A stretch of DNA of 56,141 nt, from contig JACQZQ010000070.1 in assembly GCA_016213785.1 (NCBI GenBank), positions 1-56,141 on the forward strand, read 5' to 3'. This stretch comes from Acidobacteriota bacterium (lineage in GTDB: Bacteria > Acidobacteriota > Blastocatellia > Chloracidobacteriales > JADJPF01). The notes beneath the pieces were generated by a model. It was not told where the DNA came from. It did not search any database and saw only the letters and a program-made list of their open reading frames with translations. A program made the position numbers and the translations under genes. This document shows, one piece after another, positions 1-56,141 of the stretch (positions within the stretch are counted from its first letter, which is position 1; every line of letters begins with the position of its first letter).

Positions 1-30
1 ACTTAAATTTATTATATTTTTGTAGGTCAT
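1..30 (-). CDS. Start of a gene running off the left edge
   Basis: An ATG at 30-28 on the minus strand opens a frame (MTYKNIINLS) that is still open at the window edge. It has a strong Shine-Dalgarno, AGGAG at 40-36, five bases before the ATG, and a good promoter about 80 bases upstream (107-134). Only ten codons are visible, so no function can be assigned. The combination of promoter and ribosome site makes a real gene start likely. Confidence 0.5.
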   Translation of the reverse strand, partial: MTYKNIINLS

Positions 31-52
31 TTTTTCTCCTCAACCTACTTTC

Positions 53-241
53 TCATTTTTTCCTCTTTTTCTCAACCTTTTTCTTTATTATTATTATTTC
101 TCCCGTATTATATTGTAAGTATTTATTTTTGCAAGAGGTCTCTTGAGTTTGCCAGTTAGCGCCCTGAATTGGCCCTGCTAGAAAGACTATTGCACCACTT
201 ATACTAGGATAATTTGGAGGCAAAATTAATTGTCCTGTCAT
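53..241 (-). pseudogene. Eroded N-terminal fragment of a nucleoside 2-deoxyribosyltransferase-like protein
   Basis: The 62-codon frame begins MTGQLILPPNYPS and carries IVFLAGPIQGANWQ, the signature start of the nucleoside 2-deoxyribosyltransferase-like family (FLAGPIQGAxxWQ). About 33 residues match this pattern. Then the sequence becomes lysine-rich nonsense (IIIIKKKVEKKRKK) and stops. Intact members have well over 100 residues, with downstream PRR and WE motifs that are absent here. A promoter for the next gene sits in the degenerate tail. I read this as a truncated remnant. A very short functional peptide is possible but unlikely. Confidence 0.5.
107..134 (-). promoter_or_regulatory. Sigma70-type promoter for the left-edge gene
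   Basis: On the minus strand, TTGCAA at 134-129 and a perfect TATAAT at 112-107 are separated by 16 bases. They point toward the gene start at position 30. The promoter lies inside the decayed reading frame at 53-241, which supports that frame no longer being a gene. Confidence 0.55.
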
Positions 242-273
242 AGATCTTAAAAGACCTTAAAGCTTAAAGGATT

Positions 274-302
274 AAAACCCAGCTTTTTTAGGGCTGGGTT
301 TT
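274..302 (-). terminator. Rho-independent terminator, probably bidirectional
   Basis: AAAACCCAGC at 274-283 pairs perfectly with GCTGGGTTTT at 293-302 across a 9-base loop. The A and T runs flanking the GC core give a U-tract in either direction. It lies 7 bases past the stop of the receptor gene at 309-3638. Confidence 0.8.
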
Positions 303-308
303 AGTGAG

Positions 309-3300
309 TTAGAACTTTATTTTTAATGAAAACTGAAATTGTCTTGGGTCAAAAAGTGCTGTTGGAGGACTCTTAAAACGTCCTTCCTCAAATGTTACTA
401 CACGAAAATTATTATTTACTGTAGAAACATTTACCCTATTAAATAGATTAAATACTTCTGAAATCATCTCTAATTTTACATTCTCAGTTAAAGATAAAGT
501 ACGAGACAGTCGCAAATCTACTGAAGCAAAACCTGGAGTTGTACCTACATTACGTCCAAGAGTTCCTGTTTGAGCAGGGCCAGGAATAGTTAACTGCCCA
601 TTAGTAATATTTACATTAGGGCGATCTGTTACAGAAGATTGATCTAAATTAGTATCAGTTCCAGTTAAAATATTAAATGGTCTTCCAGCAGCAAGTTCAA
701 TTATTGTAGCAAATGTTGTGTCTGCTAATAATTTTCTAAAGCCTGGGCTACTTGTCTTAAACGGAGACTTAAACACACCGCTTAAAACAAATCGATGTCT
801 TTGATCAAAAAGTGATAAACCTCTATCTAGTCCTGGGTTTCGGTTGTCTTGGGGCTGGAGAAGGGATTGTAAATCAGCAGAATCATCAATAGTTTTAGAG
901 TAACTATAACTAGCTTGTACCTGTAAATTTCCAGAAAAACGTTTAGTTATATTAAAAGCTAGGCCATGATAGACAGAGTTTCCGCTAGCTTCTTGGACTC
1001 CAACCGTACCAAATGGAACTGGGAGGTTAGTTTTAACAAAAACTGGATTTGGGCCAGAAGGTCTAAAAAAATTGTTGATTATTCTATCTGTGCCGCTTGC
1101 TGTTAAAACACGTCTTCCATCAGGAGCATTACGATTAATAGAGCGATTTAGCTTTCTGCCTCCTGTAAAAATATAAGTCACTTGAATTGCTGTATCAGGT
1201 AAAAGTTCATGTTCAATAGTTAAATTAGCTTGATTGGTGTAAGCAAATTCAAAATTCCTATCTACAGGTAAAGTAAAGGGTAGTAGTGCTCCATAACCTG
1301 GGAATTTTCCTCTAGGATCAAAGCGAGATTGTCCCAATAAATAAACTGCTCCTTGGTCAATTCCTGGTGTTACGCCTGCTTGAACTGTCCCTTGAAAAAT
1401 TTGGGCAGAATTAAGTGTACTAGTAGGAAGAGGGCTACCTGAAGGTGCTATTAATTGAGGTGATGATACACCATTTGCAAATACTGAATTGCCAGCTACA
1501 AAAAGTAGTGGGGTGTCATAAAATATTCCATAAGCAGCACGAATAACGGTTTTACCATTGCCTTTGGGGTCGTAGGCAAGTGCAACACGTGGTGCAATGT
1601 TATTTTTATCTCTTGGAATGCCTTGGCGTACATTAAGAAATCTTTCAGCAGCGTCTACTTGTTGAGCAGTTAAATTTAATCTATCTGATACAATTGCGCT
1701 TGGCTCAAATAAAGGGGTTCTTTCGTAATCATAACGTACCCCATAATTTAGAGTAAGGTTAGAGCGAATTTTCCAACTATCTTGACCATAAATACCTATT
1801 TGGGTATTTTTTATTCTAGTATTTGAGCCATTAAAACCTTGAATAAAGGTTTGAGGTATACCTAAGCCATAAGCTTGTGTAGCGGTAAAGGCTGGAGCAC
1901 CAAGAAACATTGGGTTAATAGCTGTTGCAGCTAAATCCCCAAAATTAAATACTCCTGAAAAATTTAGCTCAAAATTAAAAGGAATTATACGAACAAAATT
2001 AACTGAACCACCAAATTTAGTTGTATGTTGTCCAACTATATAAGAGAAATTATCTTTTAATTCAAAAACTTTTTCTACGCGCTCAGCGGGTGAAAAAGGC
2101 TCACGACCAAAAAATGCTGCTCCAGGAATATTAACTGCTACATCAGAGCTAGATGTAAAAAGAGAAGAACGCCTTCCAAAATTAAAGATAAACTCATTTA
2201 TTTTTGAAGAGTCTATAATTGTAGTAAGTTGAGCTACTAGAGAAGTATCTCTTATAGATGAAATACCAGTGCGGGATACATCATTAAGTCCAAAAGGCTG
2301 GTTTTGGCCTGAGGATTGAACTCCTGTAGTTCTAATAGGTGTAAAGTTATAACGTAAGGAAAGCCGATTATTTAAATTAAATTGCTGATCGATTTTTGCA
2401 GAATAAAAAGTAAAATCGTCTTTTATTGGATAAACACTTTGAATTCCTGATAAAGTGCGAAATACGCTAGGTATTGCTCCTAGTTTACCATTTGATAAAG
2501 AAAAAGTTGGTAAAAATACAGCTTGTCCAGTATTAGGCTCAATTCCTGTACGTGCAACCGTTGCGCCAGATTCGGCAAACATTTGATAAAGCCTACCAAC
2601 ACTAGGGTTACTAGCAATAAAGGCTTTTTGTGCAGCAGTTAAGTCAAAAACGCTGCTATCACGTCCAATATCAGAAAACCCTGATTCACGCCTACGAGTT
2701 TGATCTAAAGAGAGAAAGAAAAAAGTTTTATCTTTTTTTATTGGGCCGCCAAAAGTAAACCCATATTGACCACGAGTAAAAGCAGGTCTTTCATTTACTC
2801 CAGGGGGTTGAAAGGCCAGTGCATTACGAGCTTGAATAGCACGTTGGCGAATAAAACCAAATCCATTTCCATGAAATTGATTTGTACCTGATTTGGTAAC
2901 AATATTAACTACACCACCAGCAGTTCTACCATATTCAGCAGCAAAACTATTAATTACTACTTGAAATTCTTGAACTGCTTCTTGTGAAATAGTTGAACGT
3001 GCTGCTTTAGAGCCATTGTCTATATTATCTGCTCCATCGACTTGTATTAAATTAGAACGAGCACGTTGACCAGCAAAATTTAGCCCTGTTGTAGGGGCTG
3101 GGCCAAGTGGAGGCGTAGTATCACGGCCTATAAGGGCATTAATAAATGCAAAACCTAAGAAATTTCTTCCATTAATTGGTAAATTATCTATACGTTGAGA
3201 GTCTACTGATTGAGTAACAGCGCTTTTTGATGTCTCTACTACTTTTGTTGCAGTGCCAGTAATTAATACAATATCGCTTTGACCAGAAATAGACATTGTT

Positions 3301-3638
3301 ACATCAAGTACTCCTGTAGAACCTAAGACTAGATCAAAGGTTTGTTTTTTATCTAAAAAACCTGGAGACATTACGGTCAATTCGTAAGTGCTTGGTGGAA
3401 GAGCAATAAACCTATAACTACCATCTTCATCTGCTGTAACTGTTCGTTCAAAATTAGTTTGAGGGTTTCTTACCGTTACTGTAGCCTTAGGTATAACACC
3501 GCCTGATTGATCTTTTACTGCACCTAAAAGATCTGCTCCATTAGAACGGGATTGAGCAAATATGTTTTGTGAACTTATTTGAAAAAATGTAAGACAAAGT
3601 AGAAGCGAATAGAAAAATAGTAAATGCTTTGTTTTCAT
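309..3638 (-). CDS. Oar-like TonB-dependent receptor with carboxypeptidase-regulatory-like domain
   Basis: This 1109-residue outer-membrane protein begins with a signal peptide (about residues 1-29, cleaved near IFAQS). A carboxypeptidase-regulatory-like beta-sandwich follows (LLGAVKDQSGGVIPKATVTV, to about 115). Next comes a TonB plug with the NIDNGSKAARSTISQEAVQEFQ and RTAGGVVNIVTKSGTNQFHG motifs, then a long beta-barrel ending in phenylalanine (LKIKF), as usual for outer-membrane proteins. This architecture is greatly expanded in Acidobacteriota, where such receptors are thought to import oligosaccharides, peptides or other large substrates. The substrate here cannot be read from sequence. 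The gene stands alone, with a terminator directly after the stop and about 240 bases separating it from deoB upstream. Confidence 0.9.
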   Translation of the reverse strand: MKTKHLLFFYSLLLCLTFFQISSQNIFAQSRSNGADLLGAVKDQSGGVIPKATVTVRNPQTNFERTVTADEDGSYRFIALPPSTYELTVMSPGFLDKKQTFDLVLGSTGVLDVTMSISGQSDIVLITGTATKVVETSKSAVTQSVDSQRIDNLPINGRNFLGFAFINALIGRDTTPPLGPAPTTGLNFAGQRARSNLIQVDGADNIDNGSKAARSTISQEAVQEFQVVINSFAAEYGRTAGGVVNIVTKSGTNQFHGNGFGFIRQRAIQARNALAFQPPGVNERPAFTRGQYGFTFGGPIKKDKTFFFLSLDQTRRRESGFSDIGRDSSVFDLTAAQKAFIASNPSVGRLYQMFAESGATVARTGIEPNTGQAVFLPTFSLSNGKLGAIPSVFRTLSGIQSVYPIKDDFTFYSAKIDQQFNLNNRLSLRYNFTPIRTTGVQSSGQNQPFGLNDVSRTGISSIRDTSLVAQLTTIIDSSKINEFIFNFGRRSSLFTSSSDVAVNIPGAAFFGREPFSPAERVEKVFELKDNFSYIVGQHTTKFGGSVNFVRIIPFNFELNFSGVFNFGDLAATAINPMFLGAPAFTATQAYGLGIPQTFIQGFNGSNTRIKNTQIGIYGQDSWKIRSNLTLNYGVRYDYERTPLFEPSAIVSDRLNLTAQQVDAAERFLNVRQGIPRDKNNIAPRVALAYDPKGNGKTVIRAAYGIFYDTPLLFVAGNSVFANGVSSPQLIAPSGSPLPTSTLNSAQIFQGTVQAGVTPGIDQGAVYLLGQSRFDPRGKFPGYGALLPFTLPVDRNFEFAYTNQANLTIEHELLPDTAIQVTYIFTGGRKLNRSINRNAPDGRRVLTASGTDRIINNFFRPSGPNPVFVKTNLPVPFGTVGVQEASGNSVYHGLAFNITKRFSGNLQVQASYSYSKTIDDSADLQSLLQPQDNRNPGLDRGLSLFDQRHRFVLSGVFKSPFKTSSPGFRKLLADTTFATIIELAAGRPFNILTGTDTNLDQSSVTDRPNVNITNGQLTIPGPAQTGTLGRNVGTTPGFASVDLRLSRTLSLTENVKLEMISEVFNLFNRVNVSTVNNNFRVVTFEEGRFKSPPTALFDPRQFQFSLKIKF

Positions 3639-3876
3639 AATTTTGGCCTTGCTATTATTAAGGAGATTAATATTTTAACACTTTTGGGCAAGGAAATGTC
3701 CCTTAAGAATTTTACTCTTTATAATTTTTGTTGGTTCTTTTAGCTAGAAACGCAGTTTTGTAGAGTTTGTATTAAAAGATACTTTAAGAGTAACAGTATC
3801 AATTTTTTACATTATGGTAAAGTGGTTTTTCTGTTTTTATTTAACTTAGTTATTTTTCTAGCTATAGGAACGCTTC

Positions 3877-5046
3877 TTAGTTTATTTGCGAGAGAAAACT
3901 TTCTCCTGCTGAAAGCTTTAAGTTAAAATTCTCGGCAATTGTTTGTCCAATATCGGCTAAACTATTGCGTAAGCCTAGGTTTACACCTTTATTGGCATTT
4001 TTGCCATAAGCAATTATAGGTACGTACTCACGAGTATGATCTGTAGAAATATCTGTAGGGTCACAACCATGATCTGCACTAATAATTAGTAAATCATCCT
4101 GGCGCATTAGCTCTAGAGTCTCTGTTAAACGCTCATCAAACTCTTCTAATGCCTTAGCATAGCCTACTACATCATTACGATGTCCAAACATCATGTCAAA
4201 ATCTACTAGGTTAGTAAAAATAATTCCTTTGCTATCTTCTTTTAATGCATCTATTGTGCGATCCATTAATGACATATTATTTTTAGCCTTAACTTCTTTT
4301 GTTACACCACGATCACAATAAATGGAGCTAATTTTTCCTATACAAACAGTATCTAATTTAGCTTCATATAGTTGGTCTAATAAGGTATTTGGAGGGGGCA
4401 TAATTGCGTAGTCATGGCGGCGTTCTGTACGAACAAATTTTCCTGGAGTCCCAATAAATGGACGTGCAATAACACGTCCAACTTCGTCTTTACCACGCAA
4501 AATCTCACGGGCTAGTTCACACATAGAATAAAGCTGATTAATAGCAATAACTTCTTCATGTGCTGCAATTTGAAAGACACTATCAGCAGATGTATAAACA
4601 ATTGGATAGCCTGTTTTTATATGCTCTTGACCAAGCTCATCTATAATTTCTGTTCCTGATGCAGCTTTATTTCCTAAGGTTTTAGTATTAATTGCTTTTT
4701 CAAAAGCTTCCATTATATAGCTAGGAAATCCGTCTGGATATGTTGGAAAAGGCGTTTTAGTAATAATTCCTGCCATTTCCCAATGACCTGTGGTTGTATC
4801 TTTTCCACTAGAAGCAAGTGCAGCTTTACCATAACAGCCAATAGGCTCAAGTACAGAGGGCAAAGCCAAATCTCTTATGTTGCACAGACCGAGTTTTTGT
4901 AAATTAGGAATATTAACTTTACGTGAAGCTAGGATATGCCCTAGAGTATCACTACCTGCATCACCATATTCTGCTGCGTCTGGCATTTCACCTATTCCTA
5001 AAGAATCACAAACAATTAAAGTTACTCGATTAAATGCATTAGACAT
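3877..5046 (-). CDS. deoB: Phosphopentomutase
   Basis: This cytosolic enzyme interconverts (deoxy)ribose 1-phosphate and 5-phosphate in nucleoside salvage. The 389 residues match the usual length. Visible features are the N-terminal metal motif VTLIVCDSLGIGEMPDA with Asp14, the phospho-threonine loop DTTTGHWE at about 83-90, and the C-terminal metal site DHGCDPTD...DHTREYVPI near 325-345, all typical of the alkaline-phosphatase superfamily branch that includes DeoB. No other salvage gene is adjacent. The nucleoside-deoxyribosyltransferase-like remnant near position 150 is the only related trace. Confidence 0.95.
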   Translation of the reverse strand: MSNAFNRVTLIVCDSLGIGEMPDAAEYGDAGSDTLGHILASRKVNIPNLQKLGLCNIRDLALPSVLEPIGCYGKAALASSGKDTTTGHWEMAGIITKTPFPTYPDGFPSYIMEAFEKAINTKTLGNKAASGTEIIDELGQEHIKTGYPIVYTSADSVFQIAAHEEVIAINQLYSMCELAREILRGKDEVGRVIARPFIGTPGKFVRTERRHDYAIMPPPNTLLDQLYEAKLDTVCIGKISSIYCDRGVTKEVKAKNNMSLMDRTIDALKEDSKGIIFTNLVDFDMMFGHRNDVVGYAKALEEFDERLTETLELMRQDDLLIISADHGCDPTDISTDHTREYVPIIAYGKNANKGVNLGLRNSLADIGQTIAENFNLKLSAGESFLSQIN

Positions 5047-5159
5047 AAAACCCCCAGTGGAAATTATTTTTGGAAGATGAGAAAATTAAAAGAAAATTAA
5101 AGATAAGCAAATTTTATCGCAGAGTATTTCTATAAACAAACCGCTTTTCACTTCTAGAG

Positions 5160-5543
5160 CTATCTCTTTGCTTTTTTAAGAAAATATTCACCAGATAAAA
5201 TTTCAATCAAATGAGAATTAAATTCAGAGCGAGGCATTGTAAAATCACAGCCTGCTTCTTGTGCTTTAAGACGTAGTTCTACTTGAACATGGCTTAAAAA
5301 TCCAACTATAGGAATAGTACATAAGACAGAGTTTGATTTAAGTTCTTTGATTGCTGTTAGAGAGTCAAAACGTGGATTATTTAAGTCTAAAATTATTAGT
5401 TTAGGGTTTAGATTATTAGCTTGTTCAACCAATTTATCTGCTGATTTAATAAATGTTATATTTATATTTGTTTGACTTGCTGCACCGCTAATTTTAGAGG
5501 CAAAAATCATATCTGACACTGCTGCTAAAACTTCTTTACTCAA
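5160..5543 (-). CDS. Single-domain receiver-like protein, divergent
   Basis: The 127 residues have a CheY-like fold pattern: a hydrophobic strand ending in LIILDLNNPRFDSL (candidate phospho-acceptor Asp53), TIPIVGFLSHV as strand 4, and AGCDFTMPRSEF where the conserved KP motif normally sits. The N-terminal acidic pair is reduced (AAVSDMIF) and the invariant lysine is replaced by arginine or serine. Phosphorylation may therefore be impaired, and it could be a pseudo-receiver working by protein contact. It lies 54 bases upstream of the truncated helicase on the same strand, with no output domain. Confidence 0.65.
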   Translation of the reverse strand: MSKEVLAAVSDMIFASKISGAASQTNINITFIKSADKLVEQANNLNPKLIILDLNNPRFDSLTAIKELKSNSVLCTIPIVGFLSHVQVELRLKAQEAGCDFTMPRSEFNSHLIEILSGEYFLKKAKR

Positions 5544-5597
5544 AACTTGCTCTCCTGATTTGCTTAAAGATTAATAAACATTAAATTAATCATCAAA

Positions 5598-7262
5598 TTA
5601 ATCATCAATTGGTGGACGACGAATTAAAGTTATTGCTTTAGATGCTGTATCTGATAACTGAGGGAATGCATCTTGTAAAGATACTAATTGTCTTAATAAA
5701 TCGGCAGTACGTAAAATTAAGCGTACAACATCACCATCATCGGCATAAACTTCCTCAAAGAGTTTTTCCCAATCGATATTATTATCTGCCCAGCGCCAAA
5801 GCAGTCTTGCCGCATCGCCATCTAAGATAATTGGAAAAAATAGTCCTACATTTTCTTGGAGCTTAGAGATAGTACGAGCAATTTTAACTGCATTCTTAAA
5901 AGATATAAGAAAAGATTCTTCGCCCTCTTGGTATTCTACCTCTATTTGACGTTCGCTTGCTGCAAGAGCGCCAACTAAAGCGGCTAATTCTCTTGGGTCT
6001 GAAGTAGCAAAATAATTAGCTCTAACTAGTTCAGCCATAAATAAAGTATTTTCTACACGTAAATTGGCTGCCCAAATACCGTCTGATGTGGGATACCAGC
6101 TTTCATTTAAGTAGTCAAAGCTTTGTAATAACCTGGCACATTCTTCAAAATGTTCCCATAGGCCATGTTCTAAATCATAGAGACTTTTTTCAAGGTCTTT
6201 AGAGCGTTGTATTTGTTGTTGTAAGACAATTACTCTGCCATCGCAAATATTTACTTGTGAGCAGGTTAAACAGGGGAGAGCTTTAATTTCTACAATAGTT
6301 TTTTCCAGTTTTTCTTCTAATTTTCCTAATGATTCAGTGTCTTCTACTTCTAGTTCTGTTGCTAGGGCGTGTTTAATTTTACGTTTTATTGATTTTATTG
6401 ATTTACGGGCTTTAAGTGCTTGTTCTTGTAGTTCATTAAATTTTTGGCGAGTAGTAATTCTATCTAAACAAGGTAGCCCACTTTTATCTTTATTTATTTT
6501 TTCTAAAGTTCTTTCAAGTCGTGGACGGATATCAGAGATTTTTTTTGTTCTTTGATATTGGCTAAAACTGCGTTCTAATAAAGCCCTTGCAGTGTCTGCG
6601 CTATGTTGTTGTAAGAGGTTTAGAACCATTGTGTAATTAGGGAAAAATTGGCTTTCAATAGGTTCGGAGGGTTTTGCTAGTAAGTCAAGGATAAGGTTTA
6701 TATCTTGAAAAGGGCCAGGAATAAAAATAGAAAACCCAACATTATCTTTACCACGTCGCCCACAACGGCCAGTCATTTGAGCTAACTCAAAGGCTTTTAA
6801 GTCTCTATGACCTTCATCTGAGCGTAAGCTTGAAGCTGTTATAACTACGGATCTTGCAGGCATATCAATTCCGGCTGCTAGTGTTGTTGTAGCAAACACG
6901 GCTCTTAATAAGCCTTTAGACATTAATCTTTCAACACAATGTTTCCAGGCTGGTAAATGACCAGCATGATGTGGGGCAACGCCTTTATAGAGGAGTAAAT
7001 AAAATAATTTATGGTGTGAAACAAACTCTCTATCTTCAGGAGTAAATTCTTCGATTGTTGATAAAATAAGTTCCCGAGTAGATCTAGGCAAGTCATCTAG
7101 GGTATTACCTTTTATTGATTCAACAGATTCATCACAACCTCGTCTGCTACTAATAAAAATAATGGCAGGAAGTAAGTCATAAGTTTCTAATGTACGAACA
7201 AGGTCTTGATAACGGGGTGCTACAACAAGAGTTTTACCCAAAATATTCTCCAAAGAGTCCAA
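5598..7262 (-). pseudogene. Ski2-like helicase lacking the N-terminal ATP-binding half
   Basis: The frame matches only the C-terminal half of Ski2/Mtr4-like superfamily II RNA helicases: the second RecA domain (AIIFISSRRGCDE, ATTTLAAGIDMPARSVVI, QMTGRCGRRGKDN) and then a helical DSHCT-like region with a cysteine cluster (LPCLTCSQVNIC). The Walker A and DExH domain, normally several hundred residues, is absent. The match starts abruptly at about residue 14. There is no ATG; a TTG at 7262 or a better-spaced TTG at 7241 (GGAG six bases upstream) would have to serve as start. The frame is 40 bases after the zwf stop, across a perfect inverted repeat (7257-7292). It may be a deletion remnant or an ATPase-dead RNA-binding fragment. 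The 554 open codons argue for recent loss or retained function. Confidence 0.75.
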
Positions 7263-7292
7263 AAGAAAGGAACCAAATCTTTTCTTTTGGAC
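7257..7292. repeat. Perfect 12-bp inverted repeat at the zwf/helicase junction
   Basis: GTCCAAAAGAAA at 7257-7268 and TTTCTTTTGGAC at 7281-7292 form a hairpin with a 12-base loop. It lies 11 bases past the zwf stop and covers the first codons of the truncated helicase frame. It has no strong U-tract on the zwf side, so it may be an RNA-stability hairpin or a scar of the deletion. Confidence 0.7.
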
Positions 7293-7302
7293 ATTTATTA
7301 TT

Positions 7303-9243
7303 TTATTTAACGCTATAGCGGTCTTTAGCTATTTTCATTACGCTTTGAGCAAATTGAGGATGATCGTGTAAGATACGGTTAAAATCAGTCTTATCTAACA
7401 CAAATAGGTCGCAACTAGTGCGAGTACGGACATTTGCCATTCTAGGTGTTGACATTAGTAGGGCGACTTCACCAAAGAAATCACCATCCTTAAGTACTTT
7501 TACAACTTTGCCAGAATCATCTAAAACTTCTACTTCACCACGAGCTAAAAGATACATTTCGCGGCCAATTTCGCCTTTACGGATGATAGTTTCGTCTGCT
7601 CCAACCATTTTAGGACGAAGCGCTTGGATGACTTGGGAGAGAAAAAGCATATCTCCGTCTTGGAAAAGTGCTACACGTTTTAATAAGCCATCTGTAACGA
7701 CTTCAAACCAGCGTCTACCATCTCTTTCAATAAGGTCTGAAGCTTCTTTTGGTCCCCAACTACCACGTTCATAATTTGGAAAATTTTCTGCTGGAGTAGC
7801 TGTCCAATAATCTAGTAGTGGTTGTGCTGCACGCCAAGCCGCTTCTACTAAATCGCCACGTGAAAAAAGAGTTGCATCGCCATGAGAGCAGGAATAAATC
7901 ATTACTTCATAACCTGTATAACGAGAGGCTTTAAAGGCATCTGCATATGAAAAACGCATATTGACAGGTTGAAGTTGTAGTGTTGGGCCTGGGACTTTAG
8001 CCTGAAATTGCATTTCAATGCCTTGGTAGGGTTGGATATGAAAGATCAGACGGTTAGGATGGAGTTGTGGGACAGCCGTGCCATTAAACATTGCTTGAGG
8101 TGGTTTCTTAAATTCTACAACAATCTCAGTGCCGCGTTTCCATAGTGCTTTACCTGAGCGTAAATAAATTGGTGTGCCTTCCCATCGCCAATTATCAATC
8201 TGGAATCGTGCTGCGGCATATGTTTCAGTTTTAGACTCAGCAGGAACATCTTTTTCCTGGCGATAACCTGGTTTAGTAACTTTACCTGCCTCATCTGCTC
8301 GTGGGCCATATTGTCCTCGTACTACATAACGTGCAACTTCATCAGGAGTGTAAACCCTTACTGCCTGCAATAATTTAGCCTTTTCATTGCGAATTGCATC
8401 AGGTTCAAATGATCCTGGTTGTTCCATACAAAGATAGGCTAGCATCTGAAACATATGGTTTTGCATCATATCGCGCAACACGCCTGAACTATCGTAATAG
8501 CCCCCACGAGAGCCAACATCAACTTCTTCAGAGACATTAAATTGAATATTATCAATATAATTCTTATTCCATAATGGCTCAAAAATACCATTGGAGAAAC
8601 GGAAAGCTAACAGGTTTTGTACTGTTTCTTTGCCTAAGTAATGATCTACGCGATAGATTTGGTTTTCATTCCAGTGGGCAAGAACTTCTTCATTAAGCTT
8701 GAGAGCAGACTCAAGATCAGTACCAAAAGGCTTTTCAACAATAATACGTTTCCAACCACTACCTTCCCTAAAACCTGCTTGATGTAAATTATCGCAGATT
8801 GGGCCAAAAAAGCGTGGTGCAACGGCAAAATAGAAAAGTATATTGCCACTAGTATTGTGCTGAGAGCTTAGGTTGGCAACTTCTGCTTTTAATTTCTGGA
8901 AGTTGGCTTGGTCGTATCCACCTGACATATAGTAGAAACGACTTACCAAATTATTCCATACTTCTTGGTCAAACTCCTGACGTGTATGGAATTTCTTAAT
9001 GTCTTCGGTCATTTGAGCACGAAAGGCTTCATTTGTCATTTCTGACCTAGCATATCCAAGCATTGCAAAATTATCGGCAAGTAGACCATCACAGGCTAGG
9101 TTATAAAGAGCCGGTACAAGCAGTCTCTTTGTCAAGTCTCCTGATGCCCCAAAGATAACCATTACACAGGGTTGACTTGGAGGATTGGCTGTTTGTGCTT
9201 CAATTCCATAGGAAGCTAGAACTTGGGATTCGGATTCAGGCAT
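7303..9243 (-). CDS. zwf: Glucose-6-phosphate 1-dehydrogenase fused to a cyclic-nucleotide-binding domain
   Basis: Residues 25 to about 515 are a complete glucose-6-phosphate dehydrogenase, the NADP-dependent entry to the pentose-phosphate pathway: the dinucleotide loop FGASGDLTKR (31-40), EKPFG (170-174), and the substrate-binding RVDHYLGKE (198-206) with its catalytic His. Residues of about 525-646 form an extra cNMP-binding domain with a well-formed phosphate-binding cassette, GDFFGEVALLMSTPRMA at 587-603. It retains Glu592 and Arg601, which contact the cyclic nucleotide in CAP/PKA-type domains. Usual Zwf length is about 490-510 residues, so this is a true C-terminal fusion in one uninterrupted frame. 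It suggests direct allosteric control by a cyclic nucleotide. The ligand cannot be told from sequence. Confidence 0.93.
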   Translation of the reverse strand: MPESESQVLASYGIEAQTANPPSQPCVMVIFGASGDLTKRLLVPALYNLACDGLLADNFAMLGYARSEMTNEAFRAQMTEDIKKFHTRQEFDQEVWNNLVSRFYYMSGGYDQANFQKLKAEVANLSSQHNTSGNILFYFAVAPRFFGPICDNLHQAGFREGSGWKRIIVEKPFGTDLESALKLNEEVLAHWNENQIYRVDHYLGKETVQNLLAFRFSNGIFEPLWNKNYIDNIQFNVSEEVDVGSRGGYYDSSGVLRDMMQNHMFQMLAYLCMEQPGSFEPDAIRNEKAKLLQAVRVYTPDEVARYVVRGQYGPRADEAGKVTKPGYRQEKDVPAESKTETYAAARFQIDNWRWEGTPIYLRSGKALWKRGTEIVVEFKKPPQAMFNGTAVPQLHPNRLIFHIQPYQGIEMQFQAKVPGPTLQLQPVNMRFSYADAFKASRYTGYEVMIYSCSHGDATLFSRGDLVEAAWRAAQPLLDYWTATPAENFPNYERGSWGPKEASDLIERDGRRWFEVVTDGLLKRVALFQDGDMLFLSQVIQALRPKMVGADETIIRKGEIGREMYLLARGEVEVLDDSGKVVKVLKDGDFFGEVALLMSTPRMANVRTRTSCDLFVLDKTDFNRILHDHPQFAQSVMKIAKDRYSVK

Positions 9244-9430
9244 GTTATCACCTCTTCTTAATTTGGCTTCTTATTTTGTAAATAAGTGAAGTATAGAGAA
9301 AAGTTACAAGGTAATACTTTTGCCCAAGTCTACTCTGGCTCCGAAATGAGGTCAAGAGAATCCTTGCAATAAAGACACAGAGAGACTTTTTCAGTAAAAA
9401 TGAGGTGTGTATTATACTTGTTTATATTAA

Positions 9431-10849
9431 CTAGTTTAGCAAGTTATTTGTAGTGCTACGTTTTAGTATTCTATCTAGAGTTTTACGATCAATGCCAAGC
9501 ACACGAGCAGCTTGAGATTTATTGCCACCTAGCTGATTTAAGATATTAATAACGTGTCTATATTCTACTTCTGCTAAACTCAGTAGACTTTCTGTACTAG
9601 GCAATGCTTGATCCTCTGGGTTGTTAATAAATAAATATGTATTTGATTTTTCTTTGATGTCTTTAGGCAAATCATCAGTAGTAATTTTATGGTGTTTTGC
9701 TAAAACTACAAGTTTTTCAACAACATGCCCTAATTGACGGACATTTCCAGGCCAATCATAATTTGATAGACAGTTAATAGCTTCTTCTGAAATTTCAACT
9801 TGTAATTGATTTTTATTTTTTTGTTTATTAAGAAAATATTCTATAAGTAGTGGAATATCAGCTTTTCTTTCTCTTAGAGGGGCAACTAAAAGTTCCACTA
9901 CTCTAAGGCGATAAAGTAGGTCTAGACGAAAGAGTTTTTCTTTAACAAGAGAATCTATATTTTGATTACTAGCAGCAATAACCCGAACATCAATCTTTTT
10001 AGCTTTTGATGCCCCAACAGAAAGAACTTCACCCTCCTGTAAAACACGCAGTAGTTTTGATTGAAAAGCTAAGCTAGTTTCAGTAATTTCATCTAAGAAT
10101 ATAGTTCCTTTATTTGCTTCAAGAAAAAGCCCTGGTTTATCAAATTGAGCGCCAGTAAAAGCTCCTTTAAGGTGTCCAAAGAGTTCTGTTTCAAGTAGTG
10201 ATTCTGTTAGAGCACCACAATTTAGAGCAACAAAAGGTTGGTTAAAACGATTGCTTAATTTATGAATTTGTTTTGCAATCATTTCTTTACCAACACCAGA
10301 TTCGCCTAAAATAAGTACGGTAGAGTCAGTTTTAGCCACTTTGCCAATTTGTTTAAATAGCTCTAGCATTACTGGGCTAGAGCCAACCAGTCTATCCCCA
10401 TCTATTTCTGAAAAAGGAAGTTGATCTCCTTTAGCTAGCTTATTGTTATTAGCGAGTGTAAGGTTACTACGCCTATCTAAGGCTGTTTTAACTATTGTTA
10501 TAAGCTCAGTTGCATTAAAGGGTTTTGTTAAATAATCTTGAGCACCGTTATTTATAGCCTTAGCAGCACCAGTAAGTGTTGCATGTGCGGTAATTAAAAT
10601 AACTTCTACTTTAGAATCTTTCTTTTTTATCTCCCTAAGTAATGTATCTCCATCAATATATGGCATTTGTACATCTGAGATAACTAAATCAATATCACCT
10701 TGTTCTAATCTTTTAAGTGCATCTTTGCCATTATTAACTGCAATAGTATCAAATCCTTCTTCTTGAAGAACCAAATCTATTAAAGATAAACAAGCTTCAT
10801 CATCATCAACTAGGAGTATTTTACCTGTTTGAAATGTTTCTTTAGTCAT
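9431..10849 (-). CDS. Sigma54-dependent response regulator (NtrC family)
   Basis: The 472 residues contain three domains in order. The receiver (about 10-125) has the acidic pair in VDDDEA, phospho-acceptor Asp59 in VISDVQMP, and a YLTKPFN lysine. The AAA+ sigma54-interaction domain (about 155-385) has Walker A GESGVGKE and the sigma54-contacting loop GAFTGA. The C-terminal Fis-type helix-turn-helix reads NKSQAARVLGIDRKTLDRIL. It should activate sigma54 promoters after phosphorylation. The start lies 11 bases after the stop of the hybrid kinase upstream, so the two are very probably co-transcribed as a cognate pair. Confidence 0.95.
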   Translation of the reverse strand: MTKETFQTGKILLVDDDEACLSLIDLVLQEEGFDTIAVNNGKDALKRLEQGDIDLVISDVQMPYIDGDTLLREIKKKDSKVEVILITAHATLTGAAKAINNGAQDYLTKPFNATELITIVKTALDRRSNLTLANNNKLAKGDQLPFSEIDGDRLVGSSPVMLELFKQIGKVAKTDSTVLILGESGVGKEMIAKQIHKLSNRFNQPFVALNCGALTESLLETELFGHLKGAFTGAQFDKPGLFLEANKGTIFLDEITETSLAFQSKLLRVLQEGEVLSVGASKAKKIDVRVIAASNQNIDSLVKEKLFRLDLLYRLRVVELLVAPLRERKADIPLLIEYFLNKQKNKNQLQVEISEEAINCLSNYDWPGNVRQLGHVVEKLVVLAKHHKITTDDLPKDIKEKSNTYLFINNPEDQALPSTESLLSLAEVEYRHVINILNQLGGNKSQAARVLGIDRKTLDRILKRSTTNNLLN

Positions 10850-10860
10850 AATCTACCTAT

Positions 10861-13800
10861 CTACTCACTTAATATTTCCTTTAAGGATTTTAATATTGCT
10901 TCTGCTGTATAAGGCTTAGTTAATTTTTTTACTGTGACAGACAAAGTATCTAGTTTAGTATAAACACTTAGGTCATTACTAGTAACGATTATCTTTACTC
11001 GAGGGTTAGCCTTTTTTAATGAAGAAATCACAATAGCACTATCAAGTTCAACAACAAACATATCAATTATAACAGCATCAACATGTTGATGGTTATCAAA
11101 AAAAATCGCAACAGCATCAGCCCCATTGCTAGCTGGTAAAACTCTGTAATTATATGCCTCTAGAGTAGTTTTAGAAATTTCTAAAGTAGATATTTCAGAA
11201 TCAATTAGCAGTATTGATTGATTATTACCAACAAGTGATTCATTTTTCTTAGTAAAGGACTGCTTAGTTTCTTCATCGCTTATTGCAGGTAAATATATAG
11301 AAAAAGTAGTTCCTTTATTTAGTTGGCTATTAACCCTAATAAAACCCTTATGTTTTTCTATTATACTAGCAACCATTGCTAATCCTAAACCTGTTCCATT
11401 AGCTCCTTTAGTTGTAAAAAAAGGTTCAAATATTTTTTTAACATGTTCTGTATTAATACCAACCCCAGTATCTGAAATAGAGATTTGAACAAAGGGTGTA
11501 GCCTCTTTTAATTCGTTAAACTCTTCTAGGTCATCAAGTAGTTCATTTTTTACTGTTATGGTAAGTATTCCTCCCTCAGGCATAGCTTCTCGTGCATTAA
11601 CACAAAGATTCATAAGCACTTGAAAGATCTGTGTAGCATTTGCTAAGACTAACCAGGTTTTTGGAGAATAATTAGAATAAACTCTAATACTTTGAGGAAA
11701 ACTGACTTTAATCATATTAAGTAGTTCATCAAGAACATTTTGAAGATTAATAGTGGTTTGATTAGTCTCTATACCTTTAGCAAAAGAAAGAATCTGCTTA
11801 ACCATCTCAGACCCTCGTTTAGTAGATGATTCTACTCTTTCAATAAGTCGCATGCTACGTTCATCTGCACGTTTTTTAAGCAGATCGAGTGAGAGCATAA
11901 TTGGGGTCAAGAGGTTATTAAGATCATGAGCAATACCACTAGCTAATGAACCTAGGTTTTCCATACGTTGTGTTCTTAAGAATTGAGTTTCCAGCTTCTT
12001 TTTTTCTGTAATATTAGTATTAACAAGTAAAAATGTTTTAGGGTTTTTGAAATTATCGTAAATTAATGTCCAATGGCTAAGGATAACCATATCATTTCCG
12101 TTAATATCTTGGCTAGTAATCTCACCTACCCATTCATTGGAGCTAAGAACTGTATCTATAATGTTATTAATTAGGCCAAAGTCTTGATTTGTAATTAGTT
12201 CAGCAATAGAAGCTCCAAGTGCTCTTTCTCTATCAATTCCATATAAACTCGATGCCCCTCTACTCCAAAAAACTATCTTTTGTTTTAAGTCACAGGCGAT
12301 TATAGCATCATTAGATGCATCAATTAGTTTTAAGTGTTCTCCTAAACGGTCTTCATCTTGTTTTCGTTTAATTGCTGTTACAAGTGTATGAGCAATTGTT
12401 TGTAAAAAATTAGCTTCATTGCTTGTAAAGAGTCTTTTAGTACGGGTAAAAGCTCCTAAAAAACCAAAAACTTCATTATCTATATATAACACTACACTAA
12501 TTCCACTAGTAAAATTTTGTAGCTTAAAAAATATAGGGATATTAAAGCGTAAGTCTGTTTCTATATCATCAATAATAAGAGGCCCTGTAGAACCTAAGAG
12601 CATATTTACTAAAGAGTTAGAATTTACAGATGCAACGCTTAAGCTAGTTGAATCAGAGGATGAAGAATTTTTAATAAGCCCAAAGCTTTCTGGCCTTAAA
12701 CATAGCGTATTATCTTTATCAAATTCTAGTATAAAACAACAATCAATAGTTAAAACTTCTTTTATAGCATTTATAAAATATTCCATTAATTTAGAAACGT
12801 CTACTTCTAGCAAAGCTTGTCGTCCTAATCTAACTAATAAAGATTGTTGACGTGCTCTTGTTAGTAATTCTTGTTGAGTAAGCTTTTGTTGATTTTCTAA
12901 TTTTGTTTTTTGTTGGATATGTTGATAGCTATCATAAATTATTCCAAGAACTTCTATTGCAGGTTCTAGTAGCTTTATATTTTCTTGTTCATAGGCAAAT
13001 GAGCTATTAGCTAATACAAGTACACTGGTTATTGCATTTTGGCATTTTATCGGCATACTAATAAAGTTTCGTAGCTTAAGTATTTCGCTTGTATAAGATA
13101 GATTAAGATTTTTTATTTCTGCGCTTTTAATTTGAGTTAGAGAAGTTGATAAAGTTTTGCTAATTAAGTAAAAAAGCTGGCGTTCTAAAGATATATCTTC
13201 AAAATCTCTTACGTCATCTTCTATTTCCTTAAACATAGCTCTATTGGTTTCAACTTCTATCATCTCATTAGTATTTGTAATAACTTGCAATTTTAGGTTA
13301 TCTGGAAAAAAACCAAGTGCAGCAAATTGGCTTTTAGTAACTTTAGAGATAGTTTGTAAGATTGGTTGTAAGGATTTTTTTAAATCATGTGCCTGCAAGA
13401 ATGTTGCCATAGATTCGGATATGCTAGATAGTATAGTTGTTTGTTCTTGTAGCTGGTTATTTGTTATTTTTTGCTCAGATATATCTCTAACTACTAGTGT
13501 AAGAAATAGTTCCTGGTGAGAAAATAGTTTTGAAATAGCAATATCAGCTAAAAATTCACTTCTATCTTTACGCAATCCTATAAGCCCTTGTCTATTATCT
13601 GAATATTGAAAAGGTTTGGGGCTACTTATAAACTGCTCAACATATTTATTAAAAACGCTATGAAATTTACCTAGGATTAAAATATTGAAGGGTTTACCTA
13701 GAGTTTCTTTTTTAGAGTAGCCAAATATTTTTTCTGAATTGTTATTAAAAAAACATATTTCTTGTTTTTTATTAATAACAATAACTGCATCCCCAGATAA

Positions 13801-14232
13801 TTCTAAGACTTGGAATGAATAGTTTATTTCTCTATTAGCTTTCTTTTCAGCAATTTTTTGTTTAGAAATATCTGTATGTACAATAACCACAACTGCGCTA
13901 TCAGTATTATTTGTGCGTTTAGCTGTAGCTAAGAACCAAAATTCTTCATTTGAAGTATGATAACCATACTCCATTTCAAAACTCTCTCTTTCTCCTTTAA
14001 TGACCGATGTAATGCCTTGAACAAAATGTAAGGTATATTGATTATTTGGGCTACTCACTTTACTACAAGCAGTTAAATAACTAGTATTTGTTACTAGGGA
14101 CTCTATAGATAAGGGGTGTATTTTAGCAAAGTCTTCCCAAGCTTTGTTAACAGTAATAATGTTTCCTATGGTATCTAAAATTGCAAGTCGCTGAGGGAGT
14201 AAATCTAGTAAAACATTATTAGTTAATGCCAT
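10861..14232 (-). CDS. Soluble hybrid histidine kinase with PAS and GAF sensors
   Basis: The 1123-residue kinase has no obvious membrane segment, so it probably senses a cytoplasmic signal. Domains in approximate order are PAS (8-125), PAS (135-255, DAVIVINKKQEICFFNNNSE), GAF (280-430), GAF (460-620), PAS (640-755, DAIIACDLKQKIVFWSRGAS), HisKA with phospho-acceptor His in SLASGIAHDLNNLLTP, and HATPase (NLCVNAREAMPEGG; DTGVGI; GTGLGLAMV). It ends in a receiver (about 1005-1120) with Asp in AVIIDMFV and a terminal KKLTKPYTAE lysine. It is the first gene of a two-gene operon with the sigma54 regulator and is divergent from the receiver-PilZ gene at 14763. Confidence 0.93.
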   Translation of the reverse strand: MALTNNVLLDLLPQRLAILDTIGNIITVNKAWEDFAKIHPLSIESLVTNTSYLTACSKVSSPNNQYTLHFVQGITSVIKGERESFEMEYGYHTSNEEFWFLATAKRTNNTDSAVVVIVHTDISKQKIAEKKANREINYSFQVLELSGDAVIVINKKQEICFFNNNSEKIFGYSKKETLGKPFNILILGKFHSVFNKYVEQFISSPKPFQYSDNRQGLIGLRKDRSEFLADIAISKLFSHQELFLTLVVRDISEQKITNNQLQEQTTILSSISESMATFLQAHDLKKSLQPILQTISKVTKSQFAALGFFPDNLKLQVITNTNEMIEVETNRAMFKEIEDDVRDFEDISLERQLFYLISKTLSTSLTQIKSAEIKNLNLSYTSEILKLRNFISMPIKCQNAITSVLVLANSSFAYEQENIKLLEPAIEVLGIIYDSYQHIQQKTKLENQQKLTQQELLTRARQQSLLVRLGRQALLEVDVSKLMEYFINAIKEVLTIDCCFILEFDKDNTLCLRPESFGLIKNSSSSDSTSLSVASVNSNSLVNMLLGSTGPLIIDDIETDLRFNIPIFFKLQNFTSGISVVLYIDNEVFGFLGAFTRTKRLFTSNEANFLQTIAHTLVTAIKRKQDEDRLGEHLKLIDASNDAIIACDLKQKIVFWSRGASSLYGIDRERALGASIAELITNQDFGLINNIIDTVLSSNEWVGEITSQDINGNDMVILSHWTLIYDNFKNPKTFLLVNTNITEKKKLETQFLRTQRMENLGSLASGIAHDLNNLLTPIMLSLDLLKKRADERSMRLIERVESSTKRGSEMVKQILSFAKGIETNQTTINLQNVLDELLNMIKVSFPQSIRVYSNYSPKTWLVLANATQIFQVLMNLCVNAREAMPEGGILTITVKNELLDDLEEFNELKEATPFVQISISDTGVGINTEHVKKIFEPFFTTKGANGTGLGLAMVASIIEKHKGFIRVNSQLNKGTTFSIYLPAISDEETKQSFTKKNESLVGNNQSILLIDSEISTLEISKTTLEAYNYRVLPASNGADAVAIFFDNHQHVDAVIIDMFVVELDSAIVISSLKKANPRVKIIVTSNDLSVYTKLDTLSVTVKKLTKPYTAEAILKSLKEILSE

Positions 14233-14762
14233 ACGAAATAACCTCTACATTAATTATAATTTTATTGCCTATATCACCCAGCCAAAAAGACTATACTAAC
14301 ATAACAAATAAAGCTTACGACAAGAAATGATAATTTAGTAAAATAAATATGTTAAGCTAACTTAATATATAGTAATAGAAATAACCTAAGATTTGCATAG
14401 CCACATAGTGGCTGTTGATAATAGCCCAGTCGTTTATGTCCGGCACTTTTTATCTTTTATCTTTTTATCTTATTGAGTAGATTTGGCACATATGTAATTT
14501 AAGTGCGGCATTTTTCCTCAACATTATTTACATGTTCAATTAAGCTTAAGATAAGAAAAACACTAAAGCCTGATATATCAATATGTTAAAAAATATAGTT
14601 TTTATAACTATTTTGGTATAGGAGGTGCACTAGACAAAACCAGCAAAAAATTAACCACTAAAGCCTAAATAAGAAAATTTTTATAAAACATTAAGAAATT
14701 TAATTCCTAATTAAAGGATACTGGCTAAAGATATCTGCAAAAGCTTTACGTAGGAGTATATT
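14233..14762. other. Divergent promoter region, 530 bases without a gene
   Basis: It separates the hybrid kinase (minus) from the receiver-PilZ gene (plus), so both promoters should lie here. It holds a small perfect hairpin, AGCCAC-ATA-GTGGCT at 14399-14413, and several TTTATCT-type repeats around 14447-14472. Nothing protein-coding is convincing, and I could not assign the promoters with confidence. Confidence 0.5.
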
Positions 14763-15578
14763 ATGAATATAAGATTATTAATTGTTGACGACTCTATAGA
14801 AATCCTAAACACTCTATCAGATTTTTTGATGGAAGAAGGTTATGAGGTTATAACTGCGACTAATGGAAGGGAAGCCTTAGATTTATTAGAATTAACTCAA
14901 GTTTCATTAATTATTACTGATCTTATGATGCCTAAAATGGGAGGCTTTGAATTTGTTGGCAATTGCCGTAAAACAAGCCCTTTTAACCAAATTCCTGTAA
15001 TAATGATGTCAACTAAAGATATTTCTGATAATCAACAAGTTATTTCTGAGCTTGGTATAAATGGCTTTTTATCTAAACCAGTAAACCCAGATCTTTTACG
15101 TAGAATGCTTAATTCAAGCTTAAGTTGTTTAGTAGATAGAATTCGTTCTTTTGAATTTGAAGATAATTATGAAAATAAACGTAACTATAAGAGAGTCCCT
15201 TATTTTTGTGAGACAACCATTGTTGATAAGGAATTTTTTAATGCTACAACACTTACTATGCTAACAAGTCTTAGTTGTGGTGGTTGTAGTATAGAAACTC
15301 CTCTAGCCTTACCTGTTGGTTCAATAATAACTATGCAAATAAACCTCTTGCCTTACTATACTTTAGAAGTACAAGGAGAGGTTCGCTATTCAATAGCTAA
15401 ATCTAATACAGGTATTCAATTTATTAATTTGGATCCAGCAGATAAAGAATTAATAAATGATATTGTTGCTAATATTGCTAAGATTGAAAAAGTTTTTGAG
15501 CTTGAATATCGCGACCGAACAGATAAGCTAATGGATAAAATTGATGATGTTGTTTATACCTTTTCAAAAGCTTACTAG
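14763..15578 (+). CDS. Response regulator with PilZ output domain
   Basis: Residues 1 to about 118 are a canonical receiver: VDDSIE acidic residues, phospho-acceptor Asp53 in IITDLMMPKMGG, and Lys105 in FLSKPVNP. Residues of about 138-235 form a PilZ domain, the family that binds cyclic di-GMP. The RxxxR motif is present as RNYKR (140-144). The second motif reads LTSLSCGGCS, where the usual D/N before xSxxG is a serine. It may link a two-component signal to c-di-GMP-dependent motility or surface behaviour. The gene is divergent from the hybrid kinase and is followed by a strong terminator. Confidence 0.88.
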   Translation: MNIRLLIVDDSIEILNTLSDFLMEEGYEVITATNGREALDLLELTQVSLIITDLMMPKMGGFEFVGNCRKTSPFNQIPVIMMSTKDISDNQQVISELGINGFLSKPVNPDLLRRMLNSSLSCLVDRIRSFEFEDNYENKRNYKRVPYFCETTIVDKEFFNATTLTMLTSLSCGGCSIETPLALPVGSIITMQINLLPYYTLEVQGEVRYSIAKSNTGIQFINLDPADKELINDIVANIAKIEKVFELEYRDRTDKLMDKIDDVVYTFSKAY

Positions 15579-15658
15579 TTTTTATGGATAAAATTTTTGT
15601 CCCCTCTTTAGATAAGTAATAATTCTTACATAAGTTAAAAGTTTAAGTGCTGGGAGAA

Positions 15659-15710
15659 TACATGTCCTGGTCATATCTAAATTAGAATATGACCAGGACA
15701 TGTACTTTTT
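15659..15710 (+). terminator. Strong rho-independent terminator
   Basis: An 18-bp perfect stem (15659-15676 with 15687-15704, core ATGTCCTGGTCATAT) with a 10-base loop is followed by CTTTTTT. It lies 80 bases after the receiver-PilZ stop and about 50 bases before the end of the convergent CHRD gene. Confidence 0.9.
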
Positions 15711-15757
15711 TAAAGCTACTTATAGAAAAAATTGTTTAACTAAATAGAAAAAATATA

Positions 15758-16525
15758 TTAGTTTTTTACTGGATGAATTTGACCTCTCATATCTCCAAAA
15801 TATGTTTGCCCCTTAGTGTGTAGGTTAAAGTAGAGTTCACTTTGTCTTGCAATATGTTCCATACCTGCAACAGTTTTTACTTTATCTGAGCCACCTGGAA
15901 CTATTGGACAGCCTAGAGTAAAAGCCGCTACTACCCCATGATTATGCTTAGAGCTAACAACTTTTTCTATATCTTGATTTGTTATTTCTACAGAAAAAAT
16001 TCCATCAGAAAGATTTTTTTGAATATCACCAGAATATGCAAAATCAACTAAAATAGGGCCTAACATATCTGGTTTACCGCAATGTATATGAAACATTGTT
16101 ACATCCTGAACACTTACTCCTTCAACTTTTACATCTACGTATACTTTACTAAGATCTTTAGTAAATCTTAGTGTTGCATGTCCTCGGGATTTACGCTCAT
16201 TTCTAGCTACAGAAGGCGCTGTAGACTTAAATGCTTTAGGTGTTAGTTTAGGTGTATTTTCTTCTTCTCCAGGCTCTTGTTGAGGGCTTAAATATGCTTC
16301 ATAAACAGCCCCTATCTCTTGTCCTTTATTTGCATCAAGATTTAGAGCTGTATCTTTTGTCTCAAACCTTGAATCAGCAATTACTGTCTCTGACTTAAAT
16401 AAAGAGAGTTCTTGAGCATTTCCTTTTTCAAGCCCCTTAGTATTTCTAGTCTCTTTATTAAATGTCATTAGTGATAGAAAAAATACTAAAAAAATTATCC
16501 CTATAAAAATATATTTAGAATGCAT
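15758..16525 (-). CDS. Exported CHRD-domain protein
   Basis: The 255 residues start with a short basic stretch and one hydrophobic segment (about 5-21, IFIGIIFLVFFLSLM), read as a signal anchor. A low-complexity linker to about 80 follows. The rest matches a CHRD (chordin-like) domain: YLSPQQEPG, HATLRFTKDLSKVYVDVKVEGV, TMFHIHCGKPDMLGPILVDF, and the end ELYFNLHT...FGDMRGQIHP. CHRD domains are beta-rich with conserved histidines, and their bacterial role is poorly known. The protein probably acts outside the cytoplasmic membrane. It is convergent with the receiver-PilZ gene. Confidence 0.8.
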   Translation of the reverse strand: MHSKYIFIGIIFLVFFLSLMTFNKETRNTKGLEKGNAQELSLFKSETVIADSRFETKDTALNLDANKGQEIGAVYEAYLSPQQEPGEEENTPKLTPKAFKSTAPSVARNERKSRGHATLRFTKDLSKVYVDVKVEGVSVQDVTMFHIHCGKPDMLGPILVDFAYSGDIQKNLSDGIFSVEITNQDIEKVVSSKHNHGVVAAFTLGCPIVPGGSDKVKTVAGMEHIARQSELYFNLHTKGQTYFGDMRGQIHPVKN

Positions 16526-17353
16526 AACCTTCTACTTACTCCTTATTATTTGTTAGAAAATTCTTTAAAACCAACTTTAAAACCAAATAGAGCAAGAATG
16601 CTCAAGCTAAACAATAGTGATAGGCTTACTACTCTGTAATTTAATTGACCCCAGCTTATAATACCTAGGATTTATTCTTAATTTGTAAAGTAATATACAT
16701 TAGCTTAACTAAGTTAGCTATTTTAGTTTTGTATTTGATAAGTAAGGCGTAAAAAGTAAAAATTTTGGATAGACATATTACCGGATTGTTTTTAAACAAA
16801 AATCTTATTACTCTAAAATTTCAGAGCAATTTGTAAAACTAGTAATGTTTGTAATAGGTTATAAACTAAACAAAACTATATAGTTCTTTTTCTGTAGAAA
16901 CACTTTATTTATGAAAAATTTATGAAGATTTAATTGAGAGTTTATGGAAAATTTACTAAGATGGAAAAAAATCTGATAGATAATTAGTTTCATTATATAG
17001 TATAGTAACTTTAAGTCTTTTGGTTTCAAAACTTACCTATAAATTTTTACCTAGTTAGTTTTGTAAAAGTAAAAATAAAGTTTTAAACTACTCACGAAAA
17101 ACTCACGAAAAATTCATTAGAATACTTAGATAAGTTTTGTAGCCTACAATATATTACTTGCTGAAACAAAATAACCAACTAATAAACTATGCGTATAAGT
17201 AAGTAATCAAATAGCAGCAGAATAGTAGAAAATGTGCCTAAGTATGCCCTGGGTTATCTAGAGGAATAGCTTTTCTAGAAAAACCGCCTTATGTTTGCTT
17301 AGAGTAATTTTCTAGTGCCCCAAATTTATTTAGTTAGAGGGAGAAATTTATTT
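16526..17353. other. Long divergent intergenic region with a possible structured leader
   Basis: This stretch of 828 bases between the CHRD gene (minus) and the TonB receptor (plus) is very A+T-rich and has no convincing gene. Near the receptor, at 17238-17302, CTAAG and CTTAG can pair around an inner hairpin TCTAGA (17257-17262) with TCTAGA (17274-17279). This could be a folded 5' leader. A short direct repeat, ACTCACGAAAA, occurs twice near 17091-17112. No known riboswitch consensus was recognised. Confidence 0.4.
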
Positions 17354-20140
17354 ATGAAGAGAAATGTTCTAGAAAGCTCTTTGTTGGCAATTTTAATAAG
17401 TCTTTGGTTTTATACCCCGCCTGCTTTCTCAGCAATAGTTCAAACACAAAATGCAAATATTAGTGGTGTTGTACGTAATCAACAAAATATAGCTGTTGGT
17501 GATGCAAAAATCCTAGTTTATGATGAAAAAGAAACTTTACTTACTAGTACTAAGACTGATAAGGAAGGTTTTTTTAAGATAGATAATTTAGTCTTAGGTA
17601 ATTATAAACTAATTATTCAACACCCTAGTTATAGAGAATATAACAGTAGTTTGCTTTTTACAGAGGTAAGCAAAGATAGTCTGGAATTTGTATTGACTGC
17701 TACTGAGCTTTCAGAAGGGCTTTCTATTACAGCTGTTCTTGATCCTGAACAAGAAGCCTTTGATGCTTCACAACAAATTGAACTTGCGTCTAAAAGAGAA
17801 TTAACCAGTAGACCAGGTTTATTACTTCCTCAGTTATTACAAGAAGAAGCAGGTGTTAGACCTATATTAGGTAGCACTTTTTATGGACAAACAATAATAA
17901 GAGGACTAACAGGACAAAGGGTTGTTACCTTACTTGATGGTGTACGATTTAATACAAGTACTTTTACTGCCGGGCTTGAACCCCCTGTAGGCTTAATAGA
18001 TGCTAGTATTGCACGACAAGTAGAGTTAATTTATGGCCCAGGCTCAGCCCTTTATGGTAGTGATGCTTTAGGGGGAACAGTTAATTTAATAAGTGAAAAA
18101 CCAAGATTTTTTAAAAAGCCTTGGGAGTTTCATGGCGAAATGTCTACATTTTTTAGTAGTGCAAATGCTGCAAGTGGTGGGGACTTAAAATTAGTCGCAG
18201 GCAATAAAAGGATAAGCTTATTATTTAGCGGTTTTGGGAAACGAATTAATGATTTAAGGGCAGGAGGTGGACTAGATTCCCATTCAGTTGCTACAAGATA
18301 TTTTGGCCTATCTTCAAAACTACTTGGCGATAGAATGCAAGACACAGGTTATCTACATTATGGTGGCACAGGTAAGATTGTTTATAAAATAGATGAGTCT
18401 CAACTCTTATCCCTTTTCTATCAACATACTACCGAGCGTAACACAAGAGTTTATTTTTTACTTAATGGTGGTATAGGTATCCAAGAAAGCGATTTTAGCC
18501 CACAAGTACTAGACTTTTTCTATACCCGTTATGAAAAAGAAAATTTATCTATATTTGATTCTTTAACAGGAACTTTTTCTTTTAATCGACAACGCCAACA
18601 ATTTAATGTTAAACCAGATCTTTCTGACTTATCTACTGATGAATATAGGCTGGCAAGGGCATTTGGCTATACTTTGCAAGCTACTACTCATATTGGTAGC
18701 TATCAATTTTTAACTCTAGGTGCTGAAATTTATGATGAAAGAATAACTAATAGACGCTTTATTTTTCTTCCTCCATCTAATCAAGGCATTCCAATACCTG
18801 GTACAGTTCCAAATGGTACAAAATATTCAAGCTATGGAGTTTACCTACAAGACACTGTAGAGCTATTACCAGGAAAATTACGTCTTAATGGTGGACTTCG
18901 TTATAGTGCATTTTTTTATAAAACTGATAGTAGAAAAAATGTGCTTGATTTTTCTGGAAACCCATCAGTAAAAGACCTCTCAATTCGTAATGATGATCTT
19001 ACTTTTAACCTTGAGGGTGTTGTTTTTATTAAACAACGCCTAAATTTAATAGCTAATATTAGTCGAGGTTTTCGTTCACCAAATGTTATAGATTTTGGCT
19101 CTGTTGGCAGCCTACCATCAGGTTTTGAAGTACAAACAAGCGATGCAGAAGCACTTGGTGGTTTTGTAGGTACTACTATAGGTGGTGATGCAATTTCTAC
19201 TGGTAGAAAAGTAACTAAACTTGAGCCAGAAAGCCTATTAAACTTTGAGTTAGGTGTAAAATACCGAAGTAAGTTTCTTAGCGCCAGTGCTACATTTTTT
19301 AATAGCAATATAAATGATTTTATTACTCAAAGAGCACTTATATTGCCTCAAGGCGCAGTTGGAAAAATACTAAGCGGATTGCCTATTATTTCCCAAGATC
19401 CTAATGGTACTGTAAGAATCCCTATAGATGGCCGTCCAGTAATAGTTAAATCTAACATTGGAAATATTCGTCTTTATGGTATGGAGACAAACGCTCAAAT
19501 TAAAATTTCAAATAGTTTAACTCTATCAGGTAATTTTTCTTATTTAAGAGGTAAAGATAAAAATCCTACTCCCCTAGGTAAAGCTTCACCAAGTCAACCA
19601 CAAATATTAAAAAAATCTGCTGATATTCCAGAAATCGAAGGAGGGCTACCACCAGCGGCAGGCTTTATTAGTTTGCTTTACCAGCCTAAAAATAAGACAT
19701 TTTGGGTAGAAGCTTATTCTAATATGTCTTCTTTTCAAGATAGGCTCTCTTCTCTAGATTTAGCTGATCTGCGTATAGGTGCTAGTCGTAGTCGTAATGC
19801 TATAGCTGCTTTCTTTTTTGGTGGAGGGCGTAACAGAAATTTAACAGGCAATGGACAAGATAATTTAGCAGGAACTAGTGATGATATTTTGCTAGCTACA
19901 GGTGAAACACTTCAACAAGTTCAAGATAGAGTTCTTGGAGTTGGTATAACAAATGCTCCTCTTTTTACCTCTACTCCAGGTTATGCAACATTTAACCTGC
20001 GAGGAGGCTTTCAATTAAGCCAAAGAAGTAATATCACAATAATAATGGAAAATATTTTAGATAAAAATTATCGCCAACATGGTTCTGGTGTTGATGGAGC
20101 GGGAGTTAATTTAGTTGTTCGTTACTCTTGGCAATTTTAA
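17354..20140 (+). CDS. TonB-dependent receptor, siderophore/haem-type plug
   Basis: The chosen start is the ATG at 17354, preceded by GAGGGAGA and followed directly by a signal peptide (MKRNVLESSLLAILISLW, cleaved near AFSA). The upstream in-frame GTG at 17315 would bury it. The 928-residue product has a carboxypeptidase-regulatory-like domain (ISGVVRNQQNIAVGDAKILV). The plug is of the FepA/HmuR kind (IIRGLTGQRVVTLLDGVRF; IYGPGSALYGSDALGGTVN). The barrel ends RYSWQF. The plug resembles iron-complex or cobalamin receptors more than the Oar-like ones in this window, but the substrate is not proven. It heads a probable operon with a mini-TonB and a chemoreceptor. Confidence 0.9.
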   Translation: MKRNVLESSLLAILISLWFYTPPAFSAIVQTQNANISGVVRNQQNIAVGDAKILVYDEKETLLTSTKTDKEGFFKIDNLVLGNYKLIIQHPSYREYNSSLLFTEVSKDSLEFVLTATELSEGLSITAVLDPEQEAFDASQQIELASKRELTSRPGLLLPQLLQEEAGVRPILGSTFYGQTIIRGLTGQRVVTLLDGVRFNTSTFTAGLEPPVGLIDASIARQVELIYGPGSALYGSDALGGTVNLISEKPRFFKKPWEFHGEMSTFFSSANAASGGDLKLVAGNKRISLLFSGFGKRINDLRAGGGLDSHSVATRYFGLSSKLLGDRMQDTGYLHYGGTGKIVYKIDESQLLSLFYQHTTERNTRVYFLLNGGIGIQESDFSPQVLDFFYTRYEKENLSIFDSLTGTFSFNRQRQQFNVKPDLSDLSTDEYRLARAFGYTLQATTHIGSYQFLTLGAEIYDERITNRRFIFLPPSNQGIPIPGTVPNGTKYSSYGVYLQDTVELLPGKLRLNGGLRYSAFFYKTDSRKNVLDFSGNPSVKDLSIRNDDLTFNLEGVVFIKQRLNLIANISRGFRSPNVIDFGSVGSLPSGFEVQTSDAEALGGFVGTTIGGDAISTGRKVTKLEPESLLNFELGVKYRSKFLSASATFFNSNINDFITQRALILPQGAVGKILSGLPIISQDPNGTVRIPIDGRPVIVKSNIGNIRLYGMETNAQIKISNSLTLSGNFSYLRGKDKNPTPLGKASPSQPQILKKSADIPEIEGGLPPAAGFISLLYQPKNKTFWVEAYSNMSSFQDRLSSLDLADLRIGASRSRNAIAAFFFGGGRNRNLTGNGQDNLAGTSDDILLATGETLQQVQDRVLGVGITNAPLFTSTPGYATFNLRGGFQLSQRSNITIIMENILDKNYRQHGSGVDGAGVNLVVRYSWQF

Positions 20141-20206
20141 TTCACTAAAGAAAATGCATAACTCAAATAATTACTTAATATGTATATTAAATGCGGAGAA
20201 ATACTA

Positions 20207-20548
20207 ATGAAAGAAGTTCTTACAGCAGTTTTGTTAATTGTATTAGTAACTGCTAATGTTTTTATGGTAAAAGCTTTTGAGTTTGATGCTAATCTAGAAG
20301 CTAAAGCCACTAAAAAAGTCGCACCTCTTTATCCTCCATTAGCCAAACGTAAGCGTGTAGAAGGTAAGGTTAAAATAGGCATACAATTAGACTCAGAAGG
20401 TGCGGTTTCAAAAGTAGAATTTATAGAAGGCAATGCTCTATTTAAGCCAGCCTCGCTAGAAGCAGCAAAACAATGGAGCTTTTCTAAATCTATGGCAGGA
20501 ACTAACGGTCATATAGTCTTTAATTTTAAGCTTGAAGAAAAAGAATAA
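20207..20548 (+). CDS. Small TonB C-terminal-domain protein
   Basis: The ATG at 20207 is preferred over the one at 20180 because GGAG lies 9 bases upstream and a hydrophobic signal segment begins at once (MKEVLTAVLLIVLVTANVFM). The 113-residue product is essentially a TonB C-terminal domain: KVAPLYPPLAKRKRVEGKVKIGIQLDSEG, ending QWSFSKSM and FNFKLEE. It lacks the long proline-rich spacer that lets classical TonB span the periplasm. It may act as a periplasmic partner or pseudo-TonB for the receptor 66 bases upstream. The MCP gene starts 20 bases later, suggesting one transcript. Confidence 0.82.
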   Translation: MKEVLTAVLLIVLVTANVFMVKAFEFDANLEAKATKKVAPLYPPLAKRKRVEGKVKIGIQLDSEGAVSKVEFIEGNALFKPASLEAAKQWSFSKSMAGTNGHIVFNFKLEEKE

Positions 20549-20567
20549 ACCTTAGGAGAGTTTGTTT

Positions 20568-22547
20568 ATGAAAAAATGGTTTCATCTATCGCTAAAGAAA
20601 AAAACCATCCTAGGTACTACATTAGTAGTTATTTTATTAATTACTATAGGTTTAATAACTTCATATGCAATAAAAAGTATCCAAGTGGATTATGAAAACG
20701 CTATAAGTAAAGAATATAAACAAGCCATTACTGTTCTAGAGCTACAACTAGCTACTAGCAGGCAACAATACTCTATTGTTAAGGCTGTAACATTTGGCAC
20801 AAAAGCAAATAATGATGAATACTCACTTGCTGAAAATGAAATTAGCAGTAACTTGTCTAAACTAGAAAAGCTAAATAGCTTAAAAACTCAAGATATTGAG
20901 GCTATTAGAAAAAATGCACAGCTTTTTCAAGAAAGTGCACTACGTTCTACTAAAGCACTTGAACAAAACAAGGCCGAAGAGGCTCTTAATATTTTAGGAG
21001 GAGAATTAAACGACATAAGCACTACTCAAACAGCCTTTTTAACTAAACTCTCTGAAAAAGCAATAAAAAACTCTGAAAATAGTATTGAACAAGTACAATC
21101 TCATGCAAATAAAACTGTACAACTAGTTTATTTATTTTTGTTTCTTGCCGTATTAGCTGCTATGGCTATGGCTATATTAGCCCTCTACACCTTTGTAAGA
21201 CCATTAAATCAAATTGCTAAAATAACCGAATCTATTGCAAAAGGTGATCTAAATATTGAACTAAAAAATACAAATGAAAAAACTGAACTAAGCATTCTAC
21301 TTAGATCTATTGGTAGCTTAGTAGAAGGATTGCGTAATTTTACTTTTTCTATTGAACAAATCGCCCAAGGAAACCTAAATATTAAAATTGAACCTCGCAG
21401 CAGCAAAGATACTCTAGGAATAGCTCTGCAAGAAATGGTAAACTCTTTATATTCTATAGTTTTTAGTGTTCGCACTAGTGCAGAAGAAGTAAAATCAATT
21501 AATCTTTCAACAGATCTTGTAGGTTCAGGCAAACAACTTGAGCAGGATAATGGAAAAGTGGCTACATCTGTAGAAAATGTAGCTTCGGTTTTAGAAGAAC
21601 TTTCACAAAATATTCGTGCTATAGCTGAGAATGTAGAAACACAAGCCTCTAGTGTTACTGAAACAGACCAATCTATACAAAGTATGGTTAATAGACTGAA
21701 AAATATTACTAGCAATACTAAAGACCTTAAAAACTCTGTTAATAAAGCAAGAGGTTCTGTAGATGAAGGTCGTAGTTTTGTAAATCAGGCTGCTAGCGGA
21801 ATGCACGAAATTAATAGTTCAATAAATACAACTTCTAAAACTATTGAAGAGCTTAGTGGTCATGTAACTACAATAGGACGAATTACAGAAGTCATTAACA
21901 CTATCTCAGATCAAACAAACCTACTTGCCTTAAATGCTGCTATAGAAGCTGCTCGTGCAGGTGAACATGGCTTAGGATTTGGAGTTGTAGCACAAGAAGT
22001 TCGTAAACTCTCAGAAAGAACCGCTCAATCAGCCGAAGAAATTGCTCAACTAATTAATATCGTTAAAAAAAGTGTTCAACAAGTTGAAAAGCATATAGGT
22101 CATACTACAGAACTAGTAGAAGAAGGGCTTAGTCAATCTTCAAAAGCTGTTAATTCCCTTAGCCAGATTGATACGGTTGTAGGTACTGTCTTAAAAGCAT
22201 CAATAGATATAGATGATATTACTCAAGAACAATTAGTTGGTGCTCAACAAATTTCTGAAGCTATGAAACAACTAACTTTAATTACATATGAAATCCAAGC
22301 TGCTAGCCAAGAACAAACTCTATCAACTAAAGAGATTGTTAAATCTGTAGTACATTTACGTGACACAATTGAGCGCAATAATAAATTATCTCAACATCTA
22401 TCTTCGGCAGGTGGTTCAGTGCTTTCACAATTAAGCTGTTTAGAAGAGGCTGTTAAAGCTTTCCGTCTCTCTGATCAAGTATTAAATAGCTTAACTAAAT
22501 CAAACTCGTTAAACACTCTAGAACTTAAACGTGCTTATCTTTTGTAA
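20568..22547 (+). CDS. Methyl-accepting chemotaxis protein
   Basis: AGGAG nine bases before the ATG at 20568 fixes the start; an in-frame TTG at 20562 is less well placed. The 659 residues contain TM1 (about 13-35), a helical periplasmic sensor with a four-helix-bundle pattern, TM2 (about 184-210), tandem HAMP-like segments, and a coiled-coil signalling domain. The conserved hairpin tip reads [20 protein letters not shown] followed by VVAQEVRKLSERT. It should control a CheA kinase, but no che genes are in the window. It sits in the same transcription unit as the TonB receptor and mini-TonB, suggesting that the transported nutrient, or the loaded receptor, is also a chemotactic cue. Confidence 0.93.
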   Translation: MKKWFHLSLKKKTILGTTLVVILLITIGLITSYAIKSIQVDYENAISKEYKQAITVLELQLATSRQQYSIVKAVTFGTKANNDEYSLAENEISSNLSKLEKLNSLKTQDIEAIRKNAQLFQESALRSTKALEQNKAEEALNILGGELNDISTTQTAFLTKLSEKAIKNSENSIEQVQSHANKTVQLVYLFLFLAVLAAMAMAILALYTFVRPLNQIAKITESIAKGDLNIELKNTNEKTELSILLRSIGSLVEGLRNFTFSIEQIAQGNLNIKIEPRSSKDTLGIALQEMVNSLYSIVFSVRTSAEEVKSINLSTDLVGSGKQLEQDNGKVATSVENVASVLEELSQNIRAIAENVETQASSVTETDQSIQSMVNRLKNITSNTKDLKNSVNKARGSVDEGRSFVNQAASGMHEINSSINTTSKTIEELSGHVTTIGRITEVINTISDQTNLLALNAAIEAARAGEHGLGFGVVAQEVRKLSERTAQSAEEIAQLINIVKKSVQQVEKHIGHTTELVEEGLSQSSKAVNSLSQIDTVVGTVLKASIDIDDITQEQLVGAQQISEAMKQLTLITYEIQAASQEQTLSTKEIVKSVVHLRDTIERNNKLSQHLSSAGGSVLSQLSCLEEAVKAFRLSDQVLNSLTKSNSLNTLELKRAYLL

Positions 22548-22568
22548 AAAATAACCAATAGATAAAAG

Positions 22569-23858
22569 TTAATTTCCTATTTGATCAGTTCCTTTTTCTA
22601 TAATAAATTCTAGTGTAGTTTCGCCTAAGTTGATACGATCACCAGATCTTAGCAGTCTTCTTTCAGCAACATTAAGTTTTTCACCATTTAATAGGCTTCC
22701 ATAAGTACTACCAACATCCTCAAAATAGTAGTGGTTAGAGAGTTTTATTATTTGTGCATGTTTACGAGAAATTTTTCCTGATTGGTCTATTAAAGAAAGG
22801 TCAATATCAGGGATAGTTCCTTTTGCTGGGTCTTGTCTACCTATAGAGTAGCTAGCTTTTTTAATTAAAAACTCTGCCATTTTCTTTTTTTGGTGATATA
22901 TTTTAAGCCTTCCATTTATCTTAATAGGTTTATTTACTTTTTTATGATGTGATTCCCATTCTTTAGGCGGGTATTTTAACGTGCTATCAACACTTTCTTT
23001 AGTGGTTTTTTCATTGATAATTTTATCTAAATGTTCTTCTAGCACTGATTTCATTACTTGTGCTGAGCAAAATCTATGTTCTGGGCTAGTTGAAAGCGCT
23101 TTAATTAATATTTTTTCCATTTCACAAGAAATATCTCTATTTATTGCCCTAGGTAAAACTCTTATAGCACATTCAAATAATATATCTGGGAGTTCTGGTA
23201 TAACTCCTGTTAGTAAGTGATACATTGTTGCACCTAGAGAATAAATATCTGAGGCTGGAGTAACCCTGCCTTGGAGAAGTTCAGGAGGAGCATAACCAAA
23301 AGTTCCAACTGCTGTAACAACACTAACAGAAGGTTTTACAAACCGAGCAACCCCAAAATCTATAAGGAAAATTTGTTGAAGCTTTTCATTTAGCATAACA
23401 TTAGCTGGTTTTAAGTCGCGGTAGATCATAGGTGGGTTAAGCTTGTGAAGATAATTAAGTGTGTCACATAGTTGAATTCCCCATAGAGTAACTTGTTTTT
23501 CATCCATCCATCCTCTTTTAGATTGATTTAGTTTTTGCTCTAGACTCAAGCCTTCAATATATTGAATAGCAAGAAAAAAATCTCCCTCCATTAAAAAAAA
23601 ATCATGTAGTGCAGGAATTGAAGGATGTTCAAGTTTTGAGAGTATTTCTGCTTCTCGGTTAAAATCCTGCATTGCTTTTAAGTATTGATCATAATCAACA
23701 TACTCTACAAACATTTGTTTTATGGCAAGAAAAGACCCTTCTATTTGTAAATCACGAGCTAAGTAAACTTTGCTATTCCCACCCTTACCCAGACGTTTAA
23801 TAATTTCATAACGATTATTAAGAATCGTTCCATTAAGATAAGCATCGCCTATACGCAT
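22569..23858 (-). CDS. Serine/threonine protein kinase with C-terminal FHA domain
   Basis: Residues 17 to about 280 are a Hanks-type kinase: glycine loop LGKGGNSKVYLARD, ATP lysine Lys47 (LAIKQ), catalytic loop YRDLKPAN at 146-153, DFG at 167-169, and APPE in the activation segment (GTFGYAPPE). Residues of about 330-425 form an FHA domain that binds phosphothreonine (SIGRQD, ISRKHAQI, VGSTYGSLLNG). No membrane segment is visible, unlike many bacterial kinases of this family, so it is probably cytosolic. The FHA domain may recognise its own autophosphorylation or a substrate. It lies convergent to the first chemoreceptor and divergent to the second. Confidence 0.95.
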   Translation of the reverse strand: MRIGDAYLNGTILNNRYEIIKRLGKGGNSKVYLARDLQIEGSFLAIKQMFVEYVDYDQYLKAMQDFNREAEILSKLEHPSIPALHDFFLMEGDFFLAIQYIEGLSLEQKLNQSKRGWMDEKQVTLWGIQLCDTLNYLHKLNPPMIYRDLKPANVMLNEKLQQIFLIDFGVARFVKPSVSVVTAVGTFGYAPPELLQGRVTPASDIYSLGATMYHLLTGVIPELPDILFECAIRVLPRAINRDISCEMEKILIKALSTSPEHRFCSAQVMKSVLEEHLDKIINEKTTKESVDSTLKYPPKEWESHHKKVNKPIKINGRLKIYHQKKKMAEFLIKKASYSIGRQDPAKGTIPDIDLSLIDQSGKISRKHAQIIKLSNHYYFEDVGSTYGSLLNGEKLNVAERRLLRSGDRINLGETTLEFIIEKGTDQIGN

Positions 23859-24383
23859 AAAATATTATTTAACCAAATAAATCCTTTAATCCTTAGAGTA
23901 GTTTAGCCTTATTTTAATTAAACTGTTAGATTCTTTAGACTGTTTTTACTTATTTTACCCTTTTACAAGATTTTGAGTAGTATTTTGAATACTAAGGCTT
24001 AATACGAATCTTTTTTACTTAGTGAATAATAATTGCTTATAATACATAGTGATTTTTCAGTGATATTAAATGTCATGATACTACTACAAAATAACTTTTT
24101 CTCCTGTCACTTGTTACTACTATAAAAACAGTATAACTACCTTTACAATTTACATTAAATGAGAAACTATATTTATTTAAAACCAAACATTACTTTAGTG
24201 ATTAAACAGAAATTCCCTCTGATTTGTAAAGAAATCAAAAAAGTAAGTAAATAAGTAAAAGGGTAGAAATTTAGAGATAGTAAAAAAGTATCTATAAATC
24301 CTGAAACTCTTTATTTCCATCACTTTTGCTTTGTTAAGGGTTGATAGTAGTTGATAATAGCTTAAGGGAAGTAGGAGGTTTTT
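23859..24383. other. Divergent intergenic region, 525 bases
   Basis: It lies between the kinase-FHA gene (minus) and the second chemoreceptor (plus). It is very A+T-rich and has no recognisable gene or RNA. Promoters for both neighbours should be here. Confidence 0.5.
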
Positions 24384-26324
24384 GTGTTTAAACGGATGAC
24401 AATAGCAAAGCAATTAATCTTAGCATTTAGTACAGTTTTAATATTACTTTGTTGTGCTGGGGGAATAAGTTTTTGGTACTTATACAAGCTTTATAATGGA
24501 ATCGAGGTTTTACAAACAAACGCTAAGATATCAACCTATGCAATGCAGGTACGAAGTGATTATGCAAATATGCGAAGATTTGAAAAAGGCATATTTATAA
24601 ATATTGCATCTATAGAAAAACAAGAACCTTACTTAACTATGTGGAAGAAAACACATAATAGCTTAATAACTACAATTGGAGGACTAAATAAATATGTGCT
24701 GCTTAAAGAAGACAGAGATAAAGTAAATTTGATGCAACAAATATTGGCAAATTACCAATTTGGCTTTAATCAGACTGTTGAGCAAATGCAGAGGGGTGAA
24801 TATAAAGACGCTCAACAGGTAAATGATGCAATGGATAAATTTCGATGGTCAGCCAATGAACTTGAGAATAATGGTAAATTACTTGCTACAAAAACCAGTA
24901 AAAGAAGTGAGCTAAGCCTAGAAAGTTTATCTAATCAATTTAAACAGGCCATATGGATTATCTTAATAACCTTAATTGTAGTTTTTATTTTTATTGCAAT
25001 ACTTGGCAGTTTCTTTATACACAATATTAGAAAACCAATCTTACAAGCTGTAATGGTTGCTGAAAGGGTTGCTCTAGGAGATGTAGAGCAAAATATTATT
25101 GTAGAAAATAAACGTAATGAAATAGGACAGTTACTCTCATCTATGAGAAATATGGTTGAGTCATTAAAGGAAAGCGCAATAATAGCTGAAAAAATTGCTG
25201 CTGGTAATCTTGATGTTAATGTAGAGAAAAAATCAGAAATAGATAGTTTTAGAACTAGTCTTAAAAAGATGGTTAAAGACTTACAAAATGCTGTTATCTC
25301 TATTAGTAGGGCTGCTAACCAAGTTTTTGTTGGAAGCAGCGAAATAGCTTATGTCTCAGAACATTCATCTCAAGTTAATAAAAATATTTCTTGCTCTGTT
25401 GATACAACTAGCGCTGCAATACATCAAATAAGTGTTAATACTCAACATATTGCTAAAAAAACACAAGAACAACTCTCTCTTGCTAATAAAGTAAGTGCAA
25501 GTAGTTTAGAAATGGTTTCTTCTATAGGAAGCATTACAGAAACCTCTAAAAAGATGCTTTTTATTTCACAACAATCAAAGAAGGATGTTTTACATGGTCT
25601 TGAAGCAATGGAAAATAATATCAAAGGAATGGATAGAGTAAATGAAAGCCTTAATTACCTTGCGCATACTGTAAATACCCTACAGGATAAAACCAAAAAC
25701 ATTGGTAAAATTGTTGATGTAATAGCTAATATAGCAGATCAGACAAATCTTCTTGCCTTAAATGCGGCAATTGAAGCAGCACGTGCAGGTCAACATGGAT
25801 TAGGTTTTGCTGTGGTTGCAGAGGAAGTTCGTAAACTCTCAGATCGATGTACAAATAGCACTAAAGAAATATCGGATCTTATTGCAAGCATTGAAAAAGA
25901 GATGGCTAAAGCAGTTAAATATATGGAACAAAGTACACAAATAGTTAGCGAAAGTACGCTACTTTGTAATAGCGCTGGTAAAGCACTCAAATGTATTGAA
26001 AAATCGGCAATTGAAGTTCACCAATTCACTTTTATAGTTGATGCAGCTAATAATGAGCAAAGTCAAGCTTGGAACGGAATTACAGACATACTTACCAAGC
26101 TAAATTATTTAACAGAAGAAATAAATGCAGCTGCTTTTGAACAAGCTATAGGAGTACGAGAAATTGCTGAGTCTATGGAAAAAATTGCAGCAGCATTAAA
26201 TCAAAATACTGCTCTATCCTTACGCCTTGCTACTAGTGGTAAAGAAATGGCACTACAAAGCCAAGTCTTACAAAGAGTTGTAAATCATTTTAATTTTGGG
26301 GTATTAAAAACTGTTGAGCCGTAA
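24384..26324 (+). CDS. Methyl-accepting chemotaxis protein
   Basis: A perfect AGGAGG at 24373-24378 lies five bases before GTG 24384, so the GTG start is preferred over the ATG at 24396, which would be 17 bases away. The 646 residues have TM1 (about 13-34), a helical periplasmic domain (about 35-190) of the four-helix-bundle type, TM2 (about 191-213), HAMP (about 214-265) and a second HAMP-like segment. The cytoplasmic hairpin has the tip [20 protein letters not shown] and [14 protein letters not shown]. It is a stand-alone gene, similar in plan to the receptor at 20568 but divergent in the sensor region, so it probably responds to a different ligand. Confidence 0.93.
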
Positions 26325-26473
26325 CAAAATGTTGCTGTCTAAAAGAATGTTCTAGAAAAACTAAAAATAAGTTTATAGGGCTTAAAATCCTTAGATTCTT
26401 TAATTAAATCTTTTAGTTTATTAGATAAACTTGACTTGAGCTTAGGTAGGCTGGCAAGTTATAAATAAACCAT

Positions 26474-26500
26474 TAAAATCTAAAATCTAAAATCTAAAAT
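26474..26500. repeat. Short tandem repeat, TAAAATC units
   Basis: Almost four head-to-tail copies of TAAAATC lie 15 bases before the start of the SDR gene. Copy number could vary by slippage and affect spacing in the 5' leader. This is seen directly; any regulatory role is speculative. Confidence 0.8.
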
Positions 26501-26514
26501 AAAAGAAGAAAATT

Positions 26515-27291
26515 ATGGAACTATTAGGTAAAACTGCTTTAGTCACTGGCGGAGGGCGTGGAATAGGGCGATCATGCGCTTTAGCCTTAGCTCGTGCAGG
26601 TGCGCAAATTGTAGTTGCTGCTAGAACTATTACAGAAATTCAAGAAGTTGCTAAAGAAATTGAAGCTTTAGGTCGTCCTGCTTTGGCGCTAACTTTAGAT
26701 GTCTCCAAATTAGAGAGTGTAGAACTCGCATTTAAGCAAGTTACAGATAAATGGGGAGGCTGTGATATTTTGGTTAATAATGCAGGTATAGCTGCTAGTG
26801 CTCCTATTGCTAAATGTTCTGAAGAACTTTGGTCAGAAATAATGGAAATTAACCTAACAGGGACTTTTCGTTGTATGAAAGCAGCCTTGCCAACAATGCT
26901 TGCTCGTAATTGGGGACGAATTATAAATATTGCTTCAATTGCTGGAAAAGCTGGCGCTCCTTATATTAGCGCCTATGCTGCTTCTAAACACGGTGTCTTA
27001 GGCTTAACTAAAGCTGCTGCCCAAGATGTTGCAACTAAAAACATTACTATTAATGCTATTTGTCCCGGTTATGTTGAAACTGATATGAGCGAAAAAGCAA
27101 TTAATACTATTATAAGTAAAACAGGCGCAAGTAAAGAACAAGCCCGAAGTGTTTTAGAACAAATGACCCCACAACGTAGACTTTTTCAACCTGAAGAAGT
27201 AGCTTTTCTTACAGTATCACTTGCATCCCCTTTAGCCGCAGGAATTAACGGTCAAGCTATTAATATTTGTGGAGGAGCAGTTCCTTACTAA
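26515..27291 (+). CDS. SDR-family 3-hydroxyacyl-CoA dehydrogenase-like oxidoreductase
   Basis: This is a 258-residue classical short-chain dehydrogenase with TGGGRGIG (11-18) for NAD(P), NNAG (88-91), and catalytic Ser141, Tyr154 and Lys158 (YAASK). It ends in a FabG-like tail with ICGG. It resembles FabG and 3-hydroxyacyl-CoA dehydrogenases. It is the first gene of a tight run with RidA (3-base gap), enoyl-CoA hydratase and acyl-CoA dehydrogenase. In that context it is more likely to oxidise a 3-hydroxyacyl-CoA intermediate in a beta-oxidation-like route than to serve fatty-acid synthesis. Confidence 0.88.
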   Translation: MELLGKTALVTGGGRGIGRSCALALARAGAQIVVAARTITEIQEVAKEIEALGRPALALTLDVSKLESVELAFKQVTDKWGGCDILVNNAGIAASAPIAKCSEELWSEIMEINLTGTFRCMKAALPTMLARNWGRIINIASIAGKAGAPYISAYAASKHGVLGLTKAAAQDVATKNITINAICPGYVETDMSEKAINTIISKTGASKEQARSVLEQMTPQRRLFQPEEVAFLTVSLASPLAAGINGQAINICGGAVPY

Positions 27292-27294
27292 ACT

Positions 27295-27708
27295 ATGTCA
27301 AATAATACAGAAAATAAATTTGAAGCAATAAATCCTATAGGTTGGGCAAAACCTACAGGTTATAACAATGGAATGCTTGCTAAAAACGGCTCAATCCTTT
27401 TTATTGCAGGTCAAATTGCTTGGGATAAAGATAAAAACCTTGTTAGCTCAGAATTTTCCCTACAATTTGACCAAGCCTTAAGTAATGTTATTGAGATAGC
27501 AAAAGCCGCAGGTGGTCAAGCTACAGATATTGGTAAATTAACAATCTATGTTACTGATAAAGAACAATATATTGCTGAAATTAAAGCCGTAGGCGCAGCT
27601 TACCGTAAACACATGGGAAAACATTTTCCAGCTATGGCACTCATTGAAGTTAAAGCTTTGCTAGAACCTGGTGCAAAAGTTGAAATCGAAGCAATGGCTG
27701 TAATTTAG
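27295..27708 (+). CDS. RidA-family enamine/imine deaminase
   Basis: This is a 137-residue YjgF/YER057c/UK114-type protein, ending HFPAMALIEVKALLEPGAKVEIEAMAVI-like. The usual arginine in the active-site region (R-D-L-L-E) is not obvious in this form. RidA proteins hydrolyse reactive enamines and imines released by PLP enzymes or amine oxidation. Placed between an SDR and CoA enzymes, it may release ammonia from an amino-substituted ring-cleavage or dearomatised intermediate, as in 2-aminobenzoyl-CoA or aminomuconate pathways. It begins 3 bases after the SDR stop. Confidence 0.85.
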   Translation: MSNNTENKFEAINPIGWAKPTGYNNGMLAKNGSILFIAGQIAWDKDKNLVSSEFSLQFDQALSNVIEIAKAAGGQATDIGKLTIYVTDKEQYIAEIKAVGAAYRKHMGKHFPAMALIEVKALLEPGAKVEIEAMAVI

Positions 27709-27754
27709 CTAGTAAAATACTTATAAAAATAACTTAAAATATAAAGGTTCAAGA

Positions 27755-28549
27755 ATGATAGAAACTAAGTCCTTTCGTTATGAAGAAAAAGATCGTGTTG
27801 CTACTATTACATTAAATCGCCCTGATCGTCTAAATGCTTTAACTTTTGAAGTCTATAGAGAACTTACAGACCTCTTTCGCGCTCTTCAAAACCATAAAAA
27901 TGTTGGAAGTGTGATTGTTACAGGCGAGGGTAGAGGTTTTTGTTCTGGTGGTGATGTCAAAGACATTATAGGGCAATTAATGGGGCGAGATATGGCTGGG
28001 CTACTAGATTTTACTCGTATGACTTGCGAATTAGTTGGTAATATTCGCACCTTACGTAAACCAGTGATTACTGCTCTTAACGGCGTGGTTGCTGGAGCGG
28101 GAGCAATGATTGCACTTGCTTCAGATATTCGTATTGCTTGCCCAGACGCTAGAATAGCTTTTTTATTTGTTAAAGTTGGGCTTTCTGGCGCTGATATGGG
28201 TGCTGCTTATCTTCTGCCTAAAGTGATTGGCTTAAGTAAAGCAACAGAGCTTCTTTTTACTGGTGACTTTATTTCTGCTGAAGAAGCTGAAAAAATAGGG
28301 CTTTATAATCGGCTTGTCTCTAGCGAAAATTTAATGAAAGAAGCCTGGGATTGGGCTGTTAAACTAGCTAATGGGCCAGGCTTTGGTATAGCAGTTACCA
28401 AAGAAATGCTTAATCAAGAATTTAATATGCATCTAGCCTCAGCACTTGAAGCCGAAGCTCAAGCTCAAGCCATATGTATGCAGCACCCTGATTATAATGA
28501 AGCCTATCAAGCCTTTGTTGAAAAACGAAAACCAAATTTTCAAAAATAA
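27755..28549 (+). CDS. Enoyl-CoA hydratase/isomerase family protein
   Basis: The 264 residues have the crotonase fold signature: ATITLNRPDRLNALTF near the start, GRGFCSGGDVKDI as the first oxyanion-hole loop, and NGVVAGAGAMIALASDIRIA as the second. GLSGADMGAAYLLPKVIG is the region where the catalytic glutamate usually sits, and it carries Asp/Gly instead. This substitution suggests a hydrolase or atypical hydratase rather than textbook enoyl-CoA hydration. It is downstream of SDR and RidA, and its stop lies 5 bases before the acyl-CoA dehydrogenase start. Confidence 0.9.
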   Translation: MIETKSFRYEEKDRVATITLNRPDRLNALTFEVYRELTDLFRALQNHKNVGSVIVTGEGRGFCSGGDVKDIIGQLMGRDMAGLLDFTRMTCELVGNIRTLRKPVITALNGVVAGAGAMIALASDIRIACPDARIAFLFVKVGLSGADMGAAYLLPKVIGLSKATELLFTGDFISAEEAEKIGLYNRLVSSENLMKEAWDWAVKLANGPGFGIAVTKEMLNQEFNMHLASALEAEAQAQAICMQHPDYNEAYQAFVEKRKPNFQK

Positions 28550-28554
28550 AAATT

Positions 28555-29694
28555 ATGGAAAATAAATTTTTCTTTGATAAACACCACGAAGAATTAAAAA
28601 AAGTTTTAAGCATTTTTACTAGCAAACACCGTGCTTTACTTGATGTTGAACGCGAAGACGAAGACCAACATGCTTTAGAAATTACTAAAGAACTTGCTAG
28701 TGCTGGTCTATTAAGGCTAGTTGTTCCAAGTAGTTATGGAGGAGCATTTGAAACTCCTGATGTACGCTCACTTTGTTTAGCTCGTGAAAAAATATGCTAT
28801 ATGTCAGGATTAGCAGACTTGATGTTTGCTATGCAAGGATTAGGTAGTTATGCTATTACTCTAGCTGGTAGCGAAGAGTTAAAACAACATTATTTACCTA
28901 AAGTTGCAAACGGTGAGTTTATTGCGGCTTTTGCAATTACTGAACCATTTGCTGGGTCTGATACTGGTTCGATGAAGACTCAAGCAACAAAAGATGGGAA
29001 TGATTACATTATAAACGGCTCTAAGCGTTTTATTTCTAATGCAGGGATTGCAAAATTTTACACACTTTTTGCAAAAACTGACCCAAATGCAGGAAATAAA
29101 GGTATCTCAGCTTTTGTTTTAGATGCTGATACTCCAGGGCTTACCATAAAAAAACTTAAGTTAATTTCTCCTCACCCAATAGGAGAATTAGAGTTTAATA
29201 ACTGTCCTATCCCTAAAAATAAAATGTTAGGGCTTGAGGGAGAGGGCTTTAAGCTAGCTATGAGGGTTTTAGATACTTTTAGAGCTAGTGTAGGTGCAAT
29301 GGCTTTAGGTATGGGGACTAGAGCACTTGATGAAGCAATAAGCTATGCCCGTAATAGAATACTTTTTAATAAACCTTTAACTGATTTTCAAGCCATACAA
29401 TTTAAGTTAGCCGAAATTGCAACAGAGCTAGAAGCCGCAAGACTCCTAGTTTATCGTGCCGCTTGGCTAAAAGACCAAGGAGAAAGAATTACTCGCGAAG
29501 CTGCTATGGCAAAACTATTTGCTACAGAATCAGCCCAACATGCTATTGATGAAGCTGTACAAATTCATGGAGGTAGTGGACTAATTCATGGAGCAATTAC
29601 CGAAAGACTTTATAGAGATATTCGCGCTACAAGAATTTATGAAGGGACTTCAGAAATTCAAAAAATTGTTATTTCTAATCAACTGTTAAAATAA
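28555..29694 (+). CDS. Acyl-CoA dehydrogenase
   Basis: This is a 379-residue FAD enzyme of the usual length. Seen are AFAITEPFAGSDTGSMKTQA (FAD and substrate binding), the middle beta domain (GNDYIINGSKRFISNAG), and the C-terminal helical domain with QIHGGSGLIHG and YRDIRATRIYEGTSEIQ, where the catalytic base Glu lies in the YEGTSEI motif. It oxidises acyl-CoA to enoyl-CoA and passes electrons to ETF. It is the last gene of the four-gene SDR-RidA-hydratase-dehydrogenase set, and its substrate is probably a pathway-specific acyl- or aromatic-derived CoA. Confidence 0.93.
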   Translation: MENKFFFDKHHEELKKVLSIFTSKHRALLDVEREDEDQHALEITKELASAGLLRLVVPSSYGGAFETPDVRSLCLAREKICYMSGLADLMFAMQGLGSYAITLAGSEELKQHYLPKVANGEFIAAFAITEPFAGSDTGSMKTQATKDGNDYIINGSKRFISNAGIAKFYTLFAKTDPNAGNKGISAFVLDADTPGLTIKKLKLISPHPIGELEFNNCPIPKNKMLGLEGEGFKLAMRVLDTFRASVGAMALGMGTRALDEAISYARNRILFNKPLTDFQAIQFKLAEIATELEAARLLVYRAAWLKDQGERITREAAMAKLFATESAQHAIDEAVQIHGGSGLIHGAITERLYRDIRATRIYEGTSEIQKIVISNQLLK

Positions 29695-29788
29695 TTTAAC
29701 CATAGGTTTTTCTTATGTCTTTCTCTAAAAGATAAGCTAAAATTGTTTAATTATTTCGGCCAAGTTAGTTTATCTTTTAGGGGAAAAT

Positions 29789-32700
29789 ATGTTTTCTATC
29801 CCAAAAATAGCTTTCAAATATTTACTAGCTTTTATTTTTATTTTCTGTCTTTATCCAAGTACTTTTCCAAACATTTCTTCTACACTTGCACAAACAGGTG
29901 CAACAACAGGAACTTTAGTCGGTCTTATAAAAGATAGTACAAATGCTGTAATATCAGGTGCTAAAATAACTGCTAGACAAATAGATACTAATTTTACTCA
30001 AGAAATCACCTCACAAGGAAATGGTAGCTATATTTTTGTTCAGCTACCCCCAGGAAAGTATGAAATTCTAGTTCAAGCTGATGGATTTATGCCTGCTAAA
30101 GAACCTTTAGTACTTACCTTAGGGACTACTGCATTAATGGATTTTTTATTGCAAGTAGAGGGTAACACAGGTGTTATAGAAGTTATTGCAGATCAAGGGT
30201 TTGAACCAAAAACTGAAAGTAGCACTAATATTGAACAAGAGCGAATAGTAACACTACCTAGCTCACAACGTAATTTTTTAGAGCTTTCAATTATTTCTCC
30301 TAGAATAACTAATGATAGACTCCCCAATAATGGGGTAATTGCAACTTCAGGACTTTCAGCAAATGCTCAATCTGCAAGATTTAATAATATTACAATAGAT
30401 GGCCTAGATAATAATGATCATACTTCAGGCTCGGTTCGCTCAGTTTTTGGACAAGATGGGATACAAGAATTTCAAGTTATAACAGATGGCTATAGCACTG
30501 AATTTGGCCGGGTTCTAGGCGCAGTAGTAAATATTGTTACTCGTGGAGGTGGAAATCAATTCCATAATGAGAGCTTTTTTACTAGTCGTAATGAAGAGTT
30601 TGCCGCTAGAGATACTTTTGCTGCCACTAAACCTCCTTTAGAAAAATATCAGTTTGGCACATTACTAAGCGGCCCAATAAAACGCGATAAAGCTTTTATT
30701 TTTACTGCTTTTGAGCGCCTAACAGCTAAACAAAGCAATATTGTTAACTTAACTCCTGATGCAGTAGTTGCTGCTAGGCTTGAAGGCATTAAACTTAAAG
30801 TTGGCCCTGTTCCCTTTGCAATAGGAAGTACTTCTTTACTAACGCGCTTTGATACACAACTTTCACCTAATAGCACTTTATGGATTCGTTATAACGGTGG
30901 ATTTACTTATAACGGCTCATTTCAAAATTTTGGAGGTTTAATAGAAGAAAGCTCTGGAGGTATACAAAAACTCTCCGATAACACAATTGCTGCTAGTAAT
31001 ACTTATATTAGCAGCAGCTTAAATTTAGTTAATGAGGCAAGATTATTATTTGGACGACGCAATCAAGATATTTTACCTATTGCAAATAAAGGGCTTCAAA
31101 TACAACTAGCTTCTATAGAAGGTAATGTCTTATTTGGTCGTAATATCTTTCTTCCTCAAGAACGCGAAGAAAATATTTATCAATTTGTTGATAATGTTGT
31201 TTTACCTAGAGCAAACCATACAGTTAAATTTGGAGTAGACCTTTTTTATACAGATCTAAGAAAATTTTCTATTCCTGCCCTAAAATCAGGGGCAGCAGTT
31301 TTTACTAGGTTAGATACAAATGCTCTTTTAGGCGGAGATTTTCCTGGTGTAGGTACAATTTTAGTCCCTTTTGAAACCTTTTCTCCAAGGCTACGCAGCC
31401 CAGATCAAATACAGGCTCTTAAAGCTTTATCCGCAATATTGCCTAATTTAATTGATGGTTTTCCTCAAGTGCCTCTAGAAAAACTGCCTATTCCACTAGC
31501 TTTTAGTCAAAGCTTTGGTGATTCTAATGGTAGAAGTAATTATAAATTTTTAAGCGCCTATATTCAGGATGAAGTAAAAATACGGCCTAATATACTTCTT
31601 AAGGCAGGGCTTAGATATGATCTTAACGTAGTAAAATTTTCCCCAGATACTAAACTAAGTTTTAGCCCTAGGCTAGCTATTGCTTATCAACCGTTAAAAT
31701 TTCCTAAATTAAATATTAAAGCAGCTTATGGTATTTTTGTTGGTAGCCCATTAGCAGGTGTAATACTTACTTCAGAAGTATCAGGTAGACTTAAAAACAT
31801 CACTTTTCCGCTACCTTTTTCAATACTTGCTTATGATCTTTCTAAAAGAAATCTCTTACCAGAAACAAACGATATACCTCAAGACATAATAACAACAGCA
31901 TTGTTTTTCCGCCAATTTTCCCAAAATTTTGCTATAAATCGCCAATTGCGTAATAGTTATGCTCAACAAGCTACTTTATCAATAGATTATTCTTTAGATA
32001 AATTCAGTAAACTTTCTTTAAGCTATAATTATGTAAGAGGTATTAAGCTTTTTGGTTCAAGAGATATTAACCCTATTGTTAGACCAGTTCCAAGACTACA
32101 ACCAGGGAGTGATATAGATAGTTTTCTTACAGGAAGAGTTGATCCTGATAAAGGTAGTATTTTTCAATTAGAATCAGCTTTTGATAGCAACTACCATGCC
32201 TTTACAGCTTTAATAGATAGGCGTTTTGGTCAACGTTTTGGCTTACTTGCACATTATACTTTCTCAAAAGCAATTGATAATACTATAGACTTTTTCCCAC
32301 TATTTCAGGAGATTGCTAATCCTCTACAACCAGGGTTAGAGAGAGGTCTTTCTATTCAAGATGTTTCAAACCGTTTAGTTATTTCTGGGGTAGTGGATTT
32401 AACTTATAGTAAAAATCCGTTACTGCGTGATTATCGGCTCTCTAGCATTATTAATATAAATTCTGGTCGTCCATATAATTTGCTTGCAGGAGTAGATTTA
32501 GATAGGAGTGGTGATTTTCCTCCTGCTGATAGACCTTTAGGCATTGGCCGAAATACTGGTATTACTCCAGGTTTTGCTAGTGTTGACTTGCGCCTAACTC
32601 GAAGTTTTTCCTTAAGAGAAAACTATAGAGTACAAGCCTTTATTGAAGCTTTTAATTTATTTAATCGAGTTAATATAGATCCTAATCAAATTAACAGGAT

Positions 32701-32836
32701 ATTTTTACCTGATCCTAACACTAGAATGTTTCTACTGCCACCTAAAGAAAATGGTCGATTTAGCTTGCCAGAAGAAAATGTTAGAGGGGCATTTTCTCCT
32801 AGACAGATTCAACTAGGGTTAAGACTATCTTTTTAG
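29789..32836 (+). CDS. Oar-like TonB-dependent receptor
   Basis: The 1015 residues start with a signal peptide (about 1-35, cleaved near TLAQ) behind AGGGGAA. The carboxypeptidase-regulatory-like domain (TLVGLIKDSTNAVISGAKITA) is followed by a plug with IDGLDNNDHTSGSVRSVFGQ and VLGAVVNIVTRGGGNQFHNE, and a barrel ending LGLRLSF. It is the same architecture as the receptor at 309-3638, though clearly a different protein. It lies between the acyl-CoA dehydrogenase and kynureninase-like genes on the same strand. It could bring in the substrate, for example peptides or tryptophan-containing material, for the pathway around it. This is an inference from position only. Confidence 0.9.
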   Translation: MFSIPKIAFKYLLAFIFIFCLYPSTFPNISSTLAQTGATTGTLVGLIKDSTNAVISGAKITARQIDTNFTQEITSQGNGSYIFVQLPPGKYEILVQADGFMPAKEPLVLTLGTTALMDFLLQVEGNTGVIEVIADQGFEPKTESSTNIEQERIVTLPSSQRNFLELSIISPRITNDRLPNNGVIATSGLSANAQSARFNNITIDGLDNNDHTSGSVRSVFGQDGIQEFQVITDGYSTEFGRVLGAVVNIVTRGGGNQFHNESFFTSRNEEFAARDTFAATKPPLEKYQFGTLLSGPIKRDKAFIFTAFERLTAKQSNIVNLTPDAVVAARLEGIKLKVGPVPFAIGSTSLLTRFDTQLSPNSTLWIRYNGGFTYNGSFQNFGGLIEESSGGIQKLSDNTIAASNTYISSSLNLVNEARLLFGRRNQDILPIANKGLQIQLASIEGNVLFGRNIFLPQEREENIYQFVDNVVLPRANHTVKFGVDLFYTDLRKFSIPALKSGAAVFTRLDTNALLGGDFPGVGTILVPFETFSPRLRSPDQIQALKALSAILPNLIDGFPQVPLEKLPIPLAFSQSFGDSNGRSNYKFLSAYIQDEVKIRPNILLKAGLRYDLNVVKFSPDTKLSFSPRLAIAYQPLKFPKLNIKAAYGIFVGSPLAGVILTSEVSGRLKNITFPLPFSILAYDLSKRNLLPETNDIPQDIITTALFFRQFSQNFAINRQLRNSYAQQATLSIDYSLDKFSKLSLSYNYVRGIKLFGSRDINPIVRPVPRLQPGSDIDSFLTGRVDPDKGSIFQLESAFDSNYHAFTALIDRRFGQRFGLLAHYTFSKAIDNTIDFFPLFQEIANPLQPGLERGLSIQDVSNRLVISGVVDLTYSKNPLLRDYRLSSIININSGRPYNLLAGVDLDRSGDFPPADRPLGIGRNTGITPGFASVDLRLTRSFSLRENYRVQAFIEAFNLFNRVNIDPNQINRIFLPDPNTRMFLLPPKENGRFSLPEENVRGAFSPRQIQLGLRLSF

Positions 32837-32990
32837 AATATTAATAAACTAGAATACTAATAAATTTGCCTAGGATTTTATATGAGCTTAAAAAATTAAA
32901 GAACTGTCTAGTTTGCAACCATTTATGAGCAATGATAAAATCTTTTTCTCCAGTAACACCCTACATTAATTACAAAGGAAAAATAAACCT

Positions 32991-34184
32991 ATGACGGATC
33001 AATTATTAGAATGGCGTAAGGAATTTCCTATTTTAGAAAAAACTGTTTATATGGTTAGCCATTCTTTAGGTGCTATGCCCAGAGGTGTCTATGACAAAGT
33101 AAAAGAATTTGCTGATATGTGGGCTAGTCGTGGTGTTAGAGCCTGGGCTGAGGGTTGGTGGGATATGCCAATAACTGTTGGTGATAAAATAGGTAAAATT
33201 ATTGGTGCAAGTCCTGGCGAAGTGGTAATGCATCAAAATGTTTCTATTGCTCAATCTTTGATTATTTCCTGCTTTGAACCTAAAGCCCCGCGAAATAAAG
33301 TAGTTTATTCTTCTCTTAATTTTCCTAGTGTAATGTATGTATACGAAGCATTTTCTCGTAATGGCTCAATGAGAGTTCATATGGTTGAGTCAGATGATGG
33401 AATAACTGTTTCTCTAGAAAAAATGCTTGATGCCATAGATGAGCAAACTCTACTTGTTCCAATTTCTCATGTTTTATTTAAGAGTTCATATTTACAAGAT
33501 GCAAAAGCTATTATTGAGAAAGCTCATAAAGTAGGCGCTTATGTAATTTTAGATAGTTATCAATCTGCTGGAACAGTTCCTTTTAATGTTAAAGAGCTAG
33601 ATGTAGATTTTGTAGTAGGGGGGTCAGTAAAATGGCTTTGTGGTGGCCCTGGTGCAGGCTATCTTTATGTTAGAGCGGACTTAAGAGAAAAATTAGAGCC
33701 TAGAACTACTGGTTGGCAAGCACACCAAGACCCTTTTGCTTTTGAAACAGGCCCAATTCGTTATGCACCTAATGCTTTTCGCTTCTTACACGGCTCACCT
33801 CATATCCCCTGTCTTTATAGTGCACAAGCAGGCTATGATATCATTAATGAAATTGGTGTAGAAAAAATCAGGGAAAAATCTATTCGTCAAACCACTTGGC
33901 TAATAGATGCTGCTCTAGAACAAGGTTGGCGTGTTCCTACTCCAAAAAAACCATCAGAACGAGGTGGGGCAGTTGTTATAGATGTAGCTAATGGAGCAGC
34001 AGTAACAAAAGAACTAATTAGAAGAGAAATTTTAGTAGACTACCGTCCTGGAGCAGGAATTCGGGTTGCTCCACATTTTTATACAAAAGATGAAGAGCTA
34101 GAAATTGTTATTAAAACAATTAAAGAAATCTTAGAAACAAATGCTTATGAAAAGCATTTATCTGCTGCTAGCCTTAAAATCTAA
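32991..34184 (+). CDS. Kynureninase-like PLP enzyme
   Basis: This 397-residue class V aminotransferase-fold protein has ILDSYQSAG with the PLP-nitrogen-binding Asp188, and a Schiff-base Lys214 in VVGGSVKWLCGGPGAGYLYV. This matches kynureninases, where the motif is usually SYKYLNxGPG. The C-terminus (VDYRPGAGIRVAPHFYTKDEE) also fits that family (DxRxPxxxRxxPxPxYNxxEE). Kynureninase cleaves kynurenine to anthranilate and alanine. The tryptophan 2,3-dioxygenase 2 kb downstream makes this assignment stronger. A cysteine-desulfurase-like role is the main alternative. No formamidase gene is seen nearby. Confidence 0.75.
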   Translation: MTDQLLEWRKEFPILEKTVYMVSHSLGAMPRGVYDKVKEFADMWASRGVRAWAEGWWDMPITVGDKIGKIIGASPGEVVMHQNVSIAQSLIISCFEPKAPRNKVVYSSLNFPSVMYVYEAFSRNGSMRVHMVESDDGITVSLEKMLDAIDEQTLLVPISHVLFKSSYLQDAKAIIEKAHKVGAYVILDSYQSAGTVPFNVKELDVDFVVGGSVKWLCGGPGAGYLYVRADLREKLEPRTTGWQAHQDPFAFETGPIRYAPNAFRFLHGSPHIPCLYSAQAGYDIINEIGVEKIREKSIRQTTWLIDAALEQGWRVPTPKKPSERGGAVVIDVANGAAVTKELIRREILVDYRPGAGIRVAPHFYTKDEELEIVIKTIKEILETNAYEKHLSAASLKI

Positions 34185-34201
34185 TAAAAATGTAAATAAA
34201 A

Positions 34202-36199
34202 ATGTCACAGGATAAAGAAAAACTGTTTAGACTTTATTGCTTGATAACAGCTTTATCAGGATGTCTATTGCTTTTTTTTCTAACTAATTCTTGGACTACA
34301 ACTATACCAATTTTCTCTAAAGAGTTTTTTTTATTAAGTGTATTAACTACTTTTTTAGGAATGTTAGGTTTTCATATAGGCCGAGGCTCTTTACATGTTT
34401 CTCTAACCTCAATTCTTGAAATTGCAATCCTACTTTCCTTTGGCCCACTTATTACTATTTGGGTTTCAGCTATTGGTTTTTCTGGTGGACTACTACTTAG
34501 AGCTTTAGACCGTAGTTTTATCCGTAAATTACCTATGTTGCGCTCTTGGCCTGAGCAGCTTTTAATAGCAGCTTTTACTGCTGGTATGGCTGTTTTTATG
34601 TGGACAACAGGTAGTTTAATTTATCAAGCCCTAGCTTGTAAGGGTTGCAATGCATCTCATTATCTTTTTAGTCTAGACTTATTAATTTTAGTTTTAATAG
34701 TTCTTAGCAATAATCTTGTTAATAGCATTTTTCTTGCTTTTTACCAAAAAGCCCAAGGCTATTCTGTTAAAGAGTTTTTTTCTAAAGACTTTTTAACTAG
34801 TGTTTTATTTGAAGTCACTACTATGCCTATAGGAGTTTTACTTGCAACTGTTTATCAGGTGATGGGGTGGGCTACTTTATTTTGGTTTTTAATTTTCTTA
34901 TTTGCTATAGGCATACTACTAAGAAATTACTCAAATACTTTAATTGATGTAGAAAAACGAGTTAAAGAATTACAAGTATTAAATCATTTTGGGCATAAAG
35001 CTAATGCTATTTTTAATATAGATGAAATACTGAAACGAGTTTATGAGGAAAGCGCATCCATTTTTAATTCATCTGCTTTTACAATAGCTTTATTTGACGC
35101 AAAAAAGAAAGAAATACAAATTGAATTAAAAGTTGAAAAAGAGAAACTTTTTGAAAAAGAAACTTTTCCTTTAGGTAAAGATCTATTAAGCCAAATTATC
35201 TTTACAAAAAAAGAAATTTTTTGGCGAGAAAAGGCAGAATTTTATAACTCTGAAATTACTAAAGAAATAGCAAAAGAAATAACTAAAAAAGAAGCAGAAC
35301 ATATTGCTGAATGTTATTTAGGTGTTCCTATTTTAATAGGTGAAGAAGTCTTAGGTGTAATGGTTGTAGAGCAAGAAAAACCACGCGCTTTTGATAGCAA
35401 TGACTGTCATTTGCTAAAAACTCTAGCTGCTCAACTTGCTAGCGCTATTCGTAATGCTAAGCTTTATAAAGAAATGGAGCAAAATCTCTTTTCAGTACAA
35501 GAAGTTAGCCGGATGAAAGATGAGTTTCTTAACAATATTAGCCATGAATTACGCACCCCTTTAACAGTAATTATTGGTTGGGGCGAACTAATGTCTTATG
35601 GCAAGCTCTCAGAAAAACAATATCTATCGGCGGTTGACCAGATTAATAAATCCTCCTTACGCTTATTAAATGTAGTTAATTCTTTACTAGATCTTTCAAA
35701 AATACAAAAAGGTTTATTAAAATTAGAGTTAAAAGAAATAGATGTTAATGAGGCTATTAAACGAGCTATTGAAGATAATAGTATTGAAGCAGCAGTAAAA
35801 AATATTGAAATAAATTCAGATTTAAGTCAAAAATTACCTAAAACAAAAGCAGATTTAGCTAGAATACAACAAACCGTCTCACAGTTAATTAATAATGCTG
35901 TTAAATTTACCGATAGCGAAGGATTAATAGTTGTACATAGTGAAGAATTAAATAATGAAATAATAATAAGTGTTACAGATAGTGGTATAGGTATTGACTC
36001 AAAATCATTACCACATATTTTTGAACGATTTAGCCAAGCAGATGCATCAACTACGCGCAAATATGGTGGTTTAGGTGTAGGTTTAACTTTAGTTAAAAAT
36101 TTAGTTGAAATGCATGGAGGAAAAATCTTTGTAGAAAGTGAAGTAGGCAAAGGTAGTACTTTTAGTTTATCATTGCCCATAAGATTAAGTGAAAGTTGA
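34202..36199 (+). CDS. Membrane sensor histidine kinase with GAF domain
   Basis: The 665 residues start with several hydrophobic helices (about 12-240), similar to MASE1-like or 7TM integral sensors, and a short coil. A GAF domain (about 265-425), HisKA (RMKDEFLNNISHELRTPLTV, phospho-acceptor His) and HATPase (NNAVKFTD; DSGIGI; FERFSQAD; GGLGVGLTLVK) follow. No response regulator is encoded beside it. It sits between the kynureninase-like gene (17-base gap) and tryptophan dioxygenase, all on one strand. It may therefore sense tryptophan-pathway status or merely share the transcript. Confidence 0.9.
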   Translation: MSQDKEKLFRLYCLITALSGCLLLFFLTNSWTTTIPIFSKEFFLLSVLTTFLGMLGFHIGRGSLHVSLTSILEIAILLSFGPLITIWVSAIGFSGGLLLRALDRSFIRKLPMLRSWPEQLLIAAFTAGMAVFMWTTGSLIYQALACKGCNASHYLFSLDLLILVLIVLSNNLVNSIFLAFYQKAQGYSVKEFFSKDFLTSVLFEVTTMPIGVLLATVYQVMGWATLFWFLIFLFAIGILLRNYSNTLIDVEKRVKELQVLNHFGHKANAIFNIDEILKRVYEESASIFNSSAFTIALFDAKKKEIQIELKVEKEKLFEKETFPLGKDLLSQIIFTKKEIFWREKAEFYNSEITKEIAKEITKKEAEHIAECYLGVPILIGEEVLGVMVVEQEKPRAFDSNDCHLLKTLAAQLASAIRNAKLYKEMEQNLFSVQEVSRMKDEFLNNISHELRTPLTVIIGWGELMSYGKLSEKQYLSAVDQINKSSLRLLNVVNSLLDLSKIQKGLLKLELKEIDVNEAIKRAIEDNSIEAAVKNIEINSDLSQKLPKTKADLARIQQTVSQLINNAVKFTDSEGLIVVHSEELNNEIIISVTDSGIGIDSKSLPHIFERFSQADASTTRKYGGLGVGLTLVKNLVEMHGGKIFVESEVGKGSTFSLSLPIRLSES

Positions 36200-36270
36200 A
36201 CTTAAAGCGCTGCTTTTCTTAACCACATATAACAATTATAAAATATATACAAATTTTGGAGTGCAAAATA

Positions 36271-37101
36271 ATGGTAGGATATTTTGGAGCTAATTTAGAT
36301 GGGGCAAAGCCACTTAATTATGATGATTACTTAAAAGTGCCTCAATTAATTAATTTGCAAGAATGTAAATCTACTCCTGCTCATCATGATGAAATGCTTT
36401 TTATTATAATTCATCAAACTTATGAGTTATGGTTTCGGTTGATTTTGCATGAGTGTGATAGCGCAGTTGAAGCAATGGCTAAGGATAATGTGGTTTTAGC
36501 AGAAAAACAGCTTGGAAGAGTTGTAGAAATTAAACGAATTTTAGTTCAACAAATTCATATTTTAGAGACTATGTTGCCAAGTGATTTTTTAGCTTTTCGA
36601 GATCACTTAAAACCTGCTAGTGGTTTTCAATCAGCACAATTTCGTGAAGTAGAGATAGTTTGTGGCCTAAAGGATGAACGTATTTTAACAGCTTTTGATG
36701 ATCAACCCGAAGCCTTAGCTCGACTGAAAAAACGTCTAAGTTCTACTACTTTAGCCGATAGCTTTTATAACTTACTTTCTAGAAATAATTTTAATGTCTC
36801 ACCCCCACCAGAACGTAGCCAAACCGAGCTTTGGCAGTCTTGGCAAGAAAAAACAGCTAAAGAGCTAGTAAGATTATATCTTGCACCATCAGAATATTAT
36901 GAGTTTTATCGCCTAGCAGAACGCTTAATAGAAATAGATGAATATACAAACCTATGGCGTTATCACCATGTTAGAATGGTTGAAAGAATGATTGGCTCTA
37001 AAATAGGTACAGGTGGTAGTGATGGAGTTGCCTATTTACAAAGGACTTTAGGCTATAAATTTTTTCCTGAACTTTGGCTAATTCGTAGCTATTTGACCTA
37101 A
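36271..37101 (+). CDS. kynA: Tryptophan 2,3-dioxygenase
   Basis: This haem enzyme opens the tryptophan indole ring to N-formylkynurenine. The ATG at 36271 with GGAG nine bases upstream is chosen over the in-frame TTG at 36256. The 276 residues match bacterial enzymes in length. Visible are HHDEMLFIIIHQTYELWFR (substrate-pocket His and Arg), FRDHLKPASGFQSAQFRE, and the C-terminal block WRYHHVRMVERMIGSK with the haem-ligand His, followed by GTGGSDGVAYLQRTL. It is the last gene of the catabolic run, before the CRISPR leader. Confidence 0.97.
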   Translation: MVGYFGANLDGAKPLNYDDYLKVPQLINLQECKSTPAHHDEMLFIIIHQTYELWFRLILHECDSAVEAMAKDNVVLAEKQLGRVVEIKRILVQQIHILETMLPSDFLAFRDHLKPASGFQSAQFREVEIVCGLKDERILTAFDDQPEALARLKKRLSSTTLADSFYNLLSRNNFNVSPPPERSQTELWQSWQEKTAKELVRLYLAPSEYYEFYRLAERLIEIDEYTNLWRYHHVRMVERMIGSKIGTGGSDGVAYLQRTLGYKFFPELWLIRSYLT

Positions 37102-37552
37102 AAAATTATAATTAATTTATAAATTTTTGGCTTTGTTCATTTGGCTATACTCTTCTACATAACGATGTATTTTGCTCGCCTAATACTTAGGAGAGGAAGC
37201 TATATGTCAACCATTTCAAAACACTGAAAAGGGATTATTATCTATGTCCAACTTGTTTTCAAAGAACGGAAATGACTTACCCAAGCAAAAAAAGTCATAA
37301 CCCCTTTGTTATCATTACGTGATGTAAATGCACATGATCGTGTACTTTTTACATATACAGGCTAACTTATACAATATTAAAGAGTTAATGAGTGACTGTA
37401 GACTCTATTCTACAAGAGATGTGATCCTCTTTATTTATAATAAGTTAGCTATACTAGCAATAGATGTGCAAGACATTTTTTCACCTCTAAAAAAGTGATG
37501 TGCAAAAATGTCTTTGTAACTTCTCTAGAATGTGTTATTTATAGACCCAGCA
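37102..37552 (+). promoter_or_regulatory. CRISPR leader region
   Basis: This A+T-rich, gene-free stretch of 451 bases lies directly upstream of repeat 1. Repeat orientation (3' end ATTGAAAC) puts the leader on this side. An A+T-rich palindrome just after the dioxygenase stop (about 37106-37131, ending TTTTT) may terminate that gene. A perfect TATAAT occurs at 37436-37441 without a good -35 box. AAGACATTTTTTCAC (37470-37484) and its near-complement at 37495-37514 form a long imperfect hairpin, 39 bases before the first repeat. Two peptide frames of 7 and 18 codons here do not look like genes. Confidence 0.65.
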
Positions 37553-40020
37553 GTTGAATGGCTTATCGAACCTATGAGGAATTGAAACTTCTTTTATAAA
37601 ATCTATATTAAATAGCATTTTTTAATGTTGAATGGCTTATCGAACCTATGAGGAATTGAAACTGATTACTTCCTGCATTTGAAAGCCATCAATCTAAAAA
37701 GTTGAATGGCTTATCGAACCTATGAGGAATTGAAACATCCACCAGACATTGGCTCACGAAACCACAATTATTATGTTGAATGGCTTATCGAACCTATGAG
37801 GAATTGAAACAAGATAATAAAAATACATGATAACCTCCTTTACCATTCGTTGAATGGCTTATCGAACCTATGAGGAATTGAAACTTCTGATATGACAATT
37901 GTGCTTCCTGCGTGTTCGTGGTGTTGAATGGCTTATCGAACCTATGAGGAATTGAAACTCTATATCCAAAATTCTCGTTTGTCTTTATGATTTTATGAGT
38001 TGAATGGCTTATCGAACCTATGAGGAATTGAAACTTCGCCTGATATCCCAGCACTTCCTTTTCTATTTGGCCGTTGAATGGCTTATCGAACCTATGAGGA
38101 ATTGAAACTAATTTTTATCCTGCTTGGTAATGCGCTGCACCTGACGTGTTGAATGGCTTATCGAACCTATGAGGAATTGAAACCAGTGACATTCTTTGAA
38201 TACCATGTTAGTTGCTCTCTCGTTGAATGGCTTATCGAACCTATGAGGAATTGAAACAAGAAATAGTTAAAATCTGTATGACCTGCCATCTCAGTAAGTT
38301 GAATGGCTTATCGAACCTATGAGGAATTGAAACTTTCAATGCCTTGATGAGTAACTATGGCAGAAGAATTTGTTGAATGGCTTATCGAACCTATGAGGAA
38401 TTGAAACTTGCAGAAAATGATCTTCACCTTGATTTGCAGATCATTGTTGAATGGCTTATCGAACCTATGAGGAATTGAAACTGCATAATTGCCTCCAAAT
38501 AATTTTCTAATCCTTGTTGTTGAATGGCTTATCGAACCTATGAGGAATTGAAACTTGTTCCATTAACTTCCTGATATGTCACAAAAATGTCCAGTTGAAT
38601 GGCTTATCGAACCTATGAGGAATTGAAACTTTGCATATCAGCTAATTGATGTTGGTAGTATTCTTAAGTTGAATGGCTTATCGAACCTATGAGGAATTGA
38701 AACATCAATGGCTTGGATCAGGATTCCGATGATCTGGGGTTGAATGGCTTATCGAACCTATGAGGAATTGAAACTCTGATCTTACTGTTAAATACTTTGT
38801 ATCTCCTTCCGGTTGAATGGCTTATCGAACCTATGAGGAATTGAAACAAGTAACCTTCTCTCCCCCTTTGAGAGGAAACTGCTGTTGAATGGCTTATCGA
38901 ACCTATGAGGAATTGAAACTTTGCAGCTTCTTCGCGAGCTGCTTTAGCTTCATTTTCGTTGAATGGCTTATCGAACCTATGAGGAATTGAAACTCATTTC
39001 CCTTTGACTTTTCAGTACAGGCTGCCCTGGTTGTTGAATGGCTTATCGAACCTATGAGGAATTGAAACTAGAAGAAGAGATGTCTGGGACTGAATTTTGA
39101 TCCCCAGTTGAATGGCTTATCGAACCTATGAGGAATTGAAACCAAAGATCGGGGCTGCTGGAAATTAACTTGATCGCTGTTGAATGGCTTATCGAACCTA
39201 TGAGGAATTGAAACTCATCAGACGAAACCCAATACCTTTTACTGGCCTATCTGTTGAATGGCTTATCGAACCTATGAGGAATTGAAACCCCATTGACCCA
39301 GTGGTATCTGCGCCTATGGTTAGTAGTTGAATGGCTTATCGAACCTATGAGGAATTGAAACTCAAGTCCCTAACTTGACTAAATTGGTTAGTAACATAGT
39401 TGAATGGCTTATCGAACCTATGAGGAATTGAAACGTTATTTCTATAGGCATTGACTAACTGATCGTAAAGTTGAATGGCTTATCGAACCTATGAGGAATT
39501 GAAACTTTGCTGTGAGATGATTAGCTCCCGTTCCCGCTACTTGTTGAATGGCTTATCGAACCTATGAGGAATTGAAACTTAAGTAAATACTGAATCCGCT
39601 TTCGATATTCATCCAGTTGAATGGCTTATCGAACCTATGAGGAATTGAAACTCTTTCCAGCACCTTTATATTGGTGTCATTCTGGAGAGGTTGAATGGCT
39701 TATCGAACCTATGAGGAATTGAAACTCCAGAGGATAACCTTAGATTCCCTGTAACTTTATTTGTTGAATGGCTTATCGAACCTATGAGGAATTGAAACTC
39801 AAATTCCTTTTATAATATGGTTTTATTTTGATTTTTCGTTGAATGGCTTATCGAACCTATGAGGAATTGAAACATGTGGGTGAAGAAGACGATTGAGATT
39901 CGTTCACTTAAGGTTGAATGGCTTATCGAACCTATGAGGAATTGAAACACATTGCCATTTATGCCGAGGGACGATACTATCCTTGTTGAATGGCTTATCG
40001 AACCTATGAGGAATAATTCT
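37553..40020 (+). CRISPR. CRISPR array, 34 repeat units and 33 spacers
   Basis: There are 33 identical 36-base repeats (begin GTTGAATGGCTTATCG, end GAGGAATTGAAAC). The first is at 37553-37588 and the last intact one at 39913-39948. A 34th unit at 39985-40020 is intact for 30 bases and altered in the final 6. Spacers are 35-40 bases, mostly 37-38. The ATTGAAAC 3' end is the usual 8-base crRNA tag and fixes transcription as left to right. Repeats have only weak internal pairing, as in many type I and III systems whose Cas6 reads unstructured repeats. Only cas6 is adjacent. Spacers are pyrimidine-rich on this strand, and 22 of 33 begin with T. Confidence 0.99.
39985..40020 (+). repeat. Degenerate terminal CRISPR repeat that carries the cas6 ribosome site
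   Basis: It matches the repeat for bases 1-30, then reads AATTCT in place of TGAAAC. Its length slot is preserved, so the cas6 ATG at 40021 falls exactly at base 37. GAGGA (40008-40012), part of the repeat, is the Shine-Dalgarno with 8 bases to the ATG. The expected Cas6 cut (before the last 8 bases) lies between 40012 and 40013, immediately after it. Confidence 0.9.
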
Positions 40021-40809
40021 ATGCGTATTAGAATAAGTTTGGCAGCAGAGAAATACCCAGCATCAATACCTCTAAATCACCATATTCTGGCAGGATTTAT
40101 TTATGAAACTATTTCTTTGGTTTCTCCAAAACTAGCTACTCTTCTGCATAATGAAGGTTTACGCTCTGGCTTTGCTAATGAGACTGACAAAAGTTTTAAG
40201 TTTTTTGTTTTTGCCCTTCCAGAACTACCCAATTATTACTTTAGTGGAGAATATAAATGTTTTGACCAAGGTTTAGTTTATTGGCAAATTAGTTCTCCTG
40301 TTTCAGACATTATTGATTCTATCGTTGCTAGTTTGGCTATAAATAGCTCTGTACGTATTGGTAGATCTTTATTTTCTGTCACTGATATAGAATTTATCCC
40401 TACACCTATTTTTACTCAAGAAATGCGTTTTATTGCTTTATCTCCTTTAACTGTGTCAACAAGCTGGCAAGATATTGATAGAAAACGAGTTAAATATTAT
40501 CTTAGAGCAAATGAAAAAGAGTTTGGAGAGTTAGTAGTATCAAACCTACTTGCCAAATATTATGCTCTTAATGGAAAAAAAGTAGATGATAGCCAACTTC
40601 ACTTTGAATTTGACGAAGACTACATAAGGTCAGTAGGTGGTTTTGATAGCAAAAAGATTACTAGGCTTATTCGTTATGGTAATACTGAAATAAAGAGCGT
40701 TTTTGCTCCTTTTATAGTAAGAGGAAACCCTGAGTTAATTTGGCTTGGTTGGGAAAGTGGGTTTGGTAATAGTAATTCTCAAGGCTTTGGAATGGCTGGT
40801 ATAAGCTGA
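40021..40809 (+). CDS. cas6: CRISPR-associated endoribonuclease Cas6
   Basis: The ATG at 40021 starts MRIRISLAAEKYP, the usual first beta-strand of Cas6; the frame extending left to 39952 is only spacer and repeat read as protein. The 262 residues show IPLNHHILAGFIYETI, then LLHNEGLRS with His43 in the position of the catalytic histidine of Cas6, followed by FKFFVFALPEL. The C-terminal glycine-rich loop reads GFGNSNSQGFGMAGI (247-261). Cas6 cuts pre-crRNA within each repeat to leave an 8-base 5' tag. The gene is at the trailer end of the array, in the same direction, and may be read from the array transcript. No cas1, cas2 or effector genes are seen. Confidence 0.93.
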   Translation: MRIRISLAAEKYPASIPLNHHILAGFIYETISLVSPKLATLLHNEGLRSGFANETDKSFKFFVFALPELPNYYFSGEYKCFDQGLVYWQISSPVSDIIDSIVASLAINSSVRIGRSLFSVTDIEFIPTPIFTQEMRFIALSPLTVSTSWQDIDRKRVKYYLRANEKEFGELVVSNLLAKYYALNGKKVDDSQLHFEFDEDYIRSVGGFDSKKITRLIRYGNTEIKSVFAPFIVRGNPELIWLGWESGFGNSNSQGFGMAGIS

Positions 40810-40863
40810 TTTATTCCTTCTTAACGTAGTCTGTCATTACCTGCTGACTTAGGCTAATCAACT

Positions 40864-40929
40864 GGGCTTGCCTTCCTCATTTCTCTTGCAAGCCCCCACT
40901 TCAAATCAGCATCGCTCATTAAGTGGGGG
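40864..40929. repeat. Two overlapping, mutually exclusive hairpins after cas6
   Basis: GGGCTTGC (40864-40871) pairs with GCAAGCCC (40888-40895). CCCCCACTT (40893-40901) pairs with AAGTGGGGG (40921-40929). The stems share bases 40893-40895 and compete. The G+C content is far above the surroundings. No U-tract follows in either direction. Possibilities are an end of an IS200/IS605-like element, a small structured RNA, or a switch between the convergent genes. Confidence 0.7.
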
Positions 40930-40966
40930 GCGTTGACAAGATCTTAACAAAACCTAAAAACTACCT

Positions 40967-42268
40967 TTACTTTATTTTTAGTTTAAGCAATATAGGTTCA
41001 GTAAATTTATCTAGTGGTAAGATATTTCCTTGGCGATCAAAATTATTCCATTGTGCATTAGCATGAAAATAGAAATCGTTATCTAAAATCATTCCTAGAG
41101 TTGGATCTGGCATAAGCTCTTTACTAGCAGCAATTACAGTTAATTTCTCTATCTCATCAAATTTACTATTTAGCGATAATTTGATTACTCGTCTAGGGTT
41201 AACACCATTTTGTACTGCTATTAAATGGTTTTGATAGAAATAAATACCATCAATTCCAAGCATAGTAGCATTTAGAGGTGCACCTACTTTAGTTATATTT
41301 TTAGTTGCTATATCAAGCTTAAAAATCCCTTGAGAATAATCTGAAACAAAACAAGTTTTTCCATCAGTAGAAAAGCTAATACCTTGTAAAGAGGCAAAAG
41401 GGCCAGTAACAAAAGTTTCTAAATTGTTTTTATCAGAAGAAATGCGATAAATATTAGGAGAGATGCTATCAGTAATAAATACATCTCCATTTGGAGCAAG
41501 TGTTAAATCTCCAAAAATATGTTTTTGAGTGTCGCTAGTAAGAGAGAATTTTTTTATTAGTTTTTTAGTCTTTAAGTCATACTGAAAAATAGCTGCTTGG
41601 CTATCTTCTTCTTTACGAAAGTCTGCAATTTCTGGTAATGATGAGCTAGCTACCCATAAAAAGCGCTTTTTATGGTCAATTTGCATACCAAATACGCCCC
41701 AAAGTCCATCTTGTTGGCTGCTAGTAAAATCAGTAACTTTACCATCTTTATTAATAGCAATAATTTTTCTTTTTCTTATACTTCCAACATAAAATGTTTG
41801 TTCTTGTGGGTCATAAGCTAGACCTTCGGTAATTAAATCTTTTTCAGTTAGCTTAAATATGGTTTCTGCTTGGCCTATGGGAAGGCGGTTTTTTTCTATT
41901 CTCTTTAAAATTTCTTGGAATTCAGGAGTTTCTTTTATTGAGGCAAAGTCGTCATCTGCTGCTGGGTTAGCAATTAAACCAAAATCAGCAAATTTGCTAA
42001 GCTCAACTAAAGCAGATTTTTTATTTCCTGCTAAAGCTAAAGCACCAGCAAAATTATAAGTTAACTCTGGATGATTAGGACGTAATTTAACAGCCTTTTC
42101 AAGGGTTTCTAAATAAGCTGTATAGTTTTTTTCTTGATAATACTTAAATGCTGTTTTAGCAAGCTCTCTAGATTGTTGGACTTCTTGTTGTGCAAAAAGG
42201 GTTTTAGGCAAAAGTAAGAATTGAAGGGCAATAATTATAATGGCTAGAAGAGAGAAAATTTTCTTCAT
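40967..42268 (-). CDS. Exported TPR plus SMP-30/gluconolactonase-like beta-propeller protein
   Basis: The ATG at 42268 is chosen because GAGG lies five bases upstream and the signal peptide starts there (MKKIFSLLAIIIIALQFLLL, cleaved near LFAQ). The longer frame to 42283 adds only five residues. After the 433-residue protein's signal come TPR-like helices (FKYYQEKNYTAYLETLEKAVKLRPNHPELTYNFAGALALAGN, about 35-105). A six-bladed propeller follows, of the SMP-30/NHL kind (GLAYDPQEQTFYVGSIRKRKIIAI; LAPNGDVFITDS; FSTDGKTCFVSDYSQGIF). The function is unknown, and it is probably periplasmic. The gene is divergent from 42454. Confidence 0.75.
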   Translation of the reverse strand: MKKIFSLLAIIIIALQFLLLPKTLFAQQEVQQSRELAKTAFKYYQEKNYTAYLETLEKAVKLRPNHPELTYNFAGALALAGNKKSALVELSKFADFGLIANPAADDDFASIKETPEFQEILKRIEKNRLPIGQAETIFKLTEKDLITEGLAYDPQEQTFYVGSIRKRKIIAINKDGKVTDFTSSQQDGLWGVFGMQIDHKKRFLWVASSSLPEIADFRKEEDSQAAIFQYDLKTKKLIKKFSLTSDTQKHIFGDLTLAPNGDVFITDSISPNIYRISSDKNNLETFVTGPFASLQGISFSTDGKTCFVSDYSQGIFKLDIATKNITKVGAPLNATMLGIDGIYFYQNHLIAVQNGVNPRRVIKLSLNSKFDEIEKLTVIAASKELMPDPTLGMILDNDFYFHANAQWNNFDRQGNILPLDKFTEPILLKLKIK

Positions 42269-42453
42269 TATAACCTCAAACAAGATTTGGTGGTCTAACT
42301 TTGATTTATGCGTTATTTATTAAATTGGTAGAAGTGGTAAAATAGCAAAACTTAACGTTATGAGAATATTAAATGTTTCGTGCTTTAACTACTAGCAAAT
42401 AGAATGCTTTTTGGTTAAAGTAGAGCCTGATAATCTTACTAATAAATTTACTT

Positions 42454-43764
42454 ATGAATCGTTGCCCAAATCATCAATGTAGAAGTAAGTGTGAGCCTAA
42501 TCAAGGGTTTTGTTATAGCTGTGGGATTGCTATAAAAGTTTGTGGTGCTTGTCAACATAGTAAAAAAATAACTCTTAATCGGGCAGATGGCTTTTATTGT
42601 AGGCGTTGTGGGAGTGTTTTACCTGCACCTAAACGTAGCCAAGAAACTGCAACACTTTTTAGCCCTAATAAAAATAATTTTCTTATCTCCACTAGGCTTC
42701 CACTTAATGAGCGTAGCGATTCTTTCCCGCTAATTTCTTCTCAAGCAAACCTATGGATACTAACTAGTAATAATAACTTAAAAATTATCTCAAACCATAG
42801 TAAAGAGCTATCCCTTTATCAACCTAATACAGGGCGTTTAAATGCCGAAGACTTGCAAATGGCAATTAAGTATCTTGAGCCAATAACAGCACCTATTGTT
42901 TTTCGTGATCGCTTAATTTTATTTGGAGCAAGAAAAATATTAAGTTTTTCTATTCACCCTAATGAAAATCGATGGCTGCAAAATCGCCAAGAAGTACCCT
43001 TACTAGAAAACTGGCGACCTATTTTTAATAGCGAAATCACTTGCCGAATTAATCATATTGAAGTCCCTATTTTACTTACCGATAGAGGGAAATCTATTTT
43101 ACTAAGACTTTCTTATGATGCAATTCTAGGTAAATCACCACTAGAAAACCAACCTATTTCTTCAATAAGCGATATGCTACCTATTACTGTACTAGATTTA
43201 GCAGGAAACTATTATTGGTCAAAAGATTTACAGACAGGACTTGGTAAAATTTTATATCTAACTAGGCAAGAAAACTCGCTTATCTTAAAGCCTCTAAATT
43301 TTTCTTTTTTCTTTTTTGTTCGCCCTGTTATGCTTGGAGAAAGACTTTATGCTATTACAGAGGATTTTCGACTTGTTGAATTAGTCTTGCAACAAGGCGA
43401 AATAATTCGCCAAAGAAAGCTTAATCAAGTAGATAGAGGCGCTCACTCTTTAATCGTAACCCAAGAACGTATAGTTGTTGCTGTCCATCAATCTTTATTT
43501 TTCTTTGATTATCAAACAGGCGAACTTATGGCTATTGCTCAAGATATTGACCCCTCTCATTTATTTGTTGATATGAAAGGGGATATTTTAGCAATTCATC
43601 GTACTGGTAAATTACTTATGATTAATTCATCTCAACCTTTAGAACGTTGGGGAAATGAAGATGCAAGCCTAGATGACTCAAGAATTTTTGATGCTTTTAT
43701 TACAGGCAATTCACTTTACACCTTATCAGAAAATGGGGAGGTTTGCCGCTTTGATTTCAATTAA
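42454..43764 (+). CDS. Zinc-ribbon protein with a propeller-like C-terminal region
   Basis: The 436 residues begin with nine cysteines in two zinc-ribbon units (Cys4, 9, 13, 20, 23 and Cys30, 33, 49, 52; CYSCG and CGAC...CRRCG). The rest (about 75-436) shows repeated short strands ending in patterns such as LWILTSNNNLKII, RLILFGARKILSF and SLFFFDYQTGEL, suggestive of a PQQ/WD-like propeller. I do not recognise the family. There is no signal peptide, so it is probably cytosolic. It overlaps the next gene, a von Willebrand A protein, by 14 bases, which implies translational coupling and perhaps a shared complex. Confidence 0.7.
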   Translation: MNRCPNHQCRSKCEPNQGFCYSCGIAIKVCGACQHSKKITLNRADGFYCRRCGSVLPAPKRSQETATLFSPNKNNFLISTRLPLNERSDSFPLISSQANLWILTSNNNLKIISNHSKELSLYQPNTGRLNAEDLQMAIKYLEPITAPIVFRDRLILFGARKILSFSIHPNENRWLQNRQEVPLLENWRPIFNSEITCRINHIEVPILLTDRGKSILLRLSYDAILGKSPLENQPISSISDMLPITVLDLAGNYYWSKDLQTGLGKILYLTRQENSLILKPLNFSFFFFVRPVMLGERLYAITEDFRLVELVLQQGEIIRQRKLNQVDRGAHSLIVTQERIVVAVHQSLFFFDYQTGELMAIAQDIDPSHLFVDMKGDILAIHRTGKLLMINSSQPLERWGNEDASLDDSRIFDAFITGNSLYTLSENGEVCRFDFN

Positions 43765-45400
43765 TTTAATTAGCTCAATAAATTTAATAAAAAAAGTCTT
43801 CTTATCTATTTTAATTTTTTTTATAGCACATTTAGCGGCAAAAACAGCTAATGCTACAGAGGTTTATTATCTTTTTGATAACTCTGCAAGTATGTTTGAT
43901 GGTTATCCTTCGCCTAGAGGCACTACTAAGTATTATTATCAGCGTCCAGAATTTCAAGAGTTTATTAAAAAATATATTGCTGCTACTGCAAAACCTGAAG
44001 ATCAGATTTCTATTATTACTTTTAATCGAGTTACTAATACTGTCTTACCTCTTACACCTTTAAGTAATATTTCTTGGAATGGGGTTTTTCCCCCTTTAGG
44101 GAAATTAGATGTTGTTGGCTCACAATCGCCTCAAGATATTGGCTTTACACGTATGCCTGATGCCCTTCGCCAATTGCTTGAGAGCTTAAATGGTCGTAAG
44201 GCTGTAGTTTGGCTATTAACTGATAATATTGCTGATACAGGTGTAAGTAATGAAGCCGCAGACACTAAAGAGTTTTACCGTCTACTTGCTACTGACCCAC
44301 GTGTTCAAATGGTTCATGCCTATCCACTTTTACGAGAACCTATTAATAGTAAATCTACTTTAATGATTTATGGAATTGTATTAGGGGATAAAGAGCCTTT
44401 TTCCTTAGCAGAACTAAAAGAATATGACGAAAATTATATTGGTGCTAGCTCAATGGTTAATTTAATGGGTGAAGATGCTTTTCAAATGAAGCCTCTTAAC
44501 CGAAATACTTTAGAACTCTCATTAAAAGAACAACTTAAACTTGATGCAATAGATGAAAATTCACCTTTAACAGGTAGTGTAGATTTAGTATTAAAATCTA
44601 ATTTTCATTATCATACTATTGCTGCAACTAACTTAAATTTACGCGCCGAAGACCTTAAGCCAGAAAGAGCAAGTATAAGCTTAATCCCAGGAGATAAATT
44701 CCAATTTTCTCCAGAACAACCTTACCAAATTAATAATATTCGTGCTAAATCAGAGTATTCTTTTAATGTTAAGTTTACTACTCCACAAGTTACCGTTAGC
44801 CCTTCACGTAATAAATTTGCCACTTTATTTGCAGATATTTTTGATGAAACTTTCCCAATGCATGGAGTTCTTTGGGCTAAAATAGATGACGTAGAACTTA
44901 AACTAGAAGTCCCTCCATCTATGCAAAAAGCCTTTGGTGCTCAGGATATTCCTGAAATATTCCGCCCAGAAAAAATTAGTATGGATGAACTACGTATGGA
45001 AATAAATCCTACGGTTCGCAACAGCGGCGGACGACTCCTAATGTTTTTACTCTTAGGCACTCTAGCTTTAGCTGGATTAATATTTTTATTAGTCTGGTTT
45101 TTCTTACCACAAAATTATTACTTAAGCTACGATGATAGTTTTGAGTTTTATAAACGCTATACTCTAAGACGAAAATCAGAGGTTAGAATTAAATCTGATT
45201 CAGGTGATAATTTAGGGCGTTTATGTCGTGGCTGGGGAACGGATTGGAAATTTATTCCTAATAGAAACGAATTTAAGCGCGTGTCTGATAGTTTTAGCGG
45301 GAGTAATGTTTCTCTAGCTAGAGCAGAAGCAGAAGATAGTGATATTGTTTATAGGTTATTTATTCGTACTAAAAGACCTACGCCAAAAAGAGAAGAGTAA
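43751..45400 (+). CDS. Membrane-anchored von Willebrand A domain protein
   Basis: TTG 43751 is the best start: GGGGAGG (43735-43741) precedes it by nine bases. It puts a signal segment (VFLSILIFFIAHLAA) at the N-terminus and overlaps the upstream gene by 14 bases. ATG 43733 is the alternative. The 549-residue product has the MIDAS motif DNSAS at 43-47 (VYYLFDNSASMF), and later WLLTDNIADTG, as in VWA folds. A beta-rich middle follows. One membrane helix (MFLLLGTLALAGLIFLLVW, about 435-453) precedes a cytosolic tail of about 95 residues. The VWA domain is therefore outside the membrane and the tail inside, where the zinc-ribbon partner could bind. Confidence 0.75.
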   Translation: MISINLISSINLIKKVFLSILIFFIAHLAAKTANATEVYYLFDNSASMFDGYPSPRGTTKYYYQRPEFQEFIKKYIAATAKPEDQISIITFNRVTNTVLPLTPLSNISWNGVFPPLGKLDVVGSQSPQDIGFTRMPDALRQLLESLNGRKAVVWLLTDNIADTGVSNEAADTKEFYRLLATDPRVQMVHAYPLLREPINSKSTLMIYGIVLGDKEPFSLAELKEYDENYIGASSMVNLMGEDAFQMKPLNRNTLELSLKEQLKLDAIDENSPLTGSVDLVLKSNFHYHTIAATNLNLRAEDLKPERASISLIPGDKFQFSPEQPYQINNIRAKSEYSFNVKFTTPQVTVSPSRNKFATLFADIFDETFPMHGVLWAKIDDVELKLEVPPSMQKAFGAQDIPEIFRPEKISMDELRMEINPTVRNSGGRLLMFLLLGTLALAGLIFLLVWFFLPQNYYLSYDDSFEFYKRYTLRRKSEVRIKSDSGDNLGRLCRGWGTDWKFIPNRNEFKRVSDSFSGSNVSLARAEAEDSDIVYRLFIRTKRPTPKREE

Positions 45401-45568
45401 CTTCCCTAGGAATTTACTAAAGACTTAGGTAAGCTCTGATTAAAAAAATTTATTGTTATAAAAATTTTTTCAATCTCTTTAAACTCTATCTGAGTCTAAT
45501 AGTTAATGTGCTAAAATTTAGAGCGATTATAACTTTCCTAAGAGTGTTTCTAAAGGAGGGTGCCCCCT

Positions 45569-48500
45569 ATGCATATAAACAATAGACTTAAACAAGTATT
45601 AGTTATTATTTTAGCTCTTCAACTTCTTTTTCCTAGCCTTACTACTGCCCAATCTACTCAAAATATCCTAAGTAAATCTAATTATTTACGCACTTACTCA
45701 AAATCTTCTACTAAAAACTTGGCAGTTAGGACATTAAAGCCCTTACAACAAAGTTCTAGTTTGCAATTGGTTGGGCCAAATAATGATACTAACCCTGTAG
45801 TAAATGAGACTAATCAAATACAACTTACAGCTATGGATAATAGCGGTAATACTGTTACTGATGTGACTTTTGAATCTGGTAGCCCAGATATTGCAAGCAT
45901 TGATGAAAAAGGCATGGTAGTAGGAAAAGCCCAAGGCTATGCAACTGTAACTGCACGCAAAGGTAGCGATAGTGTATCTATTTTTGTAACTGTTGCTAAA
46001 GTTAATGGTAATAAAGGCAAACAAGTAACAGGTGATACTAAAGTTGATTCTAGTGGGGCAATTTATATTAGTGACCCTACTAGCCATGTAATTTTTAAGC
46101 AAGAGAGTTCTAGTGCGGATGCACAAACCTTTGCAGGCCAATCAGGAAGCAGAGGAAAAACTGATGGAGATGCTCTTAAATCTTTATTTGCAGGCCCAAC
46201 AGCAGTTGCCGTTGATAACCGTGCTCAAGGCGGAATTTATGTTGCTGATACATTAAACCATAGTGTTAGAAAAGTAGACTTTAATAATTCAGTGACTACA
46301 ATCTTAGGCAGTGGCTCACCTGGGGTAAATACTCAAGATACTACTTCTTTTTCTCAGGCAGTTTTTCGTAGTCCACAAGGAATAGCAGTAAATTCTGCTG
46401 GTAATGTCTTTGTAGCTGATACAGAAAACCATGCAATTTATATAGTTGATTTTACTAAACAAGAAGTCCGTCTTTTAGCTGGTGAACCTGGGACTAGTGG
46501 AAAAGTCGATGCTACAGGTCGTTCAGCTAGATTCTTTCGCCCTTCATCTATAAGCGTTCAATCAGCTAGCACTAGCTTTTTTGGGTCTTCAACTAGTGAA
46601 ATTCTAATGGTTGCTGATACAGGTAATAATAAAATCCGCTCTATTTCAATGGATGGTAAAGTTACGACTGTTGGAAAAATTAATTCCTCTACCGCTGCAC
46701 AACCAGATTCATTAATGGCTAATGTCTCACCTTTAGCAGAAAGTGATGAGTTTACTTTTAATGAACCTCGCTCAGTTAGTGTTGATGAACTGGGAAATAT
46801 CTATGTAGTTGATAAATCTGGAGCAAAAGTTATTACTCAAACTTCTCAGCAAACTCGAATAATGTCATCACTTGGTCAACCTAATGTTAGTTTTAGCCAA
46901 GCAATGAGTGTAGTTGTTAAAGGTACACAAGCTTTTGTTCTAGATAATAAAGCAAGTAGTGATGCAGAAGCCTTAAAAGTTGTTACTGTAGGCGAACCTG
47001 CAATTAGTAACCTTAGTCAAAATATGGATCGTATTGATGGAGGCTCAGAAATAGTTGTTAAGGGTAAAAATTTTGGCCCAGAAAGTATTGTTATACTTGG
47101 AGATAGCTTGGTAAGAGATGCTATTGTTGAAAGCGCTACAAGTATTCGCTTAATTGTCCCTCCTCAAAATGCTCCAGGAAAAAGAACACTCTCTATACAA
47201 ACTCGTGGAGGAGTATCTCAACAAGAGTTTAGTATTTTTTCACCACCTTTTCAGGTTCTTAATGATGGTGAAATTACTACAATTGCTGGTGGTATTCCAT
47301 TCTTAGGTGATGGCGGTCAAGCTCTAAAAGCTAATCTTAAATTCCCACGTAGAATTGCTAGTGATGGCGAAGGAAATATCTATATTGTTGATACTGCACA
47401 TAATCGTATTCGTAAAATTGATAAGTCTAATACAATTACTAGTGTTGCAGGTACAGGTGCTTCAGGTTCTGGATCTGATGGAGGCCCAGCCATTGCCACA
47501 CCCCTAGATCTAATTCCTGCTGGAAGTGTTAGCGTAGATGAAGCAGGTAATCTTTTAATTACAGAAACAACTAATCAGCGTATTAGAAGAGTTGATGCCC
47601 AAACTGGAATAATTACAACCCTTGCTGGTAACGGACAAATAGGTTTTTCTGGTGATAATAATTTAGCAACACAATCATCACTTAGTTTTCCAGAACATGC
47701 TGTAGCTGACCAATCAGGCAATATCTTTATTTCAGATAGTAGAAATAACCGTATTCGTCGAGTTGATGCTAAAACAGGTAGAATCACTACAGTTATAGGT
47801 AATGGAATGGCGGGCTTTTCTGGTGATAATGGCCCAGCCCTCCAAGCAAGTCTTAATTCTCCTAGTAAAATTATCTTTGACCCTATGGGTAATCTTTTAA
47901 TTGCTGATACTGCAAATAACCGTATCCGCTTATTTGATACAAAAACAGGAGTTATTAGAACAATTGCAGGCAATGGTAGGGCTGATTTTAGTGGTGATGG
48001 TGCTAGCGCGACACAAGCAAGCTTAAATAGCCCTAGAGCTATAGCTATTGGTGCTGATGGAAAAATATTTATTGCTGATACAGGAAATCGCCGAATAAGA
48101 GCTTTTGATGTTAAAGAAGGTCGTATTATTACAGTTGCAGGAAATCCTACAGGCTCCTTTGGAGAAGGAGGCCCAGCTATTAATGCAAATATTGGTAGAC
48201 CAGAAGATGTTGGACTAGATGGAGCGGGTAATGTATTAATTGCCGACTCAGAAAATAGCCTAATTCGTAGCTTTGGCCGTAATAATATTATTAAAACCAT
48301 TGCTGGTAATGGCCGCCAAAACTTTAGTGGCGATGGTTCTATCAGCCCTCTTGCAAGTATTGACCTACCTATTGATGGCGGTCTAACAATTGATAGATTT
48401 AGTAATATCTTCTTTATTGATCAAAGCAACCAACGTATTCGCCGTATTGATGCTAAAACAGGTGTAATAACTACAGTCGCAGGTAATGGTCAAGAAGGTT

Positions 48501-50212
48501 TTAGTGGTGATGGGGGTGCTGCTACACAAGCTGCTTTACGTAATCCTAAAGGACTTGTTCTTGATTCAACAGGAAGTTTACTAATAGCTGACACTGGTAA
48601 TAACCGTATTCGCCGAGTTGATCAGGCTGGCAACATTAGAACTATTGCTGGTACAGGTCAAATGGGTTCTAATGGTGATGGCGGAATTGCTACTAGTGCT
48701 AGCTTAGTTCCTATTGCTTTAGCAATAAATCTTACTGGCGATATATTAGTAGCCGATGGAGATCGTGTTAGAGTAATTGACAATCGTACAGGAGTAATAA
48801 CAGCAGTTGCAGGTAATGGAATGCGCGGGTTTAGCGGTGATGGTGGAATTGCTACTAATGCTAGCTTTAACACTATTTCTAGTATTGCTGTTGATAAATT
48901 AGGTAATCTAGTTATTGCAGATTTAGGTAATCAACGTATTCGCCGAGTTGATTTACGTAGTCGTATTGTTACAACTATAGCTGGTAATGGAATGCGTGGA
49001 TTTATGTCAGATAATGTTCCTGCAACTATGACTAGTTTATTTAATCCAACAGGAGTTAATGTTGATGTAGATAATAATCTAATTTTTGCAGATAGTCTTA
49101 GCCATCGTATTCGTCGGATAAATGTGCGTACAGGAATGATTCAAACAATAGTAGGAACAAAACGGGGATTTGATGGTGATGGAGAACCTGCTGTTGCTGC
49201 TAGACTTAATAAACCCACTGCTGTAGCCGTCAATCTAGAAGGTGACTTAGCTATATCTGACACAGATAATAATTCAATTCGCTTAGTTAAACGTTTTGAC
49301 CGCTTTAACATTGCTCCTGATTTTTCAATTAGCGTAACACCTGAAATCCAATCTGTAGTAGCTGGAAACTCAACTAGCTTTAATATTTCTGTAGATGCCT
49401 TAAATAACTTTAATGGTTCAACAGATTTAGTTGCAATGGTTTCACCTCCTAATAGAGGTATTGTTTTAAGCTTTTCACCTCCAAATATTTCTCCTGGTCG
49501 TAGCTCAACCTTAACTGTAGCTGTAAGCTCAGATGTTCAGCCAACTAGTTTAAGCATCCGTATTACAGGCGGGATGGGGCCACTTCGTCGTAGTCGGACT
49601 GTTTCGCTTTCTGTTACTAGGGCTAGTAGCAATCCAACTTCTACAGCAGATTTTTCCTTAAGTGTTTCACCAGGTAGCCAAATAGTTAAAGCAGGCTCAA
49701 CAACTAGCTTTAATATTAGTGCAACTACTCGTGGAACTCTTAGCCAAGGAATAGATTTAAGCGCTGCGCTTAGTGGGACAAGTAGTGGTATTCAAACTAG
49801 CTTTTCACCTAATAGTTTAAGTGTAACAGGTGGTAGCTCTACTCTAACAGTTACTACTAGTAGTAATGCTTCTGTGGGAGATTTAACCATTGCTATTACA
49901 GGGGTTTCAGGTGCAATAACTAGAGGTCAAACTGTAAATTTATCTATAACACCACCGCCTGTAGCAACTCCTTCAATTACAAGTGCTATGTTTAGTAAAC
50001 CTACGCTAACAATTAATGGTACTGCCCTAGGAACATCAGGTGCAGTAATAAATCTAAACCAACAAAATGTTAGCTCATTTATTACTAAACAAACCGATAC
50101 ACAAATTCTTTTAACAGGAAATAAAAAGAAACTAGGAATTAAGAAAGGTGTAAATCAGGTAACTGTCACTGTTAATGGAGTTGTGTCTAATAGCTTTACT
50201 TTTAATTTCTAG
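45569..50212 (+). CDS. Large exported NHL-repeat/IPT/Big2 beta-propeller protein
   Basis: AGGAGG at 45554-45559 sits nine bases before ATG 45569; the in-frame GTG at 45560 touches it, so ATG is chosen. The 1547-residue protein has a signal peptide (NRLKQVLVIILALQLLFPS), a Big2-like domain (about 68-145), several NHL blades, and an IPT/TIG domain (PAISNLSQNMDRIDGGSEI, about 470-560). Twelve regular NHL repeats of about 56 residues follow (pattern TIAGNGxxGFSGDGG, then GNLLIADTGNNRIRRVD), then two similar Ig-like domains (DFSISVTPEIQSVVAGN; DFSLSVSPGSQIVKAGS) and a final IPT domain. NHL blades bind proteins, RNA or glycans. This one is extracellular or periplasmic, so adhesion or matrix roles are plausible. 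A strong terminator follows. Confidence 0.85.
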   Translation: MHINNRLKQVLVIILALQLLFPSLTTAQSTQNILSKSNYLRTYSKSSTKNLAVRTLKPLQQSSSLQLVGPNNDTNPVVNETNQIQLTAMDNSGNTVTDVTFESGSPDIASIDEKGMVVGKAQGYATVTARKGSDSVSIFVTVAKVNGNKGKQVTGDTKVDSSGAIYISDPTSHVIFKQESSSADAQTFAGQSGSRGKTDGDALKSLFAGPTAVAVDNRAQGGIYVADTLNHSVRKVDFNNSVTTILGSGSPGVNTQDTTSFSQAVFRSPQGIAVNSAGNVFVADTENHAIYIVDFTKQEVRLLAGEPGTSGKVDATGRSARFFRPSSISVQSASTSFFGSSTSEILMVADTGNNKIRSISMDGKVTTVGKINSSTAAQPDSLMANVSPLAESDEFTFNEPRSVSVDELGNIYVVDKSGAKVITQTSQQTRIMSSLGQPNVSFSQAMSVVVKGTQAFVLDNKASSDAEALKVVTVGEPAISNLSQNMDRIDGGSEIVVKGKNFGPESIVILGDSLVRDAIVESATSIRLIVPPQNAPGKRTLSIQTRGGVSQQEFSIFSPPFQVLNDGEITTIAGGIPFLGDGGQALKANLKFPRRIASDGEGNIYIVDTAHNRIRKIDKSNTITSVAGTGASGSGSDGGPAIATPLDLIPAGSVSVDEAGNLLITETTNQRIRRVDAQTGIITTLAGNGQIGFSGDNNLATQSSLSFPEHAVADQSGNIFISDSRNNRIRRVDAKTGRITTVIGNGMAGFSGDNGPALQASLNSPSKIIFDPMGNLLIADTANNRIRLFDTKTGVIRTIAGNGRADFSGDGASATQASLNSPRAIAIGADGKIFIADTGNRRIRAFDVKEGRIITVAGNPTGSFGEGGPAINANIGRPEDVGLDGAGNVLIADSENSLIRSFGRNNIIKTIAGNGRQNFSGDGSISPLASIDLPIDGGLTIDRFSNIFFIDQSNQRIRRIDAKTGVITTVAGNGQEGFSGDGGAATQAALRNPKGLVLDSTGSLLIADTGNNRIRRVDQAGNIRTIAGTGQMGSNGDGGIATSASLVPIALAINLTGDILVADGDRVRVIDNRTGVITAVAGNGMRGFSGDGGIATNASFNTISSIAVDKLGNLVIADLGNQRIRRVDLRSRIVTTIAGNGMRGFMSDNVPATMTSLFNPTGVNVDVDNNLIFADSLSHRIRRINVRTGMIQTIVGTKRGFDGDGEPAVAARLNKPTAVAVNLEGDLAISDTDNNSIRLVKRFDRFNIAPDFSISVTPEIQSVVAGNSTSFNISVDALNNFNGSTDLVAMVSPPNRGIVLSFSPPNISPGRSSTLTVAVSSDVQPTSLSIRITGGMGPLRRSRTVSLSVTRASSNPTSTADFSLSVSPGSQIVKAGSTTSFNISATTRGTLSQGIDLSAALSGTSSGIQTSFSPNSLSVTGGSSTLTVTTSSNASVGDLTIAITGVSGAITRGQTVNLSITPPPVATPSITSAMFSKPTLTINGTALGTSGAVINLNQQNVSSFITKQTDTQILLTGNKKKLGIKKGVNQVTVTVNGVVSNSFTFNF
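47271..49300 (+). repeat. Tandem NHL repeat block
   Basis: Twelve consecutive repeats of about 165-175 bases encode the blades described for the surrounding gene. Codons have diverged between copies, but short words such as GGTAATGG and CGTATTCGCCG recur. Boundaries are approximate to within a few codons. Confidence 0.75.
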
Positions 50213-50252
50213 AGAGTTTCTGGAATATAAATAAATATTGGTATTTTTTAAT

Positions 50253-50295
50253 TTTAGGAGATGTAAACGTTAGCGTTTATATCTCCTAAAGTTTT
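50253..50295 (+). terminator. Rho-independent terminator after the NHL gene
   Basis: TTTAGGAGATGTAAACG at 50253-50269 pairs with CGTTTATATCTCCTAAA at 50274-50290, with one mismatch and a 4-base loop, followed by GTTTTTAAC. It lies between convergent genes and may serve both. Confidence 0.8.
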
Positions 50296-50312
50296 TAACA
50301 AGTTTATTGATT

Positions 50313-50876
50313 CTAAAACTCTACTCTTAAATATATCTCGCTTATAATCAATCTAGAATTAATAGCAGGCAATTCTATAACGCTAGATAAGTTATTGTAG
50401 TTTTGACTAGTCCAATTATCCCCATTTCTAATAAAGAGCATAGCGCCAACTTCAGTTTGGCTAATTAGCAAATAATATCTTAAGGATTCTACTTGTTGAT
50501 ATTCTCTAAACTTTGTATCTCTATCAAATCTAGCTGTAGATTTTGATAGCACTTCTACTATTAAAACAGGGTTTATAAGGCTATCCAATCCTTCAAAGGT
50601 TTCAAATTGGGCATTGCAGGCTACAACCACATCGCTATATCTATATGAGTAATCGCTTGTTTTTATCCTAGCATCAGATCCAAAAGTTTCGCAGGTACTA
50701 GAACGAATTTGGTTTTGTAACTCTGTTGTAATATTGGTCGTTAACCTGAGATGATTTCTGCTAGCACCAACCATTGAAAAAATTTCACCATAAACATAGT
50801 CATGTTTAATATTTGAACTCTTCTCGATTTGAAAATATTCTTTTAGTGTATATTTTTTTATTGGTAATACTGACAT
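50313..50876 (-). CDS. Uma2-family (DUF820) restriction-endonuclease-fold protein
   Basis: ATG 50876 is preferred because AAGG lies eight bases upstream; GTG 50885 and ATG 50882 overlap the ribosome site. The 187-residue product shows the family plan: YTLKEYFQIEKSS, KHDYVYGEIFSMVGAS, HLRLTTNITTELQNQI, then SDARIKTSDYSYRYSDVVVAC. NPVLIVEVLSKSTARFDRDTKFREY follows, with the Asp and ExxS-containing PD-(D/E)xK-like core. Uma2 genes are multi-copy and common in Cyanobacteria and some Acidobacteriota; their role is not settled and could be nuclease or mobile-element linked. It lies 46 bases after pcrA in the same direction. Confidence 0.88.
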   Translation of the reverse strand: MSVLPIKKYTLKEYFQIEKSSNIKHDYVYGEIFSMVGASRNHLRLTTNITTELQNQIRSSTCETFGSDARIKTSDYSYRYSDVVVACNAQFETFEGLDSLINPVLIVEVLSKSTARFDRDTKFREYQQVESLRYYLLISQTEVGAMLFIRNGDNWTSQNYNNLSSVIELPAINSRLIISEIYLRVEF

Positions 50877-50922
50877 CACCATCACCTTAAAAAATAAAAG
50901 TCTAGCTATAGAATTATAAAAT

Positions 50923-53391
50923 CTAGGCTTTTACTAAACCAGCGGCTTTTTCTAGTAATTTCTTTTGACCAAACCCAGGGAAACTTACTAGTAGTTTTGC
51001 ATGATCTCCATCACCCTCACGGCGCAAAACTAAACCTTCTCCATATTTAGGATGTTTAACCCTCATTCCAGGCTTAAAGGTTGTTACTCCTGCTATGGGT
51101 TTAGATGATGGCGAAGGAACAGGTGCTAGTTTTTGTGTAGCATATGCGTCTATATTAGTGATGTTAAGAGGGTTACTATCTTTCTTGGTAAGTTCTGAGG
51201 TAGAAAGAGCCTTTGTTTCTTTACTAGCGATAGCCGTATTTTTTGGTTCATTTTTGCCAAAAAAATCCCTAACACTATCCACACTATTATAAGTTTTACC
51301 TGTATAAGTGCTTTGTTTTTTAGTATTAAAGTTGTTTGTAGGTCTACTAGTTTTACTAACAATAGGATTAGTCGGTATTGAACGATTACGAGAAATAATT
51401 CCTGATTTAACATTCTTTAGCCAACTATTTGCACGTGAAAGATCTTCTAGCGCTTCTAGTGGAAATTCTGCTAAAAACTGAGATGGATCACAAGAAGTCT
51501 CTTCTCCATAAACCCGACGAGTAAGAGAATGTGTAACATAAAGATACTTTTCTGCCCGAGTAACTCCTACATAACAAAGCCTACGCTCTTCTTCTAGTTC
51601 TAGCTCATTACCAAATGTCCTAGAGTGAGGAAATAAACCTTGCTCCATTCCTACTAAGAAAACTACAGGAAATTCTAGCCCTTTTGCGCTATGAATGGTC
51701 ATTAAAGTTACAGGTATATCTCCATCATAACTATCTGAATCAGAAACTAAAGAAGCTTTATCTAGAAAATCTCTTAAGGTTTCTTCTCGATTTTCTGCTT
51801 CTACAGCAGCATTAACTAGCTCTTCTAAGTTAAGCAAACGTCCTTCTGATTCAGGGGTATTTTCGTCTTTTAACATTTGAATATAGCTAGTTTTTTCCAT
51901 CACTATTTTAACAGTCGAGGAAAGCGAAGTATCTTCTGTAAAACTTTGAAGTTTTTCCATTAGTTGTTGAAAATTAAGCAGTACTGCTAAGCTACGTCCA
52001 CTAGTTTTATTACTACCAGTCAACATTAAAATAGCATCCCAATAAGAAATATGCTCTTGACTTGCTGTAGTTTCTACTAGCTCCAAAGTTGTCTTACCTA
52101 TTCCTCTTTGAGGGGTATTAATAATTCTAGAGAGCGCAATATTATCGTGTGGATTAAGTAATACTTTTAGATAGGCTATAGTGTCTTTAATTTCTGCACG
52201 CTCATAGAAGGAAAAACCGCCTACAATGTTATAGCGAATGCCAACTCTACGACAAGCTTCTTCAAATAAACGTGATTGAGCATTTGTACGATAAAGTACT
52301 ACACAGCGAATCTTAGAGTCTTCACGTAAATGTCTTTGAATGCGATTAACAACAAATTCTGCTTCATTATCAGCATCATAAGCTTGATAATAACGAACAT
52401 TTGCTCCTAGATCATTTGTTGTACGTAAGTCTTTTTCTCTGCGTTGTGTATTATTACGGATTAACTCATTAGCAACATCTAAGATTATTTTTGTAGACCT
52501 ATAATTTTGTGTAAGTTTAATAACTTTTGCAGAAGGAAAATGCTTTTCAAAATCTAAAATATTTTGAATATCTGCTGAACGAAACTTATAAATAGATTGG
52601 TCAGGATCGCCTACTACACAAAGGTTTTGAGTCTGTTCTGTTAGAAGTCTTACTAGAGCAAATTGAGGTGGGTTAGTATCTTGATATTCATCAATCAAGA
52701 TAAAATTAAATCTTTGATTATAATGATCTCTTACCTCTTTAGAATGATTTAAAAGCTGAACCGTTTTAAGTAAAAGATCATCAAAATCTAGCGCATTACT
52801 GCTAGCTAAACGTTGCTGATAAAGTTTATAAATACGCGCAATAGCATCTTTTTTTAGATCTAGACCAAATTGTGTTTCAGCATTGCTTGCAAAGCTTTCC
52901 CAACCTAAACCACGACTTTTAGCGCTACTAATATTTGACTGAACCATTCTTACAGGAAGCTGCTTTTCGTCTATTTCTAGATCTTTAATACAGATACGAA
53001 TCATTTTAGCCTGATCATCGCTATCATAAATAGTAAAATCCCCACTATAACTAGAGCCATATTCATTCTTAGGCAATTTGCTAATATGTTGTCTTAAAAT
53101 TCTTACACAAAAAGAATGAAAAGTTGAAATTAAAGGAAGGCTTACTAGTTTCTCATTTGCAGCTAAAAGCAAATCCTTTACCCTAGTCAGCATTTCTTCA
53201 GCAGCTTTATTAGTAAAAGTAACTGCTAAAATTCTTTCTGGCCGTATTTGCTTTTGCTGTATTAAATAAGCAATTCGATATGCTATAACTCTTGTCTTAC
53301 CAGAGCCTGCACCAGCAAGTACTAGTAATGGCCCTTCAGTAGTAGTAACTGCTTTGTGTTGTTCGGCATTTAATGTATCAAGTAAACTCAT
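50923..53391 (-). CDS. pcrA: UvrD/PcrA-type DNA helicase
   Basis: This 822-residue superfamily I 3'-5' helicase acts in repair and removal of proteins from DNA. The motifs are complete: Q-motif LNAEQHKAV, Walker A GAGSGKT (near 28-34), LIDEYQDTN, VGDPDQSIYKFRSAD, LTQNYRST, TIHSAKGLEFPVVFLVG and RRLCYVGVTRAEKYLYV. The divergent, Ser/Thr/Lys-rich linker at about 650-760 is followed by the small conserved PcrA tail (FKPGMRVKHPKYGEGLVLRREGDGD...VSFPGFGQKKLL), which contacts RNA polymerase in PcrA. It is divergent from the methyltransferase at 53479. Confidence 0.95.
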   Translation of the reverse strand: MSLLDTLNAEQHKAVTTTEGPLLVLAGAGSGKTRVIAYRIAYLIQQKQIRPERILAVTFTNKAAEEMLTRVKDLLLAANEKLVSLPLISTFHSFCVRILRQHISKLPKNEYGSSYSGDFTIYDSDDQAKMIRICIKDLEIDEKQLPVRMVQSNISSAKSRGLGWESFASNAETQFGLDLKKDAIARIYKLYQQRLASSNALDFDDLLLKTVQLLNHSKEVRDHYNQRFNFILIDEYQDTNPPQFALVRLLTEQTQNLCVVGDPDQSIYKFRSADIQNILDFEKHFPSAKVIKLTQNYRSTKIILDVANELIRNNTQRREKDLRTTNDLGANVRYYQAYDADNEAEFVVNRIQRHLREDSKIRCVVLYRTNAQSRLFEEACRRVGIRYNIVGGFSFYERAEIKDTIAYLKVLLNPHDNIALSRIINTPQRGIGKTTLELVETTASQEHISYWDAILMLTGSNKTSGRSLAVLLNFQQLMEKLQSFTEDTSLSSTVKIVMEKTSYIQMLKDENTPESEGRLLNLEELVNAAVEAENREETLRDFLDKASLVSDSDSYDGDIPVTLMTIHSAKGLEFPVVFLVGMEQGLFPHSRTFGNELELEEERRLCYVGVTRAEKYLYVTHSLTRRVYGEETSCDPSQFLAEFPLEALEDLSRANSWLKNVKSGIISRNRSIPTNPIVSKTSRPTNNFNTKKQSTYTGKTYNSVDSVRDFFGKNEPKNTAIASKETKALSTSELTKKDSNPLNITNIDAYATQKLAPVPSPSSKPIAGVTTFKPGMRVKHPKYGEGLVLRREGDGDHAKLLVSFPGFGQKKLLEKAAGLVKA

Positions 53392-53478
53392 AAGTCTCTA
53401 TAATCTTCAATTTTGTGGGTTGAATGAAGTAAACCTTTAAGATAAAACTAAATTTCAGGCGAAATTCAGGAGATGAGT

Positions 53479-54642
53479 ATGGCAGAACTAGCCGTGACGC
53501 GCAAGGCAGAGCAGCGATTGGAAGAAGGCCACCTTTGGATTTATCGTAGCGATTTGGCTATAAAAAGCAAAGAACCCGATCCAGGATCAATTGTGTCTGT
53601 CTATTCTCCTAAGAAACAATTATTAGGACAAGCTTTTTATAGTTCAAAGTCTCAAATTGCTCTACGATTTTTAACCAAAACTTCTGAAAAAATCAATCGT
53701 GATTTTTGGCGTAAACGCTTAGAAATGGCTCTTGAACTGCGTAAAAAAGTAGTCACTAAAGCCGATGCTTACAGACTAATACATGGTGATGGTGACTTAA
53801 TTCCTTCACTAGTAGTAGATCGCTATCAAGATTATTTTGTAATACAAACTCTTAGCCAAGCGACTGATAAACTTAAACAAACTTGGGTTGATTTGCTAGT
53901 AGAAATGTTTCAGCCTAAAGCAATTATAGAACGTAATGATGTTAAAGTCCGTGCCCTAGAAGGTTTAACTGAACAAACAAGCCTTTTATTAGGTACAACA
54001 CCTAGCGAGCTAGTAATTACACAAAATAATGTTAGTTTTAACGTAGATTTACTCACAGGTCAAAAAACAGGGCTTTTCCTAGATCAAAGAGAAAACCATT
54101 TAGTATCACAATTTTATGCTTATGGCAATGCGCTTGATTGTTTTACTTTTAATGGGGGATTTGCCTTAAATATGGCTAAAACAGCTAAAAGTGTTTTAGC
54201 TGTTGATATTTCTGAACCAGCAATTGCTCAGGCTAAAAAAAATGCTGAGTTAAATAAGCTCTCTAATGTAAATTTTGAGTCTGCTAATATTTTTGATTTA
54301 TTAAAAAATCTTGATGAAAAAGCAGAGCGTTTTGACACCATTGTTTTAGACCCACCAGCATTTGCTAAAAACCGTAGCGCCGTAGAAGCAGCCATTAGAG
54401 GCTATAAAGAAATTAATTTACGAGCAATGAAACTCTTAAATCCTGGAGGAATCTTAATTACTTGTACTTGTTCTTATAATATTAGCGAAGAATTGTTTTT
54501 AGGAATTTTACAATCAGCCTCAAGCGATACTAATCGACAGTTACAGCTTTTAGAAAAACGTACTCAATCACGCGACCATCCAATACTGCTTTCTGTACCA
54601 GAATCATATTACTTAAAATGTATTGTTCTTAGGGTCATATAA
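53479..54642 (+). CDS. rlmI: RlmI-type 23S rRNA cytosine methyltransferase
   Basis: AGGAG at 53468-53472 touches ATG 53473 but lies six bases before ATG 53479, so the latter is chosen (387 residues). An N-terminal PUA domain (about 1-75, GHLWIYRSDLAI) precedes a SAM methyltransferase: TGQKTGLFLDQRENH, motif I DCFTFNGGFALNMAK, VDISEPAIAQAKKNAELN, motif IV VLDPPAFAK, and TCTCSYNIS with the catalytic-region cysteine. RlmI makes m5C1962 in 23S rRNA. Related paralogues may target other positions, so the symbol is by similarity. It is divergent from pcrA, and I saw no clear terminator. Confidence 0.85.
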   Translation: MAELAVTRKAEQRLEEGHLWIYRSDLAIKSKEPDPGSIVSVYSPKKQLLGQAFYSSKSQIALRFLTKTSEKINRDFWRKRLEMALELRKKVVTKADAYRLIHGDGDLIPSLVVDRYQDYFVIQTLSQATDKLKQTWVDLLVEMFQPKAIIERNDVKVRALEGLTEQTSLLLGTTPSELVITQNNVSFNVDLLTGQKTGLFLDQRENHLVSQFYAYGNALDCFTFNGGFALNMAKTAKSVLAVDISEPAIAQAKKNAELNKLSNVNFESANIFDLLKNLDEKAERFDTIVLDPPAFAKNRSAVEAAIRGYKEINLRAMKLLNPGGILITCTCSYNISEELFLGILQSASSDTNRQLQLLEKRTQSRDHPILLSVPESYYLKCIVLRVI

Positions 54643-54673
54643 TTAGGCAATAAACATTGTCATAAAAGAAAGT

Positions 54674-55525
54674 CTATTTTGCTTTAATGTAGACTCCATT
54701 CTTAAAAGAATATATCTTGTTTTTATTTACTTTAATTATTTTACTCTTATTATTTGAATACATTGTCCCACTAGTATTTAAGCTAAAGTTATAATATTCA
54801 GACCTTTGTTGAGGTATAAATTTATATTTTGAGTCATAACGCCATAATTTTCCATGCCCTACCCCTTCATTGTTTCCTGATTTATCTGCTTCTAAGACTT
54901 TCCTCAACTCATTATTAACTACTGTTATTAAAAATAGTTTCTCGTTATCAATACCTAATCCAGAGTATAGTGGAAACATTATTATGCCATAGCGATTGTT
55001 TCCTATCTTTGCCAACTCATAATTAAAGTCTATATCACCAAACTCACCATCTAAGGTTATGTATCTTTGATCAATATCTAGTTTCCATTCACCATTAATT
55101 TTAGAAAATAAAATCCCTCCAATAATAACTCCACAAGCATGACAGTCGTCAAATTTCTCATTAGGATGAGCTTTTGTAATAATTAGTTTTTTATCAGTAT
55201 TACCTTCCTTAAATGATTCTACTACTATAGGCTTTACATATAATATTGTTTTTTCTTCTGTTAAAAGCCAATCTTCGGGAATTTTATGTTTATTAATGTC
55301 TTGTTTAGTTATTACCCACTCAGATATATCTTTTATATTGTTATAATTACCAAAAACTAACAGCATAGCTTTATCTTTTTCAAGTTCATTAGTTGAGGTA
55401 ATTACATTTGAGTTTTTATTTTCGGTTAAAATAAAAGTTTGGGGTGTTTGAGTTTTTTGTTCTATATTACCCCCATAAAATACTATAAAGATTATTAAGG
55501 CAATTATTAAGGCTTTATATAACAT
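54674..55525 (-). CDS. Exported protein of unknown function
   Basis: The 283 residues start with a hydrophobic segment (ALIIALIIFIVFYGG, about 5-19) that serves as a signal or anchor. The rest is a mix of beta-strands with a CHACG motif (FDDCHACGVIIGG, near 126-138), where a two-cysteine pair around His could bind metal or form a disulphide. LDIDQRYITLDGEFGDIDF and YGIIMFPLYSGLG are further blocks. It resembles no family I can name with confidence. It lies 43 bases downstream of the small gene at 55569-55718 on the same strand and may be co-transcribed with it. Confidence 0.65.
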   Translation of the reverse strand: MLYKALIIALIIFIVFYGGNIEQKTQTPQTFILTENKNSNVITSTNELEKDKAMLLVFGNYNNIKDISEWVITKQDINKHKIPEDWLLTEEKTILYVKPIVVESFKEGNTDKKLIITKAHPNEKFDDCHACGVIIGGILFSKINGEWKLDIDQRYITLDGEFGDIDFNYELAKIGNNRYGIIMFPLYSGLGIDNEKLFLITVVNNELRKVLEADKSGNNEGVGHGKLWRYDSKYKFIPQQRSEYYNFSLNTSGTMYSNNKSKIIKVNKNKIYSFKNGVYIKAK

Positions 55526-55568
55526 AGCTTATAACCCTTTCTAAAATAGAAATGAAGACTAAAGAATA

Positions 55569-55718
55569 TTAGGACTCATAAAAACGATTAAATAGTAGCA
55601 CTAGTAATTCTAGTACTACTATTGAAGGTTGTGTATTAGCTGTTGAATTGACTGGATTGTTAGATTGAGGGCTAAAATTATCAAGATTATTTGCTATAGT
55701 ATTGGATGCTATCTTCAT
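55569..55718 (-). CDS. Small peptide gene, 49 residues
   Basis: AAGGAAA seven bases upstream of ATG 55718 supports this start over the longer 78-codon frame to 55805, whose N-terminus lacks a clear ribosome site. The peptide begins MKIASNTIANNLDNF, has an Asn/Ser/Thr/Pro-rich middle (SPQSNNPVNSTANTQPS), and ends with a hydrophobic stretch (IVVLELLVLLFNRFYES). This could be a membrane peptide or a precursor with a hydrophobic core, but no modification enzyme is nearby. Existence as a gene is likely but not certain; it directly precedes the unknown exported gene. Confidence 0.45.
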   Translation of the reverse strand: MKIASNTIANNLDNFSPQSNNPVNSTANTQPSIVVLELLVLLFNRFYES

Positions 55719-55805
55719 AAGATTTCCTTTATAAAAAATATTTACTAGTTGTTTTACGAGACAGCAATACTTAGGCCAAATACTTTTATATAAAGTAAAA
55801 GACAT

Positions 55806-56046
55806 AATTAGTTGATTTTATTAGCAGTTTTAACTATTTTATCCTTTGAATCAAGATAACCAAATGCCAAAAATGGCAGATGCTCAAAATGCCAAAAGAG
55901 GCAAGAGTGCCAAAAATGGCAGAGATAAAAGAAAATTTATCTAAAATTAAAACAAGACTTAAACCCACAAGCAAACTATTTTCAATGACTAGGGCAAAGG
56001 TTTACTGAGAAATACTATAAAAATCACTTAAGGAACAAAAATTGCT
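55806..56046. other. Right-edge intergenic stretch with three short palindromes
   Basis: TGCCAAAAATGGCA occurs at 55865-55878 and 55908-55921, with a variant TGCCAAAAGAGGCA at 55890-55903. Each is a small hairpin or dyad operator, spaced 25 and 18 bases apart. They may be sites for a regulator of the small gene at 55718 or of the gene at the right edge. Two short frames of 26-30 basic codons overlap them but look accidental. Confidence 0.6.
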
Positions 56047-56141
56047 GTGAGCAAAAAGCATCTCAAACAAAGAATAACAAACTTTCCTAAGCAAAAAAAC
56101 AAAGCTATAATCCGAACTAAGTTTGCTGTTCTTAAGTTTAA
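56047..56141 (+). CDS. Possible start of a gene running off the right edge
   Basis: GTG 56047, with AAGGAA about 11 bases upstream, opens a lysine-rich frame (MSKKHLKQRITNFPKQ) that remains open for 31 codons to the window end. Nothing identifies the product. Given the A+T-rich context, chance openness is a real alternative. Confidence 0.25.
   Translation, partial: MSKKHLKQRITNFPKQKNKAIIRTKFAVLKF

Follow-up and report, generated by a model that had tools for sequence, protein, structure and literature searches.

The window analysed here is a stretch of 56,141 nucleotides from an Acidobacteriota bacterium (assembly GCA_016213785.1, contig JACQZQ010000070.1), and on its forward strand three consecutive genes encode, in this order, a TonB-dependent outer-membrane receptor, a short protein with a TonB C-terminal domain (hereafter mini-TonB) and a methyl-accepting chemotaxis protein (MCP). 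The features of this triad are as follows.

17354-20140, + strand: TonB-dependent outer-membrane receptor, 928 aa; N-terminal hydrophobic segment, CarboxypepD_reg, Plug, beta-barrel (Pfam)
17711-17755, + strand: TonB-box-like segment SEGLSITAVLDPEQE at the CarboxypepD_reg/Plug junction (position and pattern, alignment of nine receptors)
20207-20548, + strand: mini-TonB, 113 aa; hydrophobic N-terminal segment and TonB C-terminal domain (PF03544)
20207-20275, + strand: hydrophobic segment of the mini-TonB, ending VKA; export signal or short anchor (sequence, hydropathy)
20321-20530, + strand: TonB_C domain of the mini-TonB (Pfam, residues 48-117 of the ORF from 20180)
20568-22547, + strand: MCP, 659 aa; TM1, predicted periplasmic four-helix bundle, TM2, HAMP, MCP signalling domain (Pfam)
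20649-21122, + strand: periplasmic sensor domain of the MCP, about 160 residues, predicted four-helix bundle (hydropathy, model)

Organization of the triad

The intergenic gaps measure 66 bases between receptor and mini-TonB and 19 bases between mini-TonB and MCP, in agreement with the gene positions and the spacings of 66 and about 20 given in an earlier note on this DNA, and a plausible ribosome-binding site lies ahead of all three starts. Judged by strand and spacing, the three genes probably form one operon that would be read as a single transcript. Promoter and terminator scans of the window did no better than shuffled sequence (19 promoter matches against a shuffle mean of 21.8, and 3 terminators against 2.6), and no Rfam model reached its gathering score in the window, a riboswitch in the receptor leader included. 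The mini-TonB reading frame opens at 20180, and the ATG at 20207, which is preceded by GGAGA, gives the 113-residue product; the MCP was started at the ATG at 20568, its listed frame opening at a TTG at 20562.

Domain content identifies all three products. In the receptor, Plug (PF07715, 54.9 bits) and the TonB-dependent-receptor barrel (PF00593, 113.4 bits) both exceed their cut-offs and identify a TonB-dependent receptor; CarboxypepD_reg (PF13620, 43.1 bits) takes the place of an STN domain, for which Pfam gave no match on this protein. The mini-TonB scores 41.8 bits against TonB_C (PF03544), over a cut-off of 24.6, which establishes its TonB C-terminal domain, and the third protein joins a membrane-flanked sensor to HAMP (PF00672, 37.1 bits) and an MCP signalling domain (PF00015, 135 bits), the makeup of an MCP. 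We take SEGLSITAVLDPEQE in the receptor to resemble the TonB boxes of Escherichia coli, and by its position and pattern it would be a docking site for a TonB C-terminal domain. Related receptors in the alignment have a TonB-box-like stretch at the equivalent place, ahead of Plug.

Five neighbours scanned by Pfam between 10861 and 26324 comprise two kinases, a receiver-PilZ protein, a CHRD protein and an MCP. Beside the triad, at 22569-23858 on the reverse strand, lies a serine/threonine kinase with an FHA domain, and the same architecture occurs beside an MCP in a second chemosensory cluster of this genome (G000:C64; L049:7809-18171), which encodes a CheA-receiver protein, CheB, a kinase-FHA protein, an MCP, an unknown protein of 127 aa and two TonB_C proteins. 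One of these two TonB_C proteins is proline-rich, and the cluster represents a TonB-MCP association of a different type. Elsewhere in the window are a glucose-6-phosphate dehydrogenase with a C-terminal cyclic-nucleotide-binding domain (7303-9243, reverse strand) and a CRISPR array of more than 30 repeats, spaced at 71-76 bases (37550-40000), that runs into a cas6 reading frame (39952-40809, start approximate).

The mini-TonB is a TonB domain on a short spacer

A profile built from nine mini-TonB relatives matches solved TonB C-terminal domains, best among them 1u07, 8rd6 and 2gsk, and also 2grx, with E-values of 6.7e-12 to 4.7e-11 for 1u07, 2gsk and 2grx; the last two are, to our understanding, structures of the domain in receptor complexes. 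Family and solved domains have the YP and RIEG residues in common, within the stretch QPxYPxxAQxxRIEG. A structure model of the mini-TonB itself was discarded at a mean pLDDT of 50.9.

What sets the protein apart is the distance between its hydrophobic segment and the YP motif, which in the window copy amounts to 20 residues with one proline. The corresponding ranges are 19-42 residues and 1-4 prolines across the nine mini-TonBs measured, whereas 11 further TonB_C proteins from the five genomes that carry the family have spacers of 106-267 residues that contain 7-45 prolines; the earlier description of the protein as devoid of a proline-rich spacer is thus upheld. At about 20 residues a spacer does not suffice to cross a normal periplasm, and the mini-TonB, cleaved or anchored, seems not long enough to connect the two membranes. 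Both copies from the genus have a hydrophobic segment that terminates in VKA, a motif after which cleavage by signal peptidase would fit. That the mini-TonB does not span the envelope, a second assertion of the earlier note, is supported by this spacer together with the conserved triad and the recurrent receptor-sensor combination described below.

The triad is conserved, and its family is narrowly distributed

The one other genome of the genus that we saw (G001) contains this triad with its gene order unchanged. Receptor, mini-TonB and MCP are 69.5% (over 865 aligned residues, the G001 receptor being cut by a contig end), 72% and 76.8% identical to their counterparts there, with dN/dS values of 0.15, 0.21 and 0.16, and all three genes are accordingly under purifying selection between the two genomes. 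Between the mini-TonB and MCP genes of G001 lies a set of 11-base tandem repeats (L048:3829-3912). Adjacency in relatives, which the earlier note had proposed as a check, is thus kept within the genus, and a second family shows the combination too, with two of its instances located inside che operons.

A profile search of 162 genomes of the class retrieved 11 mini-TonB genes from five of them (G000, the window's own, with G001, G033, G040 and G044). These score 147-172 bits, and the next protein, a CarboxypepD_reg-TonB_C fusion, reaches 84 (84.3). Nine of the 11 were in the profile, chosen from the best matches after their neighbourhoods had been seen; the two outside it, G033:C57:37275 and G044:C664:335, score 146.8 and 152.9 bits. 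Two CarboxypepD_reg-TonB_C fusions (C130 of the window's genome and C531 of G001) had comparable scores in the first search and lacked the neighbourhood; they were left out of the profile and placed in the control set described below. Such fusions, which unite both domains in one small protein with a hydrophobic N-terminus (L051:6684-7277 by Pfam, L059:6016-6588 by local alignment), rank directly below the mini-TonBs in profile score, in both genomes of the genus.

With 5 carriers among 162 class genomes, the family has a narrow, scattered distribution. By the profile search it is absent from G002 and G003, which belong to the same family of genomes as the window, and it is present in three of the seven listed genomes of family f3 and absent from the other four. 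One carrier, G033, is by identical sequence Chloracidobacterium sp. UBA7656, a genus placed in Acidobacteriota, Blastocatellia by the NCBI taxonomy. Among 396 genomes drawn from the phylum, searched with a stricter cut-off and at most 11 candidates scored per genome, only the window's own was found to carry the family; since the four other known carriers did not appear (either undrawn or missed), this draw is weak evidence of absence. Among plasmids, matches occur in 16 Pantoea records, of which the 10 listed align over 72% of the query at 31-33% identity and are named TonB family protein.

Loci with an MCP and loci with a histidine kinase

Outside the genus, the mini-TonB genes lie in the following gene orders.

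L056 (G033:C60), one strand: CheA, OMP, mini-TonB, MCP, CheW (by local profile only), CheR
L055 (G033:C146), CheD to CheB all on one strand: response regulator, EAL, receiver-like ORF, GAF, CheD, CheA, mini-TonB, TBDR, OMP, mini-TonB, MCP, CheW, CheR, CheB
L052 (G033:C57): kinase, mini-TonB, OMP, second mini-TonB
L053 and L054 (G044:C664 and G040:C46): kinase, OMP, mini-TonB, mini-TonB

The kinases of L052-L054 are HAMP-HisKA-HATPase proteins that replace the MCP while OMP and mini-TonB are kept; that of L053 has a match to 4HB_MCP_1 below its cut-off. Over the seven loci the sensor is an MCP in four (G000, G001 and G033 twice), so that this form is found in three genomes only, and a histidine kinase in three (G033, G040 and G044). 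The earlier proposal of a receptor coupled directly to chemotaxis accordingly holds in one part, in that receptor, mini-TonB and sensor occur together, and needs changing in another, in that the partner is not always an MCP. Given this division, the theme of the loci is the connection of an outer-membrane receptor to an inner-membrane sensor, rather than chemotaxis as such.

The receptors at these loci are likewise of two kinds, Plug-type TonB-dependent receptors (TBDR) and OMP_b-brl_4 proteins. The latter presumably resemble Oar, and little is known, to our knowledge, of what they do. Receptors are common in these genomes and MCPs rare: three of the five carriers have 52-56 candidate frames for OMP_b-brl_4 receptors each, as compared with 5-10 MCP matches per genome across all five.

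Receptor and sensor neighbours recur at mini-TonB genes

Neighbours were counted with local profiles at 40 bits or more, on the same strand and within less than 5 kb. An OMP/TBDR neighbour accompanies all 11 mini-TonB-family genes, an MCP or histidine kinase (HK) 10 of them, and both together 10; the eleventh (L055:5034) lies more than 5 kb from the MCP, yet in the same gene run as CheA and MCP. Among 49 other TonB_C genes of the class, none has an OMP/TBDR neighbour, four have a sensor (two at the C64 cluster of the window's genome, which is one locus, and one each at L082 and L083) and none has both. The difference for both neighbours (10/11 versus 0/49) has a hypergeometric probability of 1.5e-10, or 3e-7 with the 11 genes collapsed to 5 distinct loci. 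These figures are to be read against a control drawn from 45 loci hand-picked among the matches rather than all matches, and against profiles built from triad and own-genome proteins, which may miss unlike receptors or kinases in control loci; one opposite-strand receptor near L078 was left uncounted. In direct adjacency the two partners differ: an OMP/TBDR gene adjoins 9 of the 11 mini-TonB genes, the remaining two adjoin a further mini-TonB gene, and an MCP/HK gene adjoins only 5 of 11.

Short TonB_C proteins outside the family were set aside: L088 (129 aa) adjoins an MFS transporter and an intein-bearing polymerase, and L089 (a 90-aa frame) is without receptor or sensor neighbours. At L090 the local profile scored no TonB_C gene. 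On L088, genes for the intein-bearing DNA polymerase A and a UDP-glucose dehydrogenase lie side by side (930-7004).

A predicted four-helix bundle in the window MCP, and sensor groups without significant similarity

Modelling of the MCP sensor gave helices at residues 2-75, 82-101, 107-132 and 136-224, with pLDDT values of 72-90 over the sensor blocks from an alignment of two sequences. A Foldseek search with this model returned no match at E <= 0.001; the 50 matches listed include, with probabilities near 1, the sensors of NarQ, LytS (5xsj, TMt 0.79), PcaY_PP, MCP2201 and Tsr, and unrelated helical proteins as well. Comparison of the sensors of the window and G001 MCPs, the G033 MCPs and the kinases by hhalign found no common sequence (E of 0.05 or worse), and with three sensor groups that have no significant mutual similarity, no common docking surface is visible.

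Two queries, the kinase sensor of L054 and the MCP sensor of L056, were searched against the 162 genomes. The former occurs at 65-100% identity only at the three kinase-type mini-TonB loci (its own included), with one further match, at 24%, in an MCP of the window's own genome; the latter matches only itself and the MCP of L055, the other G033 mini-TonB locus of this kind, at 49%. Because these matches fall almost only at mini-TonB loci, both sensor types can be said to accompany the mini-TonB and hardly to occur elsewhere.

Candidate output and ligand

Flagellin_N has no match in G000, G033, G040 or G044 and a 68-residue match in G001, and each of the five carriers has 8-25 PilT-family matches, of which 4-10 exceed the cut-off. 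With flagellin almost absent and PilT-family proteins throughout, twitching is likelier than swimming, and type IV pili (for the che-type clusters) or kinase signalling would be a more likely output than flagella. The EAL domain encoded at L055 may point to an involvement of c-di-GMP.

Downstream of the triad, beyond a kinase-FHA gene and a second MCP, the window encodes an SDR protein, a RidA-family protein, an enoyl-CoA hydratase (PRK08258, over cut-off), an acyl-CoA dehydrogenase and an OMP_b-brl_4 receptor, as well as kynureninase-like and tryptophan 2,3-dioxygenase-like proteins whose TIGR01814 and TIGR03036 scores are below the curated NCBIfam cut-offs. In G001, three same-strand genes that follow the triad correspond in size and order to SDR, RidA and hydratase, as judged by position and start sequence. 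From the genes downstream of the triad, one might guess at a ligand of tryptophan or anthranilate type. The region 26515-37101 is in itself a probable catabolic cluster leading from tryptophan/kynurenine to anthranilate-type compounds, with an OMP receptor of its own.

A possible trans-envelope sensing module

Gram-negative cells must sense what lies beyond the outer membrane, but their chemoreceptors, located in the inner membrane, detect only what has entered the periplasm. The reading that we favour, at a probability of about one half, is that the triad is a trans-envelope sensing module that leads from receptor through mini-TonB to inner-membrane sensor. The outer-membrane receptor would bind a ligand outside the cell. 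The exported mini-TonB, too short for the periplasm and hence not the usual energiser, would dock through its TonB C-terminal domain on the TonB-box region of the receptor, and this binding would change with receptor occupancy. The free or the bound state would then be read by the periplasmic four-helix bundle of the sensor, in the window an MCP feeding CheA; relatives have either this type of protein or a histidine kinase. What has been observed is the conservation of the genes, their domains, the shortness of the spacer and the repeated association with receptor and sensor genes, and a functional coupling of receptor, mini-TonB and sensor has good support. That the mini-TonB acts as a physical relay is plausible, and the steps of such a relay, from docking on the TonB box through sensor contact to output via type IV pili or gene expression, are put forward as predictions.

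Another route would have a normal TonB help the receptor import the ligand, which the four-helix bundle of the MCP then binds in the periplasm. The mini-TonB would only regulate or gate the receptor, perhaps as a competitor of energised TonB at the TonB box. Four-helix-bundle MCP sensors do commonly bind small molecules, and Tsr and PcaY_PP, with their ligands, are in the fold list obtained for the window sensor; the closer adjacency of the mini-TonB to OMP/TBDR than to sensor genes fits this route too. Contig C31 of the window's genome (L071), moreover, encodes a 262-aa TonB, followed by a 252-aa protein that we assume from its position to be ExbB and by two ExbD genes, and uptake could thus be energised without the mini-TonB. 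What such a route leaves unexplained is that the mini-TonB members are all clustered with a sensor, despite the abundance of OMP_b-brl_4 frames in each of three genomes, and we hold it to be less likely than the relay, though it is the principal competitor.

It is more doubtful that the mini-TonB is an ordinary TonB, a short ExbBD-driven inner-membrane energiser of its receptor with the MCP as a merely co-regulated neighbour. The protein does have the hydrophobic N-terminal segment and TonB C-terminal domain that this would call for. The inner-membrane anchor of TonB carries a Ser/His motif that couples it to ExbBD, and a histidine in the hydrophobic segment is absent from the window copy and present in three of nine mini-TonBs; this absence is not counted against an ordinary TonB, as none of the 11 longer TonB_C proteins has one there either. 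Its roughly 20-residue spacer, however, is too short for a normal periplasm, sensor neighbours recur (10/11), and ExbD genes, while found in all five carrier genomes, are found on none of the contigs of the seven mini-TonB loci. Chance neighbourhood or an assembly artefact is a negligible prospect, for although the five-genome set is small and the locus pairs G000/G001 and G040/G044 are alike by descent, the triad is kept under purifying selection in two genomes of the genus and the neighbour combination sharply separates family from control.

Should the module act as a trans-envelope sensor, a cell could respond to ligands that are bound at the outer membrane and not imported, and TonB domains would gain a signalling role apart from energy transfer. 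These operons also constitute a small, testable set for the function of OMP_b-brl_4 receptors. It is a tentative possibility, to which we give somewhat less than even odds, that they represent a new class of trans-envelope signalling, in which a receptor and a detached, non-energised TonB domain would signal to four-helix-bundle sensors of a chemosensory array or a histidine kinase.

Comparison with known systems

Among the genome papers, transcriptomes and reviews listed from the full-text literature, judged by titles and the beginnings of abstracts and with subscription papers mostly outside its scope, we recognised no description of a module of receptor, mini-TonB and chemoreceptor. Oar of Myxococcus xanthus is an outer-membrane protein that a reference title describes as a TonB-dependent transporter required for PopC secretion (PMC10653833). 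The passages of that source consulted here mention no mini-TonB or chemoreceptor partner of Oar (PMC10653833).

With the TonB energy transducer, the mini-TonB has in common the C-terminal domain and the residues of the QPxYPxxAQxxRIEG stretch; it differs in its length of 113 aa, in lacking a proline-rich spacer, in having no ExbD gene on its contig and in its link to a sensor. In cell-surface signalling of the FecA/FecR/FecI type, TonB-dependent transducers work with FecR-type anti-sigma factors, and the likeness to the proposed module is that an outer-membrane TonB-dependent receptor passes its occupancy across the periplasm to an inner-membrane protein. The triad departs from this scheme in a receptor without STN, in a partner that is an MCP or a histidine kinase and in a separate TonB-domain protein, and no FecR anti-sigma or ECF sigma gene is found among the five scanned neighbours (10861-26324).

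For the last step there is precedent. The four-helix-bundle receptor Tar reads a periplasmic protein when it senses maltose-binding protein, and the XylFII-LytSN complex (5xsj, by its title) provides a precedent in fold, its four-helix-bundle sensor having a similar fold and reading a protein that lies outside the inner membrane. What would distinguish the triad from both is that the protein to be read is a TonB domain, with its outer-membrane receptor encoded beside it.

What the first reader, a model, noticed from the sequence alone, without database searches (positions are those of the whole stretch)
37589..39984. Spacers are strongly biased to the strand antisense to coding sequence
My hand count over the 33 spacers gives about 530 purines in 1244 bases on the transcribed strand (43%), with 26 spacers below half. 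Bacterial mRNAs are normally purine-rich, so crRNAs would mostly be complementary to target mRNA. Many spacers have open frames on the opposite strand with phage-like reading (for example LTIGADTTGSMG, YVTNQFSQVRDL, ENEAKAAREEAA). Such bias is expected when interference or acquisition acts on RNA (type III, RT-Cas1).
Basis: partly seen in the sequence, partly recalled or inferred. Interest (0 to 1): 0.65.

Follow-up and report, generated by a model that had tools for sequence, protein, structure and literature searches.

The report
Type III CRISPR spacers antisense to genes
A 33-spacer CRISPR memory bank stores most of its virus snippets in the orientation that lets its guide RNAs pair with viral messenger RNA, which is what is already known for this RNA-sensing (type III) kind of CRISPR system.

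Summary
The count is exact: 33 spacers, 530 purines in 1244 bases (42.6%), 26 of 33 below half. It exceeds chance (per-spacer t-test p=4e-5; sign test p=5e-4) and is not an end effect. Type I or unassigned arrays from the same genome and phylum sit at 48-51%.

No protospacer was found, so the decisive strand count could not be made. Indirect evidence favours the antisense reading. A codon model puts 73-79% of spacers antisense to coding sequence (95% interval 0.51-0.92); the genome's own type I-B array gives about 0.35 (0.12-0.65). Two spacers carry a ribosome-binding site plus ATG on the antisense strand, none on the sense strand.

The array has only cas6 beside it. Its repeat (30/36 identical), leader and cas6 (46-48% identical) match an Acidobacteria MAG where they follow a type III-D operon. 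Of two III-D operons in this genome, the closest to that one lies on contigs C36/C40, with a reverse transcriptase beside a disrupted cas1.

The best explanation is selection by transcript-dependent type III-D interference. RNA-templated acquisition is not needed: published type III arrays average 65% (up to 88%), and RT-Cas1 orients spacers only marginally. A new instance of a known phenomenon.

The parts
37473..37552 (+). Leader: A+T-rich region upstream of the first repeat; conserved GATGTGCAAAA and TGTG.TATTTA.AG blocks
   Evidence: Aligned with the leaders of two arrays of the related MAG
37553..40014 (+). CRISPR array: 33 exact 36-nt repeats GTTGAATGGCTTATCGAACCTATGAGGAATTGAAAC, 33 spacers of 35-40 nt, truncated terminal repeat 39985-40014
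   Evidence: the repeat occurs nowhere else in the genome or in 97 relatives
37811..37848 (-). Spacer 4: reverse strand reads AAAGGAGGTTATCATG, a Shine-Dalgarno and start codon, so the crRNA is antisense to a translation start
   Evidence: 2 antisense and 0 sense such motifs in the array (shuffle P=0.017 for 2 or more antisense)
38482..38518 (-). Spacer 13: reverse strand reads GGAGGCAATTATG, a Shine-Dalgarno and start codon
   Evidence: partial match to a start region of the host's own genome, G000:C37:1120-1146
39435..39469 (-). Spacer 26: reverse strand encodes YDQLVNAYRN, found in frame in the predicted tape measure protein of IMG/VR contig L191 with only synonymous differences over those ten residues
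   Evidence: suggestive only
40021..40809 (+). cas6 (262 aa), starts 6 nt after the truncated terminal repeat
   Evidence: Pfam PF01881 E=7.9e-27, PADLOC Cas6b 4.8e-49; 46-48% identical to the cas6 after the related III-D array

Best explanation
The array is the detached crRNA-producing half (array plus cas6) of a type III-D CRISPR system whose effector operon is elsewhere in the genome, most likely contigs C36/C40. Type III complexes act only when the crRNA pairs with a transcript, so spacers in the antisense orientation are the ones that protect and are retained. This yields spacers mostly antisense to coding sequence and hence pyrimidine-rich. Shown here: the base bias, the excess of antisense coding potential, and the kinship of repeat, leader and cas6 to a III-D locus. 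Inferred: that C36/C40 uses this array, that the targets are phage mRNAs, and that selection rather than oriented acquisition causes the bias.
For: Purine bias confirmed. Codon model: antisense fraction 0.73 (0.51-0.89) with host genes and 0.79 (0.57-0.92) with phage genes, within-spacer shuffle z=2.2-2.7; own I-B array 0.33-0.35 (0.12-0.65). SD+ATG antisense only. Repeat 30/36 identical, leader conserved, and cas6 46-48% identical to an array+cas6 directly after a csx1-cas10-cas7-csx10-cas7-csx19-cas7 III-D operon in MAG RBC074. That operon is 35-50% identical to own C36/C40 and 24-32% to the other own III-D operon on C103. Other III-linked arrays of the phylum pool to 47.7% purine (n=115, p=0.008); type I or unassigned arrays to 49.7% (n=297). 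Literature: type III spacers match the coding strand in 65% on average, 88% in Moraxella III-B (PMC8482600); in Thermus the bias arises by selection (PMC7515739).
Against: No protospacer found, so orientation rests on base composition and coding potential. The two arrays of the nearest relative are not significantly biased (48.0% and 49.1% purine; codon model 0.57 and 0.59 with wide intervals). The window array is more extreme than other III arrays (p=0.005). The C40 operon shows signs of decay: cas1 disrupted, and Cas10 reads GGGED where the relative has GGDD.
Confidence: 0.72

Rival explanations
1. Acquisition itself is oriented: the reverse transcriptase next to cas1 on C40 copies phage mRNA and the integrase inserts cDNA mostly in the antisense direction.
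For: A CRISPR-associated-type RT gene lies beside cas1 in the III-D locus most related to this array's kin, and a related RT lies near the III-D operon of G026. RNA-derived spacers in Marinomonas show a moderate antisense bias without interference (PMC5576922).
Against: In Marinomonas the bias from RNA is only marginal. Here cas1 on C40 breaks off after about 54 matched residues, so new acquisition by that module is doubtful today. G022 has the same array type but no RT hit in the 55 kb read around it.
Confidence: 0.1
2. The bias is a base preference of the integrase or of spacer capture (T-rich, T at the first position) that has nothing to do with genes.
For: First spacer base is T in 22 of 33 (12.1 expected, p=4e-4), with the same tendency in the own I-B array (9/17) and a G022 III-D array (10/19). 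Purine content is lower than antisense host genes would give.
Against: Removing the ends changes little (43.5%). Shuffling bases inside each spacer removes the antisense coding signal (z=2.2-2.7). The own I-B array shares the first-T habit but has 48.3% purine and no antisense signal.
Confidence: 0.13
3. Chance: 33 spacers from a few phages whose genes happen to run one way or to be very purine-rich.
For: Small sample; arrays vary; the codon-model interval reaches 0.51.
Against: Sign test p=5e-4 and t-test p=4e-5; five larger control arrays of 44-85 spacers lie at 47.8-50.8%. Spacer insertion orientation would still have to be non-random.
Confidence: 0.05

Closest known systems
Type III arrays with coding-strand (mRNA) targeting bias, Vink et al. 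2021 (PMC8482600)
   Same: Bias towards crRNAs complementary to mRNA; estimated 73-79% here against a 65% average and 88% in Moraxella III-B
   Different: Here inferred from base composition and codon statistics, not from mapped protospacers
Thermus thermophilus type III adaptation to phages (Artamonova et al. 2020, PMC7515739)
   Same: Type III system; bias explained by survival of cells with transcript-targeting spacers
   Different: III-A/III-B without RT, observed in an infection; here a static III-D array in a draft genome
Marinomonas mediterranea RT-Cas1 type III-B (PMC5576922)
   Same: An RT gene beside cas1 in a type III locus of the same cell
   Different: There RT-Cas1 is fused and active; here RT and cas1 are separate genes, cas1 is disrupted, and its link to this array is inferred
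III-D locus of Acidobacteria MAG RBC074 (CADECP010000001.1 = G022:C1)
   Same: Repeat 30/36 identical, leader conserved, cas6 right after the array, III-D effectors 35-50% identical to own C36/C40
   Different: There effector operon, array and cas6 are contiguous; in the window the effector operon is missing and a tryptophan dioxygenase gene precedes the leader

Membership tests
Type III-D CRISPR-Cas (array part) | Array repeat and cas6 of a III-D locus | tested here: met
   Repeat 30/36 identical and cas6 46-48% identical to those of a III-D locus
Type III-D CRISPR-Cas (array part) | Cas10 and Csx10 effector genes in the same genome | tested here: met
   C103 and C36/C40 carry Cas10d and Cas5_IIId/Csx10
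Type III-D CRISPR-Cas (array part) | Effector operon adjacent to the array | tested here: not met
   Only cas6 is adjacent; the window is contig C51 and no other cas gene was found in it. So the array is filed as a detached part, not as a complete III-D locus
Type III-D CRISPR-Cas (array part) | crRNAs complementary to target transcripts | tested here: inconclusive
   Codon model 0.73-0.79, interval 0.51-0.92; no protospacers
RT-associated (RNA-acquiring) CRISPR system | RT fused or adjacent to cas1 | tested here: met
   RT at C40:373-1800 next to cas1 at about 138-299; not adjacent to this array
RT-associated (RNA-acquiring) CRISPR system | Intact Cas1 integrase with the RT | tested here: not met
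   cas1 on C40 matches only positions 1-54 of 283 and then runs into unrelated sequence at the contig end
Type I-B array with PAM | Repeat of the genome's I-B locus | tested here: not met
   The I-B repeat GTTGAAGTGCCCATTCCATAAGAACAAGGATTGAAAC differs in the middle and its Cas6 shows no blastp match to the window Cas6
Type I-B array with PAM | Fixed PAM beside protospacers | not testable with these tools
   No protospacers

The most novel reading that the evidence does not exclude
The array was filled from phage mRNA by the RT-Cas1 module with oriented insertion, so that antisense orientation is written at acquisition rather than selected afterwards. That would be a fidelity mechanism that the Marinomonas work looked for and did not find.
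Probability: 0.07. Interest if true: 0.65.

Novelty: new member of a known kind. Interest (0 to 1): 0.25.

Why it matters
It shows that the type III coding-strand bias can be read from an array whose targets are unknown, using base composition and codon statistics with the cell's own type I array as a control. It also ties an apparently orphan array to a III-D effector operon elsewhere in the same genome. The phenomenon itself is already established.

Tried and rejected
Protospacer searches: INPHARED phages (spacer matches with E 0.7-9 only), plasmids (none), 396 genomes of the phylum (partial matches only), IMG/VR with back-translated patterns for seven spacers plus one concatenated peptide query. 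Spacer 33 matches 24 of 27 bases of a crAss-like phage terminase gene in the sense orientation (L192/L193), but such a match is expected by chance in a collection of that size (own estimate) and the residues after PFMPR differ, so it was not counted. Spacer 15 shares 21 exact bases with a Bacillus phage, chance level in the full collection. Spacer 13's partial match to the host (C37) is a shared ribosome-binding-site region, not a self-targeting protospacer. The repeat (up to 3 mismatches) is absent from 97 relatives. The concatenated-peptide route failed because several of the patterns chosen spanned junctions between spacers. The first codon-model run included cas6 out of frame; it was repeated correctly with the same result. 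The first tblastn for cas6 used the same wrong frame; cas6 kinship rests. One search stopped with an error after the window and C103 results; the rest was done.

Full report
OBSERVATION. The array at 37553-40014 has 33 identical 36-nt repeats, a truncated terminal repeat and 33 spacers with 530 purines in 1244 bases (42.6%); 26 spacers are below half, one is at half and six are above. The per-spacer t-test gives p=4e-5 and the sign test p=5e-4. The bias survives removal of three bases at each end (43.5%) and is the same in leader-proximal and leader-distal halves (0.430, 0.423). The leader is on the left, conserved with the leaders of related arrays, and the degenerate repeat is on the right, so the + strand is the crRNA strand.

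CONTROLS. In the same genome, the type I-B array on C103 (17 spacers) has 48.3% purine with 8 below and 7 above half. Five arrays of related genomes with 30-nt GGAATTGAAAC-ending repeats lie at 47.8-50.8% (44-85 spacers each). These were chosen by repeat ending; one (G210) has Cas7b, Cas5b and Cas3 hits, the others only weaker or no I-B hits, so they are 'type I or unassigned'. Arrays next to III-D Cas10 genes in the phylum pool to 47.7% (115 spacers, p=0.008 against 50%), the other arrays to 49.7% (297 spacers); the difference is modest (one-sided p=0.04) and the window array is the most extreme of the sizeable ones. For four III-linked arrays I took the orientation from the ATTGCGAC or ATTGAGAC repeat end, which is an inference.

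IS IT REALLY ANTISENSE TO CODING SEQUENCE? Purine content alone is an imperfect proxy. Host genes here are 52% purine, so fully antisense fragments of them would average 48.1%. Four AT-rich phages have 54.6-58.4% purine coding strands, and only towards the upper part of that range does 42.6% fit an antisense fraction below one comfortably. I therefore built a codon model that assigns the strand of 37-nt coding fragments with about 85% accuracy in cross-validation. For the window it gives an antisense fraction of 0.73 (0.51-0.89) with host genes and 0.79 (0.57-0.92) with phage genes; shuffling bases within spacers removes the signal (z=2.2-2.7). The own I-B array gives 0.33-0.35 (0.12-0.65). 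Independently, spacers 4 and 13 contain a Shine-Dalgarno followed by ATG on the reverse strand (AAGGAGGTTATCATG, GGAGGCAATTATG) and no spacer has one on the forward strand. The I-B array also has one such antisense motif and no sense one, so this sign is weak on its own. Spacer 26 reads YDQLVNAYRN on its reverse strand; an IMG/VR contig with phage portal and major head proteins encodes the same ten residues in frame in a predicted tape measure protein with only synonymous differences. This is suggestive of one antisense target family.

WHAT SYSTEM IS IT? The window (contig C51) holds only cas6 beside the array. The genome has a I-B locus and a III-D operon on C103, a second III-D operon split over C36 and C40 with an RT gene beside cas1, and a small I-E locus on C83/C131. 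Cas1 on C40 matches only the first 54 positions of the family before the reading runs into unrelated sequence at the contig end; I read this as an insertion, which is an inference. A GTDB-wide scan for the repeat core found one other species, Acidobacteria MAG RBC074, with two arrays. One of them lies between a III-D operon and a cas6 in one orientation. Repeat identity is 30/36 (counted on the alignment), cas6 identity 46-48%. The III-D proteins of that locus are 47% (both Cas10 halves), 40, 50 and 35% identical to those on own C36/C40 but only 32, 24, 26 and 29% to those on own C103. The window array plus cas6 is therefore best read as the detached array of the C36/C40 III-D system.

HOW IT WORKS. 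By established knowledge, type III complexes bind a transcript complementary to the crRNA; spacers in the wrong orientation are useless to them. In Thermus, spacers are taken from both strands and selection then gives a very strong bias (PMC7515739). Across databases type III spacers match the coding strand in 65% on average, up to 88% in one group (PMC8482600). RT-Cas1 of Marinomonas gives only a marginal antisense preference when interference is removed (PMC5576922). The window array fits this known pattern, and selection at the interference step is the most economical cause. An extra component remains: first-base T in 22 of 33 spacers, also seen in the I-B array (9/17) and the III-D array of RBC074 (10/19), possibly a trace of the integrase.

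LIMITS. A sense-oriented 24/27 match of spacer 33 to a crAss-like terminase gene is at chance level for a collection of that size by my estimate. The codon-model interval is wide. The two arrays of the nearest relative show no significant bias of their own.

VERDICT. Observation confirmed; interpretation partly supported: the array is probably type III and mostly antisense, but the RT is not needed to explain it. Known phenomenon, new instance.

Noticed in passing
window 39985-40024: The truncated terminal repeat ends 6 nt before the cas6 start codon and its GAGGAA could serve as the cas6 ribosome-binding site. cas6 is therefore probably translated from array read-through, near its own cleavage site, which could allow autoregulation.
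   Followed up: no
L023 (G000:C40) 373-1800: The CRISPR-type reverse transcriptase has an insertion of roughly 110 residues between its conserved halves (profile matches at 7-179 and 292-404). A related RT near the III-D operon of G026 (L188:404-1762) shows a similar gap.
   Followed up: no
L023 (G000:C40) 10071-10922: The C40 Cas10 reads FGGGEDITF where C103 and G022 Cas10 read GGDDVTF, so its cyclic-oligoadenylate synthase motif may be altered (or an assembly error); cas1 of the same locus is disrupted.
   Followed up: partly
window spacers; L022 array; L185 array: First spacer base is T in 22/33, 9/17 and 10/19 spacers, with G nearly absent, in arrays of different systems; possibly a trace of a shared integrase or a PAM.
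   Followed up: partly
L165:3940-4030 (Paenibacillus phage Scottie, MH460825.1): An intergenic stretch holds two CRISPR-repeat-like units ending in GGAATTGAAAC about 39 nt apart, which look like RNA anti-CRISPR (Racr) solitary repeats; the phage stretch matches the window repeats at about 92%.
   Followed up: no
L024 (G000:C83) 9337-9548 and L025 (G000:C131): A I-E system with only 3 spacers, its cas1 split by contig ends or decay.
   Followed up: no
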